Assembly (NCBI RefSeq): GCF_023375815.1
Contig: NZ_CP067412.1
Coordinates: 2,170,001-2,234,000 of the forward strand
DNA: 64,000 nt
Source of the DNA: Pseudomonas sp. HS6
Lineage (GTDB): Bacteria > Pseudomonadota > Gammaproteobacteria > Pseudomonadales > Pseudomonadaceae
Direction of reading: 5' to 3'
A program made the position numbers and the translations under genes. Positions 1 through 64,000 of the stretch are shown here, piece by piece. The notes under the pieces were generated by a model. The model was not told the origin of the DNA, did not search any database, and was given only the letters and a program-made list of their open reading frames with translations. Each line of letters begins with the position of its first letter. Within the stretch, counting starts at the first letter, position 1.

Positions 1-1291
1 CCACCCTCAACCCACCCCACTCACTCTCCCCCAACACCAAACCCCCACCCCAAGTCTCAACAATATCCCGCACAATCCCCAGCCCCAACCCATGCCCATG
101 GGTCTGCTCATCCAGCCTCGTCCCCCGACTGAACACCTGATCACGCTGCGCCTCGGGAATCCCCGGCCCATCATCCTCCACGCTCAGCACAAAACCTTCA
201 GCCGTCTCGACCACACTCAACCGCACCTCGGCATCCGCCCATTTGCAGGCGTTGTCCAGCAGGTTGCCGAGCAATTCCAGCAAGTCTTCACGGTCCCACG
301 GCAATTGCAGCCCGGTCGGCGCGACGTAGCTCAACGAAAGGTGCTCGCCATGGATCATGTTCAGCGTCGCCAGCAGCCCCGGCAGTTCCGCATCGCAATC
401 GAACAGCGCCCCCGGCAACGCATCGCCGGAGAGTCGCGCACGATTAAGCTCACGATTCAGCCGCTGCTGAACCTGCGCCAGTTGTTCCTTGAGGATCTTG
501 CGCAACTCGGGATGGGCATCGAGCTTCTCGTTCGAGGCCAGGCTCAGCAGCACTGCCAGCGGAGTTTTCAGCGCGTGCCCGAGGTTGCCCAGGGCATTGC
601 GCGAACGCTTGAGGCTGTCTTCGGTGTGAGCCAGCAAATGGTTGATCTGCGCCACAAGCGGTTCCAGTTCTGCCGGCACCTGTTCATCGAGTTGTGAACG
701 CTGGCCCTGTTGCAACTGGGCGATTTGCTCGCGAGCCTTTTCCAATGGACGCAAGGCACGTTGCACGGTCAGCCGTTGCAGGATGAGGATCAGCAGCAGC
801 CCGGCCAACCCGAGCCCCAACCCGACCTGACGCATGCGCTGGAAGCTCTCGCGCACCGGCGTGTAATCCTGGGCCACGCTGATCGAGATCGACTGGCCGA
901 GCCGCTTGTAGTCCGAGCGCAGCACCAGCAGTTGTTGCCCGTCCGGCCCCAGTTGCAGGTTGCTGTGCAGGCCCGGCTGTTCCAGCAGCGGCAATTCCTG
1001 ATCCCACAACGAGCGGGAGCGCCAGTGACTGTCGGCGAAATCGATGCGGAAGTAATGCCCGGAAAACGGCCGCTGATAGGCCGGCGACAAGTGTCGTTCG
1101 TCCAGCTGCAAGCCTTGCGGGCCGCGCACCAGCGCCACCAGCAGACTCTCGCTGTCGTTGCGCAGACCGGCCTCGAGATAACGCTGCAGGCCCACTTCGA
1201 ACAACCAAAGGCTGGTTTGCGCCAGCACCAGGCCGACGATCACCATCACGCTGATCAGACCCAGGCTCAAGCGGCGCTGGATCGATCTCAC
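1..1291 (-). CDS. Sensor histidine kinase (C-terminus cut by window edge)
   Basis: Inner-membrane sensor kinase, partner of the response regulator just upstream; it would autophosphorylate on histidine and pass phosphate to the regulator. The frame stays open to base 1, so only about the last 20 residues are missing. Start is a GTG at 1291 inside a GTGA overlap with the regulator stop, which indicates translational coupling. Visible in order: TM1 around residues 8-30, a periplasmic region to about 150, TM2 about 157-173, a HAMP-like stretch, the H-box GHALKTPL with His239, then the ATP-binding lobe with an N-box (NLLDNA) and G-boxes (DDGPGIP, GLGLGI). The periplasmic domain contains no RExxE iron motif, so it is not an obvious BqsS orthologue. 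Signal unknown. Confidence 0.9.
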
Positions 1292-1956
1292 GAAGCTTGT
1301 CCGCCGAACAGATAACCCTGACCACGACGGGTTTCGATCACGCTTTTGCCGAGTTTGCGCCGCAGATGGTTGACGTGGACTTCAAGCACATTGGAGTCGC
1401 GCTCGGTTTCACCGTCGTAGAGGTGTTCGGCGAGATGGCTTTTGGAAAGAATCTGCTCCGGGTGGAGCATGAAGTAACGCAGCAGGCGGAACTCGGCGGC
1501 GGTCAGTTGAATGTCGGCGCCGTCACGCACGACACACTGGCGGCCCTCGTCCAGATGCAGCCCGGCCGATTTGAGCGTTGGCTGGTTGGCCTGCCCCTTG
1601 GAGCGGCGCAGCAGCGATTGAATGCGCAAATGCAACTCTTCCGGGTGGAAGGGTTTGGTCAGGTAATCGTCGGCACCAGCCTTCAGGCCTTCGATGCGTT
1701 CGGCCCAGGAGTCCCGGGCAGTGAGGATCAACACCGGCGTCGCCAACCCTTCGGCGCGCCATTGCCCCAACACTTCAAGGCCCGGCACACCTGGCAAACC
1801 AAGGTCGAGAACGATCAGGTCGTACGGCTCGCTACGGCCCTGATAAACCGCGTCGCGTCCGTCCGCCAGCCAGTCCACGGCATAACCCTGGCGTTGCAGG
1901 CCGGCGATCAACTCATCGGCCAGAGGAACGTGGTCTTCCACCAGAAGCAAACGCAT
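1288..1956 (-). CDS. OmpR/PhoB-family response regulator
   Basis: DNA-binding response regulator of 222 residues, normal for the OmpR family. The receiver domain covers residues 1-115, with the acidic pair E7-D8, phospho-acceptor Asp51 (VLDLGLPG), Thr79 and Lys101 (TKPF). The winged-helix output domain covers about 125-220 and contains the typical [10 protein letters not shown] and RGQGYLF segments. It lies 3 nt downstream of a PepSY gene and overlaps the kinase by 4 nt, so the four genes look like one operon. Closest relatives by appearance are the QseB/PmrA/BqsR branch. A tandem half-site upstream of the first PepSY gene (2631-2646) is a plausible autoregulatory target. Confidence 0.93.
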
Positions 1957-1959
1957 CGG

Positions 1960-2271
1960 TCAATCTTCCTTGTCTTTCAGTAAGCGGCCGGTGGCCGCCT
2001 CAAGATGGAGCTCGCGCGTGACACCGTCGACAGTCAGCAACTCGACTTCGTAAATGTAGACGTCGTGTTTTTCTTCCAGCTCGACTTCCAGCAATTTCGC
2101 ACCGGGGTAGCGATCCAGCGCGTTATGCAGCACTTGCTCCAGCGGTAGAATCACCCCCTGCTGACGCAGACGCAGGGCCTCGTCCTGATCGAGGTCGCGG
2201 GCCACCACCGCCGAGCAGACAATCAAAAGCGCCAACGCAGTTCGACTGGCGGCGCGAGCATTAAGCTTCAT
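1960..2271 (-). CDS. Small periplasmic PepSY-domain protein
   Basis: Predicted exported protein of about 103 residues. It has an N-terminal hydrophobic signal (residues about 8-24, ending near VVARDL) followed by one PepSY-like domain with the pattern DEALRLRQQG ... LEVELEEKHDVYIYEVEL ... GRLLKDKED. PepSY domains are usually inhibitory or sensory periplasmic modules. The ATG at 2271 is chosen because it forms a TAATG junction with the stop of the preceding gene; a longer frame exists upstream but would add residues overlapping that gene. It is a paralogue of its neighbour (same DEALRLR motif and same C-terminal LLKD ending), so the pair arose by tandem duplication. Role with the two-component system is inferred from position only. 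Confidence 0.85.
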   Translation of the reverse strand: MKLNARAASRTALALLIVCSAVVARDLDQDEALRLRQQGVILPLEQVLHNALDRYPGAKLLEVELEEKHDVYIYEVELLTVDGVTRELHLEAATGRLLKDKED

Positions 2272-2579
2272 TACGTATCCTGATGATCCTTGAGCACTTG
2301 CCCGCTGACAGCGTCCAATTCCAGATCCCATTCCAGCCCCTGCGGATCACGCAGATCGACCTGGTAGAGGTACTTGCCGTACTTCTCCTCCAGCTCGGTG
2401 TCGGTAATGGTGGAACCCGGATGCCTGGCCAGCGCCGTGGCATTGAGCTTCTCGAAGGACACGATAGTACCAGCGTCGCGCAGACGCAGGGCTTCGTCCG
2501 GGCCAAGATCGCGGGCATGGGCGAGGCTGGCGCACAGACCGATGAACGAGGCGAGGCTCAAGGCAGTCAGGGTTTTCAT
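2271..2579 (-). CDS. Small periplasmic PepSY-domain protein (first gene of two-component operon)
   Basis: 102-residue exported protein: signal peptide residues 1-22 (cleavage likely after AHA), then a PepSY-like domain with DEALRLRDAG and the core TELEEKYGKYLYQVDL. It is the first gene of a minus-strand operon (PepSY, PepSY, response regulator, kinase). Its stop overlaps the next start by one base. Such PepSY proteins placed before an OmpR-type system are common in pseudomonads and are often strongly induced by the system itself, for example by divalent cations or ferrous iron; that link is established for relatives and only inferred here. Confidence 0.87.
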   Translation of the reverse strand: MKTLTALSLASFIGLCASLAHARDLGPDEALRLRDAGTIVSFEKLNATALARHPGSTITDTELEEKYGKYLYQVDLRDPQGLEWDLELDAVSGQVLKDHQDT

Positions 2580-2630
2580 GGGGTCTCCGTGTTTGATGTG
2601 TCGCTAAGGTCGGCACCATAACGGTGCGAA

Positions 2631-2646
2631 CTTAACTGAAACTGAA
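2631..2646 (-). promoter_or_regulatory. Tandem half-site resembling a BqsR/PmrA-type box
   Basis: Read on the minus strand, the region upstream of the PepSY operon contains TTCAG-TTTCAG-TTAAG, two half-sites spaced 11 bp centre to centre. It matches the tandem TTAAG-N6-TTAAG pattern known for BqsR of P. aeruginosa with one mismatch. It lies about 52 bp before the first ATG. Function is inference; PmrA-like regulators use similar tandem sites. Confidence 0.4.
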
Positions 2647-2690
2647 TGGCCATCATCGGGCCCGTTTCTGCAGGGCCGGCAACATGTGTT

Positions 2691-2696
2691 TATAAT
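2691..2696 (+). promoter_or_regulatory. Candidate -10 box for the patatin-like gene
   Basis: A perfect TATAAT hexamer lies 28 bp before the chosen ATG of the patatin-like gene. The matching -35 region is poor (TCTGCA or CTGCAG at 17-18 bp), so this is only a plausible sigma-70 promoter. Confidence 0.45.
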
Positions 2697-2724
2697 TCTT
2701 CGCTTGCTAACGATCGAGACCGGT

Positions 2725-3804
2725 ATGACAGCCATCCACATCAAGTTCCCTGCCCTCACCCTCAAGGCTGGCCCGCGTGCCATGGCGCGCATCCGCGCCC
2801 AGGGCCTGAACGCCGCCGACGTCGGCACCCTGCCCGGCGCTGCCGGTGGGCCGAAGGCGTTGGGGATTCAGGGGCTGGATCTGGCGTTGTTCGGCGAGTG
2901 GCTGCCGGCGGCTCCGCGCGAGCGTTCGCTGATCGGTGCGTCGGTGGGTTCCTGGCGGTTCGCCAGTGCCTGTTTGCCGGACGCCGCCGAAGGCATCCGT
3001 CGCCTCGGTCATCTGTACACCGAGCAGAACTTCAACAAAGGCGTGACCATCGGCGAAGTCAGCCGCAGTTCGCAGCGCATGCTAGATGACCTGCTCGACG
3101 GTCGCGATGCAGCATTGCTCGACAACGCTCATTACCGCTTGAACATCATGGTGGTCAAAAGTCACGGCGGGCTGGCGGACGACCATCGCGGCCGGCTCGG
3201 GCTGGCGCTGGGTTCAGTGATCGCCGACAACCTGCGGGGGCGTGCGCGGCTGTCGCGGCACTTCGAACGGCTGATCATCCATGACCCGCGCCTGGCGCCG
3301 CCGGTGCATGCGCTGAATGACTTCCCGTCGCGTTTCGTCGCCCTCGATGCCGGCAACCTGCGTCAGGCGCTGCTGGCCTCGGGTTCGATCCCGATGGTCA
3401 TGGAAGGCGTGCGCGACCTGCCGGGCGCGGGTGCCGGCACCTTCCGCGATGGCGGTCTGCTGGACTATCACCTCGACCTGCCCTACAACGGCGACGGCAT
3501 CGTGCTCTATCCGCACTTCAGCGACCGGGTGATTCCCGGCTGGTTCGACAAGACCCTGCCGTGGCGCAAAGCCTCGGTCGAACGCTTGCAGGACGTGCTG
3601 TTGCTCGCGCCGTCCAAGGAATACCTGGCGCGCCTGCCCTACGGCAAACTGCCCGACCGAAACGACTTCAAACGCTTCATGGGCGATGCGCCGAGCCGGC
3701 AGAAATACTGGCGCGCGGCGATGGACGAAAGTCGACGGCTGGGTGACGAGTTTCTTGAACTGGCTGCCAATGGTCGCCTCGCCGAGCGCTTGCTGACCCT
3801 TTAG
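2725..3804 (+). CDS. Patatin-like phospholipase
   Basis: Serine acyl hydrolase of 359 residues with patatin architecture. The oxyanion glycine-rich loop (GAAGGPK) is near residues 38-44, the nucleophile elbow GASVGSW places the catalytic Ser at 73, and the catalytic Asp lies in the later [10 protein letters not shown] segment; Ser and Asp form the patatin dyad. There is no signal peptide, so it is probably cytoplasmic. The ATG at 2725 is preferred over an upstream in-frame ATG at 2686 because the family homology begins there and a TATAAT box lies between the two. Substrate is unknown. It is followed by queD with an 86-nt gap. Confidence 0.88.
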
Positions 3805-3890
3805 TCAGCACAGCCTTGGACAAGCTGGTAAACTCGCCGCCTGCCCGAATTCGCTGCGGCGAACGCCATCTGAACAGAGCTGAAATCACT

Positions 3891-4247
3891 GTGGAAATCT
3901 TCAAGGAATTTACGTTCGAATCCGCCCACCGCCTGCCCCACGTACCGGATGGCCACAAGTGCGGACGCCTGCACGGTCACTCGTTCAAAGTGGCGATTCA
4001 CCTGAGCGGCGACCTCGACCCGCACACTGGCTGGATCCGTGATTTCTCCGAGATCAAGGCGATTTTCAAGCCGCTGTACGAGCGTCTGGACCACAACTAC
4101 CTGAACGACATTCCGGGCCTTGAGAACCCGACCAGCGAAGTGCTGGCCAAATTCATCTGGAATGAGTTGAAGCCTCTGCTGCCGGAACTCAGTGCGATCC
4201 GCATCCACGAGACCTGCACCAGCGGCTGCATCTATCGCGGCGAGTAA
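3891..4247 (+). CDS. queD: 6-carboxy-5,6,7,8-tetrahydropterin synthase (QueD)
   Basis: Converts 7,8-dihydroneopterin triphosphate to 6-carboxytetrahydropterin, the second step of queuosine/preQ0 synthesis. The 118-residue product has the zinc ligands of the PTPS fold (His in ESAHRL; HGHSF) and the catalytic cysteine in [10 protein letters not shown]. The C-terminal [13 protein letters not shown] is the typical family ending. Start is a GTG at 3891 (VEIFKEFTF); longer frames exist upstream but the family begins at this residue. It is a single-gene unit followed by a clear terminator. Confidence 0.93.
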
Positions 4248-4260
4248 GTCCAGCGACACA

Positions 4261-4288
4261 AAAAACCACCGAGACCGGTGGTTTTTTT
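4261..4288 (+). terminator. Rho-independent terminator of queD
   Basis: Stem ACCACCG / CGGTGGT (loop AGAC) flanked by A and T runs, ending in seven T. It sits 14 nt after the queD stop. Confidence 0.88.
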
Positions 4289-4331
4289 ACGCCTATGCTT
4301 TTTGGCTCGAACCCGCCAAGAGGACAGGCCC

Positions 4332-5144
4332 ATGACGGACTGGCTGCTGGATCAGGTCTTTGATTTCAACGGGCGACAGATTCGCCACGGGGTGCGCGGC
4401 GACGGCCCGCCGCTGGTGTTCGTGCATGGCACGCCCTTCTCTTCTTACGTGTGGCACCGCATCGCGCCGCATTTTTTCGCCAGCCATCGGGTGCATTACT
4501 TCGACCTGCTAGGCTACGGGCGGTCCGAGCAACCGGACGCCGATGTCTCCCTCGGCGTGCAAAACGAATTGCTCGCGCAACTGCTGGATCACTGGGGCCT
4601 GCAACGCCCGGACGTGGTCGCCCACGACTTCGGCGGCGCCACCGCCCTGCGCGCGCATCTGCTCAACGGCAAGGATTACCGCAGCCTGACGCTGATCGAC
4701 CCGGTGGCGCTGACACCCTGGGGTTCGCCGTTCGTGCAGCACGTGCGCCAGCATGAAGCGGCGTTCAGCGGCCTGCCCGATTACATCCAGCGCGCCATTG
4801 TCCCGGCCTATATTCGCGGGGCGATCCACCGGGATATCCCTGATGATGAACTGGCGCCCTACGTGCAGCCGTGGCTCGGCGATCCGGGGCAAGCGGCGTT
4901 CTACCGGCAGATCGCGCAGATGGACCAGCGCTACACACTGGAAGCGCAGCCGCTATACCCGACGATTCGCTGCCCTGTGCAGATTCTCTGGGGCGAAGAG
5001 GATCAATGGATTCCCATCGAACGCGGCCGGGCCTTGCATCAGATGATCCCCGGGTCGCAGTTTCACCCGATACCGAATGCCGGGCATCTGGTGCAGGAAG
5101 ATGCGCCTGAAGCCATCGTTGCAGCACTGCTGCGGTTCCTCTGA
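4332..5144 (+). CDS. Alpha/beta hydrolase with aspartate nucleophile (haloalkane dehalogenase / epoxide hydrolase-like)
   Basis: A 270-residue single-domain alpha/beta hydrolase. The oxyanion segment VHGTPFSS is near residue 31, and the nucleophile elbow VVAHDFGGA carries Asp99 instead of Ser, as in haloalkane dehalogenases, haloacetate dehalogenases and epoxide hydrolases. The late acid appears in LWGEEDQWIP and the catalytic His in NAGHLVQED. The ATG at 4332 has AGGACAGG upstream; an earlier in-frame ATG at 4278 would lie inside the queD terminator. The substrate cannot be told from sequence, and no dehalogenation context is present nearby. Confidence 0.85.
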   Translation: MTDWLLDQVFDFNGRQIRHGVRGDGPPLVFVHGTPFSSYVWHRIAPHFFASHRVHYFDLLGYGRSEQPDADVSLGVQNELLAQLLDHWGLQRPDVVAHDFGGATALRAHLLNGKDYRSLTLIDPVALTPWGSPFVQHVRQHEAAFSGLPDYIQRAIVPAYIRGAIHRDIPDDELAPYVQPWLGDPGQAAFYRQIAQMDQRYTLEAQPLYPTIRCPVQILWGEEDQWIPIERGRALHQMIPGSQFHPIPNAGHLVQEDAPEAIVAALLRFL

Positions 5145-5162
5145 TCGAATCCCATGACCTCG

Positions 5163-5185
5163 TGGGGGGGCGCCCTGCTCCCCCA
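5163..5185 (+). terminator. Possible hairpin after the hydrolase gene
   Basis: TGGGGG and CCCCCA arms flank a short loop 18 nt after the stop; no T tract follows, so terminator function is doubtful. Confidence 0.3.
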
Positions 5186-5321
5186 TGGTTCGGTTCGGCG
5201 CCAAATGCACCGCTTTCGCGCCGATCATCCGTGTCTCGTCTATAAATACCCGCAACATCGCGTTTGGCACGACCACTGCAACATCCCCCGCGTCCTCCCC
5301 TTTCCAGCAAGGAACGCCCCC

Positions 5322-6593
5322 ATGACGCAGAACGATCCCGGCAACGATTACCCCCTAAGTGAAGTCCCGATGCACGCGCGCAAAGGCCTGGCCTCGACGG
5401 CGATGGTGCTGCTGGGCTTCACCTTCTTCACCGCGACCATGTTTGCCGGCGGCAAACTCGGCGTGGCGTTCAACTTCGGCGAAATGCTCGCCGTGATTGT
5501 GATCGGTAACCTGCTGCTCGGCGTGTACGCCGCAGGTCTCGGTTACATCGCCTTCAAGAGCGGGCTGAATTCGGTGCTGATGGGGCGCTTCTGTTTTGGT
5601 GAAGTCGGCAGCAAGCTCAGCGACCTGATCCTCGGGTTCACCCAGATCGGCTGGTACGCCTGGGGCACCGCGACGGCGGCGGTGGTGCTCGGCAAGTATT
5701 TCGACCTGAACGAAGGCACGGTGCTGGGGCTGATGGTGCTGTTCGGCCTGGTGTTCTGCGCCACGGCGTATGTCGGTTATCGCGGGCTGGAGATTCTGTC
5801 GTACATCGCCGTACCGGCAATGATGTTGCTGTTGATGCTGTCGATGTGGGTCGCGACGGTGAAAGTCGGCGGCCTCGACGGCTTGCTCAGCGTCATGCCC
5901 AGCGGTTCGCTGGACTGGTCGACCGCCATCACGCTGGTGTTCGGCACCTTCGTCAGCGGCGCGACCCAGGCCACCAACTGGACGCGTTTTTCCCGCTCGG
6001 CACGGGTCGCGGTGCTGGCCAGCCTGATCGGTTTTTTCATCGGCAACGGCCTGATGGTGTTGATCGGCGCTTACGGCGCGATCGTCTATCAACAACCTGA
6101 CGTGGTCGAAGTGCTGCTGTTGCAGGGCTTCGCCATGGCGGCGATGGCGATGCTGTTGCTGAACATCTGGAGCACCCAGGACAACACCATCTACAACTTC
6201 GCCGTCGCCGGCTGCAACCTGCTGCGCACCGGGCGCCGCAAGACCGTGACCCTGGCCGGTGCCGTGATCGGCACGGCACTCGCACTGCTCGGCATGTACG
6301 ACATGCTGGTGCCTTACCTGATTCTGCTCGGCACGGTGATTCCGCCGATTGGCGGCGTGATCATGGCGGACTTTTTCTTCCGCTGGCGCGGTCAATATCC
6401 ACGGCTGGCCGACGCACGGTTACCGGCGTTCAACTGGCCGGGGCTCGCGGCTTACGCGGCCGGAACCGTCGCCGCGTTCGGTTCGCCGTGGGTCGCGCCG
6501 CTGGTCGGGATCGCCGTTGCCGCGTTAACGTATATCGCAGTGACCGGCCTGCTCGGCGCCCGCAACGCGGCCGCCCCTCTACAAGATCTATAA
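5322..6593 (+). CDS. codB: Cytosine permease (NCS1 family)
   Basis: Inner-membrane nucleobase:cation symporter that imports cytosine. The 423-residue protein starts at ATG 5322 after a GCAAGGAACG Shine-Dalgarno region and is rich in hydrophobic helices (about 12). The N-terminal PLSEVPMHARKG and following helix with GFTFFTATMFAGG resemble CodB. The internal GTFVSGATQATNWTRF segment is typical of the NCS1 ligand site. It is followed by codA after 13 nt, so the two form the codBA operon: uptake, then deamination of cytosine. No dedicated regulator is adjacent. Confidence 0.93.
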   Translation: MTQNDPGNDYPLSEVPMHARKGLASTAMVLLGFTFFTATMFAGGKLGVAFNFGEMLAVIVIGNLLLGVYAAGLGYIAFKSGLNSVLMGRFCFGEVGSKLSDLILGFTQIGWYAWGTATAAVVLGKYFDLNEGTVLGLMVLFGLVFCATAYVGYRGLEILSYIAVPAMMLLLMLSMWVATVKVGGLDGLLSVMPSGSLDWSTAITLVFGTFVSGATQATNWTRFSRSARVAVLASLIGFFIGNGLMVLIGAYGAIVYQQPDVVEVLLLQGFAMAAMAMLLLNIWSTQDNTIYNFAVAGCNLLRTGRRKTVTLAGAVIGTALALLGMYDMLVPYLILLGTVIPPIGGVIMADFFFRWRGQYPRLADARLPAFNWPGLAAYAAGTVAAFGSPWVAPLVGIAVAALTYIAVTGLLGARNAAAPLQDL

Positions 6594-6606
6594 AAGGATT
6601 CGCCCG

Positions 6607-7842
6607 ATGCACATCATCAACGCCCGACTGCGCAACCAGGAAGGTCTGCACGAGTTGCACCTCGAAGACGGCCTGATCCGCAGCATCGCGCGCCAGACCG
6701 AAGCACCGACCCTGGGCCCCGACGACCTGGACGCCGGCGGCAATCTGGTGGTGCCACCCTTCGTCGAGCCGCACATTCACCTCGACGCCACCCTGACCGC
6801 CGGCGAGCCGCGCTGGAACATGAGCGGCACGCTGTTCGAAGGCATCGAATGCTGGGGCGAGCGCAAGGTCACCATCACCCAGGAAGACACCAAAACCCGG
6901 GCGAAAAAGACCATTCAGACCCTCGCCGCCCACGGCATCCAGCATGTGCGCACCCACGTCGACGTCACCGATCCGCAGCTCACTGCGCTCAAGGCGATGC
7001 TCGAAGTGCGCGAGGAAAGCCGTCACCTGATCGACCTGCAAATCGTCGCGTTCCCCCAGGAAGGTATCGAGTCATTCCGCAATGGCCGCGAGCTGATGGA
7101 AGAAGCGATCCGCATGGGCGCGGACGTGGTTGGCGGGATTCCACATTTCGAATACACCCGCGATCAGGGCGTCAGCTCGGTGAAGTTCCTGATGGACCTG
7201 GCCGAGCGCACCGGTTGCCTGGTGGACGTGCACTGCGACGAAACCGACGACCCGCACTCGCGCTTCCTCGAAGTGCTGGCCGAAGAGGCCCGCAGTCGCG
7301 ACATGGGCGCCCTCGTGACCGCCAGCCACACCACCGCGATGGGCTCCTACGACAACGCCTACTGCGCCAAACTGTTCCGCCTGCTCGGGCATTCGGGGAT
7401 CAGTTTTGTCTCCTGCCCGACCGAGAGCATTCACCTGCAAGGCCGCTTCGACAACTTCCCGAAACGCCGGGGCGTGACCCGCGTCAACGAGCTGCTCGAA
7501 GCCGGGATGAACGTCTGTTTTGGTCAGGATTCGATTGTCGATCCGTGGTATCCGCTGGGCAACGGCAACATCCTGCGGGTACTCGAGGCGGGGCTGCACA
7601 TTTGCCACATGCTCGGTTACCGCAACCTGCAAAGCGCACTGGATCTGGTCACCGACAACAGCGCCAAAGCCATGCACCTTGGTGAGCGCTATGGTCTGGA
7701 ACAGGGACGCCCGGCGAACCTGCTGATCCTGTCGGCGGACAGCGATTATGAAGTGATCCGCAGCCAGGGCCTGCCGCTGTATTCGATCCGCAACGGCAAG
7801 GTGCTGATGAAGCGGCAGATGCCGGTGGTGGAGTTCGTCTAA
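6607..7842 (+). CDS. codA: Cytosine deaminase
   Basis: Amidohydrolase that converts cytosine to uracil and ammonia. Length is 411 residues, close to the E. coli enzyme. Metal ligands are visible: HxH in VEPHIHLDA (His56, His58), a later His in DVHCDETDD, and Asp in CFGQDSIVDPW. The start ATG at 6607 follows an AAAGGA sequence. It is coupled to codB upstream and ends just before a hairpin terminator. Confidence 0.95.
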   Translation: MHIINARLRNQEGLHELHLEDGLIRSIARQTEAPTLGPDDLDAGGNLVVPPFVEPHIHLDATLTAGEPRWNMSGTLFEGIECWGERKVTITQEDTKTRAKKTIQTLAAHGIQHVRTHVDVTDPQLTALKAMLEVREESRHLIDLQIVAFPQEGIESFRNGRELMEEAIRMGADVVGGIPHFEYTRDQGVSSVKFLMDLAERTGCLVDVHCDETDDPHSRFLEVLAEEARSRDMGALVTASHTTAMGSYDNAYCAKLFRLLGHSGISFVSCPTESIHLQGRFDNFPKRRGVTRVNELLEAGMNVCFGQDSIVDPWYPLGNGNILRVLEAGLHICHMLGYRNLQSALDLVTDNSAKAMHLGERYGLEQGRPANLLILSADSDYEVIRSQGLPLYSIRNGKVLMKRQMPVVEFV

Positions 7843-7847
7843 GGTGT

Positions 7848-7880
7848 AGAAGTCGGCGTCGCAACGGCGCCGACTTCTTT
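7848..7880 (+). terminator. Terminator of codBA
   Basis: Perfect 10-bp stem GAAGTCGGCG / CGCCGACTTC with a short T tract, 5 nt after the codA stop. Confidence 0.75.
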
Positions 7881-7956
7881 CGATGGACGCCCTGTCATGC
7901 CGTAGTTCGCGCGTAGTTGCTCCGCTGCCATCCTCATTAATGCATGAGGACGCGAC

Positions 7957-8613
7957 ATGAATCGTAAAGCTGCTTCCGACCCCATGGCCACGCTGTACCG
8001 CGAAGGCCGCCATACGTTTATCGATCTGGTGCCCGATGGCGGCGCCAGACTCGATGCCTTGTTTCATACCGTTCCCGCGTTGGGCGAACTGGCCGTCGGC
8101 GTAGTCTACGGGCATTTGCACTCGCGTCCCGGCCTAGATCCACGATTGCGCGAGGCAGTGTCATTTGCCGCCATTGTGGCGTCGGGCATGGTGGGGCCAC
8201 CGCTGAGCGTACATCTCAAGACCGGGCTGGCATCGGGCCTGGCGCCCGGTGAAATGACCGAAGTGCTGCTGCAAGCCTCGGCCTTTGCAGGCTTCCCGCG
8301 AGCCGTCAGCGCAGCGGAACAGCTCAACCATCTGTTCAACGAAGCAGGACTGGCGTCACCGCCGCCGCCCACGCCAAGAGACGTCGCACTGAAGTTTTGC
8401 GCAGCGGTTCGAGAAGGCCATTCACCCATTCCGCTCGGTGCTGCGGTGAAGCGCCAGTTACGCGAGGCGGACCGGTTGGCGATGCAAGCCTGCGCGGCGC
8501 AGGCGGTTATCGTCGAATGTCTCAAGCATTCAGAGACGACACCGCAAGCGCTCCTGTATTTGACGGTAGAAGCTGATGCCGTGGTTGCGGTGAAACTGTT
8601 CAAGGCTCAGTGA
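7957..8613 (+). CDS. Carboxymuconolactone decarboxylase-family protein with extra C-terminal region
   Basis: 218 residues. The region about 35-130 matches the CMD/AhpD fold (VYGHLHSRPGLDPRLREAVSFAAIVAS ... is the typical start, and AGFPRAVSAAEQLNHLF the typical end). It has no CxxC pair, so peroxidase activity of the AhpD kind is unlikely. Residues about 135-218 form an additional helical stretch I do not recognise. It stands alone between two terminators. Start ATG 7957 fits the family; function is unknown. Confidence 0.75.
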   Translation: MNRKAASDPMATLYREGRHTFIDLVPDGGARLDALFHTVPALGELAVGVVYGHLHSRPGLDPRLREAVSFAAIVASGMVGPPLSVHLKTGLASGLAPGEMTEVLLQASAFAGFPRAVSAAEQLNHLFNEAGLASPPPPTPRDVALKFCAAVREGHSPIPLGAAVKRQLREADRLAMQACAAQAVIVECLKHSETTPQALLYLTVEADAVVAVKLFKAQ

Positions 8614-8672
8614 AACGTCGGAGTTTCACGGTTATGAACCGGGCCGGCTTTATCGCCAAACGATAGAGCCGC

Positions 8673-8690
8673 CCTGTCAGATCTGACAGG
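8673..8690. repeat. Perfect 18-bp palindrome
   Basis: CCTGTCAGATCTGACAGG is fully self-complementary and lies between two convergent genes; it may be an operator-like site or part of the termination region. Confidence 0.5.
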
Positions 8691-8716
8691 CGACAACCAC
8701 AGCGAACCGGCTCACA

Positions 8717-8777
8717 GTGAAGTCCAAGGGATCCATCGTTCCCGGGGGGACGATCATGAAAGGGACTTCACCTTTTT
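8717..8777 (+). terminator. Large hairpin terminator between convergent genes
   Basis: Outer arms GTGAAGTCC (8717-8725) and GGACTTCAC (8763-8771) enclose a second stem ATCGT/ACGAT and are followed by five T. It terminates the CMD gene and covers the stop codon of the opposing DapF-like gene. Confidence 0.65.
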
Positions 8778-9760
8778 GTCTGGTATGCGGTACCGAACAG
8801 ACGCACGCCAGTCAGCTCACCGTTCTGTTCCTCCAGTAAAATCGGTGCCGTTCCGCCCGGCATCACCACCTGCACCTCTCCCGCCGACACCCAGCCCACC
8901 CGCCATGCTGCACTCGCCACCGCACTGGCGCTGGTGCCAGAGGACGCCGTCGGCCCTTCGCCCCGTTCGAACACCCGCGCGACGATGCGTTGATCGCCTG
9001 CGCGCATCGCCCATTGCAGATTGACTCCGGCCGGGCATGGCTGGCCGGCACCGACAGGTGTGGCGAAGGCGATTGCGGTCAGACTGTCCGTCAGCGGCGA
9101 TTCAAGCATCTGCGCGTTGCTCGGCAATGCCGCTTCATCCTGCACCAGCGTCACGCAGTGGGGATTGCCGATGCGCACGAACTGGCTGTTCGTCCAGGCG
9201 TGATCGATTTGTACCAGTGGCTCGATGCGACTGACCTCAACACCCTTGAAAGACACTGGTTCAACGCCGAGCGCCCCGACGGCTGCCGGGCCGAAACCGG
9301 GTTGCCCGAGATCCAGCCAGAAGCCTTGAACACCAGCTACCTCGGCCGACTTGACCGTGGTCGGCGCGGGTGACGGCGCATCCTGTTTGTCGTGATGCAC
9401 CTGCAGCGATGCGCCCTGCTCTGGCATCAGCCCCTGTTCAAGCAACGCCTGAGAGAAAATCGTCAAGCCGTTACCGCTGCGCTCGGCCAGCGTGCCGTCG
9501 GTATTGACGATCAGCAGATCGAAGGGCGGTGACGATTGAAACGGGCCGATCAGCAGGCCATCGCTGCGATGGTGTTTGGCGCCAGCGGGACGAATCGCGT
9601 CAGGCCATTGGCAAAAAGACTCTATGGTCTGCTCACTCCAGAGGGCTCTGGATAACGCCGCCTCTTGCGCGCTGGCCGGCAGATCGATGCCCGCCTCACG
9701 CACTTGCCTCGGAGAAACCACCCCGTAGATATTGCCCCGTGCATCGTAGAACTGCGTCAT
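8768..9760 (-). CDS. DapF-fold (diaminopimelate epimerase-like) protein lacking both catalytic cysteines
   Basis: 330 residues with two-fold DapF/PhzF-like architecture. Conserved DapF signatures are present (VNTDGT, SGNG, IGNPHCV, ERGEGPTASSGTSA). In true DapF two cysteines act as acid/base, in CGNG and ACGSG/T. Here both are serine: Ser95 (RSGNG) and Ser274 (TASSGT). Racemase/epimerase chemistry by the usual two-thiol mechanism is therefore not expected; proline racemase-like or PhzF-like chemistry, or a binding role, are alternatives. ATG 9760 begins MTQFYDARGN, matching DapF-like N-termini; the longer frame upstream is not coding. A divergent MFS gene starts 136 bp away. Confidence 0.75.
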   Translation of the reverse strand: MTQFYDARGNIYGVVSPRQVREAGIDLPASAQEAALSRALWSEQTIESFCQWPDAIRPAGAKHHRSDGLLIGPFQSSPPFDLLIVNTDGTLAERSGNGLTIFSQALLEQGLMPEQGASLQVHHDKQDAPSPAPTTVKSAEVAGVQGFWLDLGQPGFGPAAVGALGVEPVSFKGVEVSRIEPLVQIDHAWTNSQFVRIGNPHCVTLVQDEAALPSNAQMLESPLTDSLTAIAFATPVGAGQPCPAGVNLQWAMRAGDQRIVARVFERGEGPTASSGTSASAVASAAWRVGWVSAGEVQVVMPGGTAPILLEEQNGELTGVRLFGTAYQTKR

Positions 9761-9821
9761 GAACAAGCCCTTGAATTCTCGTCGCCCAAAGACGTCACTG
9801 TAAAACGTAATCCCTGCCTGG

Positions 9822-9841
9822 GGCGAGCTGGCTCGCTCCCA
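9822..9841. repeat. REP-like element (partial)
   Basis: GGGGCGAGCTGGCTCGCTCC carries the same GCGAGCTGGCTCGCTCCC core as the hairpin at 38902. It lies between the DapF-like gene and the MFS gene. Confidence 0.55.
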
Positions 9842-9896
9842 CTGCCTCACTGTGCAAGGATGTCCACTGCTGAAACGTTTTTTGCCAAGGATTCCC

Positions 9897-11048
9897 ATGA
9901 CCAGCCTCACGCCCAAAGACACTTTCGTCCCCGGACGCCTGCAACAGATGTCCACGCGCATCGCCTTCTTTATCGCCGGGCTCGGCATTGCCGCATGGGC
10001 ACCGCTGGTGCCGTATGCCAAGGCGCGCGCCGGGCTCGATGAAGGGACATTGGGCCTGTTGCTGTTGTGCCTGGGTGTGGGCTCGATTCTGGCAATGCCG
10101 CTGGCGGGGATTCTGGCCACGCGGTTTGGCTGTCGGCGTGTGGCCACCGGTGGCACTTTGTTGATCTGCGCGGCATTGCCGTTGCTGGCGACGGTGTCGT
10201 CCATCCCGGCGTTGATCGCCACGCTGTTCATGTTCGGTGCCGGGCTCGGCACGGTGGATTCGACGGTGAACCTGCAAGCGGTGATCGTCGAACGGGCCAG
10301 CGGCAAGAACATGATGTCGGGGTTTCACGGCCTGTTCAGCCTCGGCGGGATCGTCGGCGCGGCGGGCGTCAGTGCCCTGCTCGGCCTCGGGCTGTCGCCA
10401 TTGGCGGCGATGCTGGTGGTGGTCGTGGTGCTGATCGCGGCGCTGTTCAAGGCTGTGCCGCACATGTTGCCTTACGGCAGTGAAAGCTCGGGGCCTGCTT
10501 TCGCGGTGCCCCACGGCATCGTGCTGTTCATCGGCGGGATGTGCTTCATCGTGTTCCTCACCGAAGGCGCGGCGCTGGACTGGAGCGCGGTGTTTCTGGC
10601 GCAGGAACGCGGGATCGATACGGCGTATGCAGGGCTGGGTTACGCAGCGTTCGCATTGACAATGACGGTAGGCCGTTTGACCGGTGACCGGATCGTTCGC
10701 GCACTGGGTGCAACCCGGATCATTCTGTTTGGCGGTCTGCTGGCAGCGGCGGGTTTGTTTCTGGCGACGTTCGCCCCGAGCTGGGAAGCGGCGCTGATCG
10801 GCTATGCACTGGTCGGTGCCGGGTGTTCGAACATTGTGCCGGTGCTGTACACGGCGGTGGGCAAACAGACAGTGATGCCGGAAAGCATCGCGGTGCCGGC
10901 GATCACGACGCTGGGTTACGCGGGAATTCTGGCTGGGCCAGCGGTGATCGGGTTTGTCGCCCATGCCAGCAGCCTGAGTTTCGCCTTCGGGTTGATGGCA
11001 ACATTGCTGGTGGCAGTGGCGATTGGCGGAAAAGCGCTCAAGGTCTGA
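9897..11048 (+). CDS. MFS transporter, YbjJ-like
   Basis: 383-residue inner-membrane protein with about 12 predicted helices (first helix FFIAGLGIAAWAPLVPYAK). The glycine-rich helices, the ATRFGCRRV loop between TM2 and TM3 and SGFHGLFSLGGIVGA in TM5 resemble the YbjJ branch of the major facilitator superfamily. ATG 9897 is chosen because it begins the hydrophilic N-terminus MTSLTPKDTF; an upstream in-frame ATG is only 15 codons longer. Substrate is unknown. It converges on fecA with a hairpin between them. Confidence 0.85.
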   Translation: MTSLTPKDTFVPGRLQQMSTRIAFFIAGLGIAAWAPLVPYAKARAGLDEGTLGLLLLCLGVGSILAMPLAGILATRFGCRRVATGGTLLICAALPLLATVSSIPALIATLFMFGAGLGTVDSTVNLQAVIVERASGKNMMSGFHGLFSLGGIVGAAGVSALLGLGLSPLAAMLVVVVVLIAALFKAVPHMLPYGSESSGPAFAVPHGIVLFIGGMCFIVFLTEGAALDWSAVFLAQERGIDTAYAGLGYAAFALTMTVGRLTGDRIVRALGATRIILFGGLLAAAGLFLATFAPSWEAALIGYALVGAGCSNIVPVLYTAVGKQTVMPESIAVPAITTLGYAGILAGPAVIGFVAHASSLSFAFGLMATLLVAVAIGGKALKV

Positions 11049-11055
11049 GCCGGAG

Positions 11056-11080
11056 CGCTCCCGCGCATTGCGTGGGAGCG
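11056..11080. terminator. Hairpin between convergent MFS and fecA genes
   Basis: CGCTCCCGCG and CGTGGGAGCG arms (one mismatch) around CATTG; no strong T tract. REP-like core GGGAGCG. Possible bidirectional terminator. Confidence 0.5.
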
Positions 11081-11092
11081 ATTCGGGCAAGG

Positions 11093-13516
11093 TCAGAAGC
11101 CGACGCTGGCCTGCACGAAGAACGTACGCGGCGCGCCAACATACATCCCCGAGTTGTTGTCGCTGGAGCGGGTGAAGTACTGCTTGTCGAAGATGTTTTT
11201 CACCCCGGCGCCGAGCTTCAGGTTCGACAGCTGCGCACCGAAGTCATAACCGCCGCGCACGTTCCAGGTCACATAACCCGGGATGTCGCCGTACTGCCCG
11301 TCCGCCGTGCCTTCGGTGATGTAGTTGTTGCTGAAGCTGCCATCGGCATTCACGCCGGTGCCCGGCGAGCGCTGTTTGGACTGGGCGAAACCGTCGATGT
11401 TGTAGGTCCAGCGGTTGATGTCGTAACGCAGGCCGACAGTCGCCACCTGACGCGAATAGAACGGCAGGTCGCGGCCCTTGAAGCCCGGGATCTCGCCTTC
11501 GTATGTAGCGCGGGTGTAAGTGAAACCGGCGTTGGCGGTCAGGCCATCGAGACGCGGATCCAGCGCAGCCATGTCGTAATGCACCGACGCCTCGATACCC
11601 TGGTGCTTGGTGGCGCCGAGGTTGGTCCAGCCCACATCGTTACTGATGTATTGCAGTTCGTCATCGAAGTCGATGTAGAACAGCGTCACTTCACCGCCCC
11701 ACACGTCATCGTTGTAGCGCGTGCCGATCTCGTAGGTCTTGGCCTTCTCCGGCTCCAGACCGTTGGCCGTCTGGTCACCCGAACCGCCCTGGCCGAGCTG
11801 GAAATACTGCAGGCTGCCGAACGAGGTTTCGTAGTTGGCGAACAGCTTCCATGCATCCGACAGGTGATACATCACGCTCAGCGCCGGCAGCGGTTCGTTG
11901 CTCTCGATGCTGCGGTTTTTCTCCGGCAGGCGCTTGCCGGCAGTGTCGAGAACGGCGCGGTCGTGCCAGTCGGTGTTGATGTGCTCGAAGCGCACACCCG
12001 GGGTGATCGTCCAGCTGCCGACGTCGATCTTGTTGTCGACGTAGACCGAGTTGGCCTCGGTGCCGCCCGTGCGATCCTGGAACACGTGGCCGTCGGACGA
12101 CTTGGTCACTACGGGCTCATTGTTGACCAGCGCCAGACGGCTCGACTGCTCGTGCATGGCCTCTTTCAGATAGCGATAACCGACGCTGACTTCCTGAGTG
12201 GTCGGGCCGACATCGAATACCCGCGAGACGCGTGGCTCGAAGCCCAGCGTGTAGTAGGAACGCGGGTACGAGCTCAGGGTTTTCTGGTCGCGGGCGGCGA
12301 TGGTGCTGCCACGGAAGCTGTCGGTGTAATAGGTCAGCACTTCGGCCTGGGTGCGCTCGTCGATCTGGCGAATCCACTTGAAGGACACGTCCTTGCGGCG
12401 GCCGCTGAAGTTGTCGTAGTCGCGCACCGAGTCGTACGGTTTGTCGTCGTACTGTTTCTGTGTCAGGCCGCCGGGCATGTCGGCGCTGGCGTCGTAGTAG
12501 TGGAAATTGAGGCTGAAATCGTCCTGATCGGTCGGCGCCCAGTGGGTCTTGAGCAGCACGTCGTCGATGTCGTTGCCGTTGTTGCGCTCGCGGTAACCGT
12601 TGCCGTTGACCCCGGAATACAACAGCGCCACGCCCATACCGTTGTCGGCGGTGCCGCCGAGGAATGCGGTGTCGATGTGTTTCCAACCGCCGTAGCGGGT
12701 GGTTTCCAGGGTGATGCCGATTTCACCGGTGGCTTTTTCCGGAATCGCACGGGTTACGAAGTTGATCACCCCACCGACGTTCTGTGGCCCATAGCGCACG
12801 GAACCGGCGCCGCGCACAACGTCGATGCTGTCGAGGTTGCCGGAGGAAATCGGTGCCATCGACAGTTGTGGCTGGCCGTACGGCGCGAACGCGGCCGGCA
12901 CGCCATCGATCAACACGGTGGAGCGCGGCGACAGACGCGAAGTCAAACCACGCACGCCGACGTTCAACGAAATATCGCTGCCGCCGGTGCCGTTGGAGTC
13001 CTGCACTTGCACGCCCGGCACACGCTTGAGGACGTCGCTGACGCTCATCGCGCCCTGCTCGACCATGGCTTCGCGGCGAATCACCGTGCGCGCGCCGGGG
13101 TGGTTCTGCACCACGGCGGCATCGGCGTCGCCGAGCCAGTCACCGACCACTTTGATGTCGGTCACGCCCAGTTCCAGCGGGCCGTTGGCGGCTGCGGTCG
13201 GTGCTGGCGACAGGGTCACCGAGCCTTCGTTGATTTGATATTCCAAACCGCTGCCTTGCAGCAACTGACGCAGCGCGTCCTCCGGCGAGAGATTGCCATC
13301 GACGGCCGGGGCCAGTTTGCCGGCGACCAGGTCCGGGCTGAAAAACACCTGCAATGAAGTTTGCTGCCCCAGTTCACTCAGGGCCTGACCCAGCGGCTGT
13401 GCGCGGATGTGAATGGCTTCGGCGGCGAAGGCCATCGGCACGGCGGCGTTGACCGCCAGCGCAAGCGCTAGCGGCAACCAAGGGGATTTTTTGTTTTTGG
13501 CGGTGGAGTTTTTCAC
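11093..13516 (-). CDS. fecA: TonB-dependent ferric dicitrate receptor FecA
   Basis: Outer-membrane receptor of 807 residues for iron-citrate uptake. Signal peptide residues about 1-31; STN signalling domain about 35-105 (LGQALSELGQQTSLQVFF), which contacts FecR; plug domain with VVGDWLGDA, GARTVIRREAM, VLKRVPGVQVQ, RSTVLIDGVP, APYGQPQL and VRYGPQNVGGVINFVTRAIP; then a 22-strand barrel ending in F. These stretches match E. coli FecA closely, so ferric citrate is a well-supported substrate. It is the third gene of a fecI-fecR-fecA unit; the 98-nt gap before it should hold the FecI-dependent promoter. Iron control through Fur is expected but no convincing Fur box was found. Confidence 0.93.
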   Translation of the reverse strand: MKNSTAKNKKSPWLPLALALAVNAAVPMAFAAEAIHIRAQPLGQALSELGQQTSLQVFFSPDLVAGKLAPAVDGNLSPEDALRQLLQGSGLEYQINEGSVTLSPAPTAAANGPLELGVTDIKVVGDWLGDADAAVVQNHPGARTVIRREAMVEQGAMSVSDVLKRVPGVQVQDSNGTGGSDISLNVGVRGLTSRLSPRSTVLIDGVPAAFAPYGQPQLSMAPISSGNLDSIDVVRGAGSVRYGPQNVGGVINFVTRAIPEKATGEIGITLETTRYGGWKHIDTAFLGGTADNGMGVALLYSGVNGNGYRERNNGNDIDDVLLKTHWAPTDQDDFSLNFHYYDASADMPGGLTQKQYDDKPYDSVRDYDNFSGRRKDVSFKWIRQIDERTQAEVLTYYTDSFRGSTIAARDQKTLSSYPRSYYTLGFEPRVSRVFDVGPTTQEVSVGYRYLKEAMHEQSSRLALVNNEPVVTKSSDGHVFQDRTGGTEANSVYVDNKIDVGSWTITPGVRFEHINTDWHDRAVLDTAGKRLPEKNRSIESNEPLPALSVMYHLSDAWKLFANYETSFGSLQYFQLGQGGSGDQTANGLEPEKAKTYEIGTRYNDDVWGGEVTLFYIDFDDELQYISNDVGWTNLGATKHQGIEASVHYDMAALDPRLDGLTANAGFTYTRATYEGEIPGFKGRDLPFYSRQVATVGLRYDINRWTYNIDGFAQSKQRSPGTGVNADGSFSNNYITEGTADGQYGDIPGYVTWNVRGGYDFGAQLSNLKLGAGVKNIFDKQYFTRSSDNNSGMYVGAPRTFFVQASVGF

Positions 13517-13614
13517 GTCGAACGGAGTCCTGTGGATCGCAAGAGTGTGCGGCTGTTAATGCAAACCAGTTGCAGTTGAACAGGAAGACGACGAACTCGA
13601 AAAAAACCTGAATT

Positions 13615-14598
13615 TTATTTTGAAATTATTTCCTGGCTGCCGTCGGCAAGGGTGCGCACGGCCACCGGAAGGATGCTCGGCAAGGCCTTGAGCAAGGCAT
13701 CGGTGTTGTCGGATTTGAACACGCTGGTCAGGCGCAGACTGGCCACGGTCGGGTTGGCGACGGTCAGCGGCTTGTCGCGGTAACGGGATACTTCTTCGAC
13801 GACTTCGCTGAGGCTAGCGTTGTTGAACACCAGTTTGCCGCTGCGCCACGCCGTCAGTTCCGCCGGGTTGACCGCATAGGCCTGCGCGACCACGCCTTGG
13901 GCGTCGATGTGAGTACCAAGGCCGGCCGTGAGGTTGATGAACACGTTGTCCGGCGCATGACGCCCCTGCACCTTGACCGTCCCCTGCTCTACCGCGACCC
14001 GGGTTTGTGTCACGTCGCGGCGCACATCGAAGCGAGTGCCGGTGACCGTGACCTTGCCGCTGCCGGCCTCGACCACGAACGGCCGCGAGGTATCGTGTTC
14101 GACGCTGAACATCGCTTCGCCTTCGGTCAGCTCGATGAGTCGCCGATCCTTCTCGAAACGCACCTGCAAGCGGCTGCGGCTGTTGAGATCGATCACCGAG
14201 CCGTCCGGCAGCGCGACATGCTTGCGTTCGCCCAGCGCCGTGGCGAATTCGGCGCTGTAACCCGCGGGGTGATTCAAGCCACTGAACAGACCGAGCCCAA
14301 GCGCCACAGCGACCACGCTGGCTGCCACGGCATAACGCAACAGCGGACGGGGTTCGCGACGGGCTGGCGGGGTTTCGCACAAGGCCTTGAGTCGTGGCGC
14401 CGGCAGCAGATCCGCCGCCGTCCACAAGCCTTGCAGTAACTGGAATTCGTCACGGTGCTGGGGATGTTCGTTCAGCCAGGCGTCGAAGTTCCGATATTGC
14501 TCGGCATCGACGGCTGGCTCCTGCAAACGCACAAACCAGCGTGCCGCGTCATCGCGCACCGTTGTTTGCCCGCACGCGCAATCACGAGTATCCATCAT
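13615..14598 (-). CDS. fecR: FecR-type anti-sigma regulator
   Basis: Inner-membrane signal transducer of about 327 residues: N-terminal cytoplasmic DUF4880-like region that binds FecI (WFVRLQEP...WLNEHPQHRDEFQ), a single TM segment around residues 87-105, then a periplasmic FecR domain (LPDGSVIDLNSRSRL, TGTRFDVRRD, VEQGTVKVQG) and a C-terminal STN-like tail that touches the receptor. ATG 14598 has an AGGACATTCC ribosome-binding region and avoids the overlap with fecI that the longer frame would cause. It relays ligand binding by FecA to the sigma factor. Confidence 0.9.
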   Translation of the reverse strand: MMDTRDCACGQTTVRDDAARWFVRLQEPAVDAEQYRNFDAWLNEHPQHRDEFQLLQGLWTAADLLPAPRLKALCETPPARREPRPLLRYAVAASVVAVALGLGLFSGLNHPAGYSAEFATALGERKHVALPDGSVIDLNSRSRLQVRFEKDRRLIELTEGEAMFSVEHDTSRPFVVEAGSGKVTVTGTRFDVRRDVTQTRVAVEQGTVKVQGRHAPDNVFINLTAGLGTHIDAQGVVAQAYAVNPAELTAWRSGKLVFNNASLSEVVEEVSRYRDKPLTVANPTVASLRLTSVFKSDNTDALLKALPSILPVAVRTLADGSQEIISK

Positions 14599-14638
14599 GG
14601 AATGTCCTGTTTGGCTGGGGATGAAAAGACGCCGCGGC

Positions 14639-15139
14639 TCATGATTGCGCCCCGTCCAGGCGATCACGCAGATGCCGCAGGGTGCGGATCATATACTTTT
14701 CCACCATGTTCTTGGACAGGCCCAGGCGTTCGGCGATTTCCGCCTGGGTCAGGCCTTCGATCTTCTGCCAGACGAAAATCCGCCGGCAGTTGACCGGCAA
14801 CTCGGTGAGCGCCCGTTCGATGGAATCGGCCAGCTGGATCGCATGCATGTAATGCTCCGGATCGCCGGTCGGCGACTCACTGAGATCGATCGCCTCCGAC
14901 TCCATGGCACCCCGCCGGTCCTCACGCCGATAGCCGTCCACCGCGATGTTGCGCGCCGTCTGATGCAAATACGCCCGGGGTTGCTGCACCGCCGACGAAT
15001 CGGACTCGAGCACCCGCACAAAAGTGTCGTGCGCCAGGTCCTCGGCCTGCGAGCGATTGCGCAGGCGACGGGTCCAGGTGCCGATCAACTCTTCGTAATG
15101 CTCGAGAAAGCCGGGTCTGCGGGGCAGCATGGGGATCAT
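14639..15139 (-). CDS. fecI: ECF sigma factor FecI
   Basis: Iron-starvation ECF sigma factor of about 166 residues. Region 2 is seen in AEDLAHDTFVRVLES and AYLHQTARNIAVDGYRR, and region 4 in LPVNCRRIFVWQKIEGLTQAEIAERLGLSKNMVEKYM. It directs transcription of fecA when FecR signals. The start is uncertain: ATG 15139 (MIPMLPRRPG) is preferred because the family begins near there; the frame is open to 15229. Upstream is only a 100-bp gap to the accessory cluster, with an imperfect inverted repeat AATGG/CCATT (15166-15184). Confidence 0.9.
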   Translation of the reverse strand: MIPMLPRRPGFLEHYEELIGTWTRRLRNRSQAEDLAHDTFVRVLESDSSAVQQPRAYLHQTARNIAVDGYRREDRRGAMESEAIDLSESPTGDPEHYMHAIQLADSIERALTELPVNCRRIFVWQKIEGLTQAEIAERLGLSKNMVEKYMIRTLRHLRDRLDGAQS

Positions 15140-15238
15140 TGCGGCGTGCTGAGGAAAGGGGTGTGAATGGTAATACTTCCCATTAATCCGAAGCAATGGA
15201 TTCCTCGGAGCGCCGACGATGTGAATCATGAAGACTCA

Positions 15239-16291
15239 TCATTGAAACGTTTCAGGCACTCCCCGGCATTGCGCATAGATCGCTTGTAGCTCAAAGGGCA
15301 CAACCTGCTTGCCCAAAGGACCGGGCAACACACTCGACTTCCATTGATTGACCAGTGCGTCGCCATTGACGCTCGCCTCAAGGCACGCCAGACCCAGTGA
15401 CTCCAGTTCCTGGTGGCAGGCACTGAATACATCTGTCATCGCGCGCAACTCGAAATCGAGTTTGCCAGTGACCTGATTAATGGACAGCGCTCCCGCCTCG
15501 CGTAACCTCACCCACAGGTAAGCACCGCCCCAGGCATCATTGTCACTGTTCAGATCCGCGTGCGACGTATTGGCGTCATAGCCTTTTCGGGCATACCAGA
15601 AAATACGATTCAAAAAGATGAACAGAGCAAGTTCCGGAAACTCTCTGGCGTTCTCGACAAGTTGTAAATCTGCCCAGAGTTCTCCAACGATGGCAAGATT
15701 CCCGCCGCTGACACGTAACGACTTGTCTTTCGACGGAACCACTCGCCACACACCCACCCGGTGACACATTTCATGCAACAGGGAATACAGACAGACGACC
15801 TCCTCCAAACAATCCGAAAAACGGGCTTCGAACAATTCATTTACATTATCCGAACCCACCAGTCGCAGTATCGGCGCATGCACTTGTTTAAAGATCCGCG
15901 TAGATACTTCTACCAGCTCAAAACCAAAAATATGCTGTTCTTCCTCACTACGCAGCCCGGCACCAAAAGGAAAATAAAGAAATACATTATTAAACAAGGC
16001 CGCTTCATCATCAGCATCGACAATACGCACTGGAAAGTGCTCTGGCCATTTCACTTTTTCACCAAAGTTGCAGCGTTGGGAAACTCTGGCAAGCAAGGTG
16101 TCGGCACTCAGTCGGCGAGCCAGCCACGCTTGCATCCGCTCTTCCAGATCCACGCGCCTGGCCAATGTCGCGCGTACATGAACATTCCGGTCTTTGGTGA
16201 AGCTGTATCGGCCGTCCAGAAACACCGGCTCCGCAGCGCGGATCTTATCGCCCAGTTGCGCCAGATCGTCTAATGAAAATACGCGGTTCAC
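15239..16291 (-). CDS. Unrecognised protein with HExxH motif (putative zinc metallopeptidase-like), cluster-associated
   Basis: 350-residue soluble protein that I cannot assign to a named family. The visible signature is LLHEMCHRVGVW with His173, Glu174 and His177, followed 27 residues later by Glu204 in IVGELWADLQ. HExxH followed by a downstream Glu is the gluzincin-type zinc site, so a metallopeptidase or metal-dependent hydrolase fold is plausible. No signal peptide. It overlaps the ACT-domain gene by 4 nt (ATGA) and the pair is divergent from the NRPS genes. Base composition is visibly more AT-rich than fecI next door, suggesting acquisition with the cluster. A role in trimming, resistance or regulation is only a guess. 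Confidence 0.7.
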   Translation of the reverse strand: MNRVFSLDDLAQLGDKIRAAEPVFLDGRYSFTKDRNVHVRATLARRVDLEERMQAWLARRLSADTLLARVSQRCNFGEKVKWPEHFPVRIVDADDEAALFNNVFLYFPFGAGLRSEEEQHIFGFELVEVSTRIFKQVHAPILRLVGSDNVNELFEARFSDCLEEVVCLYSLLHEMCHRVGVWRVVPSKDKSLRVSGGNLAIVGELWADLQLVENAREFPELALFIFLNRIFWYARKGYDANTSHADLNSDNDAWGGAYLWVRLREAGALSINQVTGKLDFELRAMTDVFSACHQELESLGLACLEASVNGDALVNQWKSSVLPGPLGKQVVPFELQAIYAQCRGVPETFQ

Positions 16292-16713
16292 GGTCTACTC
16301 CTGGTCGGCCCGGCAGGCTGGATAACGGTATTGCCCGCAGCACTCAAGGCGCCGCAGGCCTGAGCCAGCGACTCATCCTTGATGAAAAACAAGTCCCCGG
16401 CGAAGGTCGAGATCGTCAACAGGCTGATACCTGCCCCGGCCAACACATGGCTGACAAAGGCAATCAAACCCACCACATCGGCCGGGTGCTCACTGACCAC
16501 TTCAAGGCACCGCCAGGTGAGGCTCGCCTGATCGATTTCGCAGCCCGTGACTTGAAGATCACTTCTGCAAATCAGCGTATTTTCATTCGGCGCAATCGAC
16601 AGGGACAGAACATCCGCGCTCGCGGACAGACAAGCGATATTCGGAATTCCTTTGAGCCTGTAAACCGAATACAGAGATTCATGCACTTTGAAAACCAATT
16701 CAAAACCGGCCAT
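16288..16713 (-). CDS. Stand-alone ACT-domain protein
   Basis: 141 residues, with an ACT-type amino-acid-binding domain in the C-terminal half: GLIAFVSHVLAGAGISLLTI followed by STFAGDLFFIKDESLAQA has the classic spacing of free-standing ACT_7-like proteins. The N-terminal half (FKVHESLYSVYRL) also looks like the first ACT-like unit of such proteins. ATG 16713 is chosen because GAAGGAT lies directly upstream and family homology starts there. It is the first gene of a two-gene divergent unit beside the NRPS cluster. With lysA and lysR in the same cluster, lysine or another amino acid is a reasonable ligand, but this is inference. Confidence 0.75.
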   Translation of the reverse strand: MAGFELVFKVHESLYSVYRLKGIPNIACLSASADVLSLSIAPNENTLICRSDLQVTGCEIDQASLTWRCLEVVSEHPADVVGLIAFVSHVLAGAGISLLTISTFAGDLFFIKDESLAQACGALSAAGNTVIQPAGPTRSRP

Positions 16714-16746
16714 ATCCTTCCACCACCAAGACACTCTCTGCACAAC

Positions 16747-16776
16747 TTTATATGTTATGCAAAGGCATTGAGTTAA
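16747..16776 (-). promoter_or_regulatory. Candidate sigma-70 promoter for the ACT/HExxH unit
   Basis: On the minus strand: TTAACT, an 18-bp spacer, then TATAAA, about 35 bp before the ACT-gene ATG. Confidence 0.45.
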
Positions 16777-17086
16777 CACCCGGAAAGTCGCTGTTTATTC
16801 TTGCCAACCCCAACAGACTGCTAGTACACAAACACTATTGTCAAGCCATATCAGAAATGAATAACCCACAGAAAACTGGATATTTTTCTTCTTCGTGATT
16901 TTCATATAGCTTGGCCGCCAATTGAAAAATATCGTTTATCTGCAGTGAAATCACCCGCAATTACTACCTGGCCTGAATCACATTGAAGACATTCGCCAAT
17001 TGCGCGACTACTACAGTCTTCCTTGCTACTGGGCGCTGAAAAAAAATAACAGCATCACATGGATTTGAATAAGAGAGGCCCAGAGT
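16777..17086. other. Divergent control region of the NRPS cluster
   Basis: AT-rich stretch between the ACT gene and the first NRPS gene. No terminator, RNA gene or convincing plus-strand -35/-10 pair is visible. A run of A (17040-17047) and AAGAGAGG precede the NRPS start codon. Confidence 0.5.
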
Positions 17087-20000
17087 ATGTTCAACGAATG
17101 TTTACATGACTTTCTGACCGCACGAGTGGCGCTGGCACCTGAAGCGACAGCGGCTGTTTTCAATGACTCACTGCTGACCAATGCTCAATTGGAGCAGCGG
17201 GCCGAACAGGTTGCATGCAGCCTGCTTGGCAAGGGCATATCCCCCGGCAGCCGAATCGCGATCCAGGTTCCGCGTTCGCTGGACATGCTGGCGGGCGTCA
17301 TCGGCATTCTTAAGGCCGGCTGTACCTGCGTTCCCATCGACCCGGAAGATACTGACGAGCGTCGAGCCGCCATCCTCGACCACTGTGATGCCCAGGCGCT
17401 GGTAGTCGACCAGGCGAGCGCAAACGCCGAAGGTGTCTGGAGCGGTGCCACGCTGACCCTCGATCACCTGCTCGACTCGCCGCGCACCTCTGGCGCGCAA
17501 AGCCTGCCGACGGTAAACGCCGATCACCTGGCTTTTGTGTTCTACACCTCGGGTTCTACCGGGCAACCCAAAGGCGTCATGCTGTCCCATCGCGCCTTGG
17601 TCAGCGGTCAGCGTTGGTTGCAGACGCGATTCCCGCTGAACGAGAACGACCGTCAGTTGTTGCGCACGACCTTGAGCGTCACCAACCTTGTCCGGGAAAT
17701 TTTCTGGCCTCTGCTTTCGGGTTGCGTGATCGTCGTGTTGCCGCCCGGCGAGCACAGAAGCCCGTCGAAACTGGTCCAGACCATCAACCAGAGCCGTATC
17801 TCGGTATTCCTGGCAGTGCCGGCACTGTTGGCGGGCATGATCGAAGAACCGGAGCTCAAGCAGAATCGCTCGCTGCGCTATGTGTTCAGCAGCAGCGATG
17901 TGATGCCGGGCGATCTGCCTTCGAGGTTTTTCGCCTGTGATATCCCGGCCCGACTGTTCAATCTCTACGGCCTCACCGAAGCGCTGTACAGCTGCCATTG
18001 GGAATGCCTGCCGGAACAGCAATATCTCGGCTTTGTCCCGGTTGGTTTCCCGGCGGAACTGACGCCCGTCATCGTTGATGAGTCGCTGCGCAAAGTCGCC
18101 GACGCTCAACCCGGCGAGTTGCTGATTACCGGTGTCGGTATCGCAGACGGTTATTTCAAGCAGCCCGAACTCACTCGCGAGCGCTTTGTCCAGACGCCCT
18201 ATGGAATGGCGTTCCGCACCGGGGATATTGCCAGACAAGACGCGGATGGCCAGATCGACCTGCTGGGACGAATCGACGATCAGTTGAAAGTCGCCGGCTA
18301 TCGTGTGGAACCCGGGGAGATCGAGGTTCAACTGACCCGTTGCCCGGGGGTCAAAGAAGCGGTGGTGGTGGGTATCCGCTCGCCAAGCGGCAACACTCGT
18401 CTGTCCGCTTATCTGACCGTCGAGGCTGGCAGTGAGCCGAGCGCTGCAGAACTTCGTGCCAGTCTGGCCAGCCGCCTGCCCGACTACATGCTGCCCGCCA
18501 GATTCCTGATCGTGAATGCCATTCCCTATACCGACAACGGCAAGGTCGATCGCAAGTCGCTGCGCGATTCGAGCTCTCGGGAGCTGGAACTGTCGGAGGA
18601 CAACACTCGCCCCACGACCGACACCCAGGCACGGATCGCGGCGCTGTGGGAAGAAGTGTTGGGCATGAAGAACATCGGTATTCACGACAACTTTTTCTCC
18701 CTGGGGGGAGACTCCATACAGGGTTTCCTGATCAGTGCAAAGGCACGCCAGATCGGTATAAAACTGTCGGCCACGCAAGTGTTTGAAACACCCACAGTGG
18801 CGGAAATGGCCGTGCATGTGGAGTGCCGAGGCCTGGATGAGCCGTCTGTCAGTGACCGCCCCCCGGCGGCGAACGACACCGCGTTCGTACCCGATGACGC
18901 CGTACGTAAAGTCATGGCGGCGCATGGCGCTCAATCCTGCTCTGCACTGACGGATATGCAAAAAGGGATGCTGTTCCACTCCCTGCTCGACCCCGACTCG
19001 GGCGTTTATTTCGAGCAGTTCATCTATCACCTCGAAGGCAGTGTGGTTGAGCCTTCATTGCGCAAGGCATGGGAGCAGGTGGTCCAGCGCCATGAAATCC
19101 TGCGCACGGCGGTGGTCACTGACGGCCTGCGGGAACCTCTACAATTCATTCACGAACACGCATCGCTGGACTGGACCTCGCTGGACCTTTCCGGCGTCGC
19201 TCCAGACCAGGTGCCATCGTCTATCGAGGCCTATCTGAGCGAGGACCGGCGACGCGGTTTCGCTTACGAGCGGGCACCGTTGTTCCGGCTGACATTGATC
19301 ACGCTGGGCAACCACCAGTACAAGCTGGTCATGAGTTATCACCACCTGATTCTGGACGCCTGGTCGCTGTTCATTCTGCTCAGTGATTCTTTGGAGTTTT
19401 ACCGAGCCGAGCTTGACGGGACACCACCTGCGCTAGCCCAGGCCAGACCGTTCAGGGATTACGTGACCGCACTGACGCAAGAAGATGTGGCTGCAGCGCA
19501 GGCGTACTGGAAAAATCGCCTCAAGGATTTCAACACCCCGACCATCATCAGCCAGGCCGAGAAGCTGAACCTCTCCGCCAGTGCTCAAGAGCTCCATGCC
19601 GAAGCCCGCCTGGACCTGACCGAGCTGGAAACCGAGCGCCTGCAAGTCTTCGGCAGACAGCATCAATTGACCCTGAACACTTTGGTGCAGGGCGCATGGG
19701 CGCTGGTGCTGGCCAAGCACAGTCAGCAGCGCGATATCTGCTTCGGCATCACCATCACTCATCGTCCGGTGGATCTGGCCGGCGTGCAGGATATGGTGGG
19801 CATTTTCATCAACAGCTTGCCGATGCGGCTCAACATCACGCCACAAGCCACGCTGGATCAATGGCTTCAAGAGGTGCAAAGCGTCCAGGTCGGAGCCCGT
19901 GCTTATGAGCACTACCCATTGCCACTGGTCCAGGCCGGGGCCGAGGTGGCCAGCGATCAACCCCTCTTCGAAACCCTGCTGATTTTCGAAAACTTCCCGC

Positions 20001-20539
20001 GCACGTCCGATTGGCGTGCAAAAAAAGGCATCAAGATCCGCCAGGAACGTTACGTCGGCTGGACCAACTATCCCTTTGCAATCGAGGCGATGCCCGAAGA
20101 AACACTGTACTTCCAGGTCAAGTACGACAAGGGTTTCTTCAGTCCGGCCAAGGTCAGTGAAGTGCTGGAGGATTTCCGTTCGATCCTCAATACCATCGGC
20201 ATGGGCACCCTCAAAACCCTGGGCGAACTGGTTGGCCAACTGAACCGGACCGTAGCCGCCGAAAACCCTGGCCATGGCACCTACACCCGTGGTCACGCAT
20301 CGCTGCCGGTCCAGCCCACCGGCGCCAGCGGTCAAGCGCAAGAGCGACTGGCCGGCATCTGGCAGCAAGCCCTGGAGCTGGATCAAATCGATGTGTTCAC
20401 ACCGTTCCTGGCCTTGGGTGGCAACTCGCTGCTGGCGTTGCAAGTGTATGCGCGGTCGCGAATGGAAGGGTTCGACTTCGAGCTCAAGGATCTGCTGAGC
20501 GACAACGGAACGATCGAGCATCTGGCTTCATTTTTCTAA
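17087..20539 (+). CDS. Nonribosomal peptide synthetase, A-T-C-T
   Basis: 1150 residues in four domains. The adenylation domain (about 1-500) shows YTSGSTGQPKG (153-163), NLYGLTEA, RTGD, and NGKVDRKSL (484-492). Carrier domain 1 has LGGDS with Ser543. The condensation domain (about 615-1060) has an intact HHLILDAWS (752-760). Carrier domain 2 has LGGNS with Ser1114. The A domain lacks the Asp that normally holds the alpha-amino group: the FDxSVWEIF stretch reads VTNLVREIF, giving an extracted code of roughly TNRLFSLYS. A substrate that is not an ordinary alpha-amino acid is therefore likely. The second carrier has no adenylation domain in cis and must be loaded in trans or by transfer. No MbtH gene is nearby. 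First gene of a long plus-strand run. Confidence 0.93.
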   Translation: MFNECLHDFLTARVALAPEATAAVFNDSLLTNAQLEQRAEQVACSLLGKGISPGSRIAIQVPRSLDMLAGVIGILKAGCTCVPIDPEDTDERRAAILDHCDAQALVVDQASANAEGVWSGATLTLDHLLDSPRTSGAQSLPTVNADHLAFVFYTSGSTGQPKGVMLSHRALVSGQRWLQTRFPLNENDRQLLRTTLSVTNLVREIFWPLLSGCVIVVLPPGEHRSPSKLVQTINQSRISVFLAVPALLAGMIEEPELKQNRSLRYVFSSSDVMPGDLPSRFFACDIPARLFNLYGLTEALYSCHWECLPEQQYLGFVPVGFPAELTPVIVDESLRKVADAQPGELLITGVGIADGYFKQPELTRERFVQTPYGMAFRTGDIARQDADGQIDLLGRIDDQLKVAGYRVEPGEIEVQLTRCPGVKEAVVVGIRSPSGNTRLSAYLTVEAGSEPSAAELRASLASRLPDYMLPARFLIVNAIPYTDNGKVDRKSLRDSSSRELELSEDNTRPTTDTQARIAALWEEVLGMKNIGIHDNFFSLGGDSIQGFLISAKARQIGIKLSATQVFETPTVAEMAVHVECRGLDEPSVSDRPPAANDTAFVPDDAVRKVMAAHGAQSCSALTDMQKGMLFHSLLDPDSGVYFEQFIYHLEGSVVEPSLRKAWEQVVQRHEILRTAVVTDGLREPLQFIHEHASLDWTSLDLSGVAPDQVPSSIEAYLSEDRRRGFAYERAPLFRLTLITLGNHQYKLVMSYHHLILDAWSLFILLSDSLEFYRAELDGTPPALAQARPFRDYVTALTQEDVAAAQAYWKNRLKDFNTPTIISQAEKLNLSASAQELHAEARLDLTELETERLQVFGRQHQLTLNTLVQGAWALVLAKHSQQRDICFGITITHRPVDLAGVQDMVGIFINSLPMRLNITPQATLDQWLQEVQSVQVGARAYEHYPLPLVQAGAEVASDQPLFETLLIFENFPRTSDWRAKKGIKIRQERYVGWTNYPFAIEAMPEETLYFQVKYDKGFFSPAKVSEVLEDFRSILNTIGMGTLKTLGELVGQLNRTVAAENPGHGTYTRGHASLPVQPTGASGQAQERLAGIWQQALELDQIDVFTPFLALGGNSLLALQVYARSRMEGFDFELKDLLSDNGTIEHLASFF

Positions 20540-20550
20540 AAAGCCGAAAG

Positions 20551-20583
20551 GCCCGGACGCCCCTCATGGAGGGCCGACCGGGC
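20551..20583 (+). other. Intergenic hairpin between the two NRPS genes
   Basis: Outer stem GCCCGG/CCGGGC and inner stem CCCTC/GAGGG around an ATG loop, separated by an internal loop; no T tract. It could moderate expression or stabilise mRNA between the two synthetase genes. Confidence 0.45.
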
Positions 20584-20629
20584 GCTTGATGCAACGGTGA
20601 GTGCGCAATAACAGGGAAGTCCAAGAAAC

Positions 20630-23600
20630 ATGTCGCTGAACCCGAATCTTCAGATTGATTTGCCTGATAACGCTCAAGCGAAATCGATAGAGGACTTGCT
20701 ATGGTCCTTGGCCGAAAACGGCATCGCGGTCAATAAACGGCGAGGTGCCCTGACACTCGACATCCCCTCCCCTTGCCCGTCTGAAACATTGATCGCCCAG
20801 GTCAACAGCGTCGCGACCCAAGCGCTGGCGTGCATCCATCGCAATCCGGGCGTTCTGGTCGTCGATACGGAAGAACAACCCGACAACGTGATTTTTCCCA
20901 TGACGGATTTGCAGACGGCCTATCTTGTCGGCGAATCGGAACTTGATACGTTGAGTACCGCCGCGTTTGTCACCCAAGGTTATAAAGTCACGGGACTGGA
21001 TCTCGAGAGACTGACACGGACCGTCAACACACTGTTGGCCACGCACCCCATGCTGAGGGTCAGGGCCTCTCTCGAATGGGGTGGCCAATCGATCAATCAG
21101 ACGCCGGCTCCCTGGCGTCCGATCCATGAGCGTTTCTCTGACCCGGCCGAGGCTCTCGAAAGGTACAAGGCCCTGCTCGACTCACCACAGACATTGCTTC
21201 CCGACCTCTCACAAGGTCCGCAACTGGGGTGCGTCGTGATCGACAACGGCAGCTTCCACTACTTGATCCTCAGTACACGCCTGTTCGTACTCGATGCGCG
21301 GTCTATCACCCTGGTCTACCGTGACTTTACGAGGTTCTATCAAGCAGACAACGGCGTGCAGGCGCAAGCACACAGCCTGTATCCGTCATTTATCAAAGCA
21401 CTGTCGCATTATCGGCACAGCCAGCAGTATCGAAACGCGATCGCCTACTGGACACGAAGACTGGGAGAACTTCCCGGTGGGCCGCAGTTGCCTGCGAGTC
21501 GCGACGCTCACCCGTCGCAGCCCCATCGCTCCTCGTTCAAGCGGATCACCCACCGGCTCGCACCTGAGTCATGGCAGAAGCTTCAGGCCTACGCTCGGCA
21601 ATACAATCTGACGACCAATGCCGTGCTTTGCTCGCTCTACGGACAAGTCCTGAAAAAGTGGTCCGAGTGTGAGCATTTCTGTCTGACTGTCCTGGTCAGC
21701 GCTCGACCGCAAATCATCTGCGACGCGCCCATCCAGGAACAATTGGGCAATTTCGGCTCGACCTTGTTGCTGGAAATGAAACCGCAAGGCGACACCTTCC
21801 TGGCGTGCGCGAAAACGGTACACGCACAACTTGTGTGCGACCTTCAGCACAGCATGGTGTCTGCTACCCAGGTGGCCCATCGCATGCGCAAGTCCGACAG
21901 CGATGCGGGTCTGAGCAACATTCCTTATGTCTTCGCTTCAGGACTCGATACCCGGGGACAGGACAGCACTCCCCAACGCATTGACCTCCCGGGTTGGGAA
22001 CTGGACAGCAAGTCGATGCATACCCCGCAGGTCATTCTCGACCATCAGGTATTCGAAGATGCGGGCCACCTGGTCACACAGTTCGATTACGTAGCGGCGG
22101 CTTTCCCTGAGCATCTGATCGAAGAGCTGGTAATCACTCACCAGCACATGCTCGAGCACCTGGCCGGATGCGCAGAACACTGGCTCACCCCCTGGGAAAT
22201 ACCGCTGGACACAGCGCTTGTCCTGGGTCGGCAAAGCGCCAACGACACCACCGTTGCCTGGAGTGAAGACGGTCTGTTTGACCAGGCCAATCAGCACATC
22301 AAATCGTTGCCCGACCAGTGTGCAATCGCCAGCGGCGAGACACAGATGACCTATGGCGAGCTGGGGGCCCGGGTGAATGTACTTGCGACGACCATCACAG
22401 ACGCTGACAAAAGCGGCCAGGTGTCCGAAGTCGTCGGCATCCTTGCGGGCAAGTCGCCGGCGCAATACACAGCGGCGCTGGCCGTTATCCAGGCGGGCAA
22501 GGCGTATCTGCCGCTGCACATCGACTGGCCGATCCAGCGCATCAAGGCAGTCCTGGAGAAGAGCCGGGTCAACACCTTGATACTTGATGCCAGGGGCGTG
22601 GCAAAACTGGCGGGCGAATCCGGCGAACTCAAGCTGATCGCCATCGAACCCGACAGCTTTGCACTGGCCACGAGTACCTTGCGCCAGCCGGGCGTTCAAG
22701 AGCTCGCCTATGTCATCTATACGTCGGGTTCCACCGGTTCGCCCAAAGGTGTCGCGATCAGACACGGCGCGGTGCAAAACACGATTTTCTCCATGATTCG
22801 CCGATTCGGACTGTCGAGCAGCGACCGCATCCTTTCATTGTCCGAACTGAACTTCGACCTGTCGGTGTTTGACTTGCTGGGCGGGATTGCCACAGGCGCG
22901 ACGATTGTCCTGCCACCAGCCAACGCCCCGCGCGACCCACTGACGTGGAGTGAGTGCCTGACCCGATCCAGGGTCACCGTGTGGAACACCGTCCCGGCGC
23001 TTCTGGAAATGTTGCTTGATCACCTTGGCGATCAGGCAGGCCAGGTCATGGCGTCCTTGCGACTCGTCCTGTTGAGCGGCGACTGGATACCTCTGTCACT
23101 GCCCCGGCGTCTGAAAGAGTGCTGCCCCCACGCGCGCCTGATAGCACTGGGCGGCGCGACCGAAGCGTCGATCTGGTCCAACTATTACGAAGTCGGTGAG
23201 GTCCGTCGCGACTGGAGAAGCATTCCGTATGGCTACCCGCTGGACAACCAGACCTTTGATGTTCTGAGCCGTGACCTGCAGCACCAGCCCAACTGGGTGC
23301 CAGGCGAGCTGTACATCGGTGGCGCAGGTGTCGCTGCCGGCTACCATCACGACCCGCAATTGACAGCACAAAGTTTCATTGTCCAGCCTGACGGATCCCG
23401 TCTGTACCGAACGGGGGATTACGGTTGTTATTGGCCAGATGGAACCCTGGAGTTTCTCGGACGCCGGGACAGCCAGACCAAAGTGCGGGGCTATCGTGTC
23501 GATCTGTCGGAGGTTGAGAAATACCTGACGCAGGCAAAGGGCGTCACAGCAGCCGCCTGCCTGCTCATAGGCGAAAATGCCGGCAAACGCCTGGCAGCTG

Positions 23601-24820
23601 CCATCGTCATCGATCCGGACACGTTTGAGGGCATGGACGCGCTGCGCTCATCACTCAGCGACCACCTTGCGCTTTACAGTCTTCCCGAACAGATTCGCTG
23701 TATCGATGCCATGCCCCTGACGGCCAATCAGAAGCGTGACACGGCCGCACTGGCGGCGCTCCTTCTGCCCGCCTGCAACGGGCTTGCCGAGGATGAAGGC
23801 GCTCACAGCGAAATCGAACGTGAACTGGTCCGACTGTGGAACGAAGCGGGTTCCATCAGCGTTTCTGCGCTGGACATGGATTTCTTCGCCGCCGGAGGCA
23901 CCTCGATATCCGCGATCAGGTTGATTCGCCAGATCAATGACCGATACGACGTCAATCTGTCACTGGCCAACTTCTTTGAATACGCAACGATCGCCAGACA
24001 AGCCAGCCTGATTGGCAGCCTGAAAGCGCGAGCGACCGTTTCCAGCTCTTTTGTCCGGCTCAGAAAAGGTGAGGAGCACGCAACGCCCCTGGTGCTGATC
24101 CATCCGGTGGGCGGTCACCTGATTTCATATCAACCGCTGATCAATGCGCTCTCGACGAAGTTCGACATTTATGGCCTCCAGTGTGCTGCCGTCGAACAGA
24201 TACCAGACACCCTGGAAGCGCTTGCGCGTCACTATCTCGATCTGCTTTCAGCAGAAATCGATATTCAACGCACCTGTCTCGTTGGTTGGTCCATGGGCGG
24301 CATCATCGCCACGGAAATGGCCAGACAATTGGCACGTCTGGGGCATTCACCGCGCAAGTTGTTTGTCATCGACAGTTACGTCGCCGACAACCGGCAGGCC
24401 GACGGTTACCTGCAACATGATTCGATCAATGGCTTTTTCAATGACTATTTGCAGGGAGCGACAAGCGGCGAAAACCCGGTTTTTCCTTCGGACAATTTCG
24501 ATTCCGCTTATCACCGGCTGGCAGCTGACTATCCAGAACTGGGAAAGGTCGGACATCGCGAACTTTTCAACTTGTACCGCATTTATGAAGCGCTGTATCA
24601 GCGGCTGCTGGCCTATGTCCCACCTGCAGCGATGGCGATCGATTGCCAGCTGTTTCGTGCCGCCAACGCCCATTCGCAGCGTTTTTCTCATCTGGCGCCC
24701 TACTGTCCGAGTCTTGAACCGACAAACCGAAACAACCCTGAAACCGTGATTTTGAGCGGCGATCACTACTCACTGATGAATGCAGTCAATGTTCATCAGG
24801 TTGTGCAATTCATCGAATAA
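20630..24820 (+). CDS. Nonribosomal peptide synthetase, docking-Cy-A(Cys)-T-TE
   Basis: 1396 residues. An N-terminal docking-like region (about 15-70) resembles TubC-type docking domains. A heterocyclisation-type condensation domain (about 85-520) follows; its DxxxxDxxS motif reads RLFVLDARS (217-225), so the first Asp is Arg217 while Asp222 and Ser225 remain. The A domain (about 550-1040) has YTSGSTGSPKG and NFDLSVFD (Asp743); reading the pocket gives D-L-F-N-L-S-L-I-W, one change from the cysteine code DLYNLSLIWK of pyochelin and yersiniabactin synthetases. The carrier domain has GGTS (Ser1092). A C-terminal thioesterase shows GWSMGG (Ser1221) and a late GDHYSL His. It should add Cys, perhaps cyclise it, and release the product. 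Ends 44 nt before a cupin gene. Confidence 0.93.
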   Translation: MSLNPNLQIDLPDNAQAKSIEDLLWSLAENGIAVNKRRGALTLDIPSPCPSETLIAQVNSVATQALACIHRNPGVLVVDTEEQPDNVIFPMTDLQTAYLVGESELDTLSTAAFVTQGYKVTGLDLERLTRTVNTLLATHPMLRVRASLEWGGQSINQTPAPWRPIHERFSDPAEALERYKALLDSPQTLLPDLSQGPQLGCVVIDNGSFHYLILSTRLFVLDARSITLVYRDFTRFYQADNGVQAQAHSLYPSFIKALSHYRHSQQYRNAIAYWTRRLGELPGGPQLPASRDAHPSQPHRSSFKRITHRLAPESWQKLQAYARQYNLTTNAVLCSLYGQVLKKWSECEHFCLTVLVSARPQIICDAPIQEQLGNFGSTLLLEMKPQGDTFLACAKTVHAQLVCDLQHSMVSATQVAHRMRKSDSDAGLSNIPYVFASGLDTRGQDSTPQRIDLPGWELDSKSMHTPQVILDHQVFEDAGHLVTQFDYVAAAFPEHLIEELVITHQHMLEHLAGCAEHWLTPWEIPLDTALVLGRQSANDTTVAWSEDGLFDQANQHIKSLPDQCAIASGETQMTYGELGARVNVLATTITDADKSGQVSEVVGILAGKSPAQYTAALAVIQAGKAYLPLHIDWPIQRIKAVLEKSRVNTLILDARGVAKLAGESGELKLIAIEPDSFALATSTLRQPGVQELAYVIYTSGSTGSPKGVAIRHGAVQNTIFSMIRRFGLSSSDRILSLSELNFDLSVFDLLGGIATGATIVLPPANAPRDPLTWSECLTRSRVTVWNTVPALLEMLLDHLGDQAGQVMASLRLVLLSGDWIPLSLPRRLKECCPHARLIALGGATEASIWSNYYEVGEVRRDWRSIPYGYPLDNQTFDVLSRDLQHQPNWVPGELYIGGAGVAAGYHHDPQLTAQSFIVQPDGSRLYRTGDYGCYWPDGTLEFLGRRDSQTKVRGYRVDLSEVEKYLTQAKGVTAAACLLIGENAGKRLAAAIVIDPDTFEGMDALRSSLSDHLALYSLPEQIRCIDAMPLTANQKRDTAALAALLLPACNGLAEDEGAHSEIERELVRLWNEAGSISVSALDMDFFAAGGTSISAIRLIRQINDRYDVNLSLANFFEYATIARQASLIGSLKARATVSSSFVRLRKGEEHATPLVLIHPVGGHLISYQPLINALSTKFDIYGLQCAAVEQIPDTLEALARHYLDLLSAEIDIQRTCLVGWSMGGIIATEMARQLARLGHSPRKLFVIDSYVADNRQADGYLQHDSINGFFNDYLQGATSGENPVFPSDNFDSAYHRLAADYPELGKVGHRELFNLYRIYEALYQRLLAYVPPAAMAIDCQLFRAANAHSQRFSHLAPYCPSLEPTNRNNPETVILSGDHYSLMNAVNVHQVVQFIE

Positions 24821-24864
24821 AACCAACGCCCTCGTTGAAACAATCCGTCAAAAAGGAAATTGAA

Positions 24865-25233
24865 ATGTCGCAGCCAAAAATCGATGACATCGTGATACTC
24901 GGCCAATCCGAAGCCGAAGTCTTCAACGTGAAAAAAGGACCCGACCGCCTGATTTCGGGCGATCCAGACATCGTCAACAGCGTCTACTTCCGCAGCCAGG
25001 ACAAGCGCTTCACCTCTGGTATTTGGGAAAGCACGCCGGGCAAATTCGTCTGCATCTACGAAGAAGACGAGTTCTATTTCATGCTCAGCGGAAAAGTGGT
25101 CATTACCGATCATGTGGGCAACAGCAAAACCTTCGTACCTGGTGACAGCATTGTCGTGCCTGCCGGTTTCACGGGGGAATGGGAAGTTCTGGAACCCACC
25201 AAAAAGTTCTTTGCGCACTATCTCCCCGCCTGA
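24865..25233 (+). CDS. Small cupin protein (DUF861/EutQ-like)
   Basis: 122-residue single-cupin protein. The motif GIWESTPGKFVCIYEEDEFYF followed by LSGKVVITD and PGDSIVVPAGFTGEW matches the cupin_3 (DUF861) type, which usually lacks the full His set of metal cupins. ATG 24865 is chosen because AAAAGGAAATTG precedes it; an in-frame ATG 10 codons earlier has no such site. It lies inside the biosynthetic run, 44 nt after the thioesterase-containing NRPS. Role unknown: a binding or isomerase-like accessory function is possible. It differs from the histidine-rich cupin at 26689. Confidence 0.78.
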   Translation: MSQPKIDDIVILGQSEAEVFNVKKGPDRLISGDPDIVNSVYFRSQDKRFTSGIWESTPGKFVCIYEEDEFYFMLSGKVVITDHVGNSKTFVPGDSIVVPAGFTGEWEVLEPTKKFFAHYLPA

Positions 25234-25339
25234 TCGAGAGAGAACGAAGAACGGTGTTACGGATCGAGCAGATGAGCTTCGCTCACCCGTATTGACCGTT
25301 TCTACCCGCGGTTTTGTCCACGAAATTTCCTGAGGCCTG

Positions 25340-26686
25340 ATGATGCGTTGCATTCCCCCCAGCAGTGACACCTACGATATTTTAGGCATTGGTTTTGGTC
25401 CCTCCAACCTGGCTTTGGCCGTCGCGGTTTCCTCGGCGGGTTACAACGGGGCAGTCGGTTTCATCGAGGACAAGACCGCTTTTTCCTGGCACGGCGACAT
25501 GATGCTTCCCGGTGCCAAAATGCAGGTCATGTTTTTAAAGGACCTGATCACGCAAAAGGACCCGACCAGTCCTTTCACGTTCATCAACTATCTCCACGAA
25601 CAGGAGAGGCTCAACAGCTTCATCAACTTGCGTGCGCTGTACCCCTCACGCAACGACTACCAAGGCTATTTCGCATGGGCTGCGGACAAGTTTTCTCACT
25701 GTGTCCAATATGCCTGCTCAGCGTCGATGATTGCGCCAATCGAAAACGAAACAGGCGAAGTGGAAGGGTTTGAGGTTCATTGCCATGACCTGCACAGCGG
25801 TGAACGCACGATCAAACGCGCACGAAACATCGTGATGGCAACCGGAGGCAGCCCTGCCCTGCCCTGTGGCATTTCCCAACAGGACTTGAGCGCCAGGCTG
25901 TTCCATAGCTCTCAGTACCTCTCGCGCCTGGAGGCACTCAAGGCCACCGAGACAAACCCTGCATTGCGGGTGTTGATTGTGGGCGGAGGACAAAGCGCAG
26001 CGGAGATTTTCCAGCACGTGCTGCATGAGTTTCCACACGCCCGGGTGGATCTGGCCGTGCGAAACCACTCGTTGATGCCGGCCAACAGCAGCGCCTTCAG
26101 CAATGAAATTTTCGACCCGGCGAGCGTCGACGCCTTTTACGAGTCGTCCTCGACCATCAAAGAGCACACCCTGCGCCACCTTCGCCATACAAACTATGCG
26201 GCCGTAGACGAAGACCTGATCCAGGCGTTGTATGGGCAGTTGTACGAAGAAAGACTCGCGGGGCGTGACCGCGCCCGAATTCTCAATTATCACTCCCTGA
26301 CCCACGTCGCGAAGGACGATCCGTTCCTTGACGTGACCCTGCGGGACGAGCGAACGCAAGCCACGACCGTCAATCGCTATGACACTGTCATCCTCGCCAC
26401 GGGCTACAACCAGAAACACGCTCACCGGCTGCTGAGCGGCGTGGACCACTTGCTGCTGCGCCATCCGGATGGCTCGTTGAAAGTGGCCAGGGATTATTCG
26501 CTTGAAACCCGACCCGCGGTCTCTGCGCGCTTGTTTGTGCAGGGGCCGACGGAGCACAGCCATGGCCTGACCAGCAGCCTGATATCGATTCTGCCGTTCC
26601 GGGCTCACGACATCCTGAGCGCTGCCAGTAAAGCCCCGGCCACCCTCCCCCGCGATAAAACCGTTCTCGCCATGGAATGCATCTGA
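25340..26686 (+). CDS. L-lysine/L-ornithine N-monooxygenase (flavin-dependent N-hydroxylase)
   Basis: 448-residue class B flavin monooxygenase of the PvdA/SidA/IucD family, which hydroxylates the side-chain amine of ornithine or lysine using FAD, NADPH and O2. The FAD site GIGFGPSNLALA is near residues 16-27. It also shows SWHGDMMLPGAKMQ and FLKDLITQKDPTSPFTF (substrate-side signature), the NADPH site LIVGGGQSAAEIF and the ATGYN motif. GAGG lies before the ATG. The next gene, a cupin, starts after 2 nt and the MetRS-like gene follows with an overlap. That context, with lysA in the same cluster, makes N6-hydroxylysine for N-N bond formation more likely than hydroxamate siderophore synthesis. 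No formyl- or acetyltransferase is present. Confidence 0.92.
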   Translation: MMRCIPPSSDTYDILGIGFGPSNLALAVAVSSAGYNGAVGFIEDKTAFSWHGDMMLPGAKMQVMFLKDLITQKDPTSPFTFINYLHEQERLNSFINLRALYPSRNDYQGYFAWAADKFSHCVQYACSASMIAPIENETGEVEGFEVHCHDLHSGERTIKRARNIVMATGGSPALPCGISQQDLSARLFHSSQYLSRLEALKATETNPALRVLIVGGGQSAAEIFQHVLHEFPHARVDLAVRNHSLMPANSSAFSNEIFDPASVDAFYESSSTIKEHTLRHLRHTNYAAVDEDLIQALYGQLYEERLAGRDRARILNYHSLTHVAKDDPFLDVTLRDERTQATTVNRYDTVILATGYNQKHAHRLLSGVDHLLLRHPDGSLKVARDYSLETRPAVSARLFVQGPTEHSHGLTSSLISILPFRAHDILSAASKAPATLPRDKTVLAMECI

Positions 26687-26688
26687 AC

Positions 26689-27045
26689 ATGACTTCTTAC
26701 TCCATTACCCGTAAAGCCGACGCGCCTTCCAGCCAGGAATACGGCTGCCGCTTTACCCGTTACCTGCCGTGGGGCAATCCGCAGCCCTCGGACAACGGGG
26801 CAGCCGTCTCGGTGATAGCTCCCGGGGAGCAATCACTCGCACACGAGCACGATGAACATGAGTTTTTCTATGTGTGCAGCGGCGCCGGTCTGTTCTGGGC
26901 GCAGGACCGATCGGAAATGATTCAGGCCGGCGATGCGATCTGGGTGCAGCCCGGGACCCGGCATCATTTCGAAAACACGTCGAGCGCTGCAACACTGGAA
27001 GTTTTCAGCGTCTGGAGCACCGAAAGCAAAGGAGCAGAAGCATGA
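26689..27045 (+). CDS. Histidine-rich cupin, likely subunit of a split hydrazine synthetase
   Basis: 118-residue metal-type cupin_2. Motif 1 reads HEHDEHEFFYV (the HxH...E metal ligands) and motif 2 PGTRHHFEN. ATG 26689 is used: it follows the monooxygenase stop by 2 nt, and the earlier in-frame ATG would overlap that gene. It overlaps the MetRS-like gene by 4 nt. In Spb40-type hydrazine synthetases a cupin domain is fused to a MetRS-like domain; the MetRS part makes an aminoacyl ester on the N-hydroxy group and the cupin part catalyses rearrangement to the N-N bond. Gene adjacency and coupling support the same role here as separate proteins. This is inference from context. Confidence 0.82.
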   Translation: MTSYSITRKADAPSSQEYGCRFTRYLPWGNPQPSDNGAAVSVIAPGEQSLAHEHDEHEFFYVCSGAGLFWAQDRSEMIQAGDAIWVQPGTRHHFENTSSAATLEVFSVWSTESKGAEA

Positions 27046-28700
27046 ACAGCACCATTTCGAATAAAAAATACCTGGTCACCGCAACGCCGCCTACGACCAA
27101 CGGCGATCTGCATGTGGGTCACTTGTCGGGCCCCTATCTTGCCGCCGATGTCTTTGCCCGCGCACAGAAACTCCAGGGGCATGAAGTGCTTTACCTGAGC
27201 GGTGGTGATGATCATCAAACCTATGTCGTCACGCGGGCCGAGAAACTCGGCGTGACGCCTCATTCCCTGGCAGCGCGGTGCAACGAAGAGATTCGCTCCA
27301 CGCTGCAGGCCGGTGACATTGACATCGACTCTTTCAATGCGCCCGACGCCCCCTATGTCGAGGCGGTCCAGACGTTTTTCTCGGCGCTGGATCAGCGCGC
27401 AATCCTACGTGACAAGGTCGTGGTCTTCCCTTACAGCAAAAAACAGGAACGCTACCTGTTCGAAGCCTACGTGAGCGGCATCTGCCCGGAATGCTACAGC
27501 GGCACCGCCGGCGCCATCTGTGAAACCTGCGGGCATCCCAATGACGCCAATACACTGATGTTTCCTTCGTTCGGCAGCGCGATGAACGACGAGGATATCG
27601 AGTACCGCACGCTGACGATCAAGGTACTGCCGCTGGAAGATTACCGCGCCGATATCCTCGCGTTTTATCAGCAACACAACACTATCATGCGGCCTCATTT
27701 GCGTGCGTTCATCGATGAAATGATGTCCAGGCCACTGGAAGATTTTCCCGTCACCTACCCGAGCCATTGGGGGATTCGCGCTCCGTTTCCTGGCTGCGAG
27801 GATCAGGTGTTGAATGTCTGGGCCGAGATGTTGCCAGGGCTGATTCACATGACGAACAGCACCTCGCCCGACTCGCCGTGGTGCCCGGACAGCGGATACC
27901 AACTGGTCCAGTTCATGGGCTTTGACAACAGCTACTATTTTTCCCTGGTTCACCTCGCCATGCAGTTGGCACAGGGTGATCTGGTCACGCCAACCGCCAT
28001 TATCACCAATGAGTTCTTCCATCTGGAGAACCAGAAGTTTTCCACCAGTCGCGGCCATTTGATCTGGGCCGCCGACTTGCTGAAGGACTATGGCGCCGAC
28101 AACGTCAGATTCTTCCTGGCACTCGCCAATCCGGAAACCCAGACGGCCAACTTCAGCGAAAAAGAGTTCATCGAGGCCGTCCAGCAAAAACTGCACACGC
28201 CTCTGGATCGGATTGCAGACGCCATCGCCCGGCAGTCGCCCGGCGAAATGGACGTCAGTGAACTGCACGTTCACTTCCTGCGTTATGCCGAGCGTATGAC
28301 GCGCCTTTACTCACTGGAAACGTTCTGCCTGCGACAAGCGGCCGAAACCACGGCGCAGCTCTTGCGTTTGTTATCGGAAAAAGCACAGCAGGCCCCGGTT
28401 GATAATCGTCAACTGGCGTTTGCCAGCCTTGGCCTCTGCTACATCTCGCACTATGCCGCCCCGCTGATGCCCGCGTTCTGTGAACGTCTCAAGCAGGCGC
28501 TGCAGGTTCGCACGAGCACGGCCGGGCAAGCTTTCCCGCAAGCGATCCAGCGCCTGACCATTGAAAAACTGAACCCGGCGGTACTTCTGGCGCCCCTCAA
28601 GAAACAGGAAAACGGCTGTCAGACACTCCCGGCCCATGGGGCAGACAAGCCCGCCACCCCATTGCGAAGCGCGAAAGCCATCGACCTCATCCCCGGCTGA
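27042..28700 (+). CDS. Methionyl-tRNA synthetase-like protein, likely hydrazine synthetase subunit
   Basis: 552-residue class I aminoacyl-tRNA synthetase paralogue of the MetRS type. It keeps the HIGH-type motif HVGHL (24-28), a zinc knuckle CPEC...CETC (Cys148, 151, 160, 163), and a Rossmann core. The KMSKS loop is altered to KFSTS (332-336). There is an alpha-helical C-terminal part but no C-terminal OB-fold domain. ATG 27042 overlaps the cupin stop (ATGA). As a cluster enzyme coupled to an N-hydroxylase and a cupin it most likely activates an amino acid and esterifies an N-hydroxy substrate. Alternatives are a resistance copy of MetRS or an aminoacyl-tRNA supplier. The altered KMSKS and the coupling argue against a plain housekeeping enzyme. 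Confidence 0.88.
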   Translation: MNSTISNKKYLVTATPPTTNGDLHVGHLSGPYLAADVFARAQKLQGHEVLYLSGGDDHQTYVVTRAEKLGVTPHSLAARCNEEIRSTLQAGDIDIDSFNAPDAPYVEAVQTFFSALDQRAILRDKVVVFPYSKKQERYLFEAYVSGICPECYSGTAGAICETCGHPNDANTLMFPSFGSAMNDEDIEYRTLTIKVLPLEDYRADILAFYQQHNTIMRPHLRAFIDEMMSRPLEDFPVTYPSHWGIRAPFPGCEDQVLNVWAEMLPGLIHMTNSTSPDSPWCPDSGYQLVQFMGFDNSYYFSLVHLAMQLAQGDLVTPTAIITNEFFHLENQKFSTSRGHLIWAADLLKDYGADNVRFFLALANPETQTANFSEKEFIEAVQQKLHTPLDRIADAIARQSPGEMDVSELHVHFLRYAERMTRLYSLETFCLRQAAETTAQLLRLLSEKAQQAPVDNRQLAFASLGLCYISHYAAPLMPAFCERLKQALQVRTSTAGQAFPQAIQRLTIEKLNPAVLLAPLKKQENGCQTLPAHGADKPATPLRSAKAIDLIPG

Positions 28701-28745
28701 AATAACAGGGCGCACCTTGTCAACGACACTCAGGAACACCCACGC

Positions 28746-29948
28746 ATGAAAATCCAGGCTCTGGTTCGCATTTCGCCGTTCAAACGCATGTGGTCGGCGA
28801 TGTTTCTCAGCATGCTTTGCAGCTTTGCCATCATGATCGCGGTGTCGATTCACCTCTTTCACGGTTTCCACTCCACGCTGCTGGCGTCCGGTATCTATGC
28901 CGTCCAGTTTGGTCTGCCGGTCCTGTTCGTGGGACTGGCCGGCTGGCTGTGCCAGCGAGTCACACCGGTGCGGTTGCTGATCACCGTCGAGGTGCTCAGT
29001 TTCATCGCCTTCGCGACGCTGGCGACCTGGATCGAAACGCTGCTGCCAATCATTGTGCTCACCGTTTTCCTCAGGGGCTTCGCGGAGATCATCATCAAGA
29101 GCACACGAGCCAAACTGGTCAAGCATCTGTTCAGCCCGGCAATCCTGACCGATGCCAACACCTGGATGATGACTTCCTATTATCTGGGCTCGGCATTGGG
29201 AGGCGCGCTCGGTGCCTGGTTGTATGACCGTTATGGTGTCCAGGCGACGATCTACTTGTGCGCCCCCCTGAGTCTCGTTGCCGCCACACTCTATCGTGGC
29301 TTGCCGGCCGTCGAGACAGCCCAGGGGGCTCAGGAGAACGCAACACGGGTTTTCAGCTCATGCCTGCAACTGCTCGCGCGTCAGCCGCAACTGGTCAGAC
29401 CCTTGACCGTGTTGACCCTGAGTGTGGTTGTCTTTCAGGGCGCTCACCTGATCGCACGCAGCTGGATTCCCATGACTCATCTGCAACTGAGTCAGTCCGG
29501 TGTGGGCGTGTTCCATTGCGTGAGTGTCTTCGGCATCTTTCTGGGTGCCCTGTTCGTCACCACCGCCTGGTTCAAAAACAATGAGGCGTCCCTTTCGAAT
29601 GACCAGACATTTACGCTGGGGCTTGCAGCGATGGCGGTTCCCTTCCTGATAACCTCTGCCTTTTTCGTCATACCCGCCTACTTTGTCTTCATGTTCATCT
29701 TCGAAGTTGCTTTCATGCGTGCCTACAATGAGCTGCTCATGGAAACACCGGCAGAAGACATCAGCGTTGTGATGGTGACGTTCCATTCACTGGCGCCACT
29801 GGGCATGGCCCTCGTCGCCGTAACAGGCGGATATGCTATCGATCATGTCGGTGCCCTCCCGGTCATCGCGGGCCTCGTAATCTTTGCTTTCTTCATCTTA
29901 TGTTCAGCACGCTGGCTTTCAACCCGACCGGTCAACGCGGTCCAGTAA
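28746..29948 (+). CDS. MFS transporter, probable exporter of the cluster product
   Basis: 400-residue inner-membrane protein with about 11-12 hydrophobic helices and MFS character: LAGWLCQRVTPVRLL in the 2-3 loop and YYLGSALGGALGAWLYDRYG around TM5. It lies in the biosynthetic run, 45 nt after the MetRS-like gene and 24 nt before lysA. Export of the peptide or of an intermediate is the natural guess. Substrate cannot be told from the sequence. Confidence 0.85.
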   Translation: MKIQALVRISPFKRMWSAMFLSMLCSFAIMIAVSIHLFHGFHSTLLASGIYAVQFGLPVLFVGLAGWLCQRVTPVRLLITVEVLSFIAFATLATWIETLLPIIVLTVFLRGFAEIIIKSTRAKLVKHLFSPAILTDANTWMMTSYYLGSALGGALGAWLYDRYGVQATIYLCAPLSLVAATLYRGLPAVETAQGAQENATRVFSSCLQLLARQPQLVRPLTVLTLSVVVFQGAHLIARSWIPMTHLQLSQSGVGVFHCVSVFGIFLGALFVTTAWFKNNEASLSNDQTFTLGLAAMAVPFLITSAFFVIPAYFVFMFIFEVAFMRAYNELLMETPAEDISVVMVTFHSLAPLGMALVAVTGGYAIDHVGALPVIAGLVIFAFFILCSARWLSTRPVNAVQ

Positions 29949-29972
29949 TCGCAAACGCACTCAAGGATTCTC

Positions 29973-31232
29973 ATGACACAAGATCTGTTCGACTCCATCA
30001 CCCGGGTGAGCCGCTCGGTTGGCACCCCGTTCTGGTTGTACGACGCGAAAATCTTTCGCCGGCAAATCCGGCGACTGGAGTCCTTTGACGTCATCCGTTA
30101 TGCGCAAAAGGCTTGCTCCAATATCCATATCCTCTCGTTGATGCGCGAAGAAGGCGTGTTGGTCGATTCCGTATCGCTGGGCGAAGTCGAGCGGGCCATC
30201 AGTGCGGGTTATCCGACTCAAGGCCCTCACTCACCCATCGTGTTCACCGCTGACTTGATTGACCGGACCACCCTCCCTCGACTGGCCGAACTGAAAATAC
30301 CGGTCAACGCAGGCTCTCCACAGATGCTTGAACAACTGGGCAGCGTCAGCCCTGGGCATGAGGTGTGGTTACGGGTCAACCCGGGCTTCGGCCATGGCCA
30401 TACGCGCAAGACGAATACCGGCGGGGAACACAGCAAACACGGGATCTGGTACACCGAGATCGGTAACAGCGTGGAGTTGATCCGCCGCCATGGCCTGAAA
30501 CTGGTGGGTCTGCACATGCACATTGGATCGGGCGCCGATTACGAGCACCTGGCACAGGTCTGCGATGCCATGGTCAACCAGGTCAAGCAACTGGGGGTTG
30601 ATATCAGCGCCATCTCGGCTGGCGGTGGCCTGTCGGTTCCCTACGCGGACGGCGAGGAGGAAATCAACACCGAACATTATTACGAGCTCTGGGATTCGGC
30701 ACGTCGTGAAATCGAACAGTTCCTTGGCCATCCCGTCAGCCTGGAAATCGAACCGGGTCGCTATCTCGCAGCGCAAGCCGGCATCCTGGTCGCAGAAGTG
30801 CGAGCTTATAAACAAATGGGCAGCAATGCCTTCGTCCTCGTCGACGCTGGCTTCAACGATCTGATGCGACCCGCCATGTACGGCTCGGCACATCGCGTGA
30901 GCGTCATGACCTCGACCGGGCAAATCAAGCGCGAGGGCCTGCGGCCGACCGTAATTGCCGGCCCCCTCTGTGAGTCGGGCGACGTTTTCACCCAAAAAGA
31001 AGGTGGAGAAGTCATCACCCAAATGCTGCCGGAGGTCGAAGTCGGCGACCTGTTGATCTTTCACGACTGCGGAGCTTATGGCGCAAGCATGTCGTCCAAC
31101 TACAATACGCGTCCATTGATCCCGGAAGTCTTGAAAGATGGCGATGAACTGAAAGTCATCAGAAAGCGCCAGACGTTCAATGACCTTCTGCACCTGGAAC
31201 TTGACGCGGGCCAGTCACTGCCGACGGGCTGA
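29973..31232 (+). CDS. lysA: Diaminopimelate decarboxylase, enterobacterial LysA type
   Basis: PLP-dependent fold-type III decarboxylase that makes L-lysine from meso-diaminopimelate. 419 residues. The PLP lysine is Lys46 in RYAQKACSN. Other signatures are VDSVSLGE, NPGFGHGHTRKTNTGGEHSKHGIW, HMHIGSG, EPGRYLAAQ, GPLCESGDVF and GASMSSNYNTRP. Long stretches match E. coli LysA, including the unusual AQKACSN, rather than the more distant LysA type I would expect as the housekeeping copy in a Pseudomonas. Placed in the cluster, it should supply lysine for N-hydroxylation. It is the last gene of the plus-strand run and ends at a strong hairpin. Confidence 0.93.
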   Translation: MTQDLFDSITRVSRSVGTPFWLYDAKIFRRQIRRLESFDVIRYAQKACSNIHILSLMREEGVLVDSVSLGEVERAISAGYPTQGPHSPIVFTADLIDRTTLPRLAELKIPVNAGSPQMLEQLGSVSPGHEVWLRVNPGFGHGHTRKTNTGGEHSKHGIWYTEIGNSVELIRRHGLKLVGLHMHIGSGADYEHLAQVCDAMVNQVKQLGVDISAISAGGGLSVPYADGEEEINTEHYYELWDSARREIEQFLGHPVSLEIEPGRYLAAQAGILVAEVRAYKQMGSNAFVLVDAGFNDLMRPAMYGSAHRVSVMTSTGQIKREGLRPTVIAGPLCESGDVFTQKEGGEVITQMLPEVEVGDLLIFHDCGAYGASMSSNYNTRPLIPEVLKDGDELKVIRKRQTFNDLLHLELDAGQSLPTG

Positions 31233-31242
31233 CAGATGAGGC

Positions 31243-31268
31243 GACCCATATTCCGGTGAATATGGGTC
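31243..31268. terminator. Bidirectional hairpin between lysA and the ATP-grasp gene
   Basis: Perfect 11-bp stem GACCCATATTC / GAATATGGGTC with a CGGT loop between convergent genes. It is not followed by a good T tract. Confidence 0.7.
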
Positions 31269-31281
31269 ATCCGCAAAACAG

Positions 31282-32547
31282 TCAGTTCGCCAGTTCGATC
31301 CCCGTCGCAGCCGTTATCTGGCTTATTGTCGCCTTGGCTTGCTCGAGCGCCGTTGAATAATGTTCAGCGACGATATGGATATACCCGAGTGAAGAGTCAT
31401 TACCCGTCATCGGCAAAATCACTTGCCCCTCCTGAATCGCGATCGAGTGCTCCTTGACCCACGGGAAGTGTTCTTGCATGTAACCTGCGTCGACCGTAGC
31501 CCGTGAGACGGTTTGTTGCATCGGCGCCAGGCGCCGGGACGTCGAAAACAATCGGGTCTTCGCCTGAGCCTCTACAATCTTGCCCAGATAGGTGTCCAGC
31601 AAAATATCAAAGGCGCTTAAGGACGTGGATTTCTGGAACAGTGTCGACAATGCGCCACCCATGAATCGGGGATTCACTTCTACGAGATCGACGCGACCGT
31701 TATTGACAATCACTTCAATATGAAAGACTCCGACATCAAGCTTCAGGCAGTCGACGACTTTCTCACAGTATTCAAATACCGCAGGCTCATCGGCGTAGTG
31801 TCCACGCGGAGCCATGGTCGACTCTATTTCCAGCAGTTCATTGTGTTTTGCCCGGTCACGCCTGGTGAGCATCAACGGATAGAAACCGTGCTCGTTTCTC
31901 GCCACCTCGGCTGAATACATTTGCCCACTGATGTATTCCTCGACGGTATATTCATCGGATATGAAGCCACGGAACGCGCTGTCTATATCGTTACGCGTCG
32001 ACTCATACTCGGTCATGAACTGCTGCAGATCCTGCGGCGTTTCGAGGTGCGCCGTCAGGTATTTGGCAAACCCGGAGACGGGCTTGACGATGCACGGATA
32101 ACCGATGACATCCACCGCTGACGGCAGTTGTTCAAGCGTGCGGCAAGTTCGATGAGCACAACGAGTCAGCCCTTCTGCCTTCAGCAGTTCACGCGCCCGG
32201 GCCTTGTTCTTGGCGTTGGCCACACCTTCATGGGAAGTACCTTTGAGGTTCGCCCCCCGTGCCGCCGCCGCGACCAGTTCAACGATATCGTCAAGAGGCG
32301 TAAAGACGGCCGAAACAGGATACTTGTGGCTGATCGTCTTCATGAGGCTTTCAAGCGTTTCAACATCGAGAGAGGACTCGACATCGTAGGTCGCTACCGT
32401 GTTTTCGGTGAAGAACTCATTCGTCAAAGACGTGTGATTACGGGTCAATTCGGAGCGTATGAAAATAACGCCAAGATGTCTCTTGTTAGCAGCCGTGATG
32501 ATTGCAGAAGTGACATCCGTGCAGTCAACCATCAATACATAGTCCAT
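31282..32547 (-). CDS. ATP-grasp ligase of the biosynthetic cluster
   Basis: 421-residue ATP-grasp enzyme. It shows an N-terminal pre-ATP-grasp Rossmann part, the ATP-binding lysine in PCIVKPVSGFAKYL, and the metal-binding end VEVNPRFMGG. Enzymes of this type (BacD-like amino-acid ligases, carboxylase-like ligases) join a carboxylate to an amine through an acyl phosphate. ATG 32547 has GGGAG 7 nt upstream; an earlier in-frame ATG at 32640 lacks a site. It is convergent with lysA and divergent from lysR, and its composition is AT-rich for this genome. It could join the hydrazine acid to another amino acid or add a protecting residue. That is inference. Confidence 0.85.
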   Translation of the reverse strand: MDYVLMVDCTDVTSAIITAANKRHLGVIFIRSELTRNHTSLTNEFFTENTVATYDVESSLDVETLESLMKTISHKYPVSAVFTPLDDIVELVAAAARGANLKGTSHEGVANAKNKARARELLKAEGLTRCAHRTCRTLEQLPSAVDVIGYPCIVKPVSGFAKYLTAHLETPQDLQQFMTEYESTRNDIDSAFRGFISDEYTVEEYISGQMYSAEVARNEHGFYPLMLTRRDRAKHNELLEIESTMAPRGHYADEPAVFEYCEKVVDCLKLDVGVFHIEVIVNNGRVDLVEVNPRFMGGALSTLFQKSTSLSAFDILLDTYLGKIVEAQAKTRLFSTSRRLAPMQQTVSRATVDAGYMQEHFPWVKEHSIAIQEGQVILPMTGNDSSLGYIHIVAEHYSTALEQAKATISQITAATGIELAN

Positions 32548-32980
32548 CTTGATCTCCCTGAAGTTTATTTGAACAGCACAAGTAAAATCGAAAAAAACGA
32601 CATCAGCCTCCTTGAAAACGTCATTACCATTATTGAACACTCATTCAAAAACAATCTGGCAGGCGGGCTGTAAAGTGCGACCGATCATAGCAATCGGCAG
32701 CAGTCGCGTCAGCCTCCCGATACGTCCTGAATCGCCTTTCCGGTGCGGACCGATAACCTTTTCCGCCCGCCCATATCAGAAATGGATCCATTATTTCAAA
32801 AGTGGCATGGACGTGTGTATGATCGCGCCGTGACCCAAGGTCTGCGCCGGCAGGTACGACGTAAGTCATCCCCCCATGGATCGAGGGCTCGCGGCTTCGA
32901 AAGTACAACCAGAAAAGAATAAGAACTTATTAAAAATGACAATAATAAAACTTTAAACGTGCTGCCAGATTATCAAAGGA
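32548..32980. other. Long divergent intergenic region (ATP-grasp / lysR)
   Basis: 433 bp, AT-rich towards the lysR side. It holds the inverted repeat at 32918-32931 and the lysR ribosome-binding site AAAGGA (32975-32980). No convincing coding frame, RNA gene or terminator was seen. Confidence 0.55.
32918..32931. promoter_or_regulatory. Candidate LysR-type operator
   Basis: Perfect inverted repeat AATAAG-AA-CTTATT containing a T-N11-A pattern (T32920 to A32932), the usual LysR-family recognition form, 56 bp before the lysR start. Confidence 0.45.
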
Positions 32981-32986
32981 ATGACG

Positions 32987-33928
32987 ATGAAAATATCGAT
33001 AAGGCACGTCGAGATTTTTAAGGCCGTCATGGCATCCGGGAGTATCACCGGAGCCGCTGATGCTTTAGGAACATCTCAACCAACTGTCAGCCGTGAGCTG
33101 TCAAGTTTCGAACGTTCAATGGGCATGCAACTATTCGAGAGAACCAAGGGCCGGCTTAAAGCGACTCGACAGGGAGTAGCCCTGCACAATGAAATACTTA
33201 AAACCTACGATGGTTTATCAAAAATCGGCCTGGCTGCCGCAGAGATAAAACAGGGGTTATATGAAAAGATCACCGTTGTCAGTCTGCCGATCCTGTCGCA
33301 AACACTGTTGCCGGATTCGATTTCAAAGTTCTTGCAACATTACCCTGAACTGAACATCAGTCTGACCACACATGACTCTCCCTTGCTGGAAGAAAGCCTG
33401 TCTCTGCAGTCTCATGACTTGGGCTTGATCGAGGGTTCCAGAGCCCCCATGGGGACCACTGCAGAGCCCCTGCTCAGGGTAGATGAAGTGTGCATCCTGC
33501 CGCCCCATCACCCGCTCTGCCACCAAACAGTCATCGATCCCGCCGCTCTGGCAAACCACACTTTTGTCCACCTCGCACCCAACGATCCGTACCGGCATCA
33601 ACTGGATGATCTGTTCAATACGAGGGGCATCAATCGCCGGCAAATCATTGAAGTCGACAACTCGGCAACGATTTGTCAGATGGTTCTTCGCGGGGTCGGC
33701 GTTTCGATCATCAATCCTCTCGCGGCGAACGTTTATGCAAGCCAGGGCCTGCAGGTAAGAAGACTGGCGGCCTCCATTCCTTTTACTGTGAGCATCGTCC
33801 GCCCCATTCACCGCGGCAGTTCACACATCATCGAGTCGTTCATCGACTGTATTCGCACAACGGGTCAGGAACTGTCATTGCCGATGCAGGCCCCTCCGGC
33901 AACCACCAGCCAGTCGTTGAGAATCTGA
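32987..33928 (+). CDS. lysR: LysR-family regulator, close to E. coli LysR
   Basis: 313-residue LysR-type transcription regulator. The winged HTH is at residues about 3-62 (IRHVEIFKAVMASGSITGAA, TSQPTVSRELSSFE), followed by a co-inducer domain. Stretches such as DSPLLEESLSLQ, HDLGLIEG, VDEVCILPPHHPL, VGVSIINPL and PFTVSIVRPIHR mirror E. coli LysR, the activator of lysA that responds to diaminopimelate and lysine. ATG 32987 is preferred over 32981 because AAAGGA sits 6 nt before it. Its presence beside a LysA of the same kind suggests that the lysA-lysR pair came in together and that the cluster's lysine supply is under its control. Confidence 0.9.
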   Translation: MKISIRHVEIFKAVMASGSITGAADALGTSQPTVSRELSSFERSMGMQLFERTKGRLKATRQGVALHNEILKTYDGLSKIGLAAAEIKQGLYEKITVVSLPILSQTLLPDSISKFLQHYPELNISLTTHDSPLLEESLSLQSHDLGLIEGSRAPMGTTAEPLLRVDEVCILPPHHPLCHQTVIDPAALANHTFVHLAPNDPYRHQLDDLFNTRGINRRQIIEVDNSATICQMVLRGVGVSIINPLAANVYASQGLQVRRLAASIPFTVSIVRPIHRGSSHIIESFIDCIRTTGQELSLPMQAPPATTSQSLRI

Positions 33929-33951
33929 GTCGGCGAACCCTGTAAAAAGGG

Positions 33952-33980
33952 GGGCCGGAAGCAATGCGCCGGCCCTGTTT
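33952..33980 (+). terminator. Hairpin after lysR
   Basis: GGGCCGG / CCGGCCC stem with a 10-nt loop followed by TGTTTG; weak T tract. It marks the right edge of the accessory cluster. Confidence 0.55.
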
Positions 33981-34143
33981 GCTGCTGTATTCGCGGCACA
34001 CCGGATCGTCACCTTCAAGTCGAGTTGATATTTTCATTGGCCAACTGGTCGCAATGCATCAACCGTCTCAGCACCGCCGCCCCTAGATTAGATCCCACAA
34101 CAACACGCCGCCCCGAGCGGCCGCCTACCGTGGAGATCGCCTC

Positions 34144-35313
34144 ATGCACAGTTTCCAGACCCGTAAGCAGCATAGTCCGGTCGACGCCTGGGATCAGCAG
34201 GATCCGGAGCAGGCCTTCACCCTGCCCTCGCGCTATTTCTACGACGACAGCCTGTTCCGTGCCGAGCGCGACAACATTTTCATGAAGGCCTGGCATGTCG
34301 CCGGGCATGTCAGTGAGTTCGCCGAATCGGGGCAGTTCGTGGTCACCGATCTGTTCGACCAGAGCGTGGTGGTGGCGAAGAATCGGCAGGGGCAGATCCA
34401 TGGTTTTCACAACGTCTGCCAGCATCGCGGCAATCGCTTGCTCGAAGAACGTCGAGGTACCACCGGCGGTGTGGTGCGCTGCGCCTATCACTCGTGGTGC
34501 TACGAGATGGACGGCAGCCTGCGCGGTGCGCCGCGTTGCGAGCGGATGAAGAATTTCGAGCTGGCGCAGTTCAACATTCCCCAGGTGCGTACCGAAGAAC
34601 TCGGCGGTTTCATCTACTTCAACCTCGACCCGAATGCGCCGTCGCTGCGAGATCTGTTCCCCGGTGCCGACGAAGAAATGCGCCGAGTGTTTCCGGACCT
34701 GACGGACATGCGCCTGATCGAGGAACAGGACGTGATCGTGCCCGCCAACTGGAAAGTGATCATGGACAACTCCATCGAGGGCTATCACTTCAAGCTGTCC
34801 GGCCCGTGCCACATCGACCTCGCGCGGCTGATCGACTTCAAGGGTTATCAGTTGATCAAACGCGACCACTGGTGGACCTACGCCGCACCGGCCAATCTGT
34901 CGGCGACCGAGGCCTATGGCGTGCCGCTGAAGAGCGAGTTGAACCCGCAGGAATGCTTTTTCAACATTGGCATGTGGCCGAACAACACCTTCTACACCTT
35001 CCCGTTTTCCGAGTTTCTCGGCTCGTTCATCATGATTCCGCTGGATGCCGAGCGCTCGCTACTGCGCTTCGGTTACTACTCCAGCAATCGCGAGACGGCT
35101 GCCGTCAGCACCGCGTGCATGAAGTGGATGAACGAAGACCTCGGCCCCGAAGACATCGCCCTGAACATCTCGGTGCAAAAAGGCCTGCGCTCGCTCGGCT
35201 ACGACCAGGGCCGCTACATGATCGACGCCCAGCGCAGCAACGAAAGCGAGCATCTGGTGCATCACTTTCATCGGTTGGTGTTCAACGGTATTCACGGCCA
35301 TTCCGTGGACTGA
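34144..35313 (+). CDS. Rieske non-heme iron oxygenase (GbcA/quaternary-amine type)
   Basis: 389-residue ring-hydroxylating-type oxygenase alpha subunit. The Rieske [2Fe-2S] ligands are C92-x-H94 and C113-xx-H116. The catalytic domain contains NSIEGYHFKLSGPCH for the mononuclear iron. The general pattern resembles glycine-betaine, stachydrine and carnitine monooxygenases. The start ATG follows GGAGATCG. The downstream GMC dehydrogenase, GlxA/CdhR-type regulator and class II aldolase suggest catabolism of a choline- or carnitine-like compound. No reductase gene is in the window. Substrate unknown. Confidence 0.88.
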   Translation: MHSFQTRKQHSPVDAWDQQDPEQAFTLPSRYFYDDSLFRAERDNIFMKAWHVAGHVSEFAESGQFVVTDLFDQSVVVAKNRQGQIHGFHNVCQHRGNRLLEERRGTTGGVVRCAYHSWCYEMDGSLRGAPRCERMKNFELAQFNIPQVRTEELGGFIYFNLDPNAPSLRDLFPGADEEMRRVFPDLTDMRLIEEQDVIVPANWKVIMDNSIEGYHFKLSGPCHIDLARLIDFKGYQLIKRDHWWTYAAPANLSATEAYGVPLKSELNPQECFFNIGMWPNNTFYTFPFSEFLGSFIMIPLDAERSLLRFGYYSSNRETAAVSTACMKWMNEDLGPEDIALNISVQKGLRSLGYDQGRYMIDAQRSNESEHLVHHFHRLVFNGIHGHSVD

Positions 35314-35351
35314 TCCGCCCTTCCCTTTCATTTGCCAGAATGGAACAGACC

Positions 35352-37024
35352 ATGGACGAAACCGGGTTTGATTACCTGATCGTGGGCGCCGGCTCGGCGG
35401 GTTGCGTGTTGGCCAATCGCTTGAGCGAAGACCCGAACGTGCGCATCCTGCTGCTGGAGGCCGGGCCCGAGGACAAGAGCTGGACGATCGACATGCCGTC
35501 CGCCGTGGGCCTTGTGGTGGGCGGGTCACGCTACAACTGGCGCTATCAGTCGGAGCCCGAGCCGTACCTCGACGGCCGCCGAATCGGTACGCCGAGAGGC
35601 CGCACGCTCGGCGGCTCATCGTCGATCAACGGCATGGTCTACATCCGTGGCCATGCCGGGGATTACGACGGCTGGGCCGAACAAGGCTGCACCGGCTGGA
35701 GCTATCGCGAAGTGCTGCCGTACTTCAAGCGAGCGCAGACTCACGCCGACGGTGGTGATGACTATCGCGGCGGCGACGGCCACTTGCACGTCACCCCCGG
35801 CGATGTCAGCACACCCTTGTGCGCGGCGTTCATCGCGGCCGGGGCCGAAGCCGGTTATGGCGTCAGCGAGGACTTGAACGGCTATCGGCAGGAAGCCTTC
35901 GGCCCGGTGGATCGCACCACGCGCAACGGTCGGCGCTGGAGCACTTCGCGCGGTTATCTGAGCGAAGCGCTGGCTCGGGGCAATGTGCGCGTGGTCACCG
36001 ATGCATTGGCGCTGCGCATTCTGTTCGAGGGTCGGCGAGCCGTCGGAATTGACTATGAACAGAACGGCGAAACGTACACCGTCCGCGCCCGCCGGGAAGT
36101 GCTGCTGACCGCCGGGGCGATCAATTCGCCGCAGTTGCTGTTGCTCTCGGGCGTGGGCCCGGCGGCAGAACTGCGCGATCTCGGAATCAGCGTGATTCAC
36201 GACCTGCCCGGCGTCGGTAAACGCCTCAATGATCACCCGGATGCCGTGGTGCAATTTCGCTGCAAGCAACCGGTGTCGCTGTATCGCTGGACTACCGCGC
36301 CGGGTAAATGGTGGATCGGTGCGCGCTGGTTCGTCCGCCACGATGGCCTGGCGGCGAGCAATCATTTCGAGGTCGGCGCGTTCCTGCGCTCACGGGCCGG
36401 CGTCGAACATCCGGATCTGCAGCTGACATTCATGCCGCTGGCGGTGCAACCGGGCAGCGTCGAGCTGGTGCCGACCCACGCGTTCCAGATCCACATCGAT
36501 CTGATGCGTCCTACGAGCCTGGGCAGTGTGACCCTGCACAGCGCCGAACCCCGGCGACCACCAAGGATTCTGTTCAACTACCTGAAGACCGCGCAGGACC
36601 GTGCCGACATGCGCGCCGGCGCACGGCTGGTGCGCGGCTGGTGCGCGAGATCCTCGACCAGCCGGCCATGGCTCCGTTCAAGGGTGAAGAACTGGTGCCG
36701 GGCCGTTCGGTGCAGACCGACGCCGAACTCGACGCCTGGGCGCGGCAGGTCACGGAAACCGGCTACCATGCCAGCGGCACCTGCAAGATGGGACCGGCGG
36801 GCGACCCTGAAGCGGTGGTCGATCCGCAACTGCGGGTGCACGGCCTAGACGGCTTGCGGGTGGTGGACGCGTCGATCATGCCTGTGATCGTCAGCGGCAA
36901 CACCAACGCACCGACGGTGATGATCGCGGAAAAAGCCAGCGACCTGATCCGCAACCTCGCGCCGTTGCCAGCCCTCGATGTACCGGTGTGGATCAACCCG
37001 CACTGGCAAACCGAACAACGATAA
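35352..37024 (+). pseudogene. GMC-family (choline dehydrogenase-like) oxidoreductase, frameshifted
   Basis: FAD-dependent GMC oxidoreductase. The first frame runs from ATG 35352 with DYLIVGAGSAGCVLANRL (FAD site), RGRTLGGSSSINGMVYIRG and GAINSPQLLLLSGVGP, as in BetA-like enzymes. At about 36635 the reading frame breaks because of a tandem 11-bp duplication. The C-terminal GMC part, with [10 protein letters not shown] (catalytic His), [10 protein letters not shown] and [14 protein letters not shown], continues in another frame to 37024. Read as written, the product would lose the C-terminal catalytic His region and stop at 36848. It could be a real recent knock-out, a phase-variable tract, or a sequencing/assembly error. 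Confidence 0.88.
36624..36645 (+). repeat. 11-bp tandem duplication causing a frameshift
   Basis: CGGCTGGTGCG occurs twice in immediate succession (36624-36634 and 36635-36645). Removing one copy restores the frame as [12 protein letters not shown]. Confidence 0.92.
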
Positions 37025-37031
37025 AGCCGAG

Positions 37032-38072
37032 ATGGCGATGACCCGATCCGCTGAAGCTGTACCGCGCAATGAAGCACCGCTGCGAGTGGCGGTGCTGTTG
37101 CTGCCGGCGTTTTCCAATTTCGGTCTGGCGGCGGTGCTGGAACCGCTGGCCATCGCCAACTGGCTGAGCCAGCGCACGCTGTTCGAGTGGACGTTGCTGT
37201 CGTTGCAGCCGGGCCCGGTGACGGCCAGCAACGGTCTGGCGAGCATCGCCGAGGACGGCCTGAACAACGAGCATGCCTTCGACGCCTGTGTGGTGCTGGC
37301 CAGTTTCGAGGTGCATCAACACAGTCGCAACCCGGCGCTCAAGAGCTGGCTGCGCAAGCAGGCGCTGTTCGGCGCGGTATTGATCGGCGTGGAAACCGGC
37401 ACCGAACTGCTGGCCGCCGCCGGTGTTCTCGACGGCTACGAAGCGGCGGTGCATTGGGACAACCTGCAGGGTTTTCGGGAGAGCTACCCCAAGGTCCGCG
37501 CCCGACCGCAGCTCTACACCCTCGAACGCCAGCGCCTGACCTGCGCCGGCGCGACCACCATTCTCGACATGCTGCTGGGCTGGATCGGCCAGCGCTTCGA
37601 TACGGACCTGGCCCGAGAAATCGGCCTGCACCTGTTGATGGGCCAGATGCGCGCCCCGGCGGACAATCAGCTCGACGGTGGGCTGGGCAACAGCGGGATG
37701 TATGGCAACAAGATCCGCCGCGCCGTGCAGCTGATGGAAAAGGCTCTGGAAGAACCGCTGGACTGCGAAGCGATTGCCAGCGAGGTCGGCCTGTCGCGAC
37801 GACAACTGGAGCGCCAGTTCAAGCATCAGACCGGGCTCTCGCCGCTCAAGTATTACATCACCCTGCGCCTGGCCCGGGCACACAACCTGCTGCAACAGAC
37901 GCAGATGAGCGTGGCCCAGGTGGCAGCGTGTTCAGGGTTTGGCTCGCTGGAGCATTTCTCCCGCACTTACCGCGCGCGATTTGGTTGCCCGCCAAGTGAG
38001 GATCGGCGTCAGGCGTGGAGCGCGCCGGTGATGCGCCAGCCGCTGAGCAAGGCGCATTTGTCACCGGAATGA
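37032..38072 (+). CDS. GlxA-type AraC regulator (DJ-1/PfpI + HTH; CdhR/GbdR-like)
   Basis: 346-residue transcription factor. The N-terminal DJ-1/PfpI-like domain (about 15-190: VAVLLLPAFSNFGLAAVLEPL, GVETGTELLAAAGVLDGYEA) is followed by an AraC double helix-turn-helix (about 225-325: IASEVGLSRRQLERQFKHQ, VAACSGFGSLEHFSRTYRARFG). This domain pair is typical of CdhR, GbdR and related activators of carnitine, betaine and choline breakdown. Start 37032 (MAMTRS) lies 7 nt after the GMC gene. It probably activates the Rieske/GMC genes. It converges on the aldolase gene with a 1-nt gap. Confidence 0.88.
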   Translation: MAMTRSAEAVPRNEAPLRVAVLLLPAFSNFGLAAVLEPLAIANWLSQRTLFEWTLLSLQPGPVTASNGLASIAEDGLNNEHAFDACVVLASFEVHQHSRNPALKSWLRKQALFGAVLIGVETGTELLAAAGVLDGYEAAVHWDNLQGFRESYPKVRARPQLYTLERQRLTCAGATTILDMLLGWIGQRFDTDLAREIGLHLLMGQMRAPADNQLDGGLGNSGMYGNKIRRAVQLMEKALEEPLDCEAIASEVGLSRRQLERQFKHQTGLSPLKYYITLRLARAHNLLQQTQMSVAQVAACSGFGSLEHFSRTYRARFGCPPSEDRRQAWSAPVMRQPLSKAHLSPE

Positions 38073-38073
38073 A

Positions 38074-38802
38074 TTACTGCCGATACTGCGGCTCTTCCTC
38101 ATCAAGGATGCTCATCAATGCGTTGAAATGCTTATCCGCAAACCCCGGATACTCCAGCCATTGCCGACACGTCTTGCGCGCCACTTCATCGCTGGCCACG
38201 CGCAACTCGCGCCCGGTCGCCAGTGCAGTGATGTAAACCTCGCAAGCCCGCTCGAAGTAATACAGATCATCAAACGCCTGAGCCACACTCGGCGCCGCGA
38301 CCAGCAACCCATGATTGCCCATCAGCAGGATCGGCTTGTCGCCGAGCAACTTGCTCACCCGCTCCGCCTCTTCCCCGAGCCCCATGCCGTCAAAGCCGTC
38401 ATCAATCGCCACCCGCTCGAAAAACCGCATGCTGTTCTGCTCGATCGGTGGCAGCCGCGAGTCCTTCAGGCAGGCCAGCGTCGTCGCGTATTTGCTGTGG
38501 GTGTGCAGGATGCACCGGGCCTGGGGCTGGTTGCGGTGCAAGGCGCTGTGCAAGGCCCACGCGGTGATGTCCGGAGCGTCCGGGCGGTCGAGACTGGTCG
38601 GATCGTCGGCGTCGAGCAGGAGCAGATCACTGGCGTGGATTCGCGAGAAATGTTTGCCGTAAGGGTTGATCAAAAGCTCGCGACCGTCCGGTGAAGTGGC
38701 CACGCTGAAATGGTTGGCGATGGACTCGTGCAGGTTCAAGCGCGCGGCCCAGCGCAGGGCGCAGGCCAGCTGGTTTCTCAGGTGTTCTACGTTGTCGTGC
38801 AT
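38074..38802 (-). CDS. Class II aldolase/adducin-family protein
   Basis: 242 residues with the zinc-binding aldolase class II fold. It shows ANHFSVA near the N-terminus, HTHSKYATTLACL with the metal histidines, and a third His in LMGNHGLLVAAPS. Family members include fuculose-phosphate aldolase and decarboxylating relatives. No signal peptide. It converges with the GlxA-type regulator. Its role in the neighbouring catabolic group is possible but not shown. Confidence 0.85.
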   Translation of the reverse strand: MHDNVEHLRNQLACALRWAARLNLHESIANHFSVATSPDGRELLINPYGKHFSRIHASDLLLLDADDPTSLDRPDAPDITAWALHSALHRNQPQARCILHTHSKYATTLACLKDSRLPPIEQNSMRFFERVAIDDGFDGMGLGEEAERVSKLLGDKPILLMGNHGLLVAAPSVAQAFDDLYYFERACEVYITALATGRELRVASDEVARKTCRQWLEYPGFADKHFNALMSILDEEEPQYRQ

Positions 38803-38901
38803 GGCGCGGCCTCCCGGTTTAACCCGAGTTTAGAGCGCATGCTTTTATCGACTTGACGGGAAACGACAGCGGCTGCCGTTTTGAGAGAGGAGCACATCAG
38901 A

Positions 38902-38929
38902 AGCGGGAGCGAGCTGGCTCGCTCCCGCT
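38902..38929. repeat. REP-like palindrome downstream of tpsA
   Basis: Perfect 13-bp arms AGCGGGAGCGAGC / GCTCGCTCCCGCT around TG. The same core occurs at 9822. It lies 16 nt after the tpsA stop and may end its transcription or stabilise its mRNA. Confidence 0.75.
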
Positions 38930-38944
38930 GGTTTCACTGACGAC

Positions 38945-41900
38945 TCAACCTTTTTCGTCGATCCCCGCTTGCAGGGACTGACTGTCCAGATGACCGCTCA
39001 GGGTCACCGGGCCGACTTTCAGGTTGCCGTTTTCAAGGGAAACCTTCGGTGCGTTTTCTTCGGTTTTGTGCGGCAGGTCCAGCCCGGCTTTCACGCCGTA
39101 GTCGCGGTTGCTCAGGTCGGTGCTGCTGACCTTCGAGCCACCCAGATCGACGTTGCCCTCGGTGGCAGAAATCCGCGCGCCGGTCAGTTGCGTAGCGCCG
39201 CCGACAGTGAGGTTCACACCCTGGCTACCGCTGATACCGGAAGCCTGTTTCACGCTGTCCTTGTGCGCGTATTCGCCGTCGACTTTCAGCGTTGGCTTGT
39301 AGTCGGTGCCGGCCAGTTTGCCCTTGTCGTCGGCCGGGGTCTTCTTGGCGGTCAGACCCAGATCCACATCGAGCTTGGCGTGGTTGCTGGTGTCCTGACG
39401 GCTTTCGACCGTCAGATCACCGGCCACTTTGCCGCTGACATTGCGCGCATCGATCCGCGCGCCGTTCAGGCTCGCATCACCGGTGCTGTTCAACACCACC
39501 GTGTCAGCCTTGATCTGGCTGTTCTGCTGGGTGGTGCCTTGCAGGTAGTCCACGCCAACCTTGGCCCCGGCATTGAAGCCGTGATCGCTGCTGACTTTTT
39601 CATCGGCGGCGGTCGGTGTGCTTTTGCTCAGATTGCCACCGGCGTTCAGGGCAACGTTCCAGTTGTTGCGGTTGTCGGTGGACTGCGCGGACTCCTGAAC
39701 GAAACCGCCCTTTTGCGCGTCGATGCTGACGTTTGGCGCGCTGACTTGAGTGCCTTGCAGGCGCACCGAGTCGCCGCTCAGCGCGATTCCGTTCTGGCTG
39801 GTGAGCTGGCCACCGCTGAGGGTCTGCGTGTTCTCGTTGACCCGGCCGATGTTGAAGTTGCCGCTGAGATTGCCGCCCTGATCGCGGCTCTTCTCGCTGC
39901 TGGTTTTGCTGCCGCCCGCCTTCAGACCGCCACCGAGATTGCTGCCGGTGGCGACGTGCGAGTCGGTGGCCGCTTGCAGGTCGAGCTTGCCGCCGGCCTT
40001 CAGGTCGATAGCACTAGCGCTGTCGATCTTCGTGCCCTGCTGAACCTGATTGCCGCCGCTGCTCAATTGCACCGGGCCGTTACCGCTGATGCTGGCGACA
40101 TGCGCCTGGGTGTCGGTGGTCTGGTTGCCTTTGTGATCGAGCTGGAACCCGGCGCCGAGATCGACATTGGTGCCGTCGGTGCCCGGCAAGGTGCCGACGG
40201 TCAGCGAGCCGTTGCCACGCAGGCTGGAGCTGTCGCTGCTCTGACGGTCGTTGGCCTGATTCAGGGCCAGATCACCGCCGGTCTTGACGCTGACTCCGCC
40301 CTGCCCGCCATCGAAACGGCTGCCTTCGAACTGTGCGTCGTGGCCGACATTGATGTTCACGCCTTGATTGCCAGCGTAACCGCCGACCACCGCCGTGGAA
40401 CTGTCCTTGCTCGACTGGCTGCTGCCGCCCGCGCCGCTGCCGGCTACGTTCACGTCTTCACCGGTCTTGGTGTAGACGCGCACATCGACCTTGGCATCCA
40501 CCGCGTTGTCGGTGCTGCTGTGGGTATTGTTCGCGGCGTCGGCCACCAGTTTGTCAGCACTGATGTTCACTTTGCCGGCGCTGGCATTGTACTGGGTGCC
40601 TTGGTCATGCAGCGTGCCGCCAACCTTCACGTCCACGGTCTGGCCGTCGAACCGGCTGACTACGGCGTTGCTGGTCTGCTCGGTTTTATCGGCGCTGGCA
40701 TGACCGATTGCCACGTCGATACCGACGTTCGGCTGACCGAGATTGGCCAGTGCGTCCTTGTCCGGCACCTTGCCGTCGAGCACGTCTTTCACCGCGCCGG
40801 CAATCGGCCGGGCGATGTCTTTGTACTCGACGTTGGCGCCGATGTCCGCCGACCAGTTGCTCTCCTTGTGAGTGCTGCTCTCGGTGTTGCTGGCGGCCCG
40901 GTTGTCGACTTCGTTGGCGGCGACGTTCAGGCCGTTGCCGGACTTCAGTTGTGCGCCCTCGGTGGCGAGTTTGTCAGCGTTGATGTTCAGGCTGCCGCTG
41001 CTCTGCACGCCGGTGGTTTGCGCGGTGGTTTTGCTGGTGGTGTCTTGCGAGGTGCTGTGCGAGAAGTCCACGCCACTGCCCGCGCGGTCGAGGCCGCCGG
41101 TGTAGTAGAAACCGCCGCCGGTGCTGCGGGTTTCGGTCGAGGTGCTGTGGCTGTCCTGTTCGGCCAGCAACGAGACGTTCTTGCCGCTCAGAGAGGTGTC
41201 GCCAGCGGTGGATTTCACTTCGGCGCCTTTGAGCGTCACGTCGCCGCCCGCCTTCACTTGCACGGTGCCGCCGCTGAGGCTGGAGCCCTGCTGCGTGACG
41301 TCATTGGCGGTGACGGTTTGCGCCTTGTCTTCGTAATGCACGCCGGCGCGGTACTGCTCCGCCGTTTGCTCCTTGGCGTAAGCGTCAAAACCACGAGTCT
41401 GCGTGCTGTTGCTGCTGTCGTGGGTGTTCTGCGTCGAATGCACATTCACATCACCCGCCGCATCCGCCGTCAGCGAACCGCCGGCCTTGACCGTGGAGCC
41501 GGCGACTTCGATGTCCTTGGCGCTTTTCAGCTTGAGGTTGCTGTCCGACACCAGCTCGCTGCGCACCGTGGTGCTGTCCTTGCTGTTCTGGCGCGACTCG
41601 TCCTTGGTGATGCCGAAGAACTTGCTGTCCTTGTCGTGGTTGTTGCTGTGCGAAGTGTCCTGCACGCCGTCGATGGTCAGCGAACCGTTGTCGCTGATCA
41701 CGCTGGCGTCCTGGCCGCCACGCACCTGGCTGCCGCTGATGCGCACGTCGTCGGCCTTGACCAGCAGTTTGCCGGCGGCGTTGATCTTGCTGCCCTGGTG
41801 CTGGGTCTGGCCCTTGTCGGCGTCGCCGGTCTTGCCGAAGAAACCGCCGCCGACCAGATCACCGGAATAGCGGTTGTCGCTGCTGCGATTGGTACGGGTC

Positions 41901-43414
41901 GCGGTGGTGACTTCCACTTGCTTGCCGGCCAGTTGCAGATCGCCGGCGCTGTTCAGCTCGGCGCCTTCGGAGCGCAACAGTGCTGCGGTTTGCAGAGCGA
42001 TGTTACCGCCCTTCAACTGGCTGGTGACGCTGCGCTGCTCTTCGCTGCTGCTGTCCCAATCGGCTTTCCACAGGTGTTTGCGGTGCTTGCCCTGATCGGT
42101 CTGGGTGTGGCTTTCAGTGGCGGCGGTCAGGCGCAGGTCGCCGTCGCTTTGCACGCTGAGGTTGTTCTTCGCTTCGACCTTGGCGGCTTTCAGTTCGGTG
42201 TCTTTGCCGGACGACAATTGCGCGTCGCGGCTGGCAACGATCTGGGTGCCGTGCTGGCGCGAATCGCTGTCGGTCTTGGTGCGCTCGTAGGTTTCCCAAG
42301 TGATGCCGATGGTGCTGTTGTTCCAGTTCTCGCGCTGTTCCTGGAGCTTGCGGCTTTCGACGGTGGTCAAGGTCAGATTGCGCTTGGCATCGACTTTCAC
42401 GTCACGACCGCTGACATCGGTGGCGGCCAGCGTCAGGTCCTTGCCACTGTGCAGGCCGACGTCGCCCTGGCTGCTGCGAATGCCGGCACGGGTCACGTCG
42501 AGGCTGTCCGGGATCGCCTGACCGCTGACGCTCAAGTCGCCAGCCGAACGAATCTGTACGCCGTCACGCCCGGCGACTTGCACAGCGCCGACCTTCACGC
42601 CTGCGCCGTCGGCGGTGCTGACGATGTTGATGCGCCCGGCCTGCATCGCGCCGAACAGGCTGGCGTCGATCCGCTGATCGGTGGTGTTGCCCGCCGGGTC
42701 CACGGCTTTCACCTGGCCGCTGGCGTAGTCGATCTGATTGCGCCCGACGGTGAGGTTCAGTTGATCACGCGCAGTAATCGCACCCTGGCTGTCGATGCGC
42801 GGCGCGATCAGGTTGATCGAGCCTTCGCCATTGCGCAGCCCACCGCCCTGAATCTGCAACTGACCGGTGGCGTCGCGGGTGCTCAGGGCTTGCAGCTTGC
42901 CGTCGTTCAGCTCGGGACGGCCGACCACCAGATTGGCGTTCGGTGTGTTGATGAAACTGCCGCCGTTCACCGAAATGCCGTTCGGGTTGGCGAGCACGTA
43001 GTCGGCGGCGCGACCGAAGATTTCCTGGGCGCCGTTGATGGCCGACGGGTTGCGGCTGATCACTTCGTTGAGGATCACGCTCGCGGCCTGGCCCTGCAAT
43101 TGCGGGTTGGCCGCCAGTTGCCCGGCGAGCTGCGATTGCCCAGCCTGCAAGGCGTTGTTCAGCACCAGGCCCTGACGGTCGACGTTGTAGTCGAGGAACT
43201 GGTTGTGCGACAGGCCGGAGCCGTTGGGCGCGACGATGTTGACGATCGGGACGCCGCCCTGGGTTTGCAGTTGCGCGGTGCCGCCGGGGCCGGGTGCGAC
43301 CACCACACCGCCGGCCATGGCGCCCGGCAGATGAGCGATCAGGAACAGGCTGGCGATGGCCCAGCGCAGTTTGCCCCGTGGGGAAAGATGAAACGCAAAG
43401 GTATTCATTGGCAT
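38945..43414 (-). CDS. Two-partner secretion exoprotein (TpsA, filamentous haemagglutinin-like)
   Basis: 1489-residue secreted beta-helix protein. Signal peptide about 1-36 (ending AMAGG). The TPS secretion domain (about 37-270) carries NPNGISVNGGSFINT and GRAADYVLANPNG. Haemagglutinin-type repeats follow, rich in S, T, N, D and G, with many GxxLxVKAxxD-like units. GGAGAG lies 6 nt before ATG 43414. The end of the protein stays within repeats: no VENN motif and no recognisable toxin tip, so it looks like an adhesin or shortened TpsA rather than CdiA. Its transporter TpsB is immediately upstream on the same strand (94-nt gap). Confidence 0.9.
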   Translation of the reverse strand: MPMNTFAFHLSPRGKLRWAIASLFLIAHLPGAMAGGVVVAPGPGGTAQLQTQGGVPIVNIVAPNGSGLSHNQFLDYNVDRQGLVLNNALQAGQSQLAGQLAANPQLQGQAASVILNEVISRNPSAINGAQEIFGRAADYVLANPNGISVNGGSFINTPNANLVVGRPELNDGKLQALSTRDATGQLQIQGGGLRNGEGSINLIAPRIDSQGAITARDQLNLTVGRNQIDYASGQVKAVDPAGNTTDQRIDASLFGAMQAGRINIVSTADGAGVKVGAVQVAGRDGVQIRSAGDLSVSGQAIPDSLDVTRAGIRSSQGDVGLHSGKDLTLAATDVSGRDVKVDAKRNLTLTTVESRKLQEQRENWNNSTIGITWETYERTKTDSDSRQHGTQIVASRDAQLSSGKDTELKAAKVEAKNNLSVQSDGDLRLTAATESHTQTDQGKHRKHLWKADWDSSSEEQRSVTSQLKGGNIALQTAALLRSEGAELNSAGDLQLAGKQVEVTTATRTNRSSDNRYSGDLVGGGFFGKTGDADKGQTQHQGSKINAAGKLLVKADDVRISGSQVRGGQDASVISDNGSLTIDGVQDTSHSNNHDKDSKFFGITKDESRQNSKDSTTVRSELVSDSNLKLKSAKDIEVAGSTVKAGGSLTADAAGDVNVHSTQNTHDSSNSTQTRGFDAYAKEQTAEQYRAGVHYEDKAQTVTANDVTQQGSSLSGGTVQVKAGGDVTLKGAEVKSTAGDTSLSGKNVSLLAEQDSHSTSTETRSTGGGFYYTGGLDRAGSGVDFSHSTSQDTTSKTTAQTTGVQSSGSLNINADKLATEGAQLKSGNGLNVAANEVDNRAASNTESSTHKESNWSADIGANVEYKDIARPIAGAVKDVLDGKVPDKDALANLGQPNVGIDVAIGHASADKTEQTSNAVVSRFDGQTVDVKVGGTLHDQGTQYNASAGKVNISADKLVADAANNTHSSTDNAVDAKVDVRVYTKTGEDVNVAGSGAGGSSQSSKDSSTAVVGGYAGNQGVNINVGHDAQFEGSRFDGGQGGVSVKTGGDLALNQANDRQSSDSSSLRGNGSLTVGTLPGTDGTNVDLGAGFQLDHKGNQTTDTQAHVASISGNGPVQLSSGGNQVQQGTKIDSASAIDLKAGGKLDLQAATDSHVATGSNLGGGLKAGGSKTSSEKSRDQGGNLSGNFNIGRVNENTQTLSGGQLTSQNGIALSGDSVRLQGTQVSAPNVSIDAQKGGFVQESAQSTDNRNNWNVALNAGGNLSKSTPTAADEKVSSDHGFNAGAKVGVDYLQGTTQQNSQIKADTVVLNSTGDASLNGARIDARNVSGKVAGDLTVESRQDTSNHAKLDVDLGLTAKKTPADDKGKLAGTDYKPTLKVDGEYAHKDSVKQASGISGSQGVNLTVGGATQLTGARISATEGNVDLGGSKVSSTDLSNRDYGVKAGLDLPHKTEENAPKVSLENGNLKVGPVTLSGHLDSQSLQAGIDEKG

Positions 43415-43508
43415 AAAAAACTCTCCATGTGGTGCGGCATCACGTTGCGCGTTGAGTTAAAGGCCACGGCTGTCGCGCTCAGGTCCGATGGCTGTTGTTC
43501 ACTGACGT

Positions 43509-45236
43509 TCATATCTGTAATCCGACCCGCATCAGCCAGGTTTCAGGCTCGCGGTGCAGGCCGGTCGGGGTGTTCAGGCTGCGTTGGTAATCGACGTCCA
43601 CTTGCAGGTTTTTCCAGCCCAGGTTGAGGCCGATGCTGGCACCGCTCAGGCGTTGAACCGGGGCGCCGTGATCGGCCTTGATCCAGCCGTGGTCGAGGCC
43701 GACGCGCGGGGTGAGCTGCACCGGCAAGTCACTGCGCAGCGGCAGGCGCAAGGTGTTGCGCCAGATCGCGCCGCTGGCACCCGACGCGCTGCTGACCCGG
43801 TAACCGCGCACGGCGGAATCGTCGGTGCCGAGCAATTGCTCGATGGCCGGCAGCGGGTCTGGGCTGTATTGCAAATTGAGCTGGCTCTGCCATTGCCAGG
43901 CTTGCGCGCCGAGCTGGCCGTTGCGCCATTGGCTGAGGCCGGCGCGGTACTTGCGAAACTGTGCCTTGGGCAGGTTCTTCACCTGGCGATCGGCATCGTC
44001 GTCGGCGCCCAGCCAGCGCAAGCCTTGGGCGTAATTGAAGTCGAGGTTCCACACCGCGCGATCGAGCCAGAACAGATTGAGCCCGGCCTCGGCCACGGTC
44101 AGGGTTGGGCTCTGGACGCCGAGACGGACGTTTTCCAGGTAGCTGTCGACGTCCTTGTGCGCCAATTGCAGGTTGGCGCTGAGCTGATGGCTCTGGTCGC
44201 GCCACAACACGCGGTCGGCGCGCAGGCTGAGTTGATCGGTGATGCCGCTGCTGTGCAGGGTCGCCGCACTGAGTTTGAACGGCGCGCGGTATTCGGCGTG
44301 GCTGGCGAAGGTGCTGAACGTCCAGTAACCGTAGGGAATCGCGTAATAGAGACTGGCGTTGCGGCTGTAGCGGTCGCCCTGATTGAGGGTGTCGCTGGCA
44401 CTGAGACTCAGCAGGTCGTTGAGTTCGAGCGGACTGTCGAGCGTCAGGCTGAGCGTGTCGCGATCACGGCCGGTGCTGGCGCTGCCGAGGTTGTCGACAC
44501 CGGCGCCGAGTGCCCAGCGTGACTGCCCCGAGGTGCGCGAACGCAAGATGATTTTTGACGCACCGGGCTGACTGCCAGGAGCGATATCGGCGGTCAGATC
44601 GAGCGAGCGCAGACGGTTCAACTGATCCAGGCCCTGCTCCAGATCCCGCAGGTTCAGCGGCTTCCCGAGCATGCCCGGGAATGCTCCACCGAGTGACACC
44701 GGCAGGCTCTGGTCGGCCAGTTCGATGGACTCGATGTAGCCTTCGTCGATCAGGATATCCAGCGACTGCCCCGCTGCCGGCGCGCTGCTCAGGTACGGCC
44801 GACTGGCGATGTAGCCCTTCTCCACGTAGAGCGCGGTGATGGTCGCCAGCAAATGGTTGATCTGGCCGACGCCCATGCACGGCGCCAGCAGCGGTTTGAT
44901 CCGGGCGTTGAGCTTGTCCTTATCGATCAGCGTGACACCGCCAATGCGCGTGCCGCTCAAGGGCCAGCAGCGTTCGTCAGGTTTGATCGATTCAGGAATG
45001 GCCGGGGTGACCGGCGCCGGGCCGAACGCGCCGCGCTCCAGTTGCCGCTTGCGCTGTTCGAGTTGCAGTTGTTGCAGGTCGCGCTGTTGCAGTTGTTGCT
45101 GGCGCAGCACTTCCTGGCCAGGGGCTGGCGCTTCGGCGGCGAGAACGCTGGGCGCACACACACTCAACAACAAGGCCGACAACAGCGGGCGAGGCAGATA
45201 ACTACGACGAGATACAGCGCGAATCGAATACGGCAC
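43509..45236 (-). CDS. TpsB outer-membrane transporter (ShlB/FhaC/HecB family)
   Basis: 575-residue outer-membrane pore that secretes the TpsA partner. Signal peptide about 1-33. A Q/R-rich helix follows (LRQQQLQQRDLQQLQLEQRK is the H1-plug linker). Two POTRA domains lie at about 85-240 (ITALYVEKGYIASRPYL in POTRA1). A 16-strand barrel carries the conserved loop-6 motif VRGYR and ends in ...GLQI. It precedes tpsA on the same strand, the usual TpsB-TpsA order. Confidence 0.92.
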   Translation of the reverse strand: MPYSIRAVSRRSYLPRPLLSALLLSVCAPSVLAAEAPAPGQEVLRQQQLQQRDLQQLQLEQRKRQLERGAFGPAPVTPAIPESIKPDERCWPLSGTRIGGVTLIDKDKLNARIKPLLAPCMGVGQINHLLATITALYVEKGYIASRPYLSSAPAAGQSLDILIDEGYIESIELADQSLPVSLGGAFPGMLGKPLNLRDLEQGLDQLNRLRSLDLTADIAPGSQPGASKIILRSRTSGQSRWALGAGVDNLGSASTGRDRDTLSLTLDSPLELNDLLSLSASDTLNQGDRYSRNASLYYAIPYGYWTFSTFASHAEYRAPFKLSAATLHSSGITDQLSLRADRVLWRDQSHQLSANLQLAHKDVDSYLENVRLGVQSPTLTVAEAGLNLFWLDRAVWNLDFNYAQGLRWLGADDDADRQVKNLPKAQFRKYRAGLSQWRNGQLGAQAWQWQSQLNLQYSPDPLPAIEQLLGTDDSAVRGYRVSSASGASGAIWRNTLRLPLRSDLPVQLTPRVGLDHGWIKADHGAPVQRLSGASIGLNLGWKNLQVDVDYQRSLNTPTGLHREPETWLMRVGLQI

Positions 45237-45341
45237 TCAACATCCTTGCAATCAAATGGCTTAATGCCATCCCATCAATTGCAGTGATAGTCAGAGCCTT
45301 CCTACACAATTGCAAGACGCTTCCTACATTGCTTACATTTC

Positions 45342-46475
45342 TTAAACAAATGCCTTTTTAGCGCGGATCGCCAGCGATAACGCCAACAAGTTGCAGATCA
45401 TCAGGGTTTCCCCGAGGGCCTGAGACCACGCTGCCAACATCAATCCTCCGCCGATCAGCAGGTAATAAAACAACCCCAGCAATGCGCCGGCAGTGCCCAA
45501 TCGATCGGCGTAATTACTCAGCGCTGCGCCCAGAATGTTCGGGATCGCCATGCCGAACGCCAGTACCACCAGCAGCATCGGCAGCACGAACCAGACGTAC
45601 GCCTGCAGCAGCCACACGCCGATGCCACCGAGCAAACCGGTGAGCGCTGCCAGGCGAATCAACTGCAGCGGACTACATCCGATTTTCAGCAGGCGTTTGT
45701 TGAGCCATGCTCCAAACCCTGAGGCCAATGCGAGCATCACGCCGCTGTAGCCGAACCACTCGCCGCTCAGGCCGAGACGTTCAAACTGAAAAGGTCCAAG
45801 GCTGTAGTAGCTGAACAACGCAACGTTGAACGATGCAATCCACAGCGCCGAACGCCAGATGCCGGGATCGCGCAACATGTCGCTCATGGTTGCGAACAAA
45901 CTGACGGAGGTGAGTTGCGCTGGACGGGTTTCCGGCAGGTTGCGCCAACTCCAGATCCACAAGATCGAAGCCAGCAGCAACAACGCAGCGAGCACGCCGC
46001 GATAGCCGAAGCCGTGAACCAGACTCGCCCCGCTGAACAGACCGATGGCCGGGCTGGCCGCCAGCGCCATGCCCACCAGAGAAAACACCTGGGCCAGTTC
46101 GCTCCCGCGATAACGGTCACGCAATAATGTCTGGGTCACCACCGAGCCGACGGCGGCGCCGAATGCCGCCAGTGCCTGAGCCATCAACAAACCGTTGAAA
46201 CTGTGAACGCTCAAGCCGAGTACGCAGGCAACCGCATAAATCGCCAGACCGGCGAGCATCGAGGGCCGCCGGCCGATCCGGTCACACACACGGCCCCACG
46301 TCACCACACCCAACGCGAAGGCCAGGAAATACACCGACAAGGTTTGCGCCGCCGCTTGCGGGCCAACATCAAATGCCCGGCCGATATCCCCAAGCGCCGG
46401 GCTGAACAGGGTCTGGGCGATCTGCGAAAACATCAGTAGTGCAATCGCCAACATCAAAAACTTTCTATGGCTCAT
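45342..46475 (-). CDS. MFS multidrug transporter (Bcr/CflA-like)
   Basis: 377-residue inner-membrane carrier with 12 predicted helices. The TM1 segment and following ALGDIGRAFDV, the WGRVCDRIGRRPSML loop (motif A) and the ETRPAQ linker after TM6 are typical of DHA1 drug exporters. ATG 46475 is preferred to 46481 because GGAG lies 8 nt before it. An AraC regulator is divergent, separated by about 100 bp, and probably controls it. Confidence 0.87.
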   Translation of the reverse strand: MSHRKFLMLAIALLMFSQIAQTLFSPALGDIGRAFDVGPQAAAQTLSVYFLAFALGVVTWGRVCDRIGRRPSMLAGLAIYAVACVLGLSVHSFNGLLMAQALAAFGAAVGSVVTQTLLRDRYRGSELAQVFSLVGMALAASPAIGLFSGASLVHGFGYRGVLAALLLLASILWIWSWRNLPETRPAQLTSVSLFATMSDMLRDPGIWRSALWIASFNVALFSYYSLGPFQFERLGLSGEWFGYSGVMLALASGFGAWLNKRLLKIGCSPLQLIRLAALTGLLGGIGVWLLQAYVWFVLPMLLVVLAFGMAIPNILGAALSNYADRLGTAGALLGLFYYLLIGGGLMLAAWSQALGETLMICNLLALSLAIRAKKAFV

Positions 46476-46572
46476 CACCATGACTCCTCAACAAAAACGC
46501 CGAGGAGTTTAAAAAGTCGTGACTGACGTATTATCCAAACCCTGACAACTTATCGTTGAAATCGGACAACCC

Positions 46573-47337
46573 ATGGCCTGGCTCGAAGCCCACGACCGTT
46601 TTGACCCGGATCGCTTCCCGGCGCCGGTCATCGGCATCGCCTCTACCCTCGGCGATCACGACTCAGGTTTACATCGGCATCAGCGCGGGCAATTGCTCTA
46701 CACCCGACAGGGCTGCACGCGCATCACCCTGGCGCAGCAGTTGTGTCTGCTGCCGCCGTCGCGGGCGGCGTGGATTCCCGGTGGCGTTACGCATCGGGCG
46801 GTGATGCAGCAAAGCGTCGACTATCGCTCCATCTACCTGACGCCCGAGTTGTGCCGCGAGCTGCCCCAGCAGGTCTGCGTGATTGAGGTCAGTCCGTTGC
46901 TGCGCGCCGTGCTGGAACCGATGGCGATTGCTGATTTCGACACCGACTGGCAGCAGGGCAAATTCGTCCACTTGTTGGGGCTGTGCCTGAGTGAAATCCG
47001 TGACGCAGCGCAGCAACCGATGCTGCTGCCCCTGCCGCAAGACAAACGCCTGGCGCCTCTGCTTGCACGCCCCGAGCAAATGCCACCGGAGCTGCAAGTG
47101 CTGGAGCAACAGATCGGCGCCAGCAGCCGCACCATTGGCCGGATCCTCCAGCGCGAAACCGGCATGAGCTATCAGCAATGGCGCCAGCAATGGCGGCTGA
47201 TGCGCGCCATGGAATTACTTGCCACCGGGCGTAACCTCAGCTATTGCGCGTTTGAACTGGGTTTCGCCAGCGACAGCGCATTCATTGCGTTCTTCAAATC
47301 CATGACCGGCAGCACACCCGGCACCTGGCTCAGATAA
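46573..47337 (+). CDS. AraC-family regulator with cupin sensor domain
   Basis: 254 residues: an N-terminal cupin-like ligand domain (GLHRHQRGQLLYTRQG, WIPGGVTHRAV) and a C-terminal AraC HTH (IGASSRTIGRILQRETGMSYQQW, LGFASDSAFIAFFKSMTGSTPG). It resembles regulators that sit beside MFS exporters. It lies between the divergent MFS gene and emrAB and could control either. Confidence 0.87.
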   Translation: MAWLEAHDRFDPDRFPAPVIGIASTLGDHDSGLHRHQRGQLLYTRQGCTRITLAQQLCLLPPSRAAWIPGGVTHRAVMQQSVDYRSIYLTPELCRELPQQVCVIEVSPLLRAVLEPMAIADFDTDWQQGKFVHLLGLCLSEIRDAAQQPMLLPLPQDKRLAPLLARPEQMPPELQVLEQQIGASSRTIGRILQRETGMSYQQWRQQWRLMRAMELLATGRNLSYCAFELGFASDSAFIAFFKSMTGSTPGTWLR

Positions 47338-47433
47338 GCAACTGACGACCGGCGATAAAAATCAATTGCCACAAAATATTACTCGCGTCATATTACAGCC
47401 GTAATAGCACCATCGCTTCGCAGGTATCACGCC

Positions 47434-48555
47434 ATGACCAGCATGCCCACCGTTGAACCCGATCTCGCCGTTCCGGTCAGCGCCCCCAAACCTCCCCTGC
47501 TCAAACGCCTGCTGTTGCCCACTGCGGGTCTGGCCGCGCTGGTATTTGCCGGGCTGTATGCCGTGCATTGGTGGGGTGCCGGTCGATTTCTCGAAGAGAC
47601 CGACGATGCCTACATCGGCGGTGACGTCACGGTGATCGGGCCGAAAGTCGCCGGTTACATCGAAGAAGTGCTGGTCAGCGACAACCAGCCAGTGAAGGCC
47701 GGCGACGTGCTGATCCGCCTCGACGCCCGGGATTACCGCGCCAATCTGGCCAAGACCGAAGGCGCCGTCGCCGCCGAAGAAGCGCTGCTGGCCAACCTCG
47801 ATGCCACCGAACAATTGCAGCAAGCAGTGATCGGCCAGGCCCGCGCCGGCATCGATGCCGCCGGTGCCGAAACTGCCCGTTCCCGGGACGACAACGCACG
47901 CTACAAACGCCTGGTGACCACCAATGCAGTCTCGGTGGAAAGCGCTCAACGGGCCGACGCCACCTTCAAGACCGCGCAAGCCTTGAGCGCCAAAGCCCAG
48001 GCCGAATTGCTGGCTGCACAACGCCAACTCACCGTGATCGAAACCCAGAAACAACAGGCCCGCGCCGCCCTTCAGCAAGCCCGGGCCGAACGTGATCTGG
48101 CGCAACTCAACCTCGGTTACACCGAACTGCGCGCCCCGGTCGACGGCGTGATCGGCAACCGTCGTGCGCGGGTCGGCGCGTATGCCCAGGCCGGTTCGCA
48201 ACAGCTGTCGGTGGTGCCGGCCAGCGGCCTGTGGGTCGATGCCAATTTCAAGGAAGACCAACTGGCGCGGATGAAACCCGGCCAGCGCGTGAGCATCCGC
48301 GCCGACGTGTTGTCCGGTCAGGAATTCCACGGTCGCCTCGACAGCCTCGCCCCCGCCACCGGTTCGCAGTTCAGCGTGCTGCCGCCGGAAAACGCCACGG
48401 GCAACTTCACCAAGATCGTCCAGCGGGTGCCGGTGCGGATCCTGCTCGACCCCGCCGACGGCGTGCTCGGCCACCTGCGTCCGGGCCTGTCGGTGACGGC
48501 TGAAGTCGACACCCGCGCCCAACCTGAAACCACCGCCGTGGCCAGCGCGCCATGA
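47434..48555 (+). CDS. emrA: Membrane fusion protein of an EmrAB-type efflux pump
   Basis: 373-residue periplasmic adaptor. One N-terminal TM segment (about 25-47) is followed by the EmrA signature TDDAYIGGDVTVIGPKVAGY, a biotinyl-lipoyl half motif, a long Ala/Gln-rich coiled coil (about 95-210) and the second lipoyl half (LNLGYTELRAPVDGVIGNRR). It connects the inner-membrane EmrB to an outer-membrane channel. The last 4 nt overlap emrB. Confidence 0.9.
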   Translation: MTSMPTVEPDLAVPVSAPKPPLLKRLLLPTAGLAALVFAGLYAVHWWGAGRFLEETDDAYIGGDVTVIGPKVAGYIEEVLVSDNQPVKAGDVLIRLDARDYRANLAKTEGAVAAEEALLANLDATEQLQQAVIGQARAGIDAAGAETARSRDDNARYKRLVTTNAVSVESAQRADATFKTAQALSAKAQAELLAAQRQLTVIETQKQQARAALQQARAERDLAQLNLGYTELRAPVDGVIGNRRARVGAYAQAGSQQLSVVPASGLWVDANFKEDQLARMKPGQRVSIRADVLSGQEFHGRLDSLAPATGSQFSVLPPENATGNFTKIVQRVPVRILLDPADGVLGHLRPGLSVTAEVDTRAQPETTAVASAP

Positions 48556-50144
48556 GCACCGTCCTCACCGCCTCCGCGCAGCCGTTCAATGCCGCCGAGA
48601 TGGCGACGGCGACCAAAGTGTTCGCCTTCGCCACCATGTGCATCGGCATGTTCATCGCGCTGTTGGACATTCAGATCGTCTCTGCCTCGCTGCGGGATAT
48701 CGGCGGCGGCTTGTCCGCCGGCACCGATGAAACGGCCTGGGTGCAGACCAGTTACCTGATCGCCGAGATCATCGTGATCCCGCTGTCGGGTTGGCTGTCA
48801 CGGGTGTTCTCCACGCGCTGGTTGTTCTGCGCTTCGGCGGTCGGCTTCACCCTCGCCAGCCTCTTATGCGGCGCGGCCTGGAACATCCAGAGCATGATTG
48901 CCTTTCGGGCGCTGCAAGGGTTTCTCGGCGGCTCGATGATTCCGCTGGTGTTCACCACGGCGTTCTTTTTCTTCACCGGCAAACAGCGAGTGATCGCCGC
49001 CGCGACCATCGGCGCCGTGGCATCGCTGGCACCGACATTGGGCCCGGTAATCGGTGGCTGGATCACCGACATTTCGTCCTGGCACTGGCTGTTCTACATC
49101 AATCTGGTGCCGGGGATTTTCGTCGCCGTGGCAGTCCCGATGCTGGTGAAGATCGATCAGCCGGAACTGTCGCTGCTCAAGGGCGCTGACTATCTGAGCA
49201 TGGTGTTTCTCGCGCTGTTTCTCGGCTGCCTGGAATACACCCTCGAAGAAGGCCCGCGCTGGAACTGGTTCAGCGATCAGACCATCTTGATCACGGCGTG
49301 GATCAGCGCCCTGGCCGGCGTGGCGTTTGTCGGTCGCACGCTGCACGTGGCCAATCCGATCGTCGATCTGCGCGCCCTCAAGGATCGCAATTTCGCCCTT
49401 GGTTGCTTCTTTTCCTTTGTCACCGGAATCGGCCTGTTCGCGACGATTTACCTGACGCCGCTGTTTCTCGGCCGGGTGCGCGGCTACGGTGCGCTGGACA
49501 TTGGTCTGGCGGTTTTCTCCACCGGCGTGTTCCAGATCATGGCGATTCCGCTGTACGCCTTTCTCGCCAATCGCATTGATCTGCGCTGGATCATGATGGC
49601 GGGGCTGGCGTTGTTCGCATTGTCGATGTGGGAATTCAGTCCGATCACCCACGATTGGGGTGCCGGGCAATTGATGCTGCCGCAAGCCCTTCGCGGGATT
49701 GCCCAGCAACTGGCGGTGCCGCCGGCCGTGACGTTGACCCTCGGCGGTTTGGCCCCGGCGCGGTTGAAACACGCCTCGGGCCTGTTCAACCTGATGCGCA
49801 ACCTGGGCGGTGCAATCGGGATTGCCGCGTGCGCGACCATTCTCAACGACCGTACCAACCTGCACTTCACCCGGTTGGCGGAGCATCTGAACAGCAGCAA
49901 CGAAGCCTTGAATCAGTGGCTGGCCCAGGTTGGCGGCAATTTCGCCGCACTGGGTCAGAGCGGTGACGTCGGCATCACCGCCGGCCTGCATCAGTTATGG
50001 CTACTGACTTACCGCGAGGCGCAGACCCAAACCTATGGCGACACGTTCCTGATGATCATGGTGTGCTTCGTGATCGCCACGGCGATGGTGCCCTTGATGC
50101 GCAAGGTGCAACCACCGGCCGCGCCGAGTGCCGATGCACATTGA
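48552..50144 (+). CDS. emrB: DHA2-family drug:H+ antiporter EmrB
   Basis: 530-residue inner-membrane exporter with 14 predicted helices. DHA2 signatures are present: LLDIQIVSASLRDIGGGL, DETAWVQTSYLIAEIIVIPL, FRALQGFLGGSMIPLVF and GPVIGGWITD. It overlaps emrA by 4 nt. It works with EmrA to expel hydrophobic drugs; actual substrates are unknown. Ends 4 nt before a convergent AhpD-like gene. Confidence 0.92.
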   Translation: MSTVLTASAQPFNAAEMATATKVFAFATMCIGMFIALLDIQIVSASLRDIGGGLSAGTDETAWVQTSYLIAEIIVIPLSGWLSRVFSTRWLFCASAVGFTLASLLCGAAWNIQSMIAFRALQGFLGGSMIPLVFTTAFFFFTGKQRVIAAATIGAVASLAPTLGPVIGGWITDISSWHWLFYINLVPGIFVAVAVPMLVKIDQPELSLLKGADYLSMVFLALFLGCLEYTLEEGPRWNWFSDQTILITAWISALAGVAFVGRTLHVANPIVDLRALKDRNFALGCFFSFVTGIGLFATIYLTPLFLGRVRGYGALDIGLAVFSTGVFQIMAIPLYAFLANRIDLRWIMMAGLALFALSMWEFSPITHDWGAGQLMLPQALRGIAQQLAVPPAVTLTLGGLAPARLKHASGLFNLMRNLGGAIGIAACATILNDRTNLHFTRLAEHLNSSNEALNQWLAQVGGNFAALGQSGDVGITAGLHQLWLLTYREAQTQTYGDTFLMIMVCFVIATAMVPLMRKVQPPAAPSADAH

Positions 50145-50148
50145 TCGA

Positions 50149-50589
50149 TCAGGCTTGTGGGGTTTTACGAAAGCCCACGGCCAGACGGTTCCAGCTGTTG
50201 ATGGTGCTGATCGCCACGGTCAGGTCGACCATTTCTTTCGGCGAGAACTGGGCGGCGACGGCTTCGTAATCTTCGTCCGGCGCGTGGGTCAGGCTCAGTT
50301 GGGTCAGGGATTCGGTCCACAGCAGCGCGGCGCGTTCACGGTCGGTGAAGAACGGCGCTTCGCGCCAGGCCGTCACGGCGAACAGTCGACGTGGGGTTTC
50401 GCCGCCCTTGATCGCGTCAGCGGTGTGCATGTCGATGCAGAACGCACAGCCGTTGATTTGCGAGGCACGCAGCTTGACCAGTTCGATCAGGGTCTTTTCC
50501 AGCGGCAGTTTCGAGACGGCGGTTTCCAGGGCGATCATCGCTTTCAGGGCATCTGGGGAAGCGGTGTAGAAATCGACACGAGGTTTCAT
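50149..50589 (-). CDS. AhpD-like carboxymuconolactone decarboxylase-family protein
   Basis: 146-residue alkylhydroperoxidase-like protein. The CxxC pair Cys48/Cys51 in INGCAFCIDMH and His55 match the AhpD core. Members usually act as thiol-dependent peroxidases or oxidoreductases. ATG 50589 (MKPRVDF) is the family start; the frame extends 6 codons further upstream. It is convergent with emrB and divergent from the sigma-factor gene. Confidence 0.88.
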   Translation of the reverse strand: MKPRVDFYTASPDALKAMIALETAVSKLPLEKTLIELVKLRASQINGCAFCIDMHTADAIKGGETPRRLFAVTAWREAPFFTDRERAALLWTESLTQLSLTHAPDEDYEAVAAQFSPKEMVDLTVAISTINSWNRLAVGFRKTPQA

Positions 50590-50752
50590 GGTGACTCTCC
50601 GGGGCAAGTGAATGTGTGGCTACGTTAGACCTGGGGGCGGGCCAGGCAAATAGCCAATCTCCCGGAAGACGAGTAGGCCACTTGGTTGGCGTCAGAAAAG
50701 AAAGTGCAGAGGGGTAATTGCCAGCGCTCGTTATGTGCCACTAGAATGCGAT

Positions 50753-50803
50753 CAATTCTTAATTGCACACTTTTCGCACTCTCGATTGCACCTCTACATT
50801 GCA
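50753..50803 (+). promoter_or_regulatory. Repeat-rich region upstream of the second ECF sigma gene
   Basis: Inverted repeat CAATT-CTT-AATTG (50753-50765) and three ATTGCA copies (50762, 50785, 50798) lie 39-90 bp before the sigma ATG. Possible operator; not a recognisable Fur consensus. Confidence 0.3.
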
Positions 50804-50841
50804 ACCAGGCAACGGACGCCCGAAACGAGTACCTGCCCTTC

Positions 50842-51348
50842 ATGTCGTCCCTCGATCAGCCGTTGAATCAGCAAGTCCAGACGCTCTACAGCGAACACCA
50901 CGGGTGGCTGCAGGGCTGGTTGCAGCGCAAGTTGGGCAATCGCTGCGATGCGGCGGATCTGGCGCACGATACGTTCCTGCGCCTGCTGACCCGCCAGGTG
51001 ATCAAACCGCTGGGCAGCGAACCCCGGGCGCTGCTGACGCACATCGCCAAAGGTCTGGTGATCGACCGCTGGCGCCGTCAGGACATCGAGCGCGCCTACC
51101 TGGAAACCATCGCCAGCCTGCCCGCCGCCGAGGTGCCGTCGCCGGAGACCCGCTATCTGATACTCGAATCCCTGTGGCGCATCGAAGCGTTGCTGCGCGA
51201 GTTGCCGGCACAGACCCGCGACACCTTCCTGCTGTCGCAGATCGAAGGCCTGACCTACGCGCAGATCGCCACGCGCCTGAACGTTTCGCTGATTACCGTC
51301 AAACGCCACATGCGCGCCGCGTTCATTGCCTGCCTGAGTGTCGCCTGA
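50842..51348 (+). CDS. ECF sigma factor, FecI-like
   Basis: 168-residue iron-starvation-type ECF sigma factor. Region 2 is in AADLAHDTFLRLLTR and ALLTHIAKGLVIDRWRR; region 4 in ELPAQTRDTFLLSQIEGLTYAQIATRLNVSLITVKRHM. ATG 50842 (MSSLDQPL) fits the family; the frame is open further upstream. The stop overlaps the fecR-like start (TGATG). It should drive the receptor gene downstream. Confidence 0.9.
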   Translation: MSSLDQPLNQQVQTLYSEHHGWLQGWLQRKLGNRCDAADLAHDTFLRLLTRQVIKPLGSEPRALLTHIAKGLVIDRWRRQDIERAYLETIASLPAAEVPSPETRYLILESLWRIEALLRELPAQTRDTFLLSQIEGLTYAQIATRLNVSLITVKRHMRAAFIACLSVA

Positions 51349-52307
51349 TGAGTTCGTCGATGATTAATCCGCAGATTCTCGGTGAAGCCGCCGACTGGCT
51401 GGTGCAATTGCATTCGGGCACCGCCTCGCCGTCCGATCATCAGGCCATCGCCCAATGGCGCAGCCGCAGCGCCGAACACGCGCAGGCCTGGCTGCGAGCC
51501 GAAGCGCTGCTGGGGGATTTGCGCAGCGTGCCGGCCAATGTGGCGATCCAGACCTTGCAACGGGCTTCGCGCAAAGAAGGCCTCAGCCGTCGCCAGACCC
51601 TCACCCGCCTCGGCCTGCTGTTGATGGCGGGACCGCTGGGCATCGCCTCGCAACATGTGCCGTGGCAGCAATGGACCGCTGATCAGCGCACCGCCGTCGG
51701 CGAGCAAAAAACGCTGCAACTGCCGGACGGTACTCAGTTGCTGCTCAACACCGACAGCGCCGTGAACATCGCTTTCAGCCCGGTCGAGCGCCGGGTCCTG
51801 CTGCTCAACGGCGAGGTGCTGATCAACACCGCCAGCGATGCCGCCGCCCGCCCGTTTATTGTCGAAACCCCACAAGGCGTGGCCCGTGCGCTCGGTACAC
51901 GTTTTTGCGTGCGCACCGAAGGTTCGCGCAGCCTGGTGTCCGTGCTGGAGGGCCAGGTGCAAATCACCCCGGAACTGCTCAAGCAAAACGCAATTCTGAA
52001 GGCCGGCGAGCGCCAGCGCTTCAAACTGAACGGTTTCGACAGCGCCGAAACTTTCGATACCGCAAGCCTGGCCTGGGACAAAGGCATGCTGCTGGCCAGC
52101 AACATGCGCCTGGACGAATTACTCGGTGAACTGAGCCGTTACCGTCGGGGTGTCTTGCGCTGTCATCCGGATGTCGCGGCGATGCGCGTCTCAGGGGCGT
52201 TTTCCCTGCGCGACACCGATGCCAGCCTGCGTTTGCTCAGCGACACCCTGCCGCTGAACATCAACAGCCTGACCCGCTATTGGCTATCGGTGGAACCTCG
52301 TGTCTGA
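51348..52307 (+). CDS. FecR-type anti-sigma regulator
   Basis: 319-residue signal transducer. The N-terminal sigma-binding region (EAADWLVQLHSG, DHQAIAQWRSRSAEHAQAW) is followed by a TM segment around residues 85-102, then the FecR domain (LPDGTQLLLNTDSAVNIAF, GTRFCVRTEGS, VLEGQVQI) and a C-terminal receptor-contacting part. It starts at the ATG overlapping the sigma stop. A 99-nt gap before the receptor gene probably holds its sigma-dependent promoter. Confidence 0.9.
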   Translation: MSSSMINPQILGEAADWLVQLHSGTASPSDHQAIAQWRSRSAEHAQAWLRAEALLGDLRSVPANVAIQTLQRASRKEGLSRRQTLTRLGLLLMAGPLGIASQHVPWQQWTADQRTAVGEQKTLQLPDGTQLLLNTDSAVNIAFSPVERRVLLLNGEVLINTASDAAARPFIVETPQGVARALGTRFCVRTEGSRSLVSVLEGQVQITPELLKQNAILKAGERQRFKLNGFDSAETFDTASLAWDKGMLLASNMRLDELLGELSRYRRGVLRCHPDVAAMRVSGAFSLRDTDASLRLLSDTLPLNINSLTRYWLSVEPRV

Positions 52308-52406
52308 ACCCTTCGAAAATATTTTCAATGTTCATTGATACCTTTTCGCGACTCGTTCGGTGAGTGGATAGACCTTTCAATTCCACGCGCTCGACAGGAT
52401 CGCCGA

Positions 52407-54836
52407 ATGACCGCATTGCCCACGCCTCGCCCCGCCACTTTCCCGCTCAAGGCTCTGAAGCTGAGCCTTGCCCTGGCCTTCGGCGCGCTGCTGCCGACCC
52501 TCGGTCACGCCGCCGATAGCACCCGCGAAAGCGCCAGCCAGAGCGTCAACATCGGCCCCGGCCTGCTCAGTCATGTATTGGCACAATTTGCAGTCAGCGT
52601 CGGCGTGCCGCTGTCGTTCGATCCGGCGCAACTGGGCAATCGCCAGAGCCCGGGCCTGCAAGGCAGTTACACCGTGCAGAGCGGTTTTGCCCGATTGCTG
52701 GAAGGCAGCGGTTTCGAACTGATCAGCACAGGCCACAACGGTTACACCGTGGCCCCGAAAGTCGCGGCGGACGGTGCGCTGGAACTGGGCGCCACCAATG
52801 TCAGTGCGCTGCGTGACGACAGTGGCGACACCTACGGCGGCGAGCAAGTCGCCCGCCGCGCGCAGATCGGCATGCTCGGTAATCAGGAAGTCAACGACCT
52901 GCCCTTCAGCGTCACCAGTTACACCGCCAAGACCATGGCCGACCAACAGGCGCAAACCGTCGGCGATGTGCTGCTCAACGACTCTTCGGTGCGCCAGTCC
53001 AACGGCTTCGGCAACTTCTCCCAGATGTTTATGATTCGTGGCCTGCCGCTGGCCTCCGATGACATTTCCTATAACGGCCTCTACGGCGTGTTGCCCCGAC
53101 AGATCATCGCCGTCGAAGCACTGGATCGGGTCGAACTGTTCAAGGGCCCGAACGCATTCGTCAACGGTGTGACCCCGAGCGGCAGCGGCATCGGTGGCGG
53201 GATCAACCTGCAACCCAAACGCGCCATGGACACGCCGACCCGCAGCGTCACCCTCGATTACAGCGCAGACGGTCGGGTCGGCGGCCATCTGGACCTGGGC
53301 CAGCGCTTTGGCGAGGACAACCGCTTCGGTGCACGGGTCAACCTGATGCAGCGTGAAGGCGACACCGCCGTCGATGACGAAGACCAGCGTTCGTCGCTGT
53401 TCAGCGTCGGCCTGGACTATCGCGGCGAACGTCTGCGGGTCTCGACCGACTTCGGCTATCAGAAACAGGTGATCAACCAGGGGCGCTCGGTGATCTATGT
53501 CGATTCAAGCCTGAAGAAAGCCCCCAAGGTGCCGGACGCCAACGCCAGCTATGCCCAGAGCTGGAGCTATTCGCAACTTGAAGACACCTTCGGCATGGCC
53601 CGCGCCGAATATGATTTGAATGACAACTGGACGGCCTACGTGTCCGGCGGCGCCAAGCATACCCGCGAGAACGGCGTGTACTCGTCGCTGACTGTCACCG
53701 ACCTCAACGGCAGTGCCCGCGGCGGCATGCTTTATTCGCCCCACGACGAAGACAACCAAAGTGCCATGGCTGGTCTCAACGGTCGCTTCGACACCGGCCC
53801 CGTCACGCACCAGTTGAACCTCGGCTGGGCCGGCATCTGGGGTGAGCAGCGCTCGGCCTACGAAACCGTCGGCAGCGCCGGGCGCTACAGCACCAACCTG
53901 TACAACGTCACCGACAAGCCGCGCCCACCCGCCACCTCGTTCGCCAGCGACATCAACGACCCGCGCATCACCGGCAAGAACACCCTGCGCAGCGAGGCGA
54001 TTTCCGACACCCTCGGCTTCGTCGATGACCGCATCCTGCTAACCCTAGGCGTGCGCCGTCAGGAGCTGAAAGTCGATGGCTGGAGCACCGTCACCGGCGC
54101 CCGTACATCGAGTTATGACGAGTCGATCACCACCCCGGTCTACGGCCTGGTGATCAAGCCGTGGGAACACGTGTCGTTCTATGCCAACCGCATCGAAGGC
54201 CTGGCCAAGGGCCCGACGCCGCCGACCACCGCGATCAACCGCGACGAAACCTTCGCCCCGGTGCGCAGCAAACAGGTCGAGGCCGGCGTGCGCCTGGACA
54301 TGGGCAGCTACGGCGCCAGCCTCGGCGTCTACCGCATCGAGCAACCGTCGAGCTATACGCAGGACGGTATCTTCCGGGTCGATGGCCAGCAGACCAACAA
54401 AGGTGTGGAACTCAACGTCTACGGCGAACCGCTCGACGGCTTGCGCCTGCTCAGCGGTGCGACCTTGATGAAGACGGAGCTGGAAGGCAGCAGCAACGGC
54501 GTGAATGACGGCAACCGAGCCGTCGGGGTGCCACGCTTCCAGTTCAACCTCGGCGCCGACTGGGACATCCCGGGGCTCGAAGGCGCCGCCCTCAGCGCCC
54601 GCATGTTGCGCACCGGTGGCCAGTACCTGAACGCAGCGAACACCCAAAGCATTCCGGCATGGACACGCTTCGATCTCGGCTCGCGCTACGCCTTCAAACT
54701 GGACGAAAAACAGATCACCCTGCGGGCCAATCTGGAAAACGTCGCCAACGAAGCCTATTGGGCCTCGGCCAACGGCGGCTACCTGACCCAGGGCACGCCG
54801 CGCACGCTGAAAGTCTCGGCGACCGTGGACTTCTGA
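52407..54836 (+). CDS. TonB-dependent siderophore receptor with STN domain
   Basis: 809-residue outer-membrane receptor. Signal peptide about 1-36 (ending GHA-AD). STN domain about 48-115 (LLSHVLAQFAVSVGVPLSF). Plug domain with VNDLPFSVTSYTAKTM, MFMIRGLP and VELFKGPNAFVNG. The barrel ends ...LKVSATVDF. It resembles FhuA/FoxA-like hydroxamate siderophore receptors more than FecA, though the ligand is not deducible. ATG 52407 gives a normal signal peptide; the upstream frame does not. It forms a complete cell-surface signalling unit with the sigma and anti-sigma genes before it. Confidence 0.9.
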   Translation: MTALPTPRPATFPLKALKLSLALAFGALLPTLGHAADSTRESASQSVNIGPGLLSHVLAQFAVSVGVPLSFDPAQLGNRQSPGLQGSYTVQSGFARLLEGSGFELISTGHNGYTVAPKVAADGALELGATNVSALRDDSGDTYGGEQVARRAQIGMLGNQEVNDLPFSVTSYTAKTMADQQAQTVGDVLLNDSSVRQSNGFGNFSQMFMIRGLPLASDDISYNGLYGVLPRQIIAVEALDRVELFKGPNAFVNGVTPSGSGIGGGINLQPKRAMDTPTRSVTLDYSADGRVGGHLDLGQRFGEDNRFGARVNLMQREGDTAVDDEDQRSSLFSVGLDYRGERLRVSTDFGYQKQVINQGRSVIYVDSSLKKAPKVPDANASYAQSWSYSQLEDTFGMARAEYDLNDNWTAYVSGGAKHTRENGVYSSLTVTDLNGSARGGMLYSPHDEDNQSAMAGLNGRFDTGPVTHQLNLGWAGIWGEQRSAYETVGSAGRYSTNLYNVTDKPRPPATSFASDINDPRITGKNTLRSEAISDTLGFVDDRILLTLGVRRQELKVDGWSTVTGARTSSYDESITTPVYGLVIKPWEHVSFYANRIEGLAKGPTPPTTAINRDETFAPVRSKQVEAGVRLDMGSYGASLGVYRIEQPSSYTQDGIFRVDGQQTNKGVELNVYGEPLDGLRLLSGATLMKTELEGSSNGVNDGNRAVGVPRFQFNLGADWDIPGLEGAALSARMLRTGGQYLNAANTQSIPAWTRFDLGSRYAFKLDEKQITLRANLENVANEAYWASANGGYLTQGTPRTLKVSATVDF

Positions 54837-54917
54837 GTACCGCTGGTCACCCGGTCGGCACCAAGCAAGGCGCGCTTCAGACCAATATCAGGTAAATCCC
54901 CTTTCTGGAGACGTACC

Positions 54918-55214
54918 ATGAAGACGCGCACTTTGACCTCGATGCTCCTGGCCGGTTTGTTGGCCACAGCGTCGGCCGCCAGTTTTGCCGCCAATGACGG
55001 TGCTGACACGTCGGGCACCCATTCCGGCGCCAACAGCGGCTCGAACATGCCGCCAGACAGCACCACTACCAGACCTAACGACGGCCCATCCGACGGAATG
55101 GAATCAGGTACCGGAACCAACGGCGGCGCCAGTGGCTCAGGCTCGGGGGCCGGAGGCGGCACGGGGGCAGCGGGTGGCGGGACGGGTGGATCCGGAGCCG
55201 GCACCGGCAGCTGA
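54918..55214 (+). CDS. Small exported Gly/Ser/Thr-rich protein
   Basis: 98-residue protein with a clear signal peptide (1-24, cleavage after SFA) and a mature part that is low-complexity: T, S, N and P in the first half, then almost only G, S, A and T. TGGAGA lies 7 nt before the ATG. No fold or function is recognisable. Such proteins may be cell-surface or periplasmic. It lies 82 nt after the receptor gene and could be co-transcribed. Confidence 0.7.
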   Translation: MKTRTLTSMLLAGLLATASAASFAANDGADTSGTHSGANSGSNMPPDSTTTRPNDGPSDGMESGTGTNGGASGSGSGAGGGTGAAGGGTGGSGAGTGS

Positions 55215-55271
55215 ACGAACAAGAGCAGGCCATGGTGAGCGCATCATGGTCTGTGTCTGAACCCTTTTCCG

Positions 55272-56843
55272 TCAGCGATCCGAACGCAGCAACTCGCCAA
55301 TGCCGCCGTCCATCGACAACACGGCGGCACGGTTGCGACCCGCGTTCTTGGCCTGATACAGCGCGGCATCGGCACGTTGAATGAACAATTCAGGACTGTC
55401 GTTGCCCAGCGGGATAAACGAATAACAGCCCAGGCTCACGGTGAGATAACCGGTGGGCGAGCCGCTGTGGGTGATGTGTTTGTCCATGACGCTGCGGCGG
55501 ATCTGCCCGGCAATCGCCAACGCGCCGTTGATGTCGGTGTCCGGCAACAGCACCGCAAACTCTTCGCCGCCGTAGCGCACTGCCAGATCGGATTTGCGCT
55601 GGCAGCAGTTCTTCACCACCAGCGCGACTTGCGTCAGGCAATGATCGCCCGCCACATGCCCGTAGGCATCGTTGTAGCGCTTGAAGAAATCGATATCGAG
55701 CATGATCAGGCTCACCGGGCTCGACTGCCGGGCGCCCCGGGCGAACTCGATTTCCAGCGACTGCTCGAACAGGCGCCGGTTGGCCAGTCCGGTCAGGCTG
55801 TCGTGAGTGGCAATCAGCTCCAATGCCCGCTGAGCCTTGATCAGGTTTTTCTCGATCCGCTCACCGTCGCGCACCTGATGGATGAACACCCAGCCAAACA
55901 GCCCCACGCCGAGCATCACCAGCGCCACGATCACGCTGGACTGAAAGGCGCGGTCATGCCAGCCCTTGAGAATCGTGTCCCGCGATGAAGAGGCAGACAC
56001 CACCAGCGGATAACTTTCGAGCTGTCGATAGCCATAAAGGCGCGTAACCCCATCGACCACTGAATCGATCATCGCCGTGCCGGCTGAGGCGTTTGGCAAC
56101 AGCGTCTGGTAGATCTCGCCCTTGGCCAGCGAGGTGCCAATCAAGGACTCGTCGAACGGACGACGCGCGAGCAGCGTGCCATCGGTCAAACCGAGAAACA
56201 TGGTGCCGTTGTCGTCCAGGCTGAAGCTTTTGAAGAACTTGTCGAAGTACGACATCTTGATGCCGGCCATCAACACGCCCTGGAAATTACCGGCGCGGTC
56301 GTTCACCCGCTTGGAGATCGGGATTATCCACTCGCCGTTTTCACGGCTGCGGATTGCCGGGCCAATGTGTGCCACGGCCGACACGTTCTGCTGGTGAAAC
56401 TTGAAGTACTCACGATCCGCCACGCCATTATCGCGAGGCAGGTCAGGGAACGAGGTGATCACCCACTGCCCTTCGCGATCGAACAGGAACATGCCATGCA
56501 ACTGATCCAGTTGCTGCACTCGGCGAGCGAGGGTTCTCTGCAGGCGCGGCTTCTGCGCCGCGCCATAGCCGTCTTCCTGAATCCAGTCGACCAGGCTGGT
56601 CATTACCAGATCGGCAGCCAGAAAGGTGTCTTCGGCCTGCTGCGCCATCGCCCGGGTCAGGTTGGCCGAAGACATCTGCGCATTCGCCAGATCCTGCCGG
56701 CGCGACTGTTCGATCTGCAAATACAGCAGACCGGACAGGCACAGACACACCGCAACGATGAACAGCACCGCCGCCTTGCGTAGCGGCAAACGCTTGAGTG
56801 TGCCGCCGGGGGCCTGGTGCGGATCGTGAATGGGGATAGGCAA
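55272..56843 (-). CDS. Membrane diguanylate cyclase with periplasmic dCache sensor
   Basis: About 523 residues. TM1 lies around residues 18-38, a periplasmic dCache-type sensor about 45-305 (GMFLFDREGQWVITSFPDL, DREYFKFHQQN), TM2 about 312-332, and a GGDEF domain to the C-terminus. The active site is GGEEF (425-429) and an intact inhibitory RxxD (RKSD) lies five residues before it. It should make c-di-GMP in response to an extracellular ligand. A TTG start at 56843 preceded by AGGA is proposed, because the upstream extension to ATG 56948 reads like non-coding sequence. Confidence 0.85.
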   Translation of the reverse strand: MPIPIHDPHQAPGGTLKRLPLRKAAVLFIVAVCLCLSGLLYLQIEQSRRQDLANAQMSSANLTRAMAQQAEDTFLAADLVMTSLVDWIQEDGYGAAQKPRLQRTLARRVQQLDQLHGMFLFDREGQWVITSFPDLPRDNGVADREYFKFHQQNVSAVAHIGPAIRSRENGEWIIPISKRVNDRAGNFQGVLMAGIKMSYFDKFFKSFSLDDNGTMFLGLTDGTLLARRPFDESLIGTSLAKGEIYQTLLPNASAGTAMIDSVVDGVTRLYGYRQLESYPLVVSASSSRDTILKGWHDRAFQSSVIVALVMLGVGLFGWVFIHQVRDGERIEKNLIKAQRALELIATHDSLTGLANRRLFEQSLEIEFARGARQSSPVSLIMLDIDFFKRYNDAYGHVAGDHCLTQVALVVKNCCQRKSDLAVRYGGEEFAVLLPDTDINGALAIAGQIRRSVMDKHITHSGSPTGYLTVSLGCYSFIPLGNDSPELFIQRADAALYQAKNAGRNRAAVLSMDGGIGELLRSDR

Positions 56844-57035
56844 AAGCGTGTCCTGGGCAGGTACGACAGGGGCAAAGGCCCGAAACCCTTGTTTTTTGTG
56901 AGCGTAGCCCACCGGATAGTACGGGGCAACCAAGTGCCACCGAGACAATCCCGACCCCGTTGATATCGGCGCGCAGTCGAAATGGATGACCTGCGAGGCG
57001 ATTTATTTTTTGAGGCCCTCACGCCTCAAGCCGGC

Positions 57036-57551
57036 TCAGGGCTTGTTGATTTCGCGCAGCAGGTCTGCGACCGGGAGGTTCATAGTGTTTGAGTAGTAGG
57101 GTTTGTAGCCGTAAGCGGTGACGACGACTTTGCAGGGGATTTGTTGTTTGCCTGAGAGGAGTTGGTTGATTTCTGCCACTGACAAGTATCTTTCCGAGCT
57201 TCGGTCGCTAGAGGTCTCGGAAATGAAAGCATGGGTAAGATAAGAGTATCCAGCTGGGGCTCCGTCTCTTTTATCGGGCGATATCAAGCCAAACGCTGAA
57301 AACCGAATCGCTTTACCAACCGAGAAATCCTGATCATCAGCCAAGGCACAATGAAGCATGCCTGAAGCCATTCCTACCCTCTCTCCCCGGCCAAAAAGAT
57401 CCAAAACATCAACATTCGACTGATATCTGATTACATATAAAGATCTGTCTCTCTCAACAGACACATAGTTCAAATTCGCTGGAGGCCATACATGGTCTTT
57501 TGCACAACCAGAACAAATAATGAAAAGCAGGCAAGCGAACAATCTAAACAT
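57036..57551 (-). CDS. Lipoprotein, probable immunity protein of the lipase effector
   Basis: 171-residue protein with a short signal and a lipobox (IICSGC, Cys16), so probably an outer-membrane or periplasmic lipoprotein. No known domain is recognised. The gene is strikingly AT-rich for this genome and its start overlaps the stop of the lipase gene (TGATG). In type VI secretion lipase cassettes the gene after the effector typically encodes a periplasmic lipoprotein that neutralises it. That assignment is by context. Confidence 0.72.
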   Translation of the reverse strand: MFRLFACLLFIICSGCAKDHVWPPANLNYVSVERDRSLYVIRYQSNVDVLDLFGRGERVGMASGMLHCALADDQDFSVGKAIRFSAFGLISPDKRDGAPAGYSYLTHAFISETSSDRSSERYLSVAEINQLLSGKQQIPCKVVVTAYGYKPYYSNTMNLPVADLLREINKP

Positions 57552-58279
57552 CAGGAAAATTCCTCCATGATCGAGTCAAATAGCAGATCACCAGCAGACT
57601 TATTTCCCGTGATACGTGCGGTAAACAGACCCAAAGCGTTTGCATGATTGGTATCCACATTCACGTTCAGTGACGGGCCACAAGTGACAAGCCATTTCTC
57701 GCCAAAGTCGGCGACCCCATCTGAAGGGTCTCTTTTGCTAGGCGTAGCCTTGATATTGACCCAGTTGGCCGCGACCGGATCAGGACGGTCAAAATAGATA
57801 TCTGAGCCCAACCAGACCAAAGCGCCCTCACCCACGGGATCAAGGGTAACCAGCATCTGAACCCGGTATCCCCACTCAGACATGATCTTTGTCAGGTGCG
57901 CGCCATTCCAGCCACCGAGGCTGTGACCAACGATATATACGGGGCAGCTTTTGTAAGGGATCAGGCTTAGAACATACCGCTGAATATCTTTCTTTCCTTT
58001 GACTTCGTTGTACCCCAACCAATCCGATTTATATTTTCCCTCCGTTGCCAAATCCTGAACGCGCTGATCGAAGTACTTACGTGCTTCTTGAATGTTTCCA
58101 TATGGCCCTGAAAAATAATAACTCTCCTTATCCCCAGCGCCTCCCACAAACACAACAACCGCCTTGGTACTCTCCACCGGCACAGCCTTCACACTGACAT
58201 CCTTCTTGTCCGTCAGCGTATGTTCCTTGTGCACCTTGTAATTGTTGCCTTTCTCGCACGTGACCGTTTCCGCACCCAT
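57551..58279 (-). CDS. Predicted type VI secretion lipase effector
   Basis: 242-residue alpha/beta hydrolase with the serine lipase elbow GHSLGG (118-123, Ser120) and a beta-strand VVVFVGGAGD near residue 41 forming the oxyanion region. The acid may be Asp in LVTLDPVGEG and the base His in DTNHANALG. No signal peptide. It lies 3 nt after a PAAR protein and overlaps a lipoprotein gene, the layout of a PAAR-lipase-immunity cassette. Membrane phospholipids of rival cells are the likely target; family number (Tle class) is not determined. Confidence 0.8.
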   Translation of the reverse strand: MGAETVTCEKGNNYKVHKEHTLTDKKDVSVKAVPVESTKAVVVFVGGAGDKESYYFSGPYGNIQEARKYFDQRVQDLATEGKYKSDWLGYNEVKGKKDIQRYVLSLIPYKSCPVYIVGHSLGGWNGAHLTKIMSEWGYRVQMLVTLDPVGEGALVWLGSDIYFDRPDPVAANWVNIKATPSKRDPSDGVADFGEKWLVTCGPSLNVNVDTNHANALGLFTARITGNKSAGDLLFDSIMEEFS

Positions 58280-58282
58280 GCC

Positions 58283-58780
58283 TCATTCCTCCAGAAACAG
58301 TTTGATGGTTTCGGGAAGATGCGAACTGATGGTGTGGGTGAAACCAGAGGCGTCAGACACGCCATGCTCCATCCGACCGTCCGCACGCTGAATCATGTAC
58401 GGATGATTCGGCATCGGTTCGCCGGTGGTGTCGTTCACCAACTGCAACTTGTCTGTGAAGTGCACCGGCATTGGCAGCAGACCGCTGAAGGGAGCGATCA
58501 CCACGGTATCGCCGATGATGACGGTGCCAGAACCGCCCACAACTACATTCCCGTGACCACCGGTGCTGTCCAGGGTTGCGGCGTTCAGGCCATTGATAAA
58601 AACCGTCGAGGCAACGCCACCGGTAATCGGACTGCCACACGCCGACTTGTCCGTCATTCGTGCAGCGGGCAGCCCGTCGAAATTCACATTTGGCGAACCA
58701 CTGACAATCGGGTTGGTGCCATGTCCCGGCAACGGGCAGGCGGTCGGATCGGTCACTCGGGCAGCGGGTTTTCCGCTCAT
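58283..58780 (-). CDS. PAAR-domain protein with C-terminal extension (T6SS spike tip)
   Basis: 165-residue PAAR protein. The repeats PAARVTDPTACPLPGHGTNP and LPAARMTDKSACGSPI with GTVIIGD form the cone that caps VgrG. Residues about 100-165 form a small extension (LQLVNDTTGEPMPNHPYMI) resembling transthyretin-like adaptor tails that dock effectors. ATG 58780 has AAGGAG 7 nt upstream. No vgrG or T6SS core gene is in the window, so this is an orphan cassette using a machine encoded elsewhere. Confidence 0.88.
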   Translation of the reverse strand: MSGKPAARVTDPTACPLPGHGTNPIVSGSPNVNFDGLPAARMTDKSACGSPITGGVASTVFINGLNAATLDSTGGHGNVVVGGSGTVIIGDTVVIAPFSGLLPMPVHFTDKLQLVNDTTGEPMPNHPYMIQRADGRMEHGVSDASGFTHTISSHLPETIKLFLEE

Positions 58781-58863
58781 GAACAAGCTCCTTGCGGTGT
58801 CGCGTCATCATCCATTGGTGCGCAAGCATGAACAAAGTCGCGGCGTTGTTCAAACCCGCACGC

Positions 58864-58898
58864 AAAAAAACAGGCGCCTGAAGAGGCGCCTGTTTTTT
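58864..58898. terminator. Bidirectional terminator
   Basis: AAAACAGGCGCCT / AGGCGCCTGTTTT with a GAAG loop, flanked by A and T runs. It ends RNase T2 transcription (minus strand). Confidence 0.88.
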
Positions 58899-58918
58899 AC
58901 TACCGAAATCCAATCAAA

Positions 58919-59584
58919 TCAGCGCGACGGCGGAACCCGGATATCACCCGCCCGGCACTGGGTTTTCACGCCCTTGCCGCAGGCGCCGAATTGCAGATCC
59001 TTGCCCATGCACACCCGCACTTCCGAGAGTTCCGGGCCGCTGCAGATCACGGCGATGCCGTCGGCCGGGATACCCGGGTTGCTCTTGCGGAACAGATCGG
59101 CGATTTCCTGCGCTTCGAAGTAATAAGAGTTGCTGAACGGTTGCAGCTCTTGCGGGATTGTCACCGCTGCCACGGCTTTATCCGCTTCGTCGAAGTAGCC
59201 CATTGCACCGAGACCGCTGCAGGTGCCGTGCTTGCTCCATTCGTGATCGAGTAGCTTTTTCGTCGGGAACAGCGTCAGGCCCTTGGCCGTTTCGGCGGCC
59301 GACAGGTTGGTCAGCGGCGGGCAGGATTCCGGCCAGCCGCCCTTGGCGTATTGCGGCCACAGGCCATGCAGGACAAAACCGTAGCCCTTGCCAGTGCACT
59401 GCGGGTCATCCTTGTGAGTCAGGCAGAACGTCGGCGACCAGGACAGCGTCAGCAGGTAGTAATCGAACACCCCCGCCACCGATTCCGTCGGTGCCTTGTT
59501 GGCATGTGACTGGCGCGCCGAACTCAGGCCGATGCTACCGACCGTCAGCGCAATCAGCGCCATGATTGTAAAAAGCTTTTTCAT
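58919..59584 (-). CDS. Periplasmic ribonuclease T2 family
   Basis: 221-residue secreted RNase. Signal peptide about 1-28. The two catalytic sites are intact: FVLHGLWPQ with His73 and HEWSKHGTC with His114, Glu115, Lys118 and His119. Six or more cysteines in the mature part fit disulfides. It cleaves RNA through 2',3'-cyclic phosphate, as E. coli RNase I does. Single-gene unit. Close to a T6SS cassette but with its own signal peptide and terminator, so not obviously part of it. Confidence 0.93.
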   Translation of the reverse strand: MKKLFTIMALIALTVGSIGLSSARQSHANKAPTESVAGVFDYYLLTLSWSPTFCLTHKDDPQCTGKGYGFVLHGLWPQYAKGGWPESCPPLTNLSAAETAKGLTLFPTKKLLDHEWSKHGTCSGLGAMGYFDEADKAVAAVTIPQELQPFSNSYYFEAQEIADLFRKSNPGIPADGIAVICSGPELSEVRVCMGKDLQFGACGKGVKTQCRAGDIRVPPSR

Positions 59585-59753
59585 CTTCCCGTTCCTTGGG
59601 ACGCGTGCGTCCGTGGTTTTAGTGATCTGACCGTCAAGTGGTCAGGGGCTGATTGAGTCATGCCAGTGTTGCAAGCGCATGACGCAAGGCAAAGCTGTAC
59701 TACGTTGAAAGGTCTACGATTAACAAGCAGACACCAAAAACAGGGATCCCGAA

Positions 59754-60236
59754 ATGAGTAAAGCAGACGAACTCGCCGCGAAGCTCAAGCAAACCCGGCA
59801 CACCCACGCGGACGACATCACCTGCGCCGAACTGGAAATCGATTGCTGGCCGGCGGTGGTCTACGACCTGTATCACCGCATCGAGGGCTGGTTGCAACCG
59901 GTCACCGAGGTAGGACTGAAGATTCGGCGAAATCCTACCCATGTCTGCGAACGTTCGCCTGATGGCGAGACGCATGACTACGCCATCGACCAATTGATCA
60001 TCGACGCCAACCATCACAGCCTGACGTTCGATCCCATCGCGCGTTTCACCGAAGACGGTGCCGGTCGCGTGCAAATCGTTTTGCAGGGCAAGGAAGCTTC
60101 GCTGCTGCGTACCGTCGATGAACACGGCGAGAGTCATTGGTGGTTGCAAACCATCGAAACCGGGCAACAGCTGGATGCCATTGCGCTGACAGAAAACAAC
60201 CTGTTGTCGGTGGTTCAGGAGGGTCTCGGGTTGTAG
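59754..60236 (+). CDS. Hypothetical protein
   Basis: 160-residue cytoplasmic protein of no family I recognise. AGGGA lies 7 nt before the ATG and codon use is normal, so the gene is real. It is rich in acidic residues and His (TRHTHADD, DANHHS) and begins with a short charged helix (KADELAAKLKQ). No signal, TM segment or catalytic motif. It stands alone between RNase T2 (divergent) and the cop operon. Confidence 0.7.
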   Translation: MSKADELAAKLKQTRHTHADDITCAELEIDCWPAVVYDLYHRIEGWLQPVTEVGLKIRRNPTHVCERSPDGETHDYAIDQLIIDANHHSLTFDPIARFTEDGAGRVQIVLQGKEASLLRTVDEHGESHWWLQTIETGQQLDAIALTENNLLSVVQEGLGL

Positions 60237-60263
60237 GACCTTGTCGTCGCCCCGCGACTGAAC

Positions 60264-60279
60264 CTGACGCAACTGTAAT
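60264..60279 (+). promoter_or_regulatory. Cop box (CopR-binding site) upstream of copA
   Basis: CTGACG-CAACT-GTAAT matches the pseudomonad CopR consensus CTGACA-N5-GTAAT with one mismatch, 72 bp before the copA start. It indicates copper induction of copABCD through CopRS. Confidence 0.7.
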
Positions 60280-60351
60280 CCGCGCCTCAGCCAACTGAAA
60301 GCTCGCGCTGGTTAGCCTCCCCGTCATTCGTCAAACGGGGAATTCCAGCGC

Positions 60352-62055
60352 ATGCCTTCCACCACCTCAAGACGCACCTTCGTCAAAGGCCTGGCCGCTG
60401 GCGGCTTGCTCGGCGGCCTAGGCCTGTGGCGCACGCCGGTCTGGGCGTTGAACAGCCCCGGCCAGGTGAACGAGCTCAGCGGCACCGACTTCGAGCTGTT
60501 CATCGGCGAAACCCCGGTCAACTTCACCGGCCAGCCGCGTACCGCGATGACCATCAACGGTGGCGTACCCGGCCCGCTGCTGCGCTGGCGTGAAGGCGAC
60601 ACGGTGACACTGCGGGTGCGCAACCGGCTCAAGGCAGACACCTCGATCCACTGGCACGGGATTCTGCTGCCGGCCAACATGGACGGCGTGCCGGGCCTGA
60701 GTTTTCACGGCATCGAACCGGGCGGCGTGTACGTCTACCAATTCACGGTTCGCCAGCACGGCACCTACTGGTATCACAGCCATTCCGGGTTGCAGGAACA
60801 GGCCGGCGTCTACGGACCACTGGTGATCGACGCCCGGGAACCGGAGCCGTTCCAGTACGACCGAGACTACGTGGTGATGCTCAGCGACTGGTCCGACGAA
60901 GACCCGGCCAGCCTGATGAAGACCCTGAAAAAGCAGTCCGACTACTACAACTTCCACAAGCGCACCGTCGGCGATTTCATCCATGACGTCGGCGAAAAAG
61001 GCTGGGGCGCCACCGTCGCCGACCGCTCGATGTGGGCGCAGATGAAGATGAATCCCACCGACATCGCCGATGTCAGCGGCGCTACTTACACCTTCCTGAT
61101 GAATGGCCACGCCCCCGATTCCAACTGGACGGGACTGTTCCGCCCCGGTGAAAAACTGCGTCTGCGGCTGATCAACGGTTCGGCCATGACCTACTTCGAC
61201 GTGCGAATTCCCGGCTTGAAAATGACCGTGGTCGCCGCCGACGGCCTGCACGTCAAACCGGTGACCGTCGACGAGTTGCGCATCGCCGTAGCGGAAACCT
61301 ATGACGTGATCGTCGAGCCCGCCGCCGACGCCTACTCTCTGTTCGCCCAGGCCATGGACCGCACCGGCTACGCCCGCGGCACCCTCGCCGCCCGCACCGG
61401 TTTGTCGGCCCCGGTGCCGGCGCTGGACCCGCGCCCGCTGGTGACCATGGACGACATGGGCATGGGCGGCATGGATCACGGTTCCATGGACATGAGCGGC
61501 ATGGACCACGCCAGCATGAACATGGGCCCGATGCAGTCGCACCCCGACAGCGAAAAGGACAATCCATTGGTGGACATGCAAGCCATGACCACCGCGCCGA
61601 AACTCGACGACCCCGGCCTCGGCCTGCGCAACAACGGGCGCCGCGTGCTGACCTACGCCGACCTGCGCAGCACCTTCGAAGACCCCGACGGCCGCGACCC
61701 TAGCCGCACCATCGAGCTGCACCTCACCGGCCACATGGAGAAATTCGCCTGGTCGTTCAACGGCATCAAGTTCTCCGACGCCGAGCCCCTGCGATTGAAA
61801 TACGGCGAGCGCATTCGCCTGGTGCTGGTCAACGACACGATGATGACCCACCCCATCCACCTGCACGGCATGTGGAGCGATCTGGAAGACGATAACGGCG
61901 ACTTCCAGGTGCGCAAACACACCATCGACATGCCCCCCGGCACCCGCCGCAGCTATCGCGTGACTGCCGATGCGCTGGGCCGTTGGGCCTTTCATTGTCA
62001 TCTGCTTTATCACATGGAAATGGGCATGTTCCGTGAAGTGCGGGTGGAAGAATGA
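60352..62055 (+). CDS. copA: Multicopper oxidase CopA (copper resistance)
   Basis: Periplasmic copper oxidase of 567 residues, exported folded by Tat ([13 protein letters not shown] twin-arginine signal). Copper sites are visible in order: [28 protein letters not shown] and [12 protein letters not shown] (type 1 ligands). A Met/Asp/His-rich insert near residues 365-395 ([18 protein letters not shown]) binds extra copper. First gene of copABCD; the stop overlaps the copB frame. Confers copper tolerance by oxidising and binding copper. Confidence 0.95.
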
Positions 62056-62066
62056 GGACGTCGACC

Positions 62067-62924
62067 ATGACTCGATTTGCCGTGTTTTCGTTGTCACTTC
62101 TCTCGCTGTCTTCGGCGTTCGCCGCCAGCGACATGCAGGGCATGGACCACAGCCAGATGGGCGATCTGCAAAGCATGGACGACGGCATGATGCAGCCCGC
62201 CGCGCCGACCGAAAGCCGCACGCCGATCCCGGCCCTGACCGACGCCGACCGTGCCGCCGTGTTCAGCAGCCATGGCGGCCACCAGGTGCACGACAGCGCC
62301 ATCAACACTTACTTCCTCGCCGATAAACTCGAATGGCAGAACGGCGACGACGCCAGCACGCTGGCGTGGGATTTGTCCGGCTGGATCGGCGGCGATATCG
62401 ATCGCCTGTGGCTGCGCTCCGAGGGCGAACGCAGCAACGGCAAGACCGAAGACGCGGAAATCCAGGCGCTGTGGGGCCACGCGATCTCGCCGTGGTGGGA
62501 CGTGGTCAGCGGCGTGCGTCAGGACTTCAAACCCGGCGCTCCGCAAACCTGGGCCGCATTCGGTCTGCAAGGCATGGCGCTGTACAACTTCGAAGCCGAA
62601 GCCACGGCGTTCCTCGGCGAAAACGGTCAGAGCGCGGTGCGGCTGGAGGGCGACTACGACATTTTGCTGACCAATCGACTGATCCTGCAGCCAACCGCCG
62701 AACTCAACGTCTACGGCAAAAACGACCCGAAACGGGGCCTCGGCTCCGGCCTCTCGAACACCGAAGCCGGCTTGCGTCTGCGCTATGAAATCCGCCGCGA
62801 ATTCGCGCCGTACATCGGCGTGACCTGGAACCGCACCTACGGCAACACCGCCGATTACGCACGGGAAGAAGGCGAGGATCGCAGTGAAGCGCGACTCGTC
62901 CTCGGCGTGCGGCTGTGGTTCTGA
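62067..62924 (+). CDS. copB: Outer-membrane copper resistance protein CopB
   Basis: 285-residue outer-membrane beta-barrel. Signal peptide about 1-19 (ending AFA). The Met-rich N-terminus ([20 protein letters not shown]) binds copper, followed by a CopB barrel ending ...GVRLWF. Start 62067 is preferred for its signal peptide and GAGGACG upstream; an alternative ATG at 62052 overlaps the copA stop by 4 nt. Second gene of the operon. Confidence 0.92.
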
Positions 62925-62978
62925 ATCCGTTTCATCCAACCCTGCAAACCACCGCCGAAGAGCGGTAAGAGGCCTCGC

Positions 62979-63353
62979 ATGCGCATGATCAAAACAACCT
63001 TCATCCTGGCCACCGGATTGCTCTTGAGCTCCCTGGCCCAGGCCCACCCGAAACTGCTGTCGTCGACCCCGGCCGAAGGCGCGGACGGCGCGCCGCCGGA
63101 GAAAATCGAACTGCATTTTTCCGAGAACCTGATGACCCAGTTCTCCGGCGCCAAACTGGTCATGACCGAAATGCCCGGCATGGCCCACTCGCCGATGCCG
63201 ATGAAGGCCAAAGTCAGCGCTGGCAGCGACCCGAAAACCATGCTCGTCACCCCGCTCTCGCCTTTGCCGGCCGGCACCTACAAGGTCGAGTGGCGTGCGG
63301 TGTCATCAGACACTCACCCGATTACCGGCAACGTCACGTTTAAAGTGAAATGA
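62979..63353 (+). CDS. copC: Periplasmic copper-binding protein CopC
   Basis: 124-residue protein. The signal peptide ends in AQA so that the mature chain begins HPKLL, with the N-terminal His that binds Cu(II). Met-rich VMTEMPGMAHSPMPMK provides the Cu(I) site, and DTHPITG the second Cu(II) His. It delivers copper to CopD, whose gene starts 3 nt later. Confidence 0.94.
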   Translation: MRMIKTTFILATGLLLSSLAQAHPKLLSSTPAEGADGAPPEKIELHFSENLMTQFSGAKLVMTEMPGMAHSPMPMKAKVSAGSDPKTMLVTPLSPLPAGTYKVEWRAVSSDTHPITGNVTFKVK

Positions 63354-63356
63354 TCG

Positions 63357-64000
63357 ATGGCCGACCTGATCAACATCCTGCTGCGGATGGCGTTGTACGT
63401 GGATTTGCTGCTGTTGTTCGGGGTGGCGTTGTTTGGGTTGTACAGCGTTGGCGCGACGCTGCGCTTTCGGCCGATGCTGCGCGGGATGGCGTTGAGCGGG
63501 GCATTGCTGTCAGTGGCGGGACTGGTGCTGATGACCCGCGCCATGAGTGGCGAAACGGAATTCGCGGCGCTGTGGCCGCACCTGCAAATGATGCTGCACG
63601 AGACCGATGTCGGCTTGGCGTGGGCGGTGCGGATGGTTGCGCTAATCGTCGTGATGATCTGGCCGGGTGTGTGGCTGGCGTCGATAGCCGGTGCACTCGC
63701 CCTCGCCTCTCTGGCCTGGAGCGGGCACGGGACGATGGATGACGCCTGGCATCTGCTCAGCGACATCCTGCACCTGCTCGCTGCGGGGGCGTGGATGGGC
63801 GCCATGTTGGCGTTGATCTTGATGTCGCAGCTCGACGCGCTGTTCAACGAAGTGCGTATTCGTTCGCTGGCCGATGCCGTCAAACGTTTCGAATGCGTGG
63901 GCGCGGCGATTGTGATCATCCTCTCGGTGACCGGTGTGGTGAACTACCTGTTCATCGTCGGCCCGAAGTTGGGCGACGTCTTGCTCGGCTCTTACGGGAT
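63357..64000 (+). CDS. copD: Inner-membrane copper protein CopD (cut by window edge)
   Basis: The frame is open to the last base; about 214 residues are present of a usual length near 290-310. There are several hydrophobic helices with conserved residues HETDVGLAW and SDILHLLAAGAWMGA, as in CopD/PcoD, which works with CopC in copper uptake into the cytoplasm. ATG 63357 lies 3 nt after the copC stop. Last visible gene of copABCD. Confidence 0.92.
   Translation, partial: MADLINILLRMALYVDLLLLFGVALFGLYSVGATLRFRPMLRGMALSGALLSVAGLVLMTRAMSGETEFAALWPHLQMMLHETDVGLAWAVRMVALIVVMIWPGVWLASIAGALALASLAWSGHGTMDDAWHLLSDILHLLAAGAWMGAMLALILMSQLDALFNEVRIRSLADAVKRFECVGAAIVIILSVTGVVNYLFIVGPKLGDVLLGSYG

Follow-up and report, generated by a model that had tools for sequence, protein, structure and literature searches.

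The question raised by this locus of Pseudomonas sp. HS6 is whether three adjacent genes encode an N-hydroxylase and a hydrazine synthetase divided between two polypeptides. The window, which is the whole 64,000-nucleotide stretch of DNA that was analysed, contains these genes in the following arrangement.

25340..26686, forward strand: flavin N-monooxygenase (lysine/ornithine N-hydroxylase), 448 aa; PF13434, 348.6 bits; best solved relative MbtG
26689..27045, forward strand: zinc-type cupin, 118 aa; Cupin_2, 1.4e-16; match to RHS1 (PDB 5uqp), E 1.5e-4
27042..28700, forward strand: stand-alone MetRS-like ligase, 552 aa; tRNA-synt_1g, 4.8e-72; HVGH and KFSTS motifs

Arrangement of the three genes

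The N-monooxygenase matches the Lys_Orn_oxgnase family of Pfam at 4.8e-104; a second ATG stands at 25343 and the stop codon occupies 26684-26686. The ATG of the cupin, at 26689, is two bases past this end, and the MetRS-like reading frame, from its ATG at 27042, shares its first 4 nt with the cupin. The open reading frames agree to the base with the layout described in the original prediction. The gene order is identical in Pseudomonas viridiflava (L001), where the hydroxylase, cupin and MetRS-like protein are 79, 73 and 72 % identical to those of the window, and the same order is found in five actinobacterial loci (L002-L006; 43-46, 41-46 and 52-54 % identity respectively). The arrangement is therefore not due to chance.

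The MetRS-like protein

The MetRS-like protein has a class I synthetase domain and retains a HIGH-type ATP motif and the zinc-knuckle cysteines, features that would also be expected if it were an extra or drug-resistant copy of MetRS, or an enzyme that forms amides with the help of tRNA. Its scores are unlike those of a MetRS. It reaches 241.2 bits against the curated methionine--tRNA ligase model, which has a cut-off of 587, and 256.3 bits against the best-scoring model (cut-off 553); the genome's own MetRS scores 974.7 bits and carries PF01588 and PF19303. In a quick tree with long branches, where no row bears a characterised name, the protein falls within a 79-row group split from MetRS with an SH-aLRT value of 100, and the firm grouping with functional MetRS that the original prediction had named as the outcome against it did not occur. 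A cupin lies within the fetched locus for 60 of the 63 locus rows of this group.

The pocket signature is TPPTTNG, compared with LPYANG in MetRS. The residues L13, Y15 and H301 of the methionine pocket (E. coli numbering) are replaced by P, T and F, and Tyr15 is replaced by T in 70/73 aligned rows. K332-F333-S334 is invariant across 58 sequences, and the predicted model of the protein has a mean pLDDT of 90.4. Among solved structures, the nearest to it in sequence are PDB entries 9l8v, 9vq4, 9vqj and 9vr2. The missing Anticodon_3 domain proves nothing alone, since a hydrazine-synthetase relative (L042) still has a weak match to it. A duplicate MetRS was rejected on the sub-cut-off scores and the separate clade; given also the pocket signature, and that the related PyrN needs no tRNA (PMC8664883), any of the tRNA-linked roles is extremely improbable.

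The cupin

The cupin residues H52, H54, E58 and H92 correspond in spacing to the ligands H50, H52, E56 and H90 of PyrN. H52, H92 and the invariant catalytic glutamate, E58, are present in 60 of 61 cupin rows, the exception being one fragment of a reading frame broken in two. The position of H54 is histidine in 45/60 rows and glutamine in 15/60. The match to the RHS1 cupin is weak, with better matches to other cupins (4mv2, 9.5e-9), and Asp63 of RHS1 corresponds to His52 here.

Because MetRS identity does not hold for the synthetase-like protein and the cupin has the PyrN ligands at the same spacing, the gene trio is very probably a hydrazine synthetase system, and a lysine/ornithine N-hydroxylase is encoded with it. 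We put the probability at about 0.86 that the genes specify a hydrazine synthetase made of two polypeptides, together with its N-hydroxylase, acting on some diamino acid, most likely lysine. Family membership, the conserved ligands, the motifs and the gene order all lend strong support to the N-N chemistry of the original prediction.

The surrounding gene cluster

The cluster extends over 15239-33928 and comprises 12 conserved genes, the three above and nine others. Iron-related genes precede it.

11093-15229: genes for a FecA-type receptor, FecR and an ECF sigma factor
15239..16291, reverse strand: HEMCH-motif protein, 350 aa; 71 % identical in P. viridiflava
16288..16779, reverse strand: ACT-domain protein (ACT_7), 163 aa; conserved in P. 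viridiflava
17087..20539, forward strand: NRPS1, A-T-C-T; A-domain code TNRAFSLLY (no Asp235, Arg at 239)
20630..24820, forward strand: NRPS2, C (Cy-like by motif)-A-T-TE; A-domain code DLFALSLIW
24865..25233, forward strand: EutQ-like cupin (Cupin_3), 122 aa; 64-67 % identical in Streptomyces/Kitasatospora
28746..29948, forward strand: predicted MFS exporter, 400 aa
29973..31232, forward strand: second diaminopimelate decarboxylase (LysA), E. coli type; 613.6 bits to PDB 1knw
31282..32640, reverse strand: ATP-grasp ligase, 452 aa
32981..33928, forward strand: LysR-type regulator; NF008239, 363.9 bits (cut-off 288)

The model NF008239 is that of the lysA activator LysR. The HEMCH-motif protein has no significant family match.

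A core of eight genes is common to Pseudomonas, Streptomyces and Kitasatospora: the two NRPSs, the EutQ-like cupin, the N-hydroxylase, the cupin, the MetRS-like protein, the ATP-grasp ligase and LysA. This core, including the trio, has been kept across two phyla; a search of the actinobacterial loci did not find the MFS, ACT and HEMCH genes. NRPS1 and the MetRS-like protein also have relatives in a myxobacterial (Polyangiaceae) metagenome assembly. The EutQ-like cupin is useless as a cluster marker, having a relative in 395 of 396 genus genomes at E <= 1e-8.

The A domain of NRPS1 lacks the aspartate that holds the alpha-amine and has an arginine instead, and the code TNRAFS-x-LY is found in 15/15 aligned members. 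The numbering of these residues (Asp235, Arg239) is that of GrsA. In the Cy-like domain of NRPS2 the DxxxxD motif is RLFVLD and the heterocyclisation threonine is alanine, in all six aligned sequences.

The N-hydroxylase and its substrate

The N-hydroxylase scores 306 bits against MbtG, a lysine enzyme, and 282 bits against ornithine 5-monooxygenase. As its best solved relatives include both, 'lysine/ornithine' is the finest reading that its sequence gives. Lysine, the substrate named in the original prediction, is suggested by the LysA gene within the cluster.

Two other roles for the hydroxylase were weighed. It could act in a siderophore cluster, making a hydroxamate for the NRPSs, with other roles for the cupin and MetRS-like protein, and the iron genes at 11093-15229 would fit such a role. 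These genes did not turn up in the P. viridiflava locus, and the siderophore reading was rejected for this reason; in addition, none of the 12 conserved genes was recognised as encoding an acyltransferase for a hydroxamate, and a hydroxylase gene accompanies the cupin/MetRS pair in 14/14 wider Pseudomonas loci (L040-L053, 16-18 kb each), making this role very unlikely. The other possibility is that the same N-N chemistry takes place on ornithine or another diamino acid, the presence of LysA being coincidental. The scores against the two solved enzymes are near each other, and Por9 of P. orientalis is an ornithine enzyme (PMC11705231). Against this, LysA is a core member in both phyla, and the cluster LysA is nearer to the Streptomyces/Kitasatospora cluster copies (67-69 % identity) than to LysAs of the same type found in Pseudomonas beyond the viridiflava-like group (55-62 %). 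We consider this alternative unlikely.

Proposed pathway

With lysine as the most likely substrate, the flavoenzyme would hydroxylate the side-chain amine of lysine, as expected from its family (step 1). The MetRS-like protein would then use ATP to activate a second amino acid and, with no need of tRNA, form its ester with the N-hydroxyl group (step 2), and the zinc cupin would capture the unstable ester and rearrange it to form the N-N bond (step 3); steps 2 and 3 are modelled on the PyrN mechanism (PMC8664883).

In step 4 the conjugate may be loaded uncleaved by the A domain of NRPS1, in which Asp235 is lost and Arg239 gained. NRPS2 may contribute a residue resembling cysteine or serine; the TE domain would release the product and the MFS protein would export it. 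That the intact conjugate feeds the NRPS is a tentative proposal, based on the A-domain code and on scanning the 12 conserved genes with Pfam. No match to a known hydrazine-cleaving enzyme was found in these scans (15239-33928); such an enzyme could lie elsewhere in the genome. Since neither a FAD oxidase like Spb39/Tri27 nor a saccharopine dehydrogenase was matched among the 12 genes, the conjugate may escape cleavage.

Possible roles of LysA

LysA may supply lysine, or it may stand in for a poisoned housekeeping enzyme. Hydrazines attack PLP, and diaminopimelate decarboxylase is a PLP enzyme, so the cluster LysA could be a self-protection copy used when the product poisons this enzyme. We regard this as rather doubtful. 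In its favour, E. coli-type LysA is also found inside the actinobacterial clusters, and one Pseudomonas genome without the cluster (L150) has a lysA-lysR pair about 84 % identical. However, in all five cluster-free loci examined, including L150, lysA lies beside lysR with no other cluster protein in 14-20 kb, so such a LysA does not by itself imply a toxin, and lysine supply would account for it too.

A more specific and quite improbable version is that the uncut lysine-N-N-amino acid conjugate, which resembles diaminopimelate, is the NRPS building block, selected by an A domain adapted to a hydrazino acid through the loss of Asp235 and gain of Arg239, the peptide being an antimetabolite against diaminopimelate decarboxylase with the cluster LysA protecting. 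We know of no earlier NRPS that takes such a conjugate whole. If true, this reading would explain what a cluster family common to Pseudomonas and Streptomyces is for.

Significance

The cluster matters more than the trio, as it represents an orphan hydrazine-NRPS family in Pseudomonas and several actinobacterial genera. The family probably takes in a cluster of the model species Streptomyces coelicolor, the orphan SCO6429-38 ('dipeptide') cluster with its MetRS-like and LysA genes; NRPS1 is 54 % identical in S. violaceoruber (P0127). SCO6431 is described as an NRPS, with no structure given, in the available parts of PMC9495134, PMC8981147 and PMC6627628. No product for the family, including the S. 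coelicolor cluster, was found in the literature searched, which lay mostly outside subscription journals, and the available portions of PMC8719888 and PMC13061610 do not describe the window cluster. The N-N step offers a direct handle for product discovery, with labelled lysine and hydrazine-directed probes, and the adenylation code and LysA provide two testable predictions.

Comparison with known systems

The window chemistry resembles that of PyrN, Spb40, Tri28 and AzsN in combining a cupin with a MetRS-like protein, and the PyrN ligand spacing matches; these enzymes are one fused chain, whereas the window has two polypeptides. In the pathways with fused synthetases that were consulted, cleavage of the conjugate follows, either by the FAD oxidase Spb39 or by a saccharopine-dehydrogenase-like protein, the latter being a suggestion made for pyrazomycin; neither kind is among the 12 conserved genes here. 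The FAD oxidases of this kind belong to the s56-p1, triacsin and azaserine pathways. A DAO-type oxidase adjoins the synthetase in two of the wider Pseudomonas loci (L042 and L048). An azaserine-type pathway was rejected: the Cy domain of AzsO keeps DxxxxD with threonine changed to asparagine, the motifs of NRPS2 differ from this, and no FAD oxidase was found among the 12 genes.

Separate polypeptides are found elsewhere. Rhodococcus jostii RHS1 has a separate cupin and MetRS-like protein, a lysine hydroxylase and a zinc ligand pattern with an essential glutamate (Zhao et al. 2021, PMC8664883). It differs in its glutamate partner and its saccharopine-dehydrogenase-like gene; the 12 conserved genes here include no such gene but an NRPS pair instead. 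Albofungin Afn8, Afn9 and Afn18 are a separate MetRS-like protein, cupin and lysine hydroxylase, in a polyketide pathway with a hydrazine transferase (PMC11705231). The P. orientalis por cluster shares the genus, an N-hydroxylase and a hydrazine synthetase (Por9 and Por11; same paper). Four Pseudomonas loci (L040, L041, L043 and L044), which we infer to be por, have a fused enzyme (relatives of 667-670 aa) 32-35 % identical to the window MetRS-like protein. Their hydroxylase and synthetase genes stand about 1 kb apart, and their pocket signature is different. As far as these loci show, the window cluster is not por.

The original prediction set out both separate polypeptides and a hydrazine synthetase in a Pseudomonas. 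Neither is new: naturally separate pairs had been reported and assayed (PMC8664883) and Afn8/Afn9 is another such pair, Por9/Por11 is published, and 18 of the 26 places found in the genus have the split form. The three genes follow a published rule, and it is the gene cluster around them that is the less known part.

The probable hydrazine synthetase genes

An N-hydroxylase, a separate cupin and a methionyl-tRNA synthetase (MetRS)-like protein had been predicted side by side in the window; their coordinates, the 2-nt spacing and the 4-nt overlap were exact on re-reading of the sequence, and domain searches returned the same domains for all three proteins. They are given here with one further feature.

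25340-26686, plus strand: N-monooxygenase, from ORF reading and domain search
26689-27045, plus strand: cupin, starting two bases past the end of the N-monooxygenase
27042-28700, plus strand: MetRS-like ORF, with a 4-nt overlap with the cupin
15239-16291, minus strand: 350-aa protein with an HEMCH motif, kept with the cluster in P. viridiflava

We consider it very likely (probability about 0.86) that this trio has hydrazine synthetase activity.

The MetRS-like protein is ruled out as a MetRS by scores far under the model cut-offs, by a split in the tree and by its pocket signature. Its score is 241.2 bits against NF001100, for which the cut-off is 587, and 256.3 bits against its best-scoring model, for which it is 553. 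The host genome, a single contig of 6.55 Mb, contains a second MetRS-like match that is 25 % identical to the window protein; this is the true MetRS, scoring 974.7 bits and including tRNA_bind and Anticodon_3 domains. Neither domain was found in the window protein by domain search, but the absence of Anticodon_3 is not decisive because a relative in Pseudomonas locus L042 has a weak match (28.2 bits).

The original prediction proposed placing the protein in a tree with real MetRS. In a quick tree, which has several long branches, it falls among 79 rows that are split with an SH-aLRT of 100 from five others: the host's own MetRS, L065 (Streptomyces), L007 (an archaeon), and L063 and L064 (Kutzneria and Streptomyces). 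The 84 rows comprise 68 from loci, with repeats removed, and 16 of the 120 homologues listed; none of the 84 is named as a characterised hydrazine synthetase. The 79 include 63 locus rows, 60 of which have a cupin in the fetched locus; the cupin for L034 is some 3 kb off, within the wider locus L052, and no cupin turned up in the loci of L061 and L094. The MetRS signature LPYANG is replaced by TPPTTNG in the window protein, and 70 of the 73 aligned rows have threonine in place of Tyr15 (an alignment without L007, L064 and L065), the exceptions being the host's own MetRS, L063 and L094. The AlphaFold2 model of the protein is confident, with a mean pLDDT of 90.4. Its closest solved relatives by sequence (PDB 9l8v, 9vq4, 9vqj and 9vr2, about 178 bits; next entry 152) are proteins of 546-560 aa deposited as methionine-tRNA ligase.

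The metal ligands of the fused hydrazine synthetase PyrN are H50, H52, E56 and H90, according to PMC8664883. In the window cupin H52, H54, E58 and H92 have the same spacing. The first histidine, the glutamate and the last histidine are retained in 60 of 61 cupin rows from 60 loci, the exception being a fragment from L086, where the frame is broken into two pieces. At the position of the second histidine, 45/60 have histidine and 15/60 glutamine. In this count L027 and L048 are one gene counted twice, and 22 re-fetched loci are excluded; one of those excluded, L052, has a cupin with His, Asn, Glu and His at the four ligand positions. The solved stand-alone cupin RHS1 of Rhodococcus (5uqp) is matched at an E-value of 1.5e-4, and eight other solved cupins match better.

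Extent and relatives of the cluster

Comparison with the P. viridiflava loci L054, L095 and L096 delimits a conserved block at 15239-33928. It begins on the minus strand with the HEMCH-motif protein, which has no significant match in Pfam, NCBIfam or PDB, and an ACT-domain protein, followed by NRPS1, NRPS2, an EutQ-like cupin, the trio, MFS, LysA, ATP-grasp and LysR. The window's upstream FecA/FecR/ECF genes and downstream Rieske gene were not found in these three loci. The G+C content of the block is 56.2 % versus 62.0 % for the rest of the window, which is consistent with transfer. About 5 kb from the cluster, a 514-aa ORF (8771-10312, minus strand) includes a diaminopimelate-epimerase-like stretch at residues 379-499.

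A core of eight genes (NRPS1, NRPS2, EutQ-like cupin, hydroxylase, cupin, MetRS-like, ATP-grasp and LysA) is present in L002, L003, L005, L006 and L100, from Streptomyces, Kitasatospora and another genome of L002's genus. The gene order is identical between the actinobacterial loci and Pseudomonas through the MetRS-like gene; ATP-grasp then precedes LysA in the actinobacterial loci, and follows it on the opposite strand in Pseudomonas. In 21 kb of Kutzneria locus L004 only NRPS1, hydroxylase, cupin and MetRS-like genes were found.

NRPS1 has relatives in 28 clusters besides its own, at 46-84 % identity and with 97 % or more of the length covered, with named members from Streptomyces, Kitasatospora, Kutzneria, Pseudarthrobacter, Amycolatopsis, Nocardia and a Polyangiaceae assembly. 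The next-ranked match drops to 35 %, and lower down is a shorter S. lydicus protein, 52 % identical over 55 % of the length. Among the relatives is P0127 of S. violaceoruber, which has 71 member sequences and shares 54 % identity with NRPS1. The family probably extends to S. coelicolor SCO6429-38, which we take to hold a pair of NRPSs along with genes for a hydroxylase, a MetRS-like protein and diaminopimelate decarboxylase. In the parts consulted of five papers (PMC8981147, PMC6627628, PMC9495134, PMC6414726, PMC7244524) it is termed a 'dipeptide' or NRPS cluster of ten predicted proteins, with SCO6431 as an NRPS, and those parts give no product structure.

LysA

The cluster LysA matches PDB 1knw, presumably the E. 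coli enzyme, at 613.6 bits and is thus of the E. coli type; it is 35 % identical to the next LysA in the host genome. LysA of this type occurs in 76 of 396 Pseudomonas genomes at E <= 1e-110, the window's included. A LysR gene adjoins it in all five loci examined, and no other cluster proteins were found beside the pair in any of the five. In one of these, L150 (G065, C46), lysA and lysR are about 84 % identical to their window counterparts, and no other cluster proteins were found over 20 kb. The window LysA is 67-69 % identical to the Streptomyces/Kitasatospora cluster copies and 55-62 % to Pseudomonas copies outside the viridiflava-like group; because it is nearer to the former, it is probably part of the cluster. 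Either lysine supply or self-protection would fit as its role. Another Pseudomonas locus, L048 (G349), combines a fused synthetase with LysR, hydroxylase, MFS, ATP-grasp, EutQ-like cupin and LysA; an FAD oxidase and a methyltransferase adjoin it, and there is no NRPS match within 18 kb; L028 (G334) is a short counterpart with LysA and the fused synthetase.

NRPS specificity

The main interest lies in this orphan cluster and its adenylation code, more than in the trio. Aligned to the solved gramicidin synthetase (GrsA) domain, the NRPS1 A domain has the code TNRAFS-x-LY in 15/15 sequences, the window's and 14 of the 28 relatives, with the more distant P0236 row blank and eight longer, distant proteins removed beforehand. 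In GrsA numbering, position 235 is threonine and position 239 arginine; in ordinary amino-acid A domains Asp235 holds the alpha-amine. Read from the code, these residues would fit a substrate without a free alpha-amine and with a second acid group, for example an uncleaved hydrazine conjugate. That the NRPS uses such a conjugate is a reasoned guess, to which we give rather low odds.

The NRPS2 A-domain code is DLFALSLIW in 6/6 sequences (window, L054, L002, L003, L005 and L100; L006 was excluded for an interrupted frame), which we assume to be close to the cysteine code. For AzsO of azaserine biosynthesis cysteine was predicted and serine is used, according to PMC10445470. The NRPS2 condensation domain is heterocyclisation-like by motif; an ordinary thiazoline is not expected, because in the same six sequences DxxxxD is changed to RLFVLD and the key threonine to alanine. 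Locus L042 (G256, C12:5000-23000) contains an azaserine-like set: hydroxylase, FAD oxidase, a 767-aa cupin-MetRS protein, AMP-binding, P450, acyl-CoA dehydrogenase and haem-oxygenase-like proteins, and a TubC_N-Cy-A-CP NRPS carrying a Thr to Asn change.

Split and fused synthetases

The MetRS-like protein occurs at E <= 1e-45 in 25 of 398 Pseudomonas genomes, at 26 places; the cupin is a separate ORF at 17 of these in the fetched locus and at one in the wider locus (L034/L052), and is fused at eight. In fifteen Pseudomonas loci (L017-L026 and L029-L033) the cupin is separate and the MetRS-like protein, about 510 aa long, has a different pocket and an altered KMSKS region: KFSAWR in five, KFSMKN in one, and in nine no KFS- or KMS-type match to the pattern used. 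In Streptomyces, 71 of 392 genomes have a match at E <= 1e-60. Of the 29 newly fetched Streptomyces loci L066-L094, which were drawn from the best-scoring and so are biased to window-like ones, 28 encode the cupin as an ORF of its own, and in the remaining one no cupin was found.

The split cupin and MetRS-like arrangement is already known. Zhao et al. 2021 (PMC8664883) report naturally separate cupin/MetRS pairs, and a review (PMC11705231) names the Afn8/Afn9 pair of albofungin. The review also names Por9/Por11 of Pseudomonas orientalis, an N-hydroxylase and a hydrazine synthetase. The trio is a further member of this known enzyme kind.
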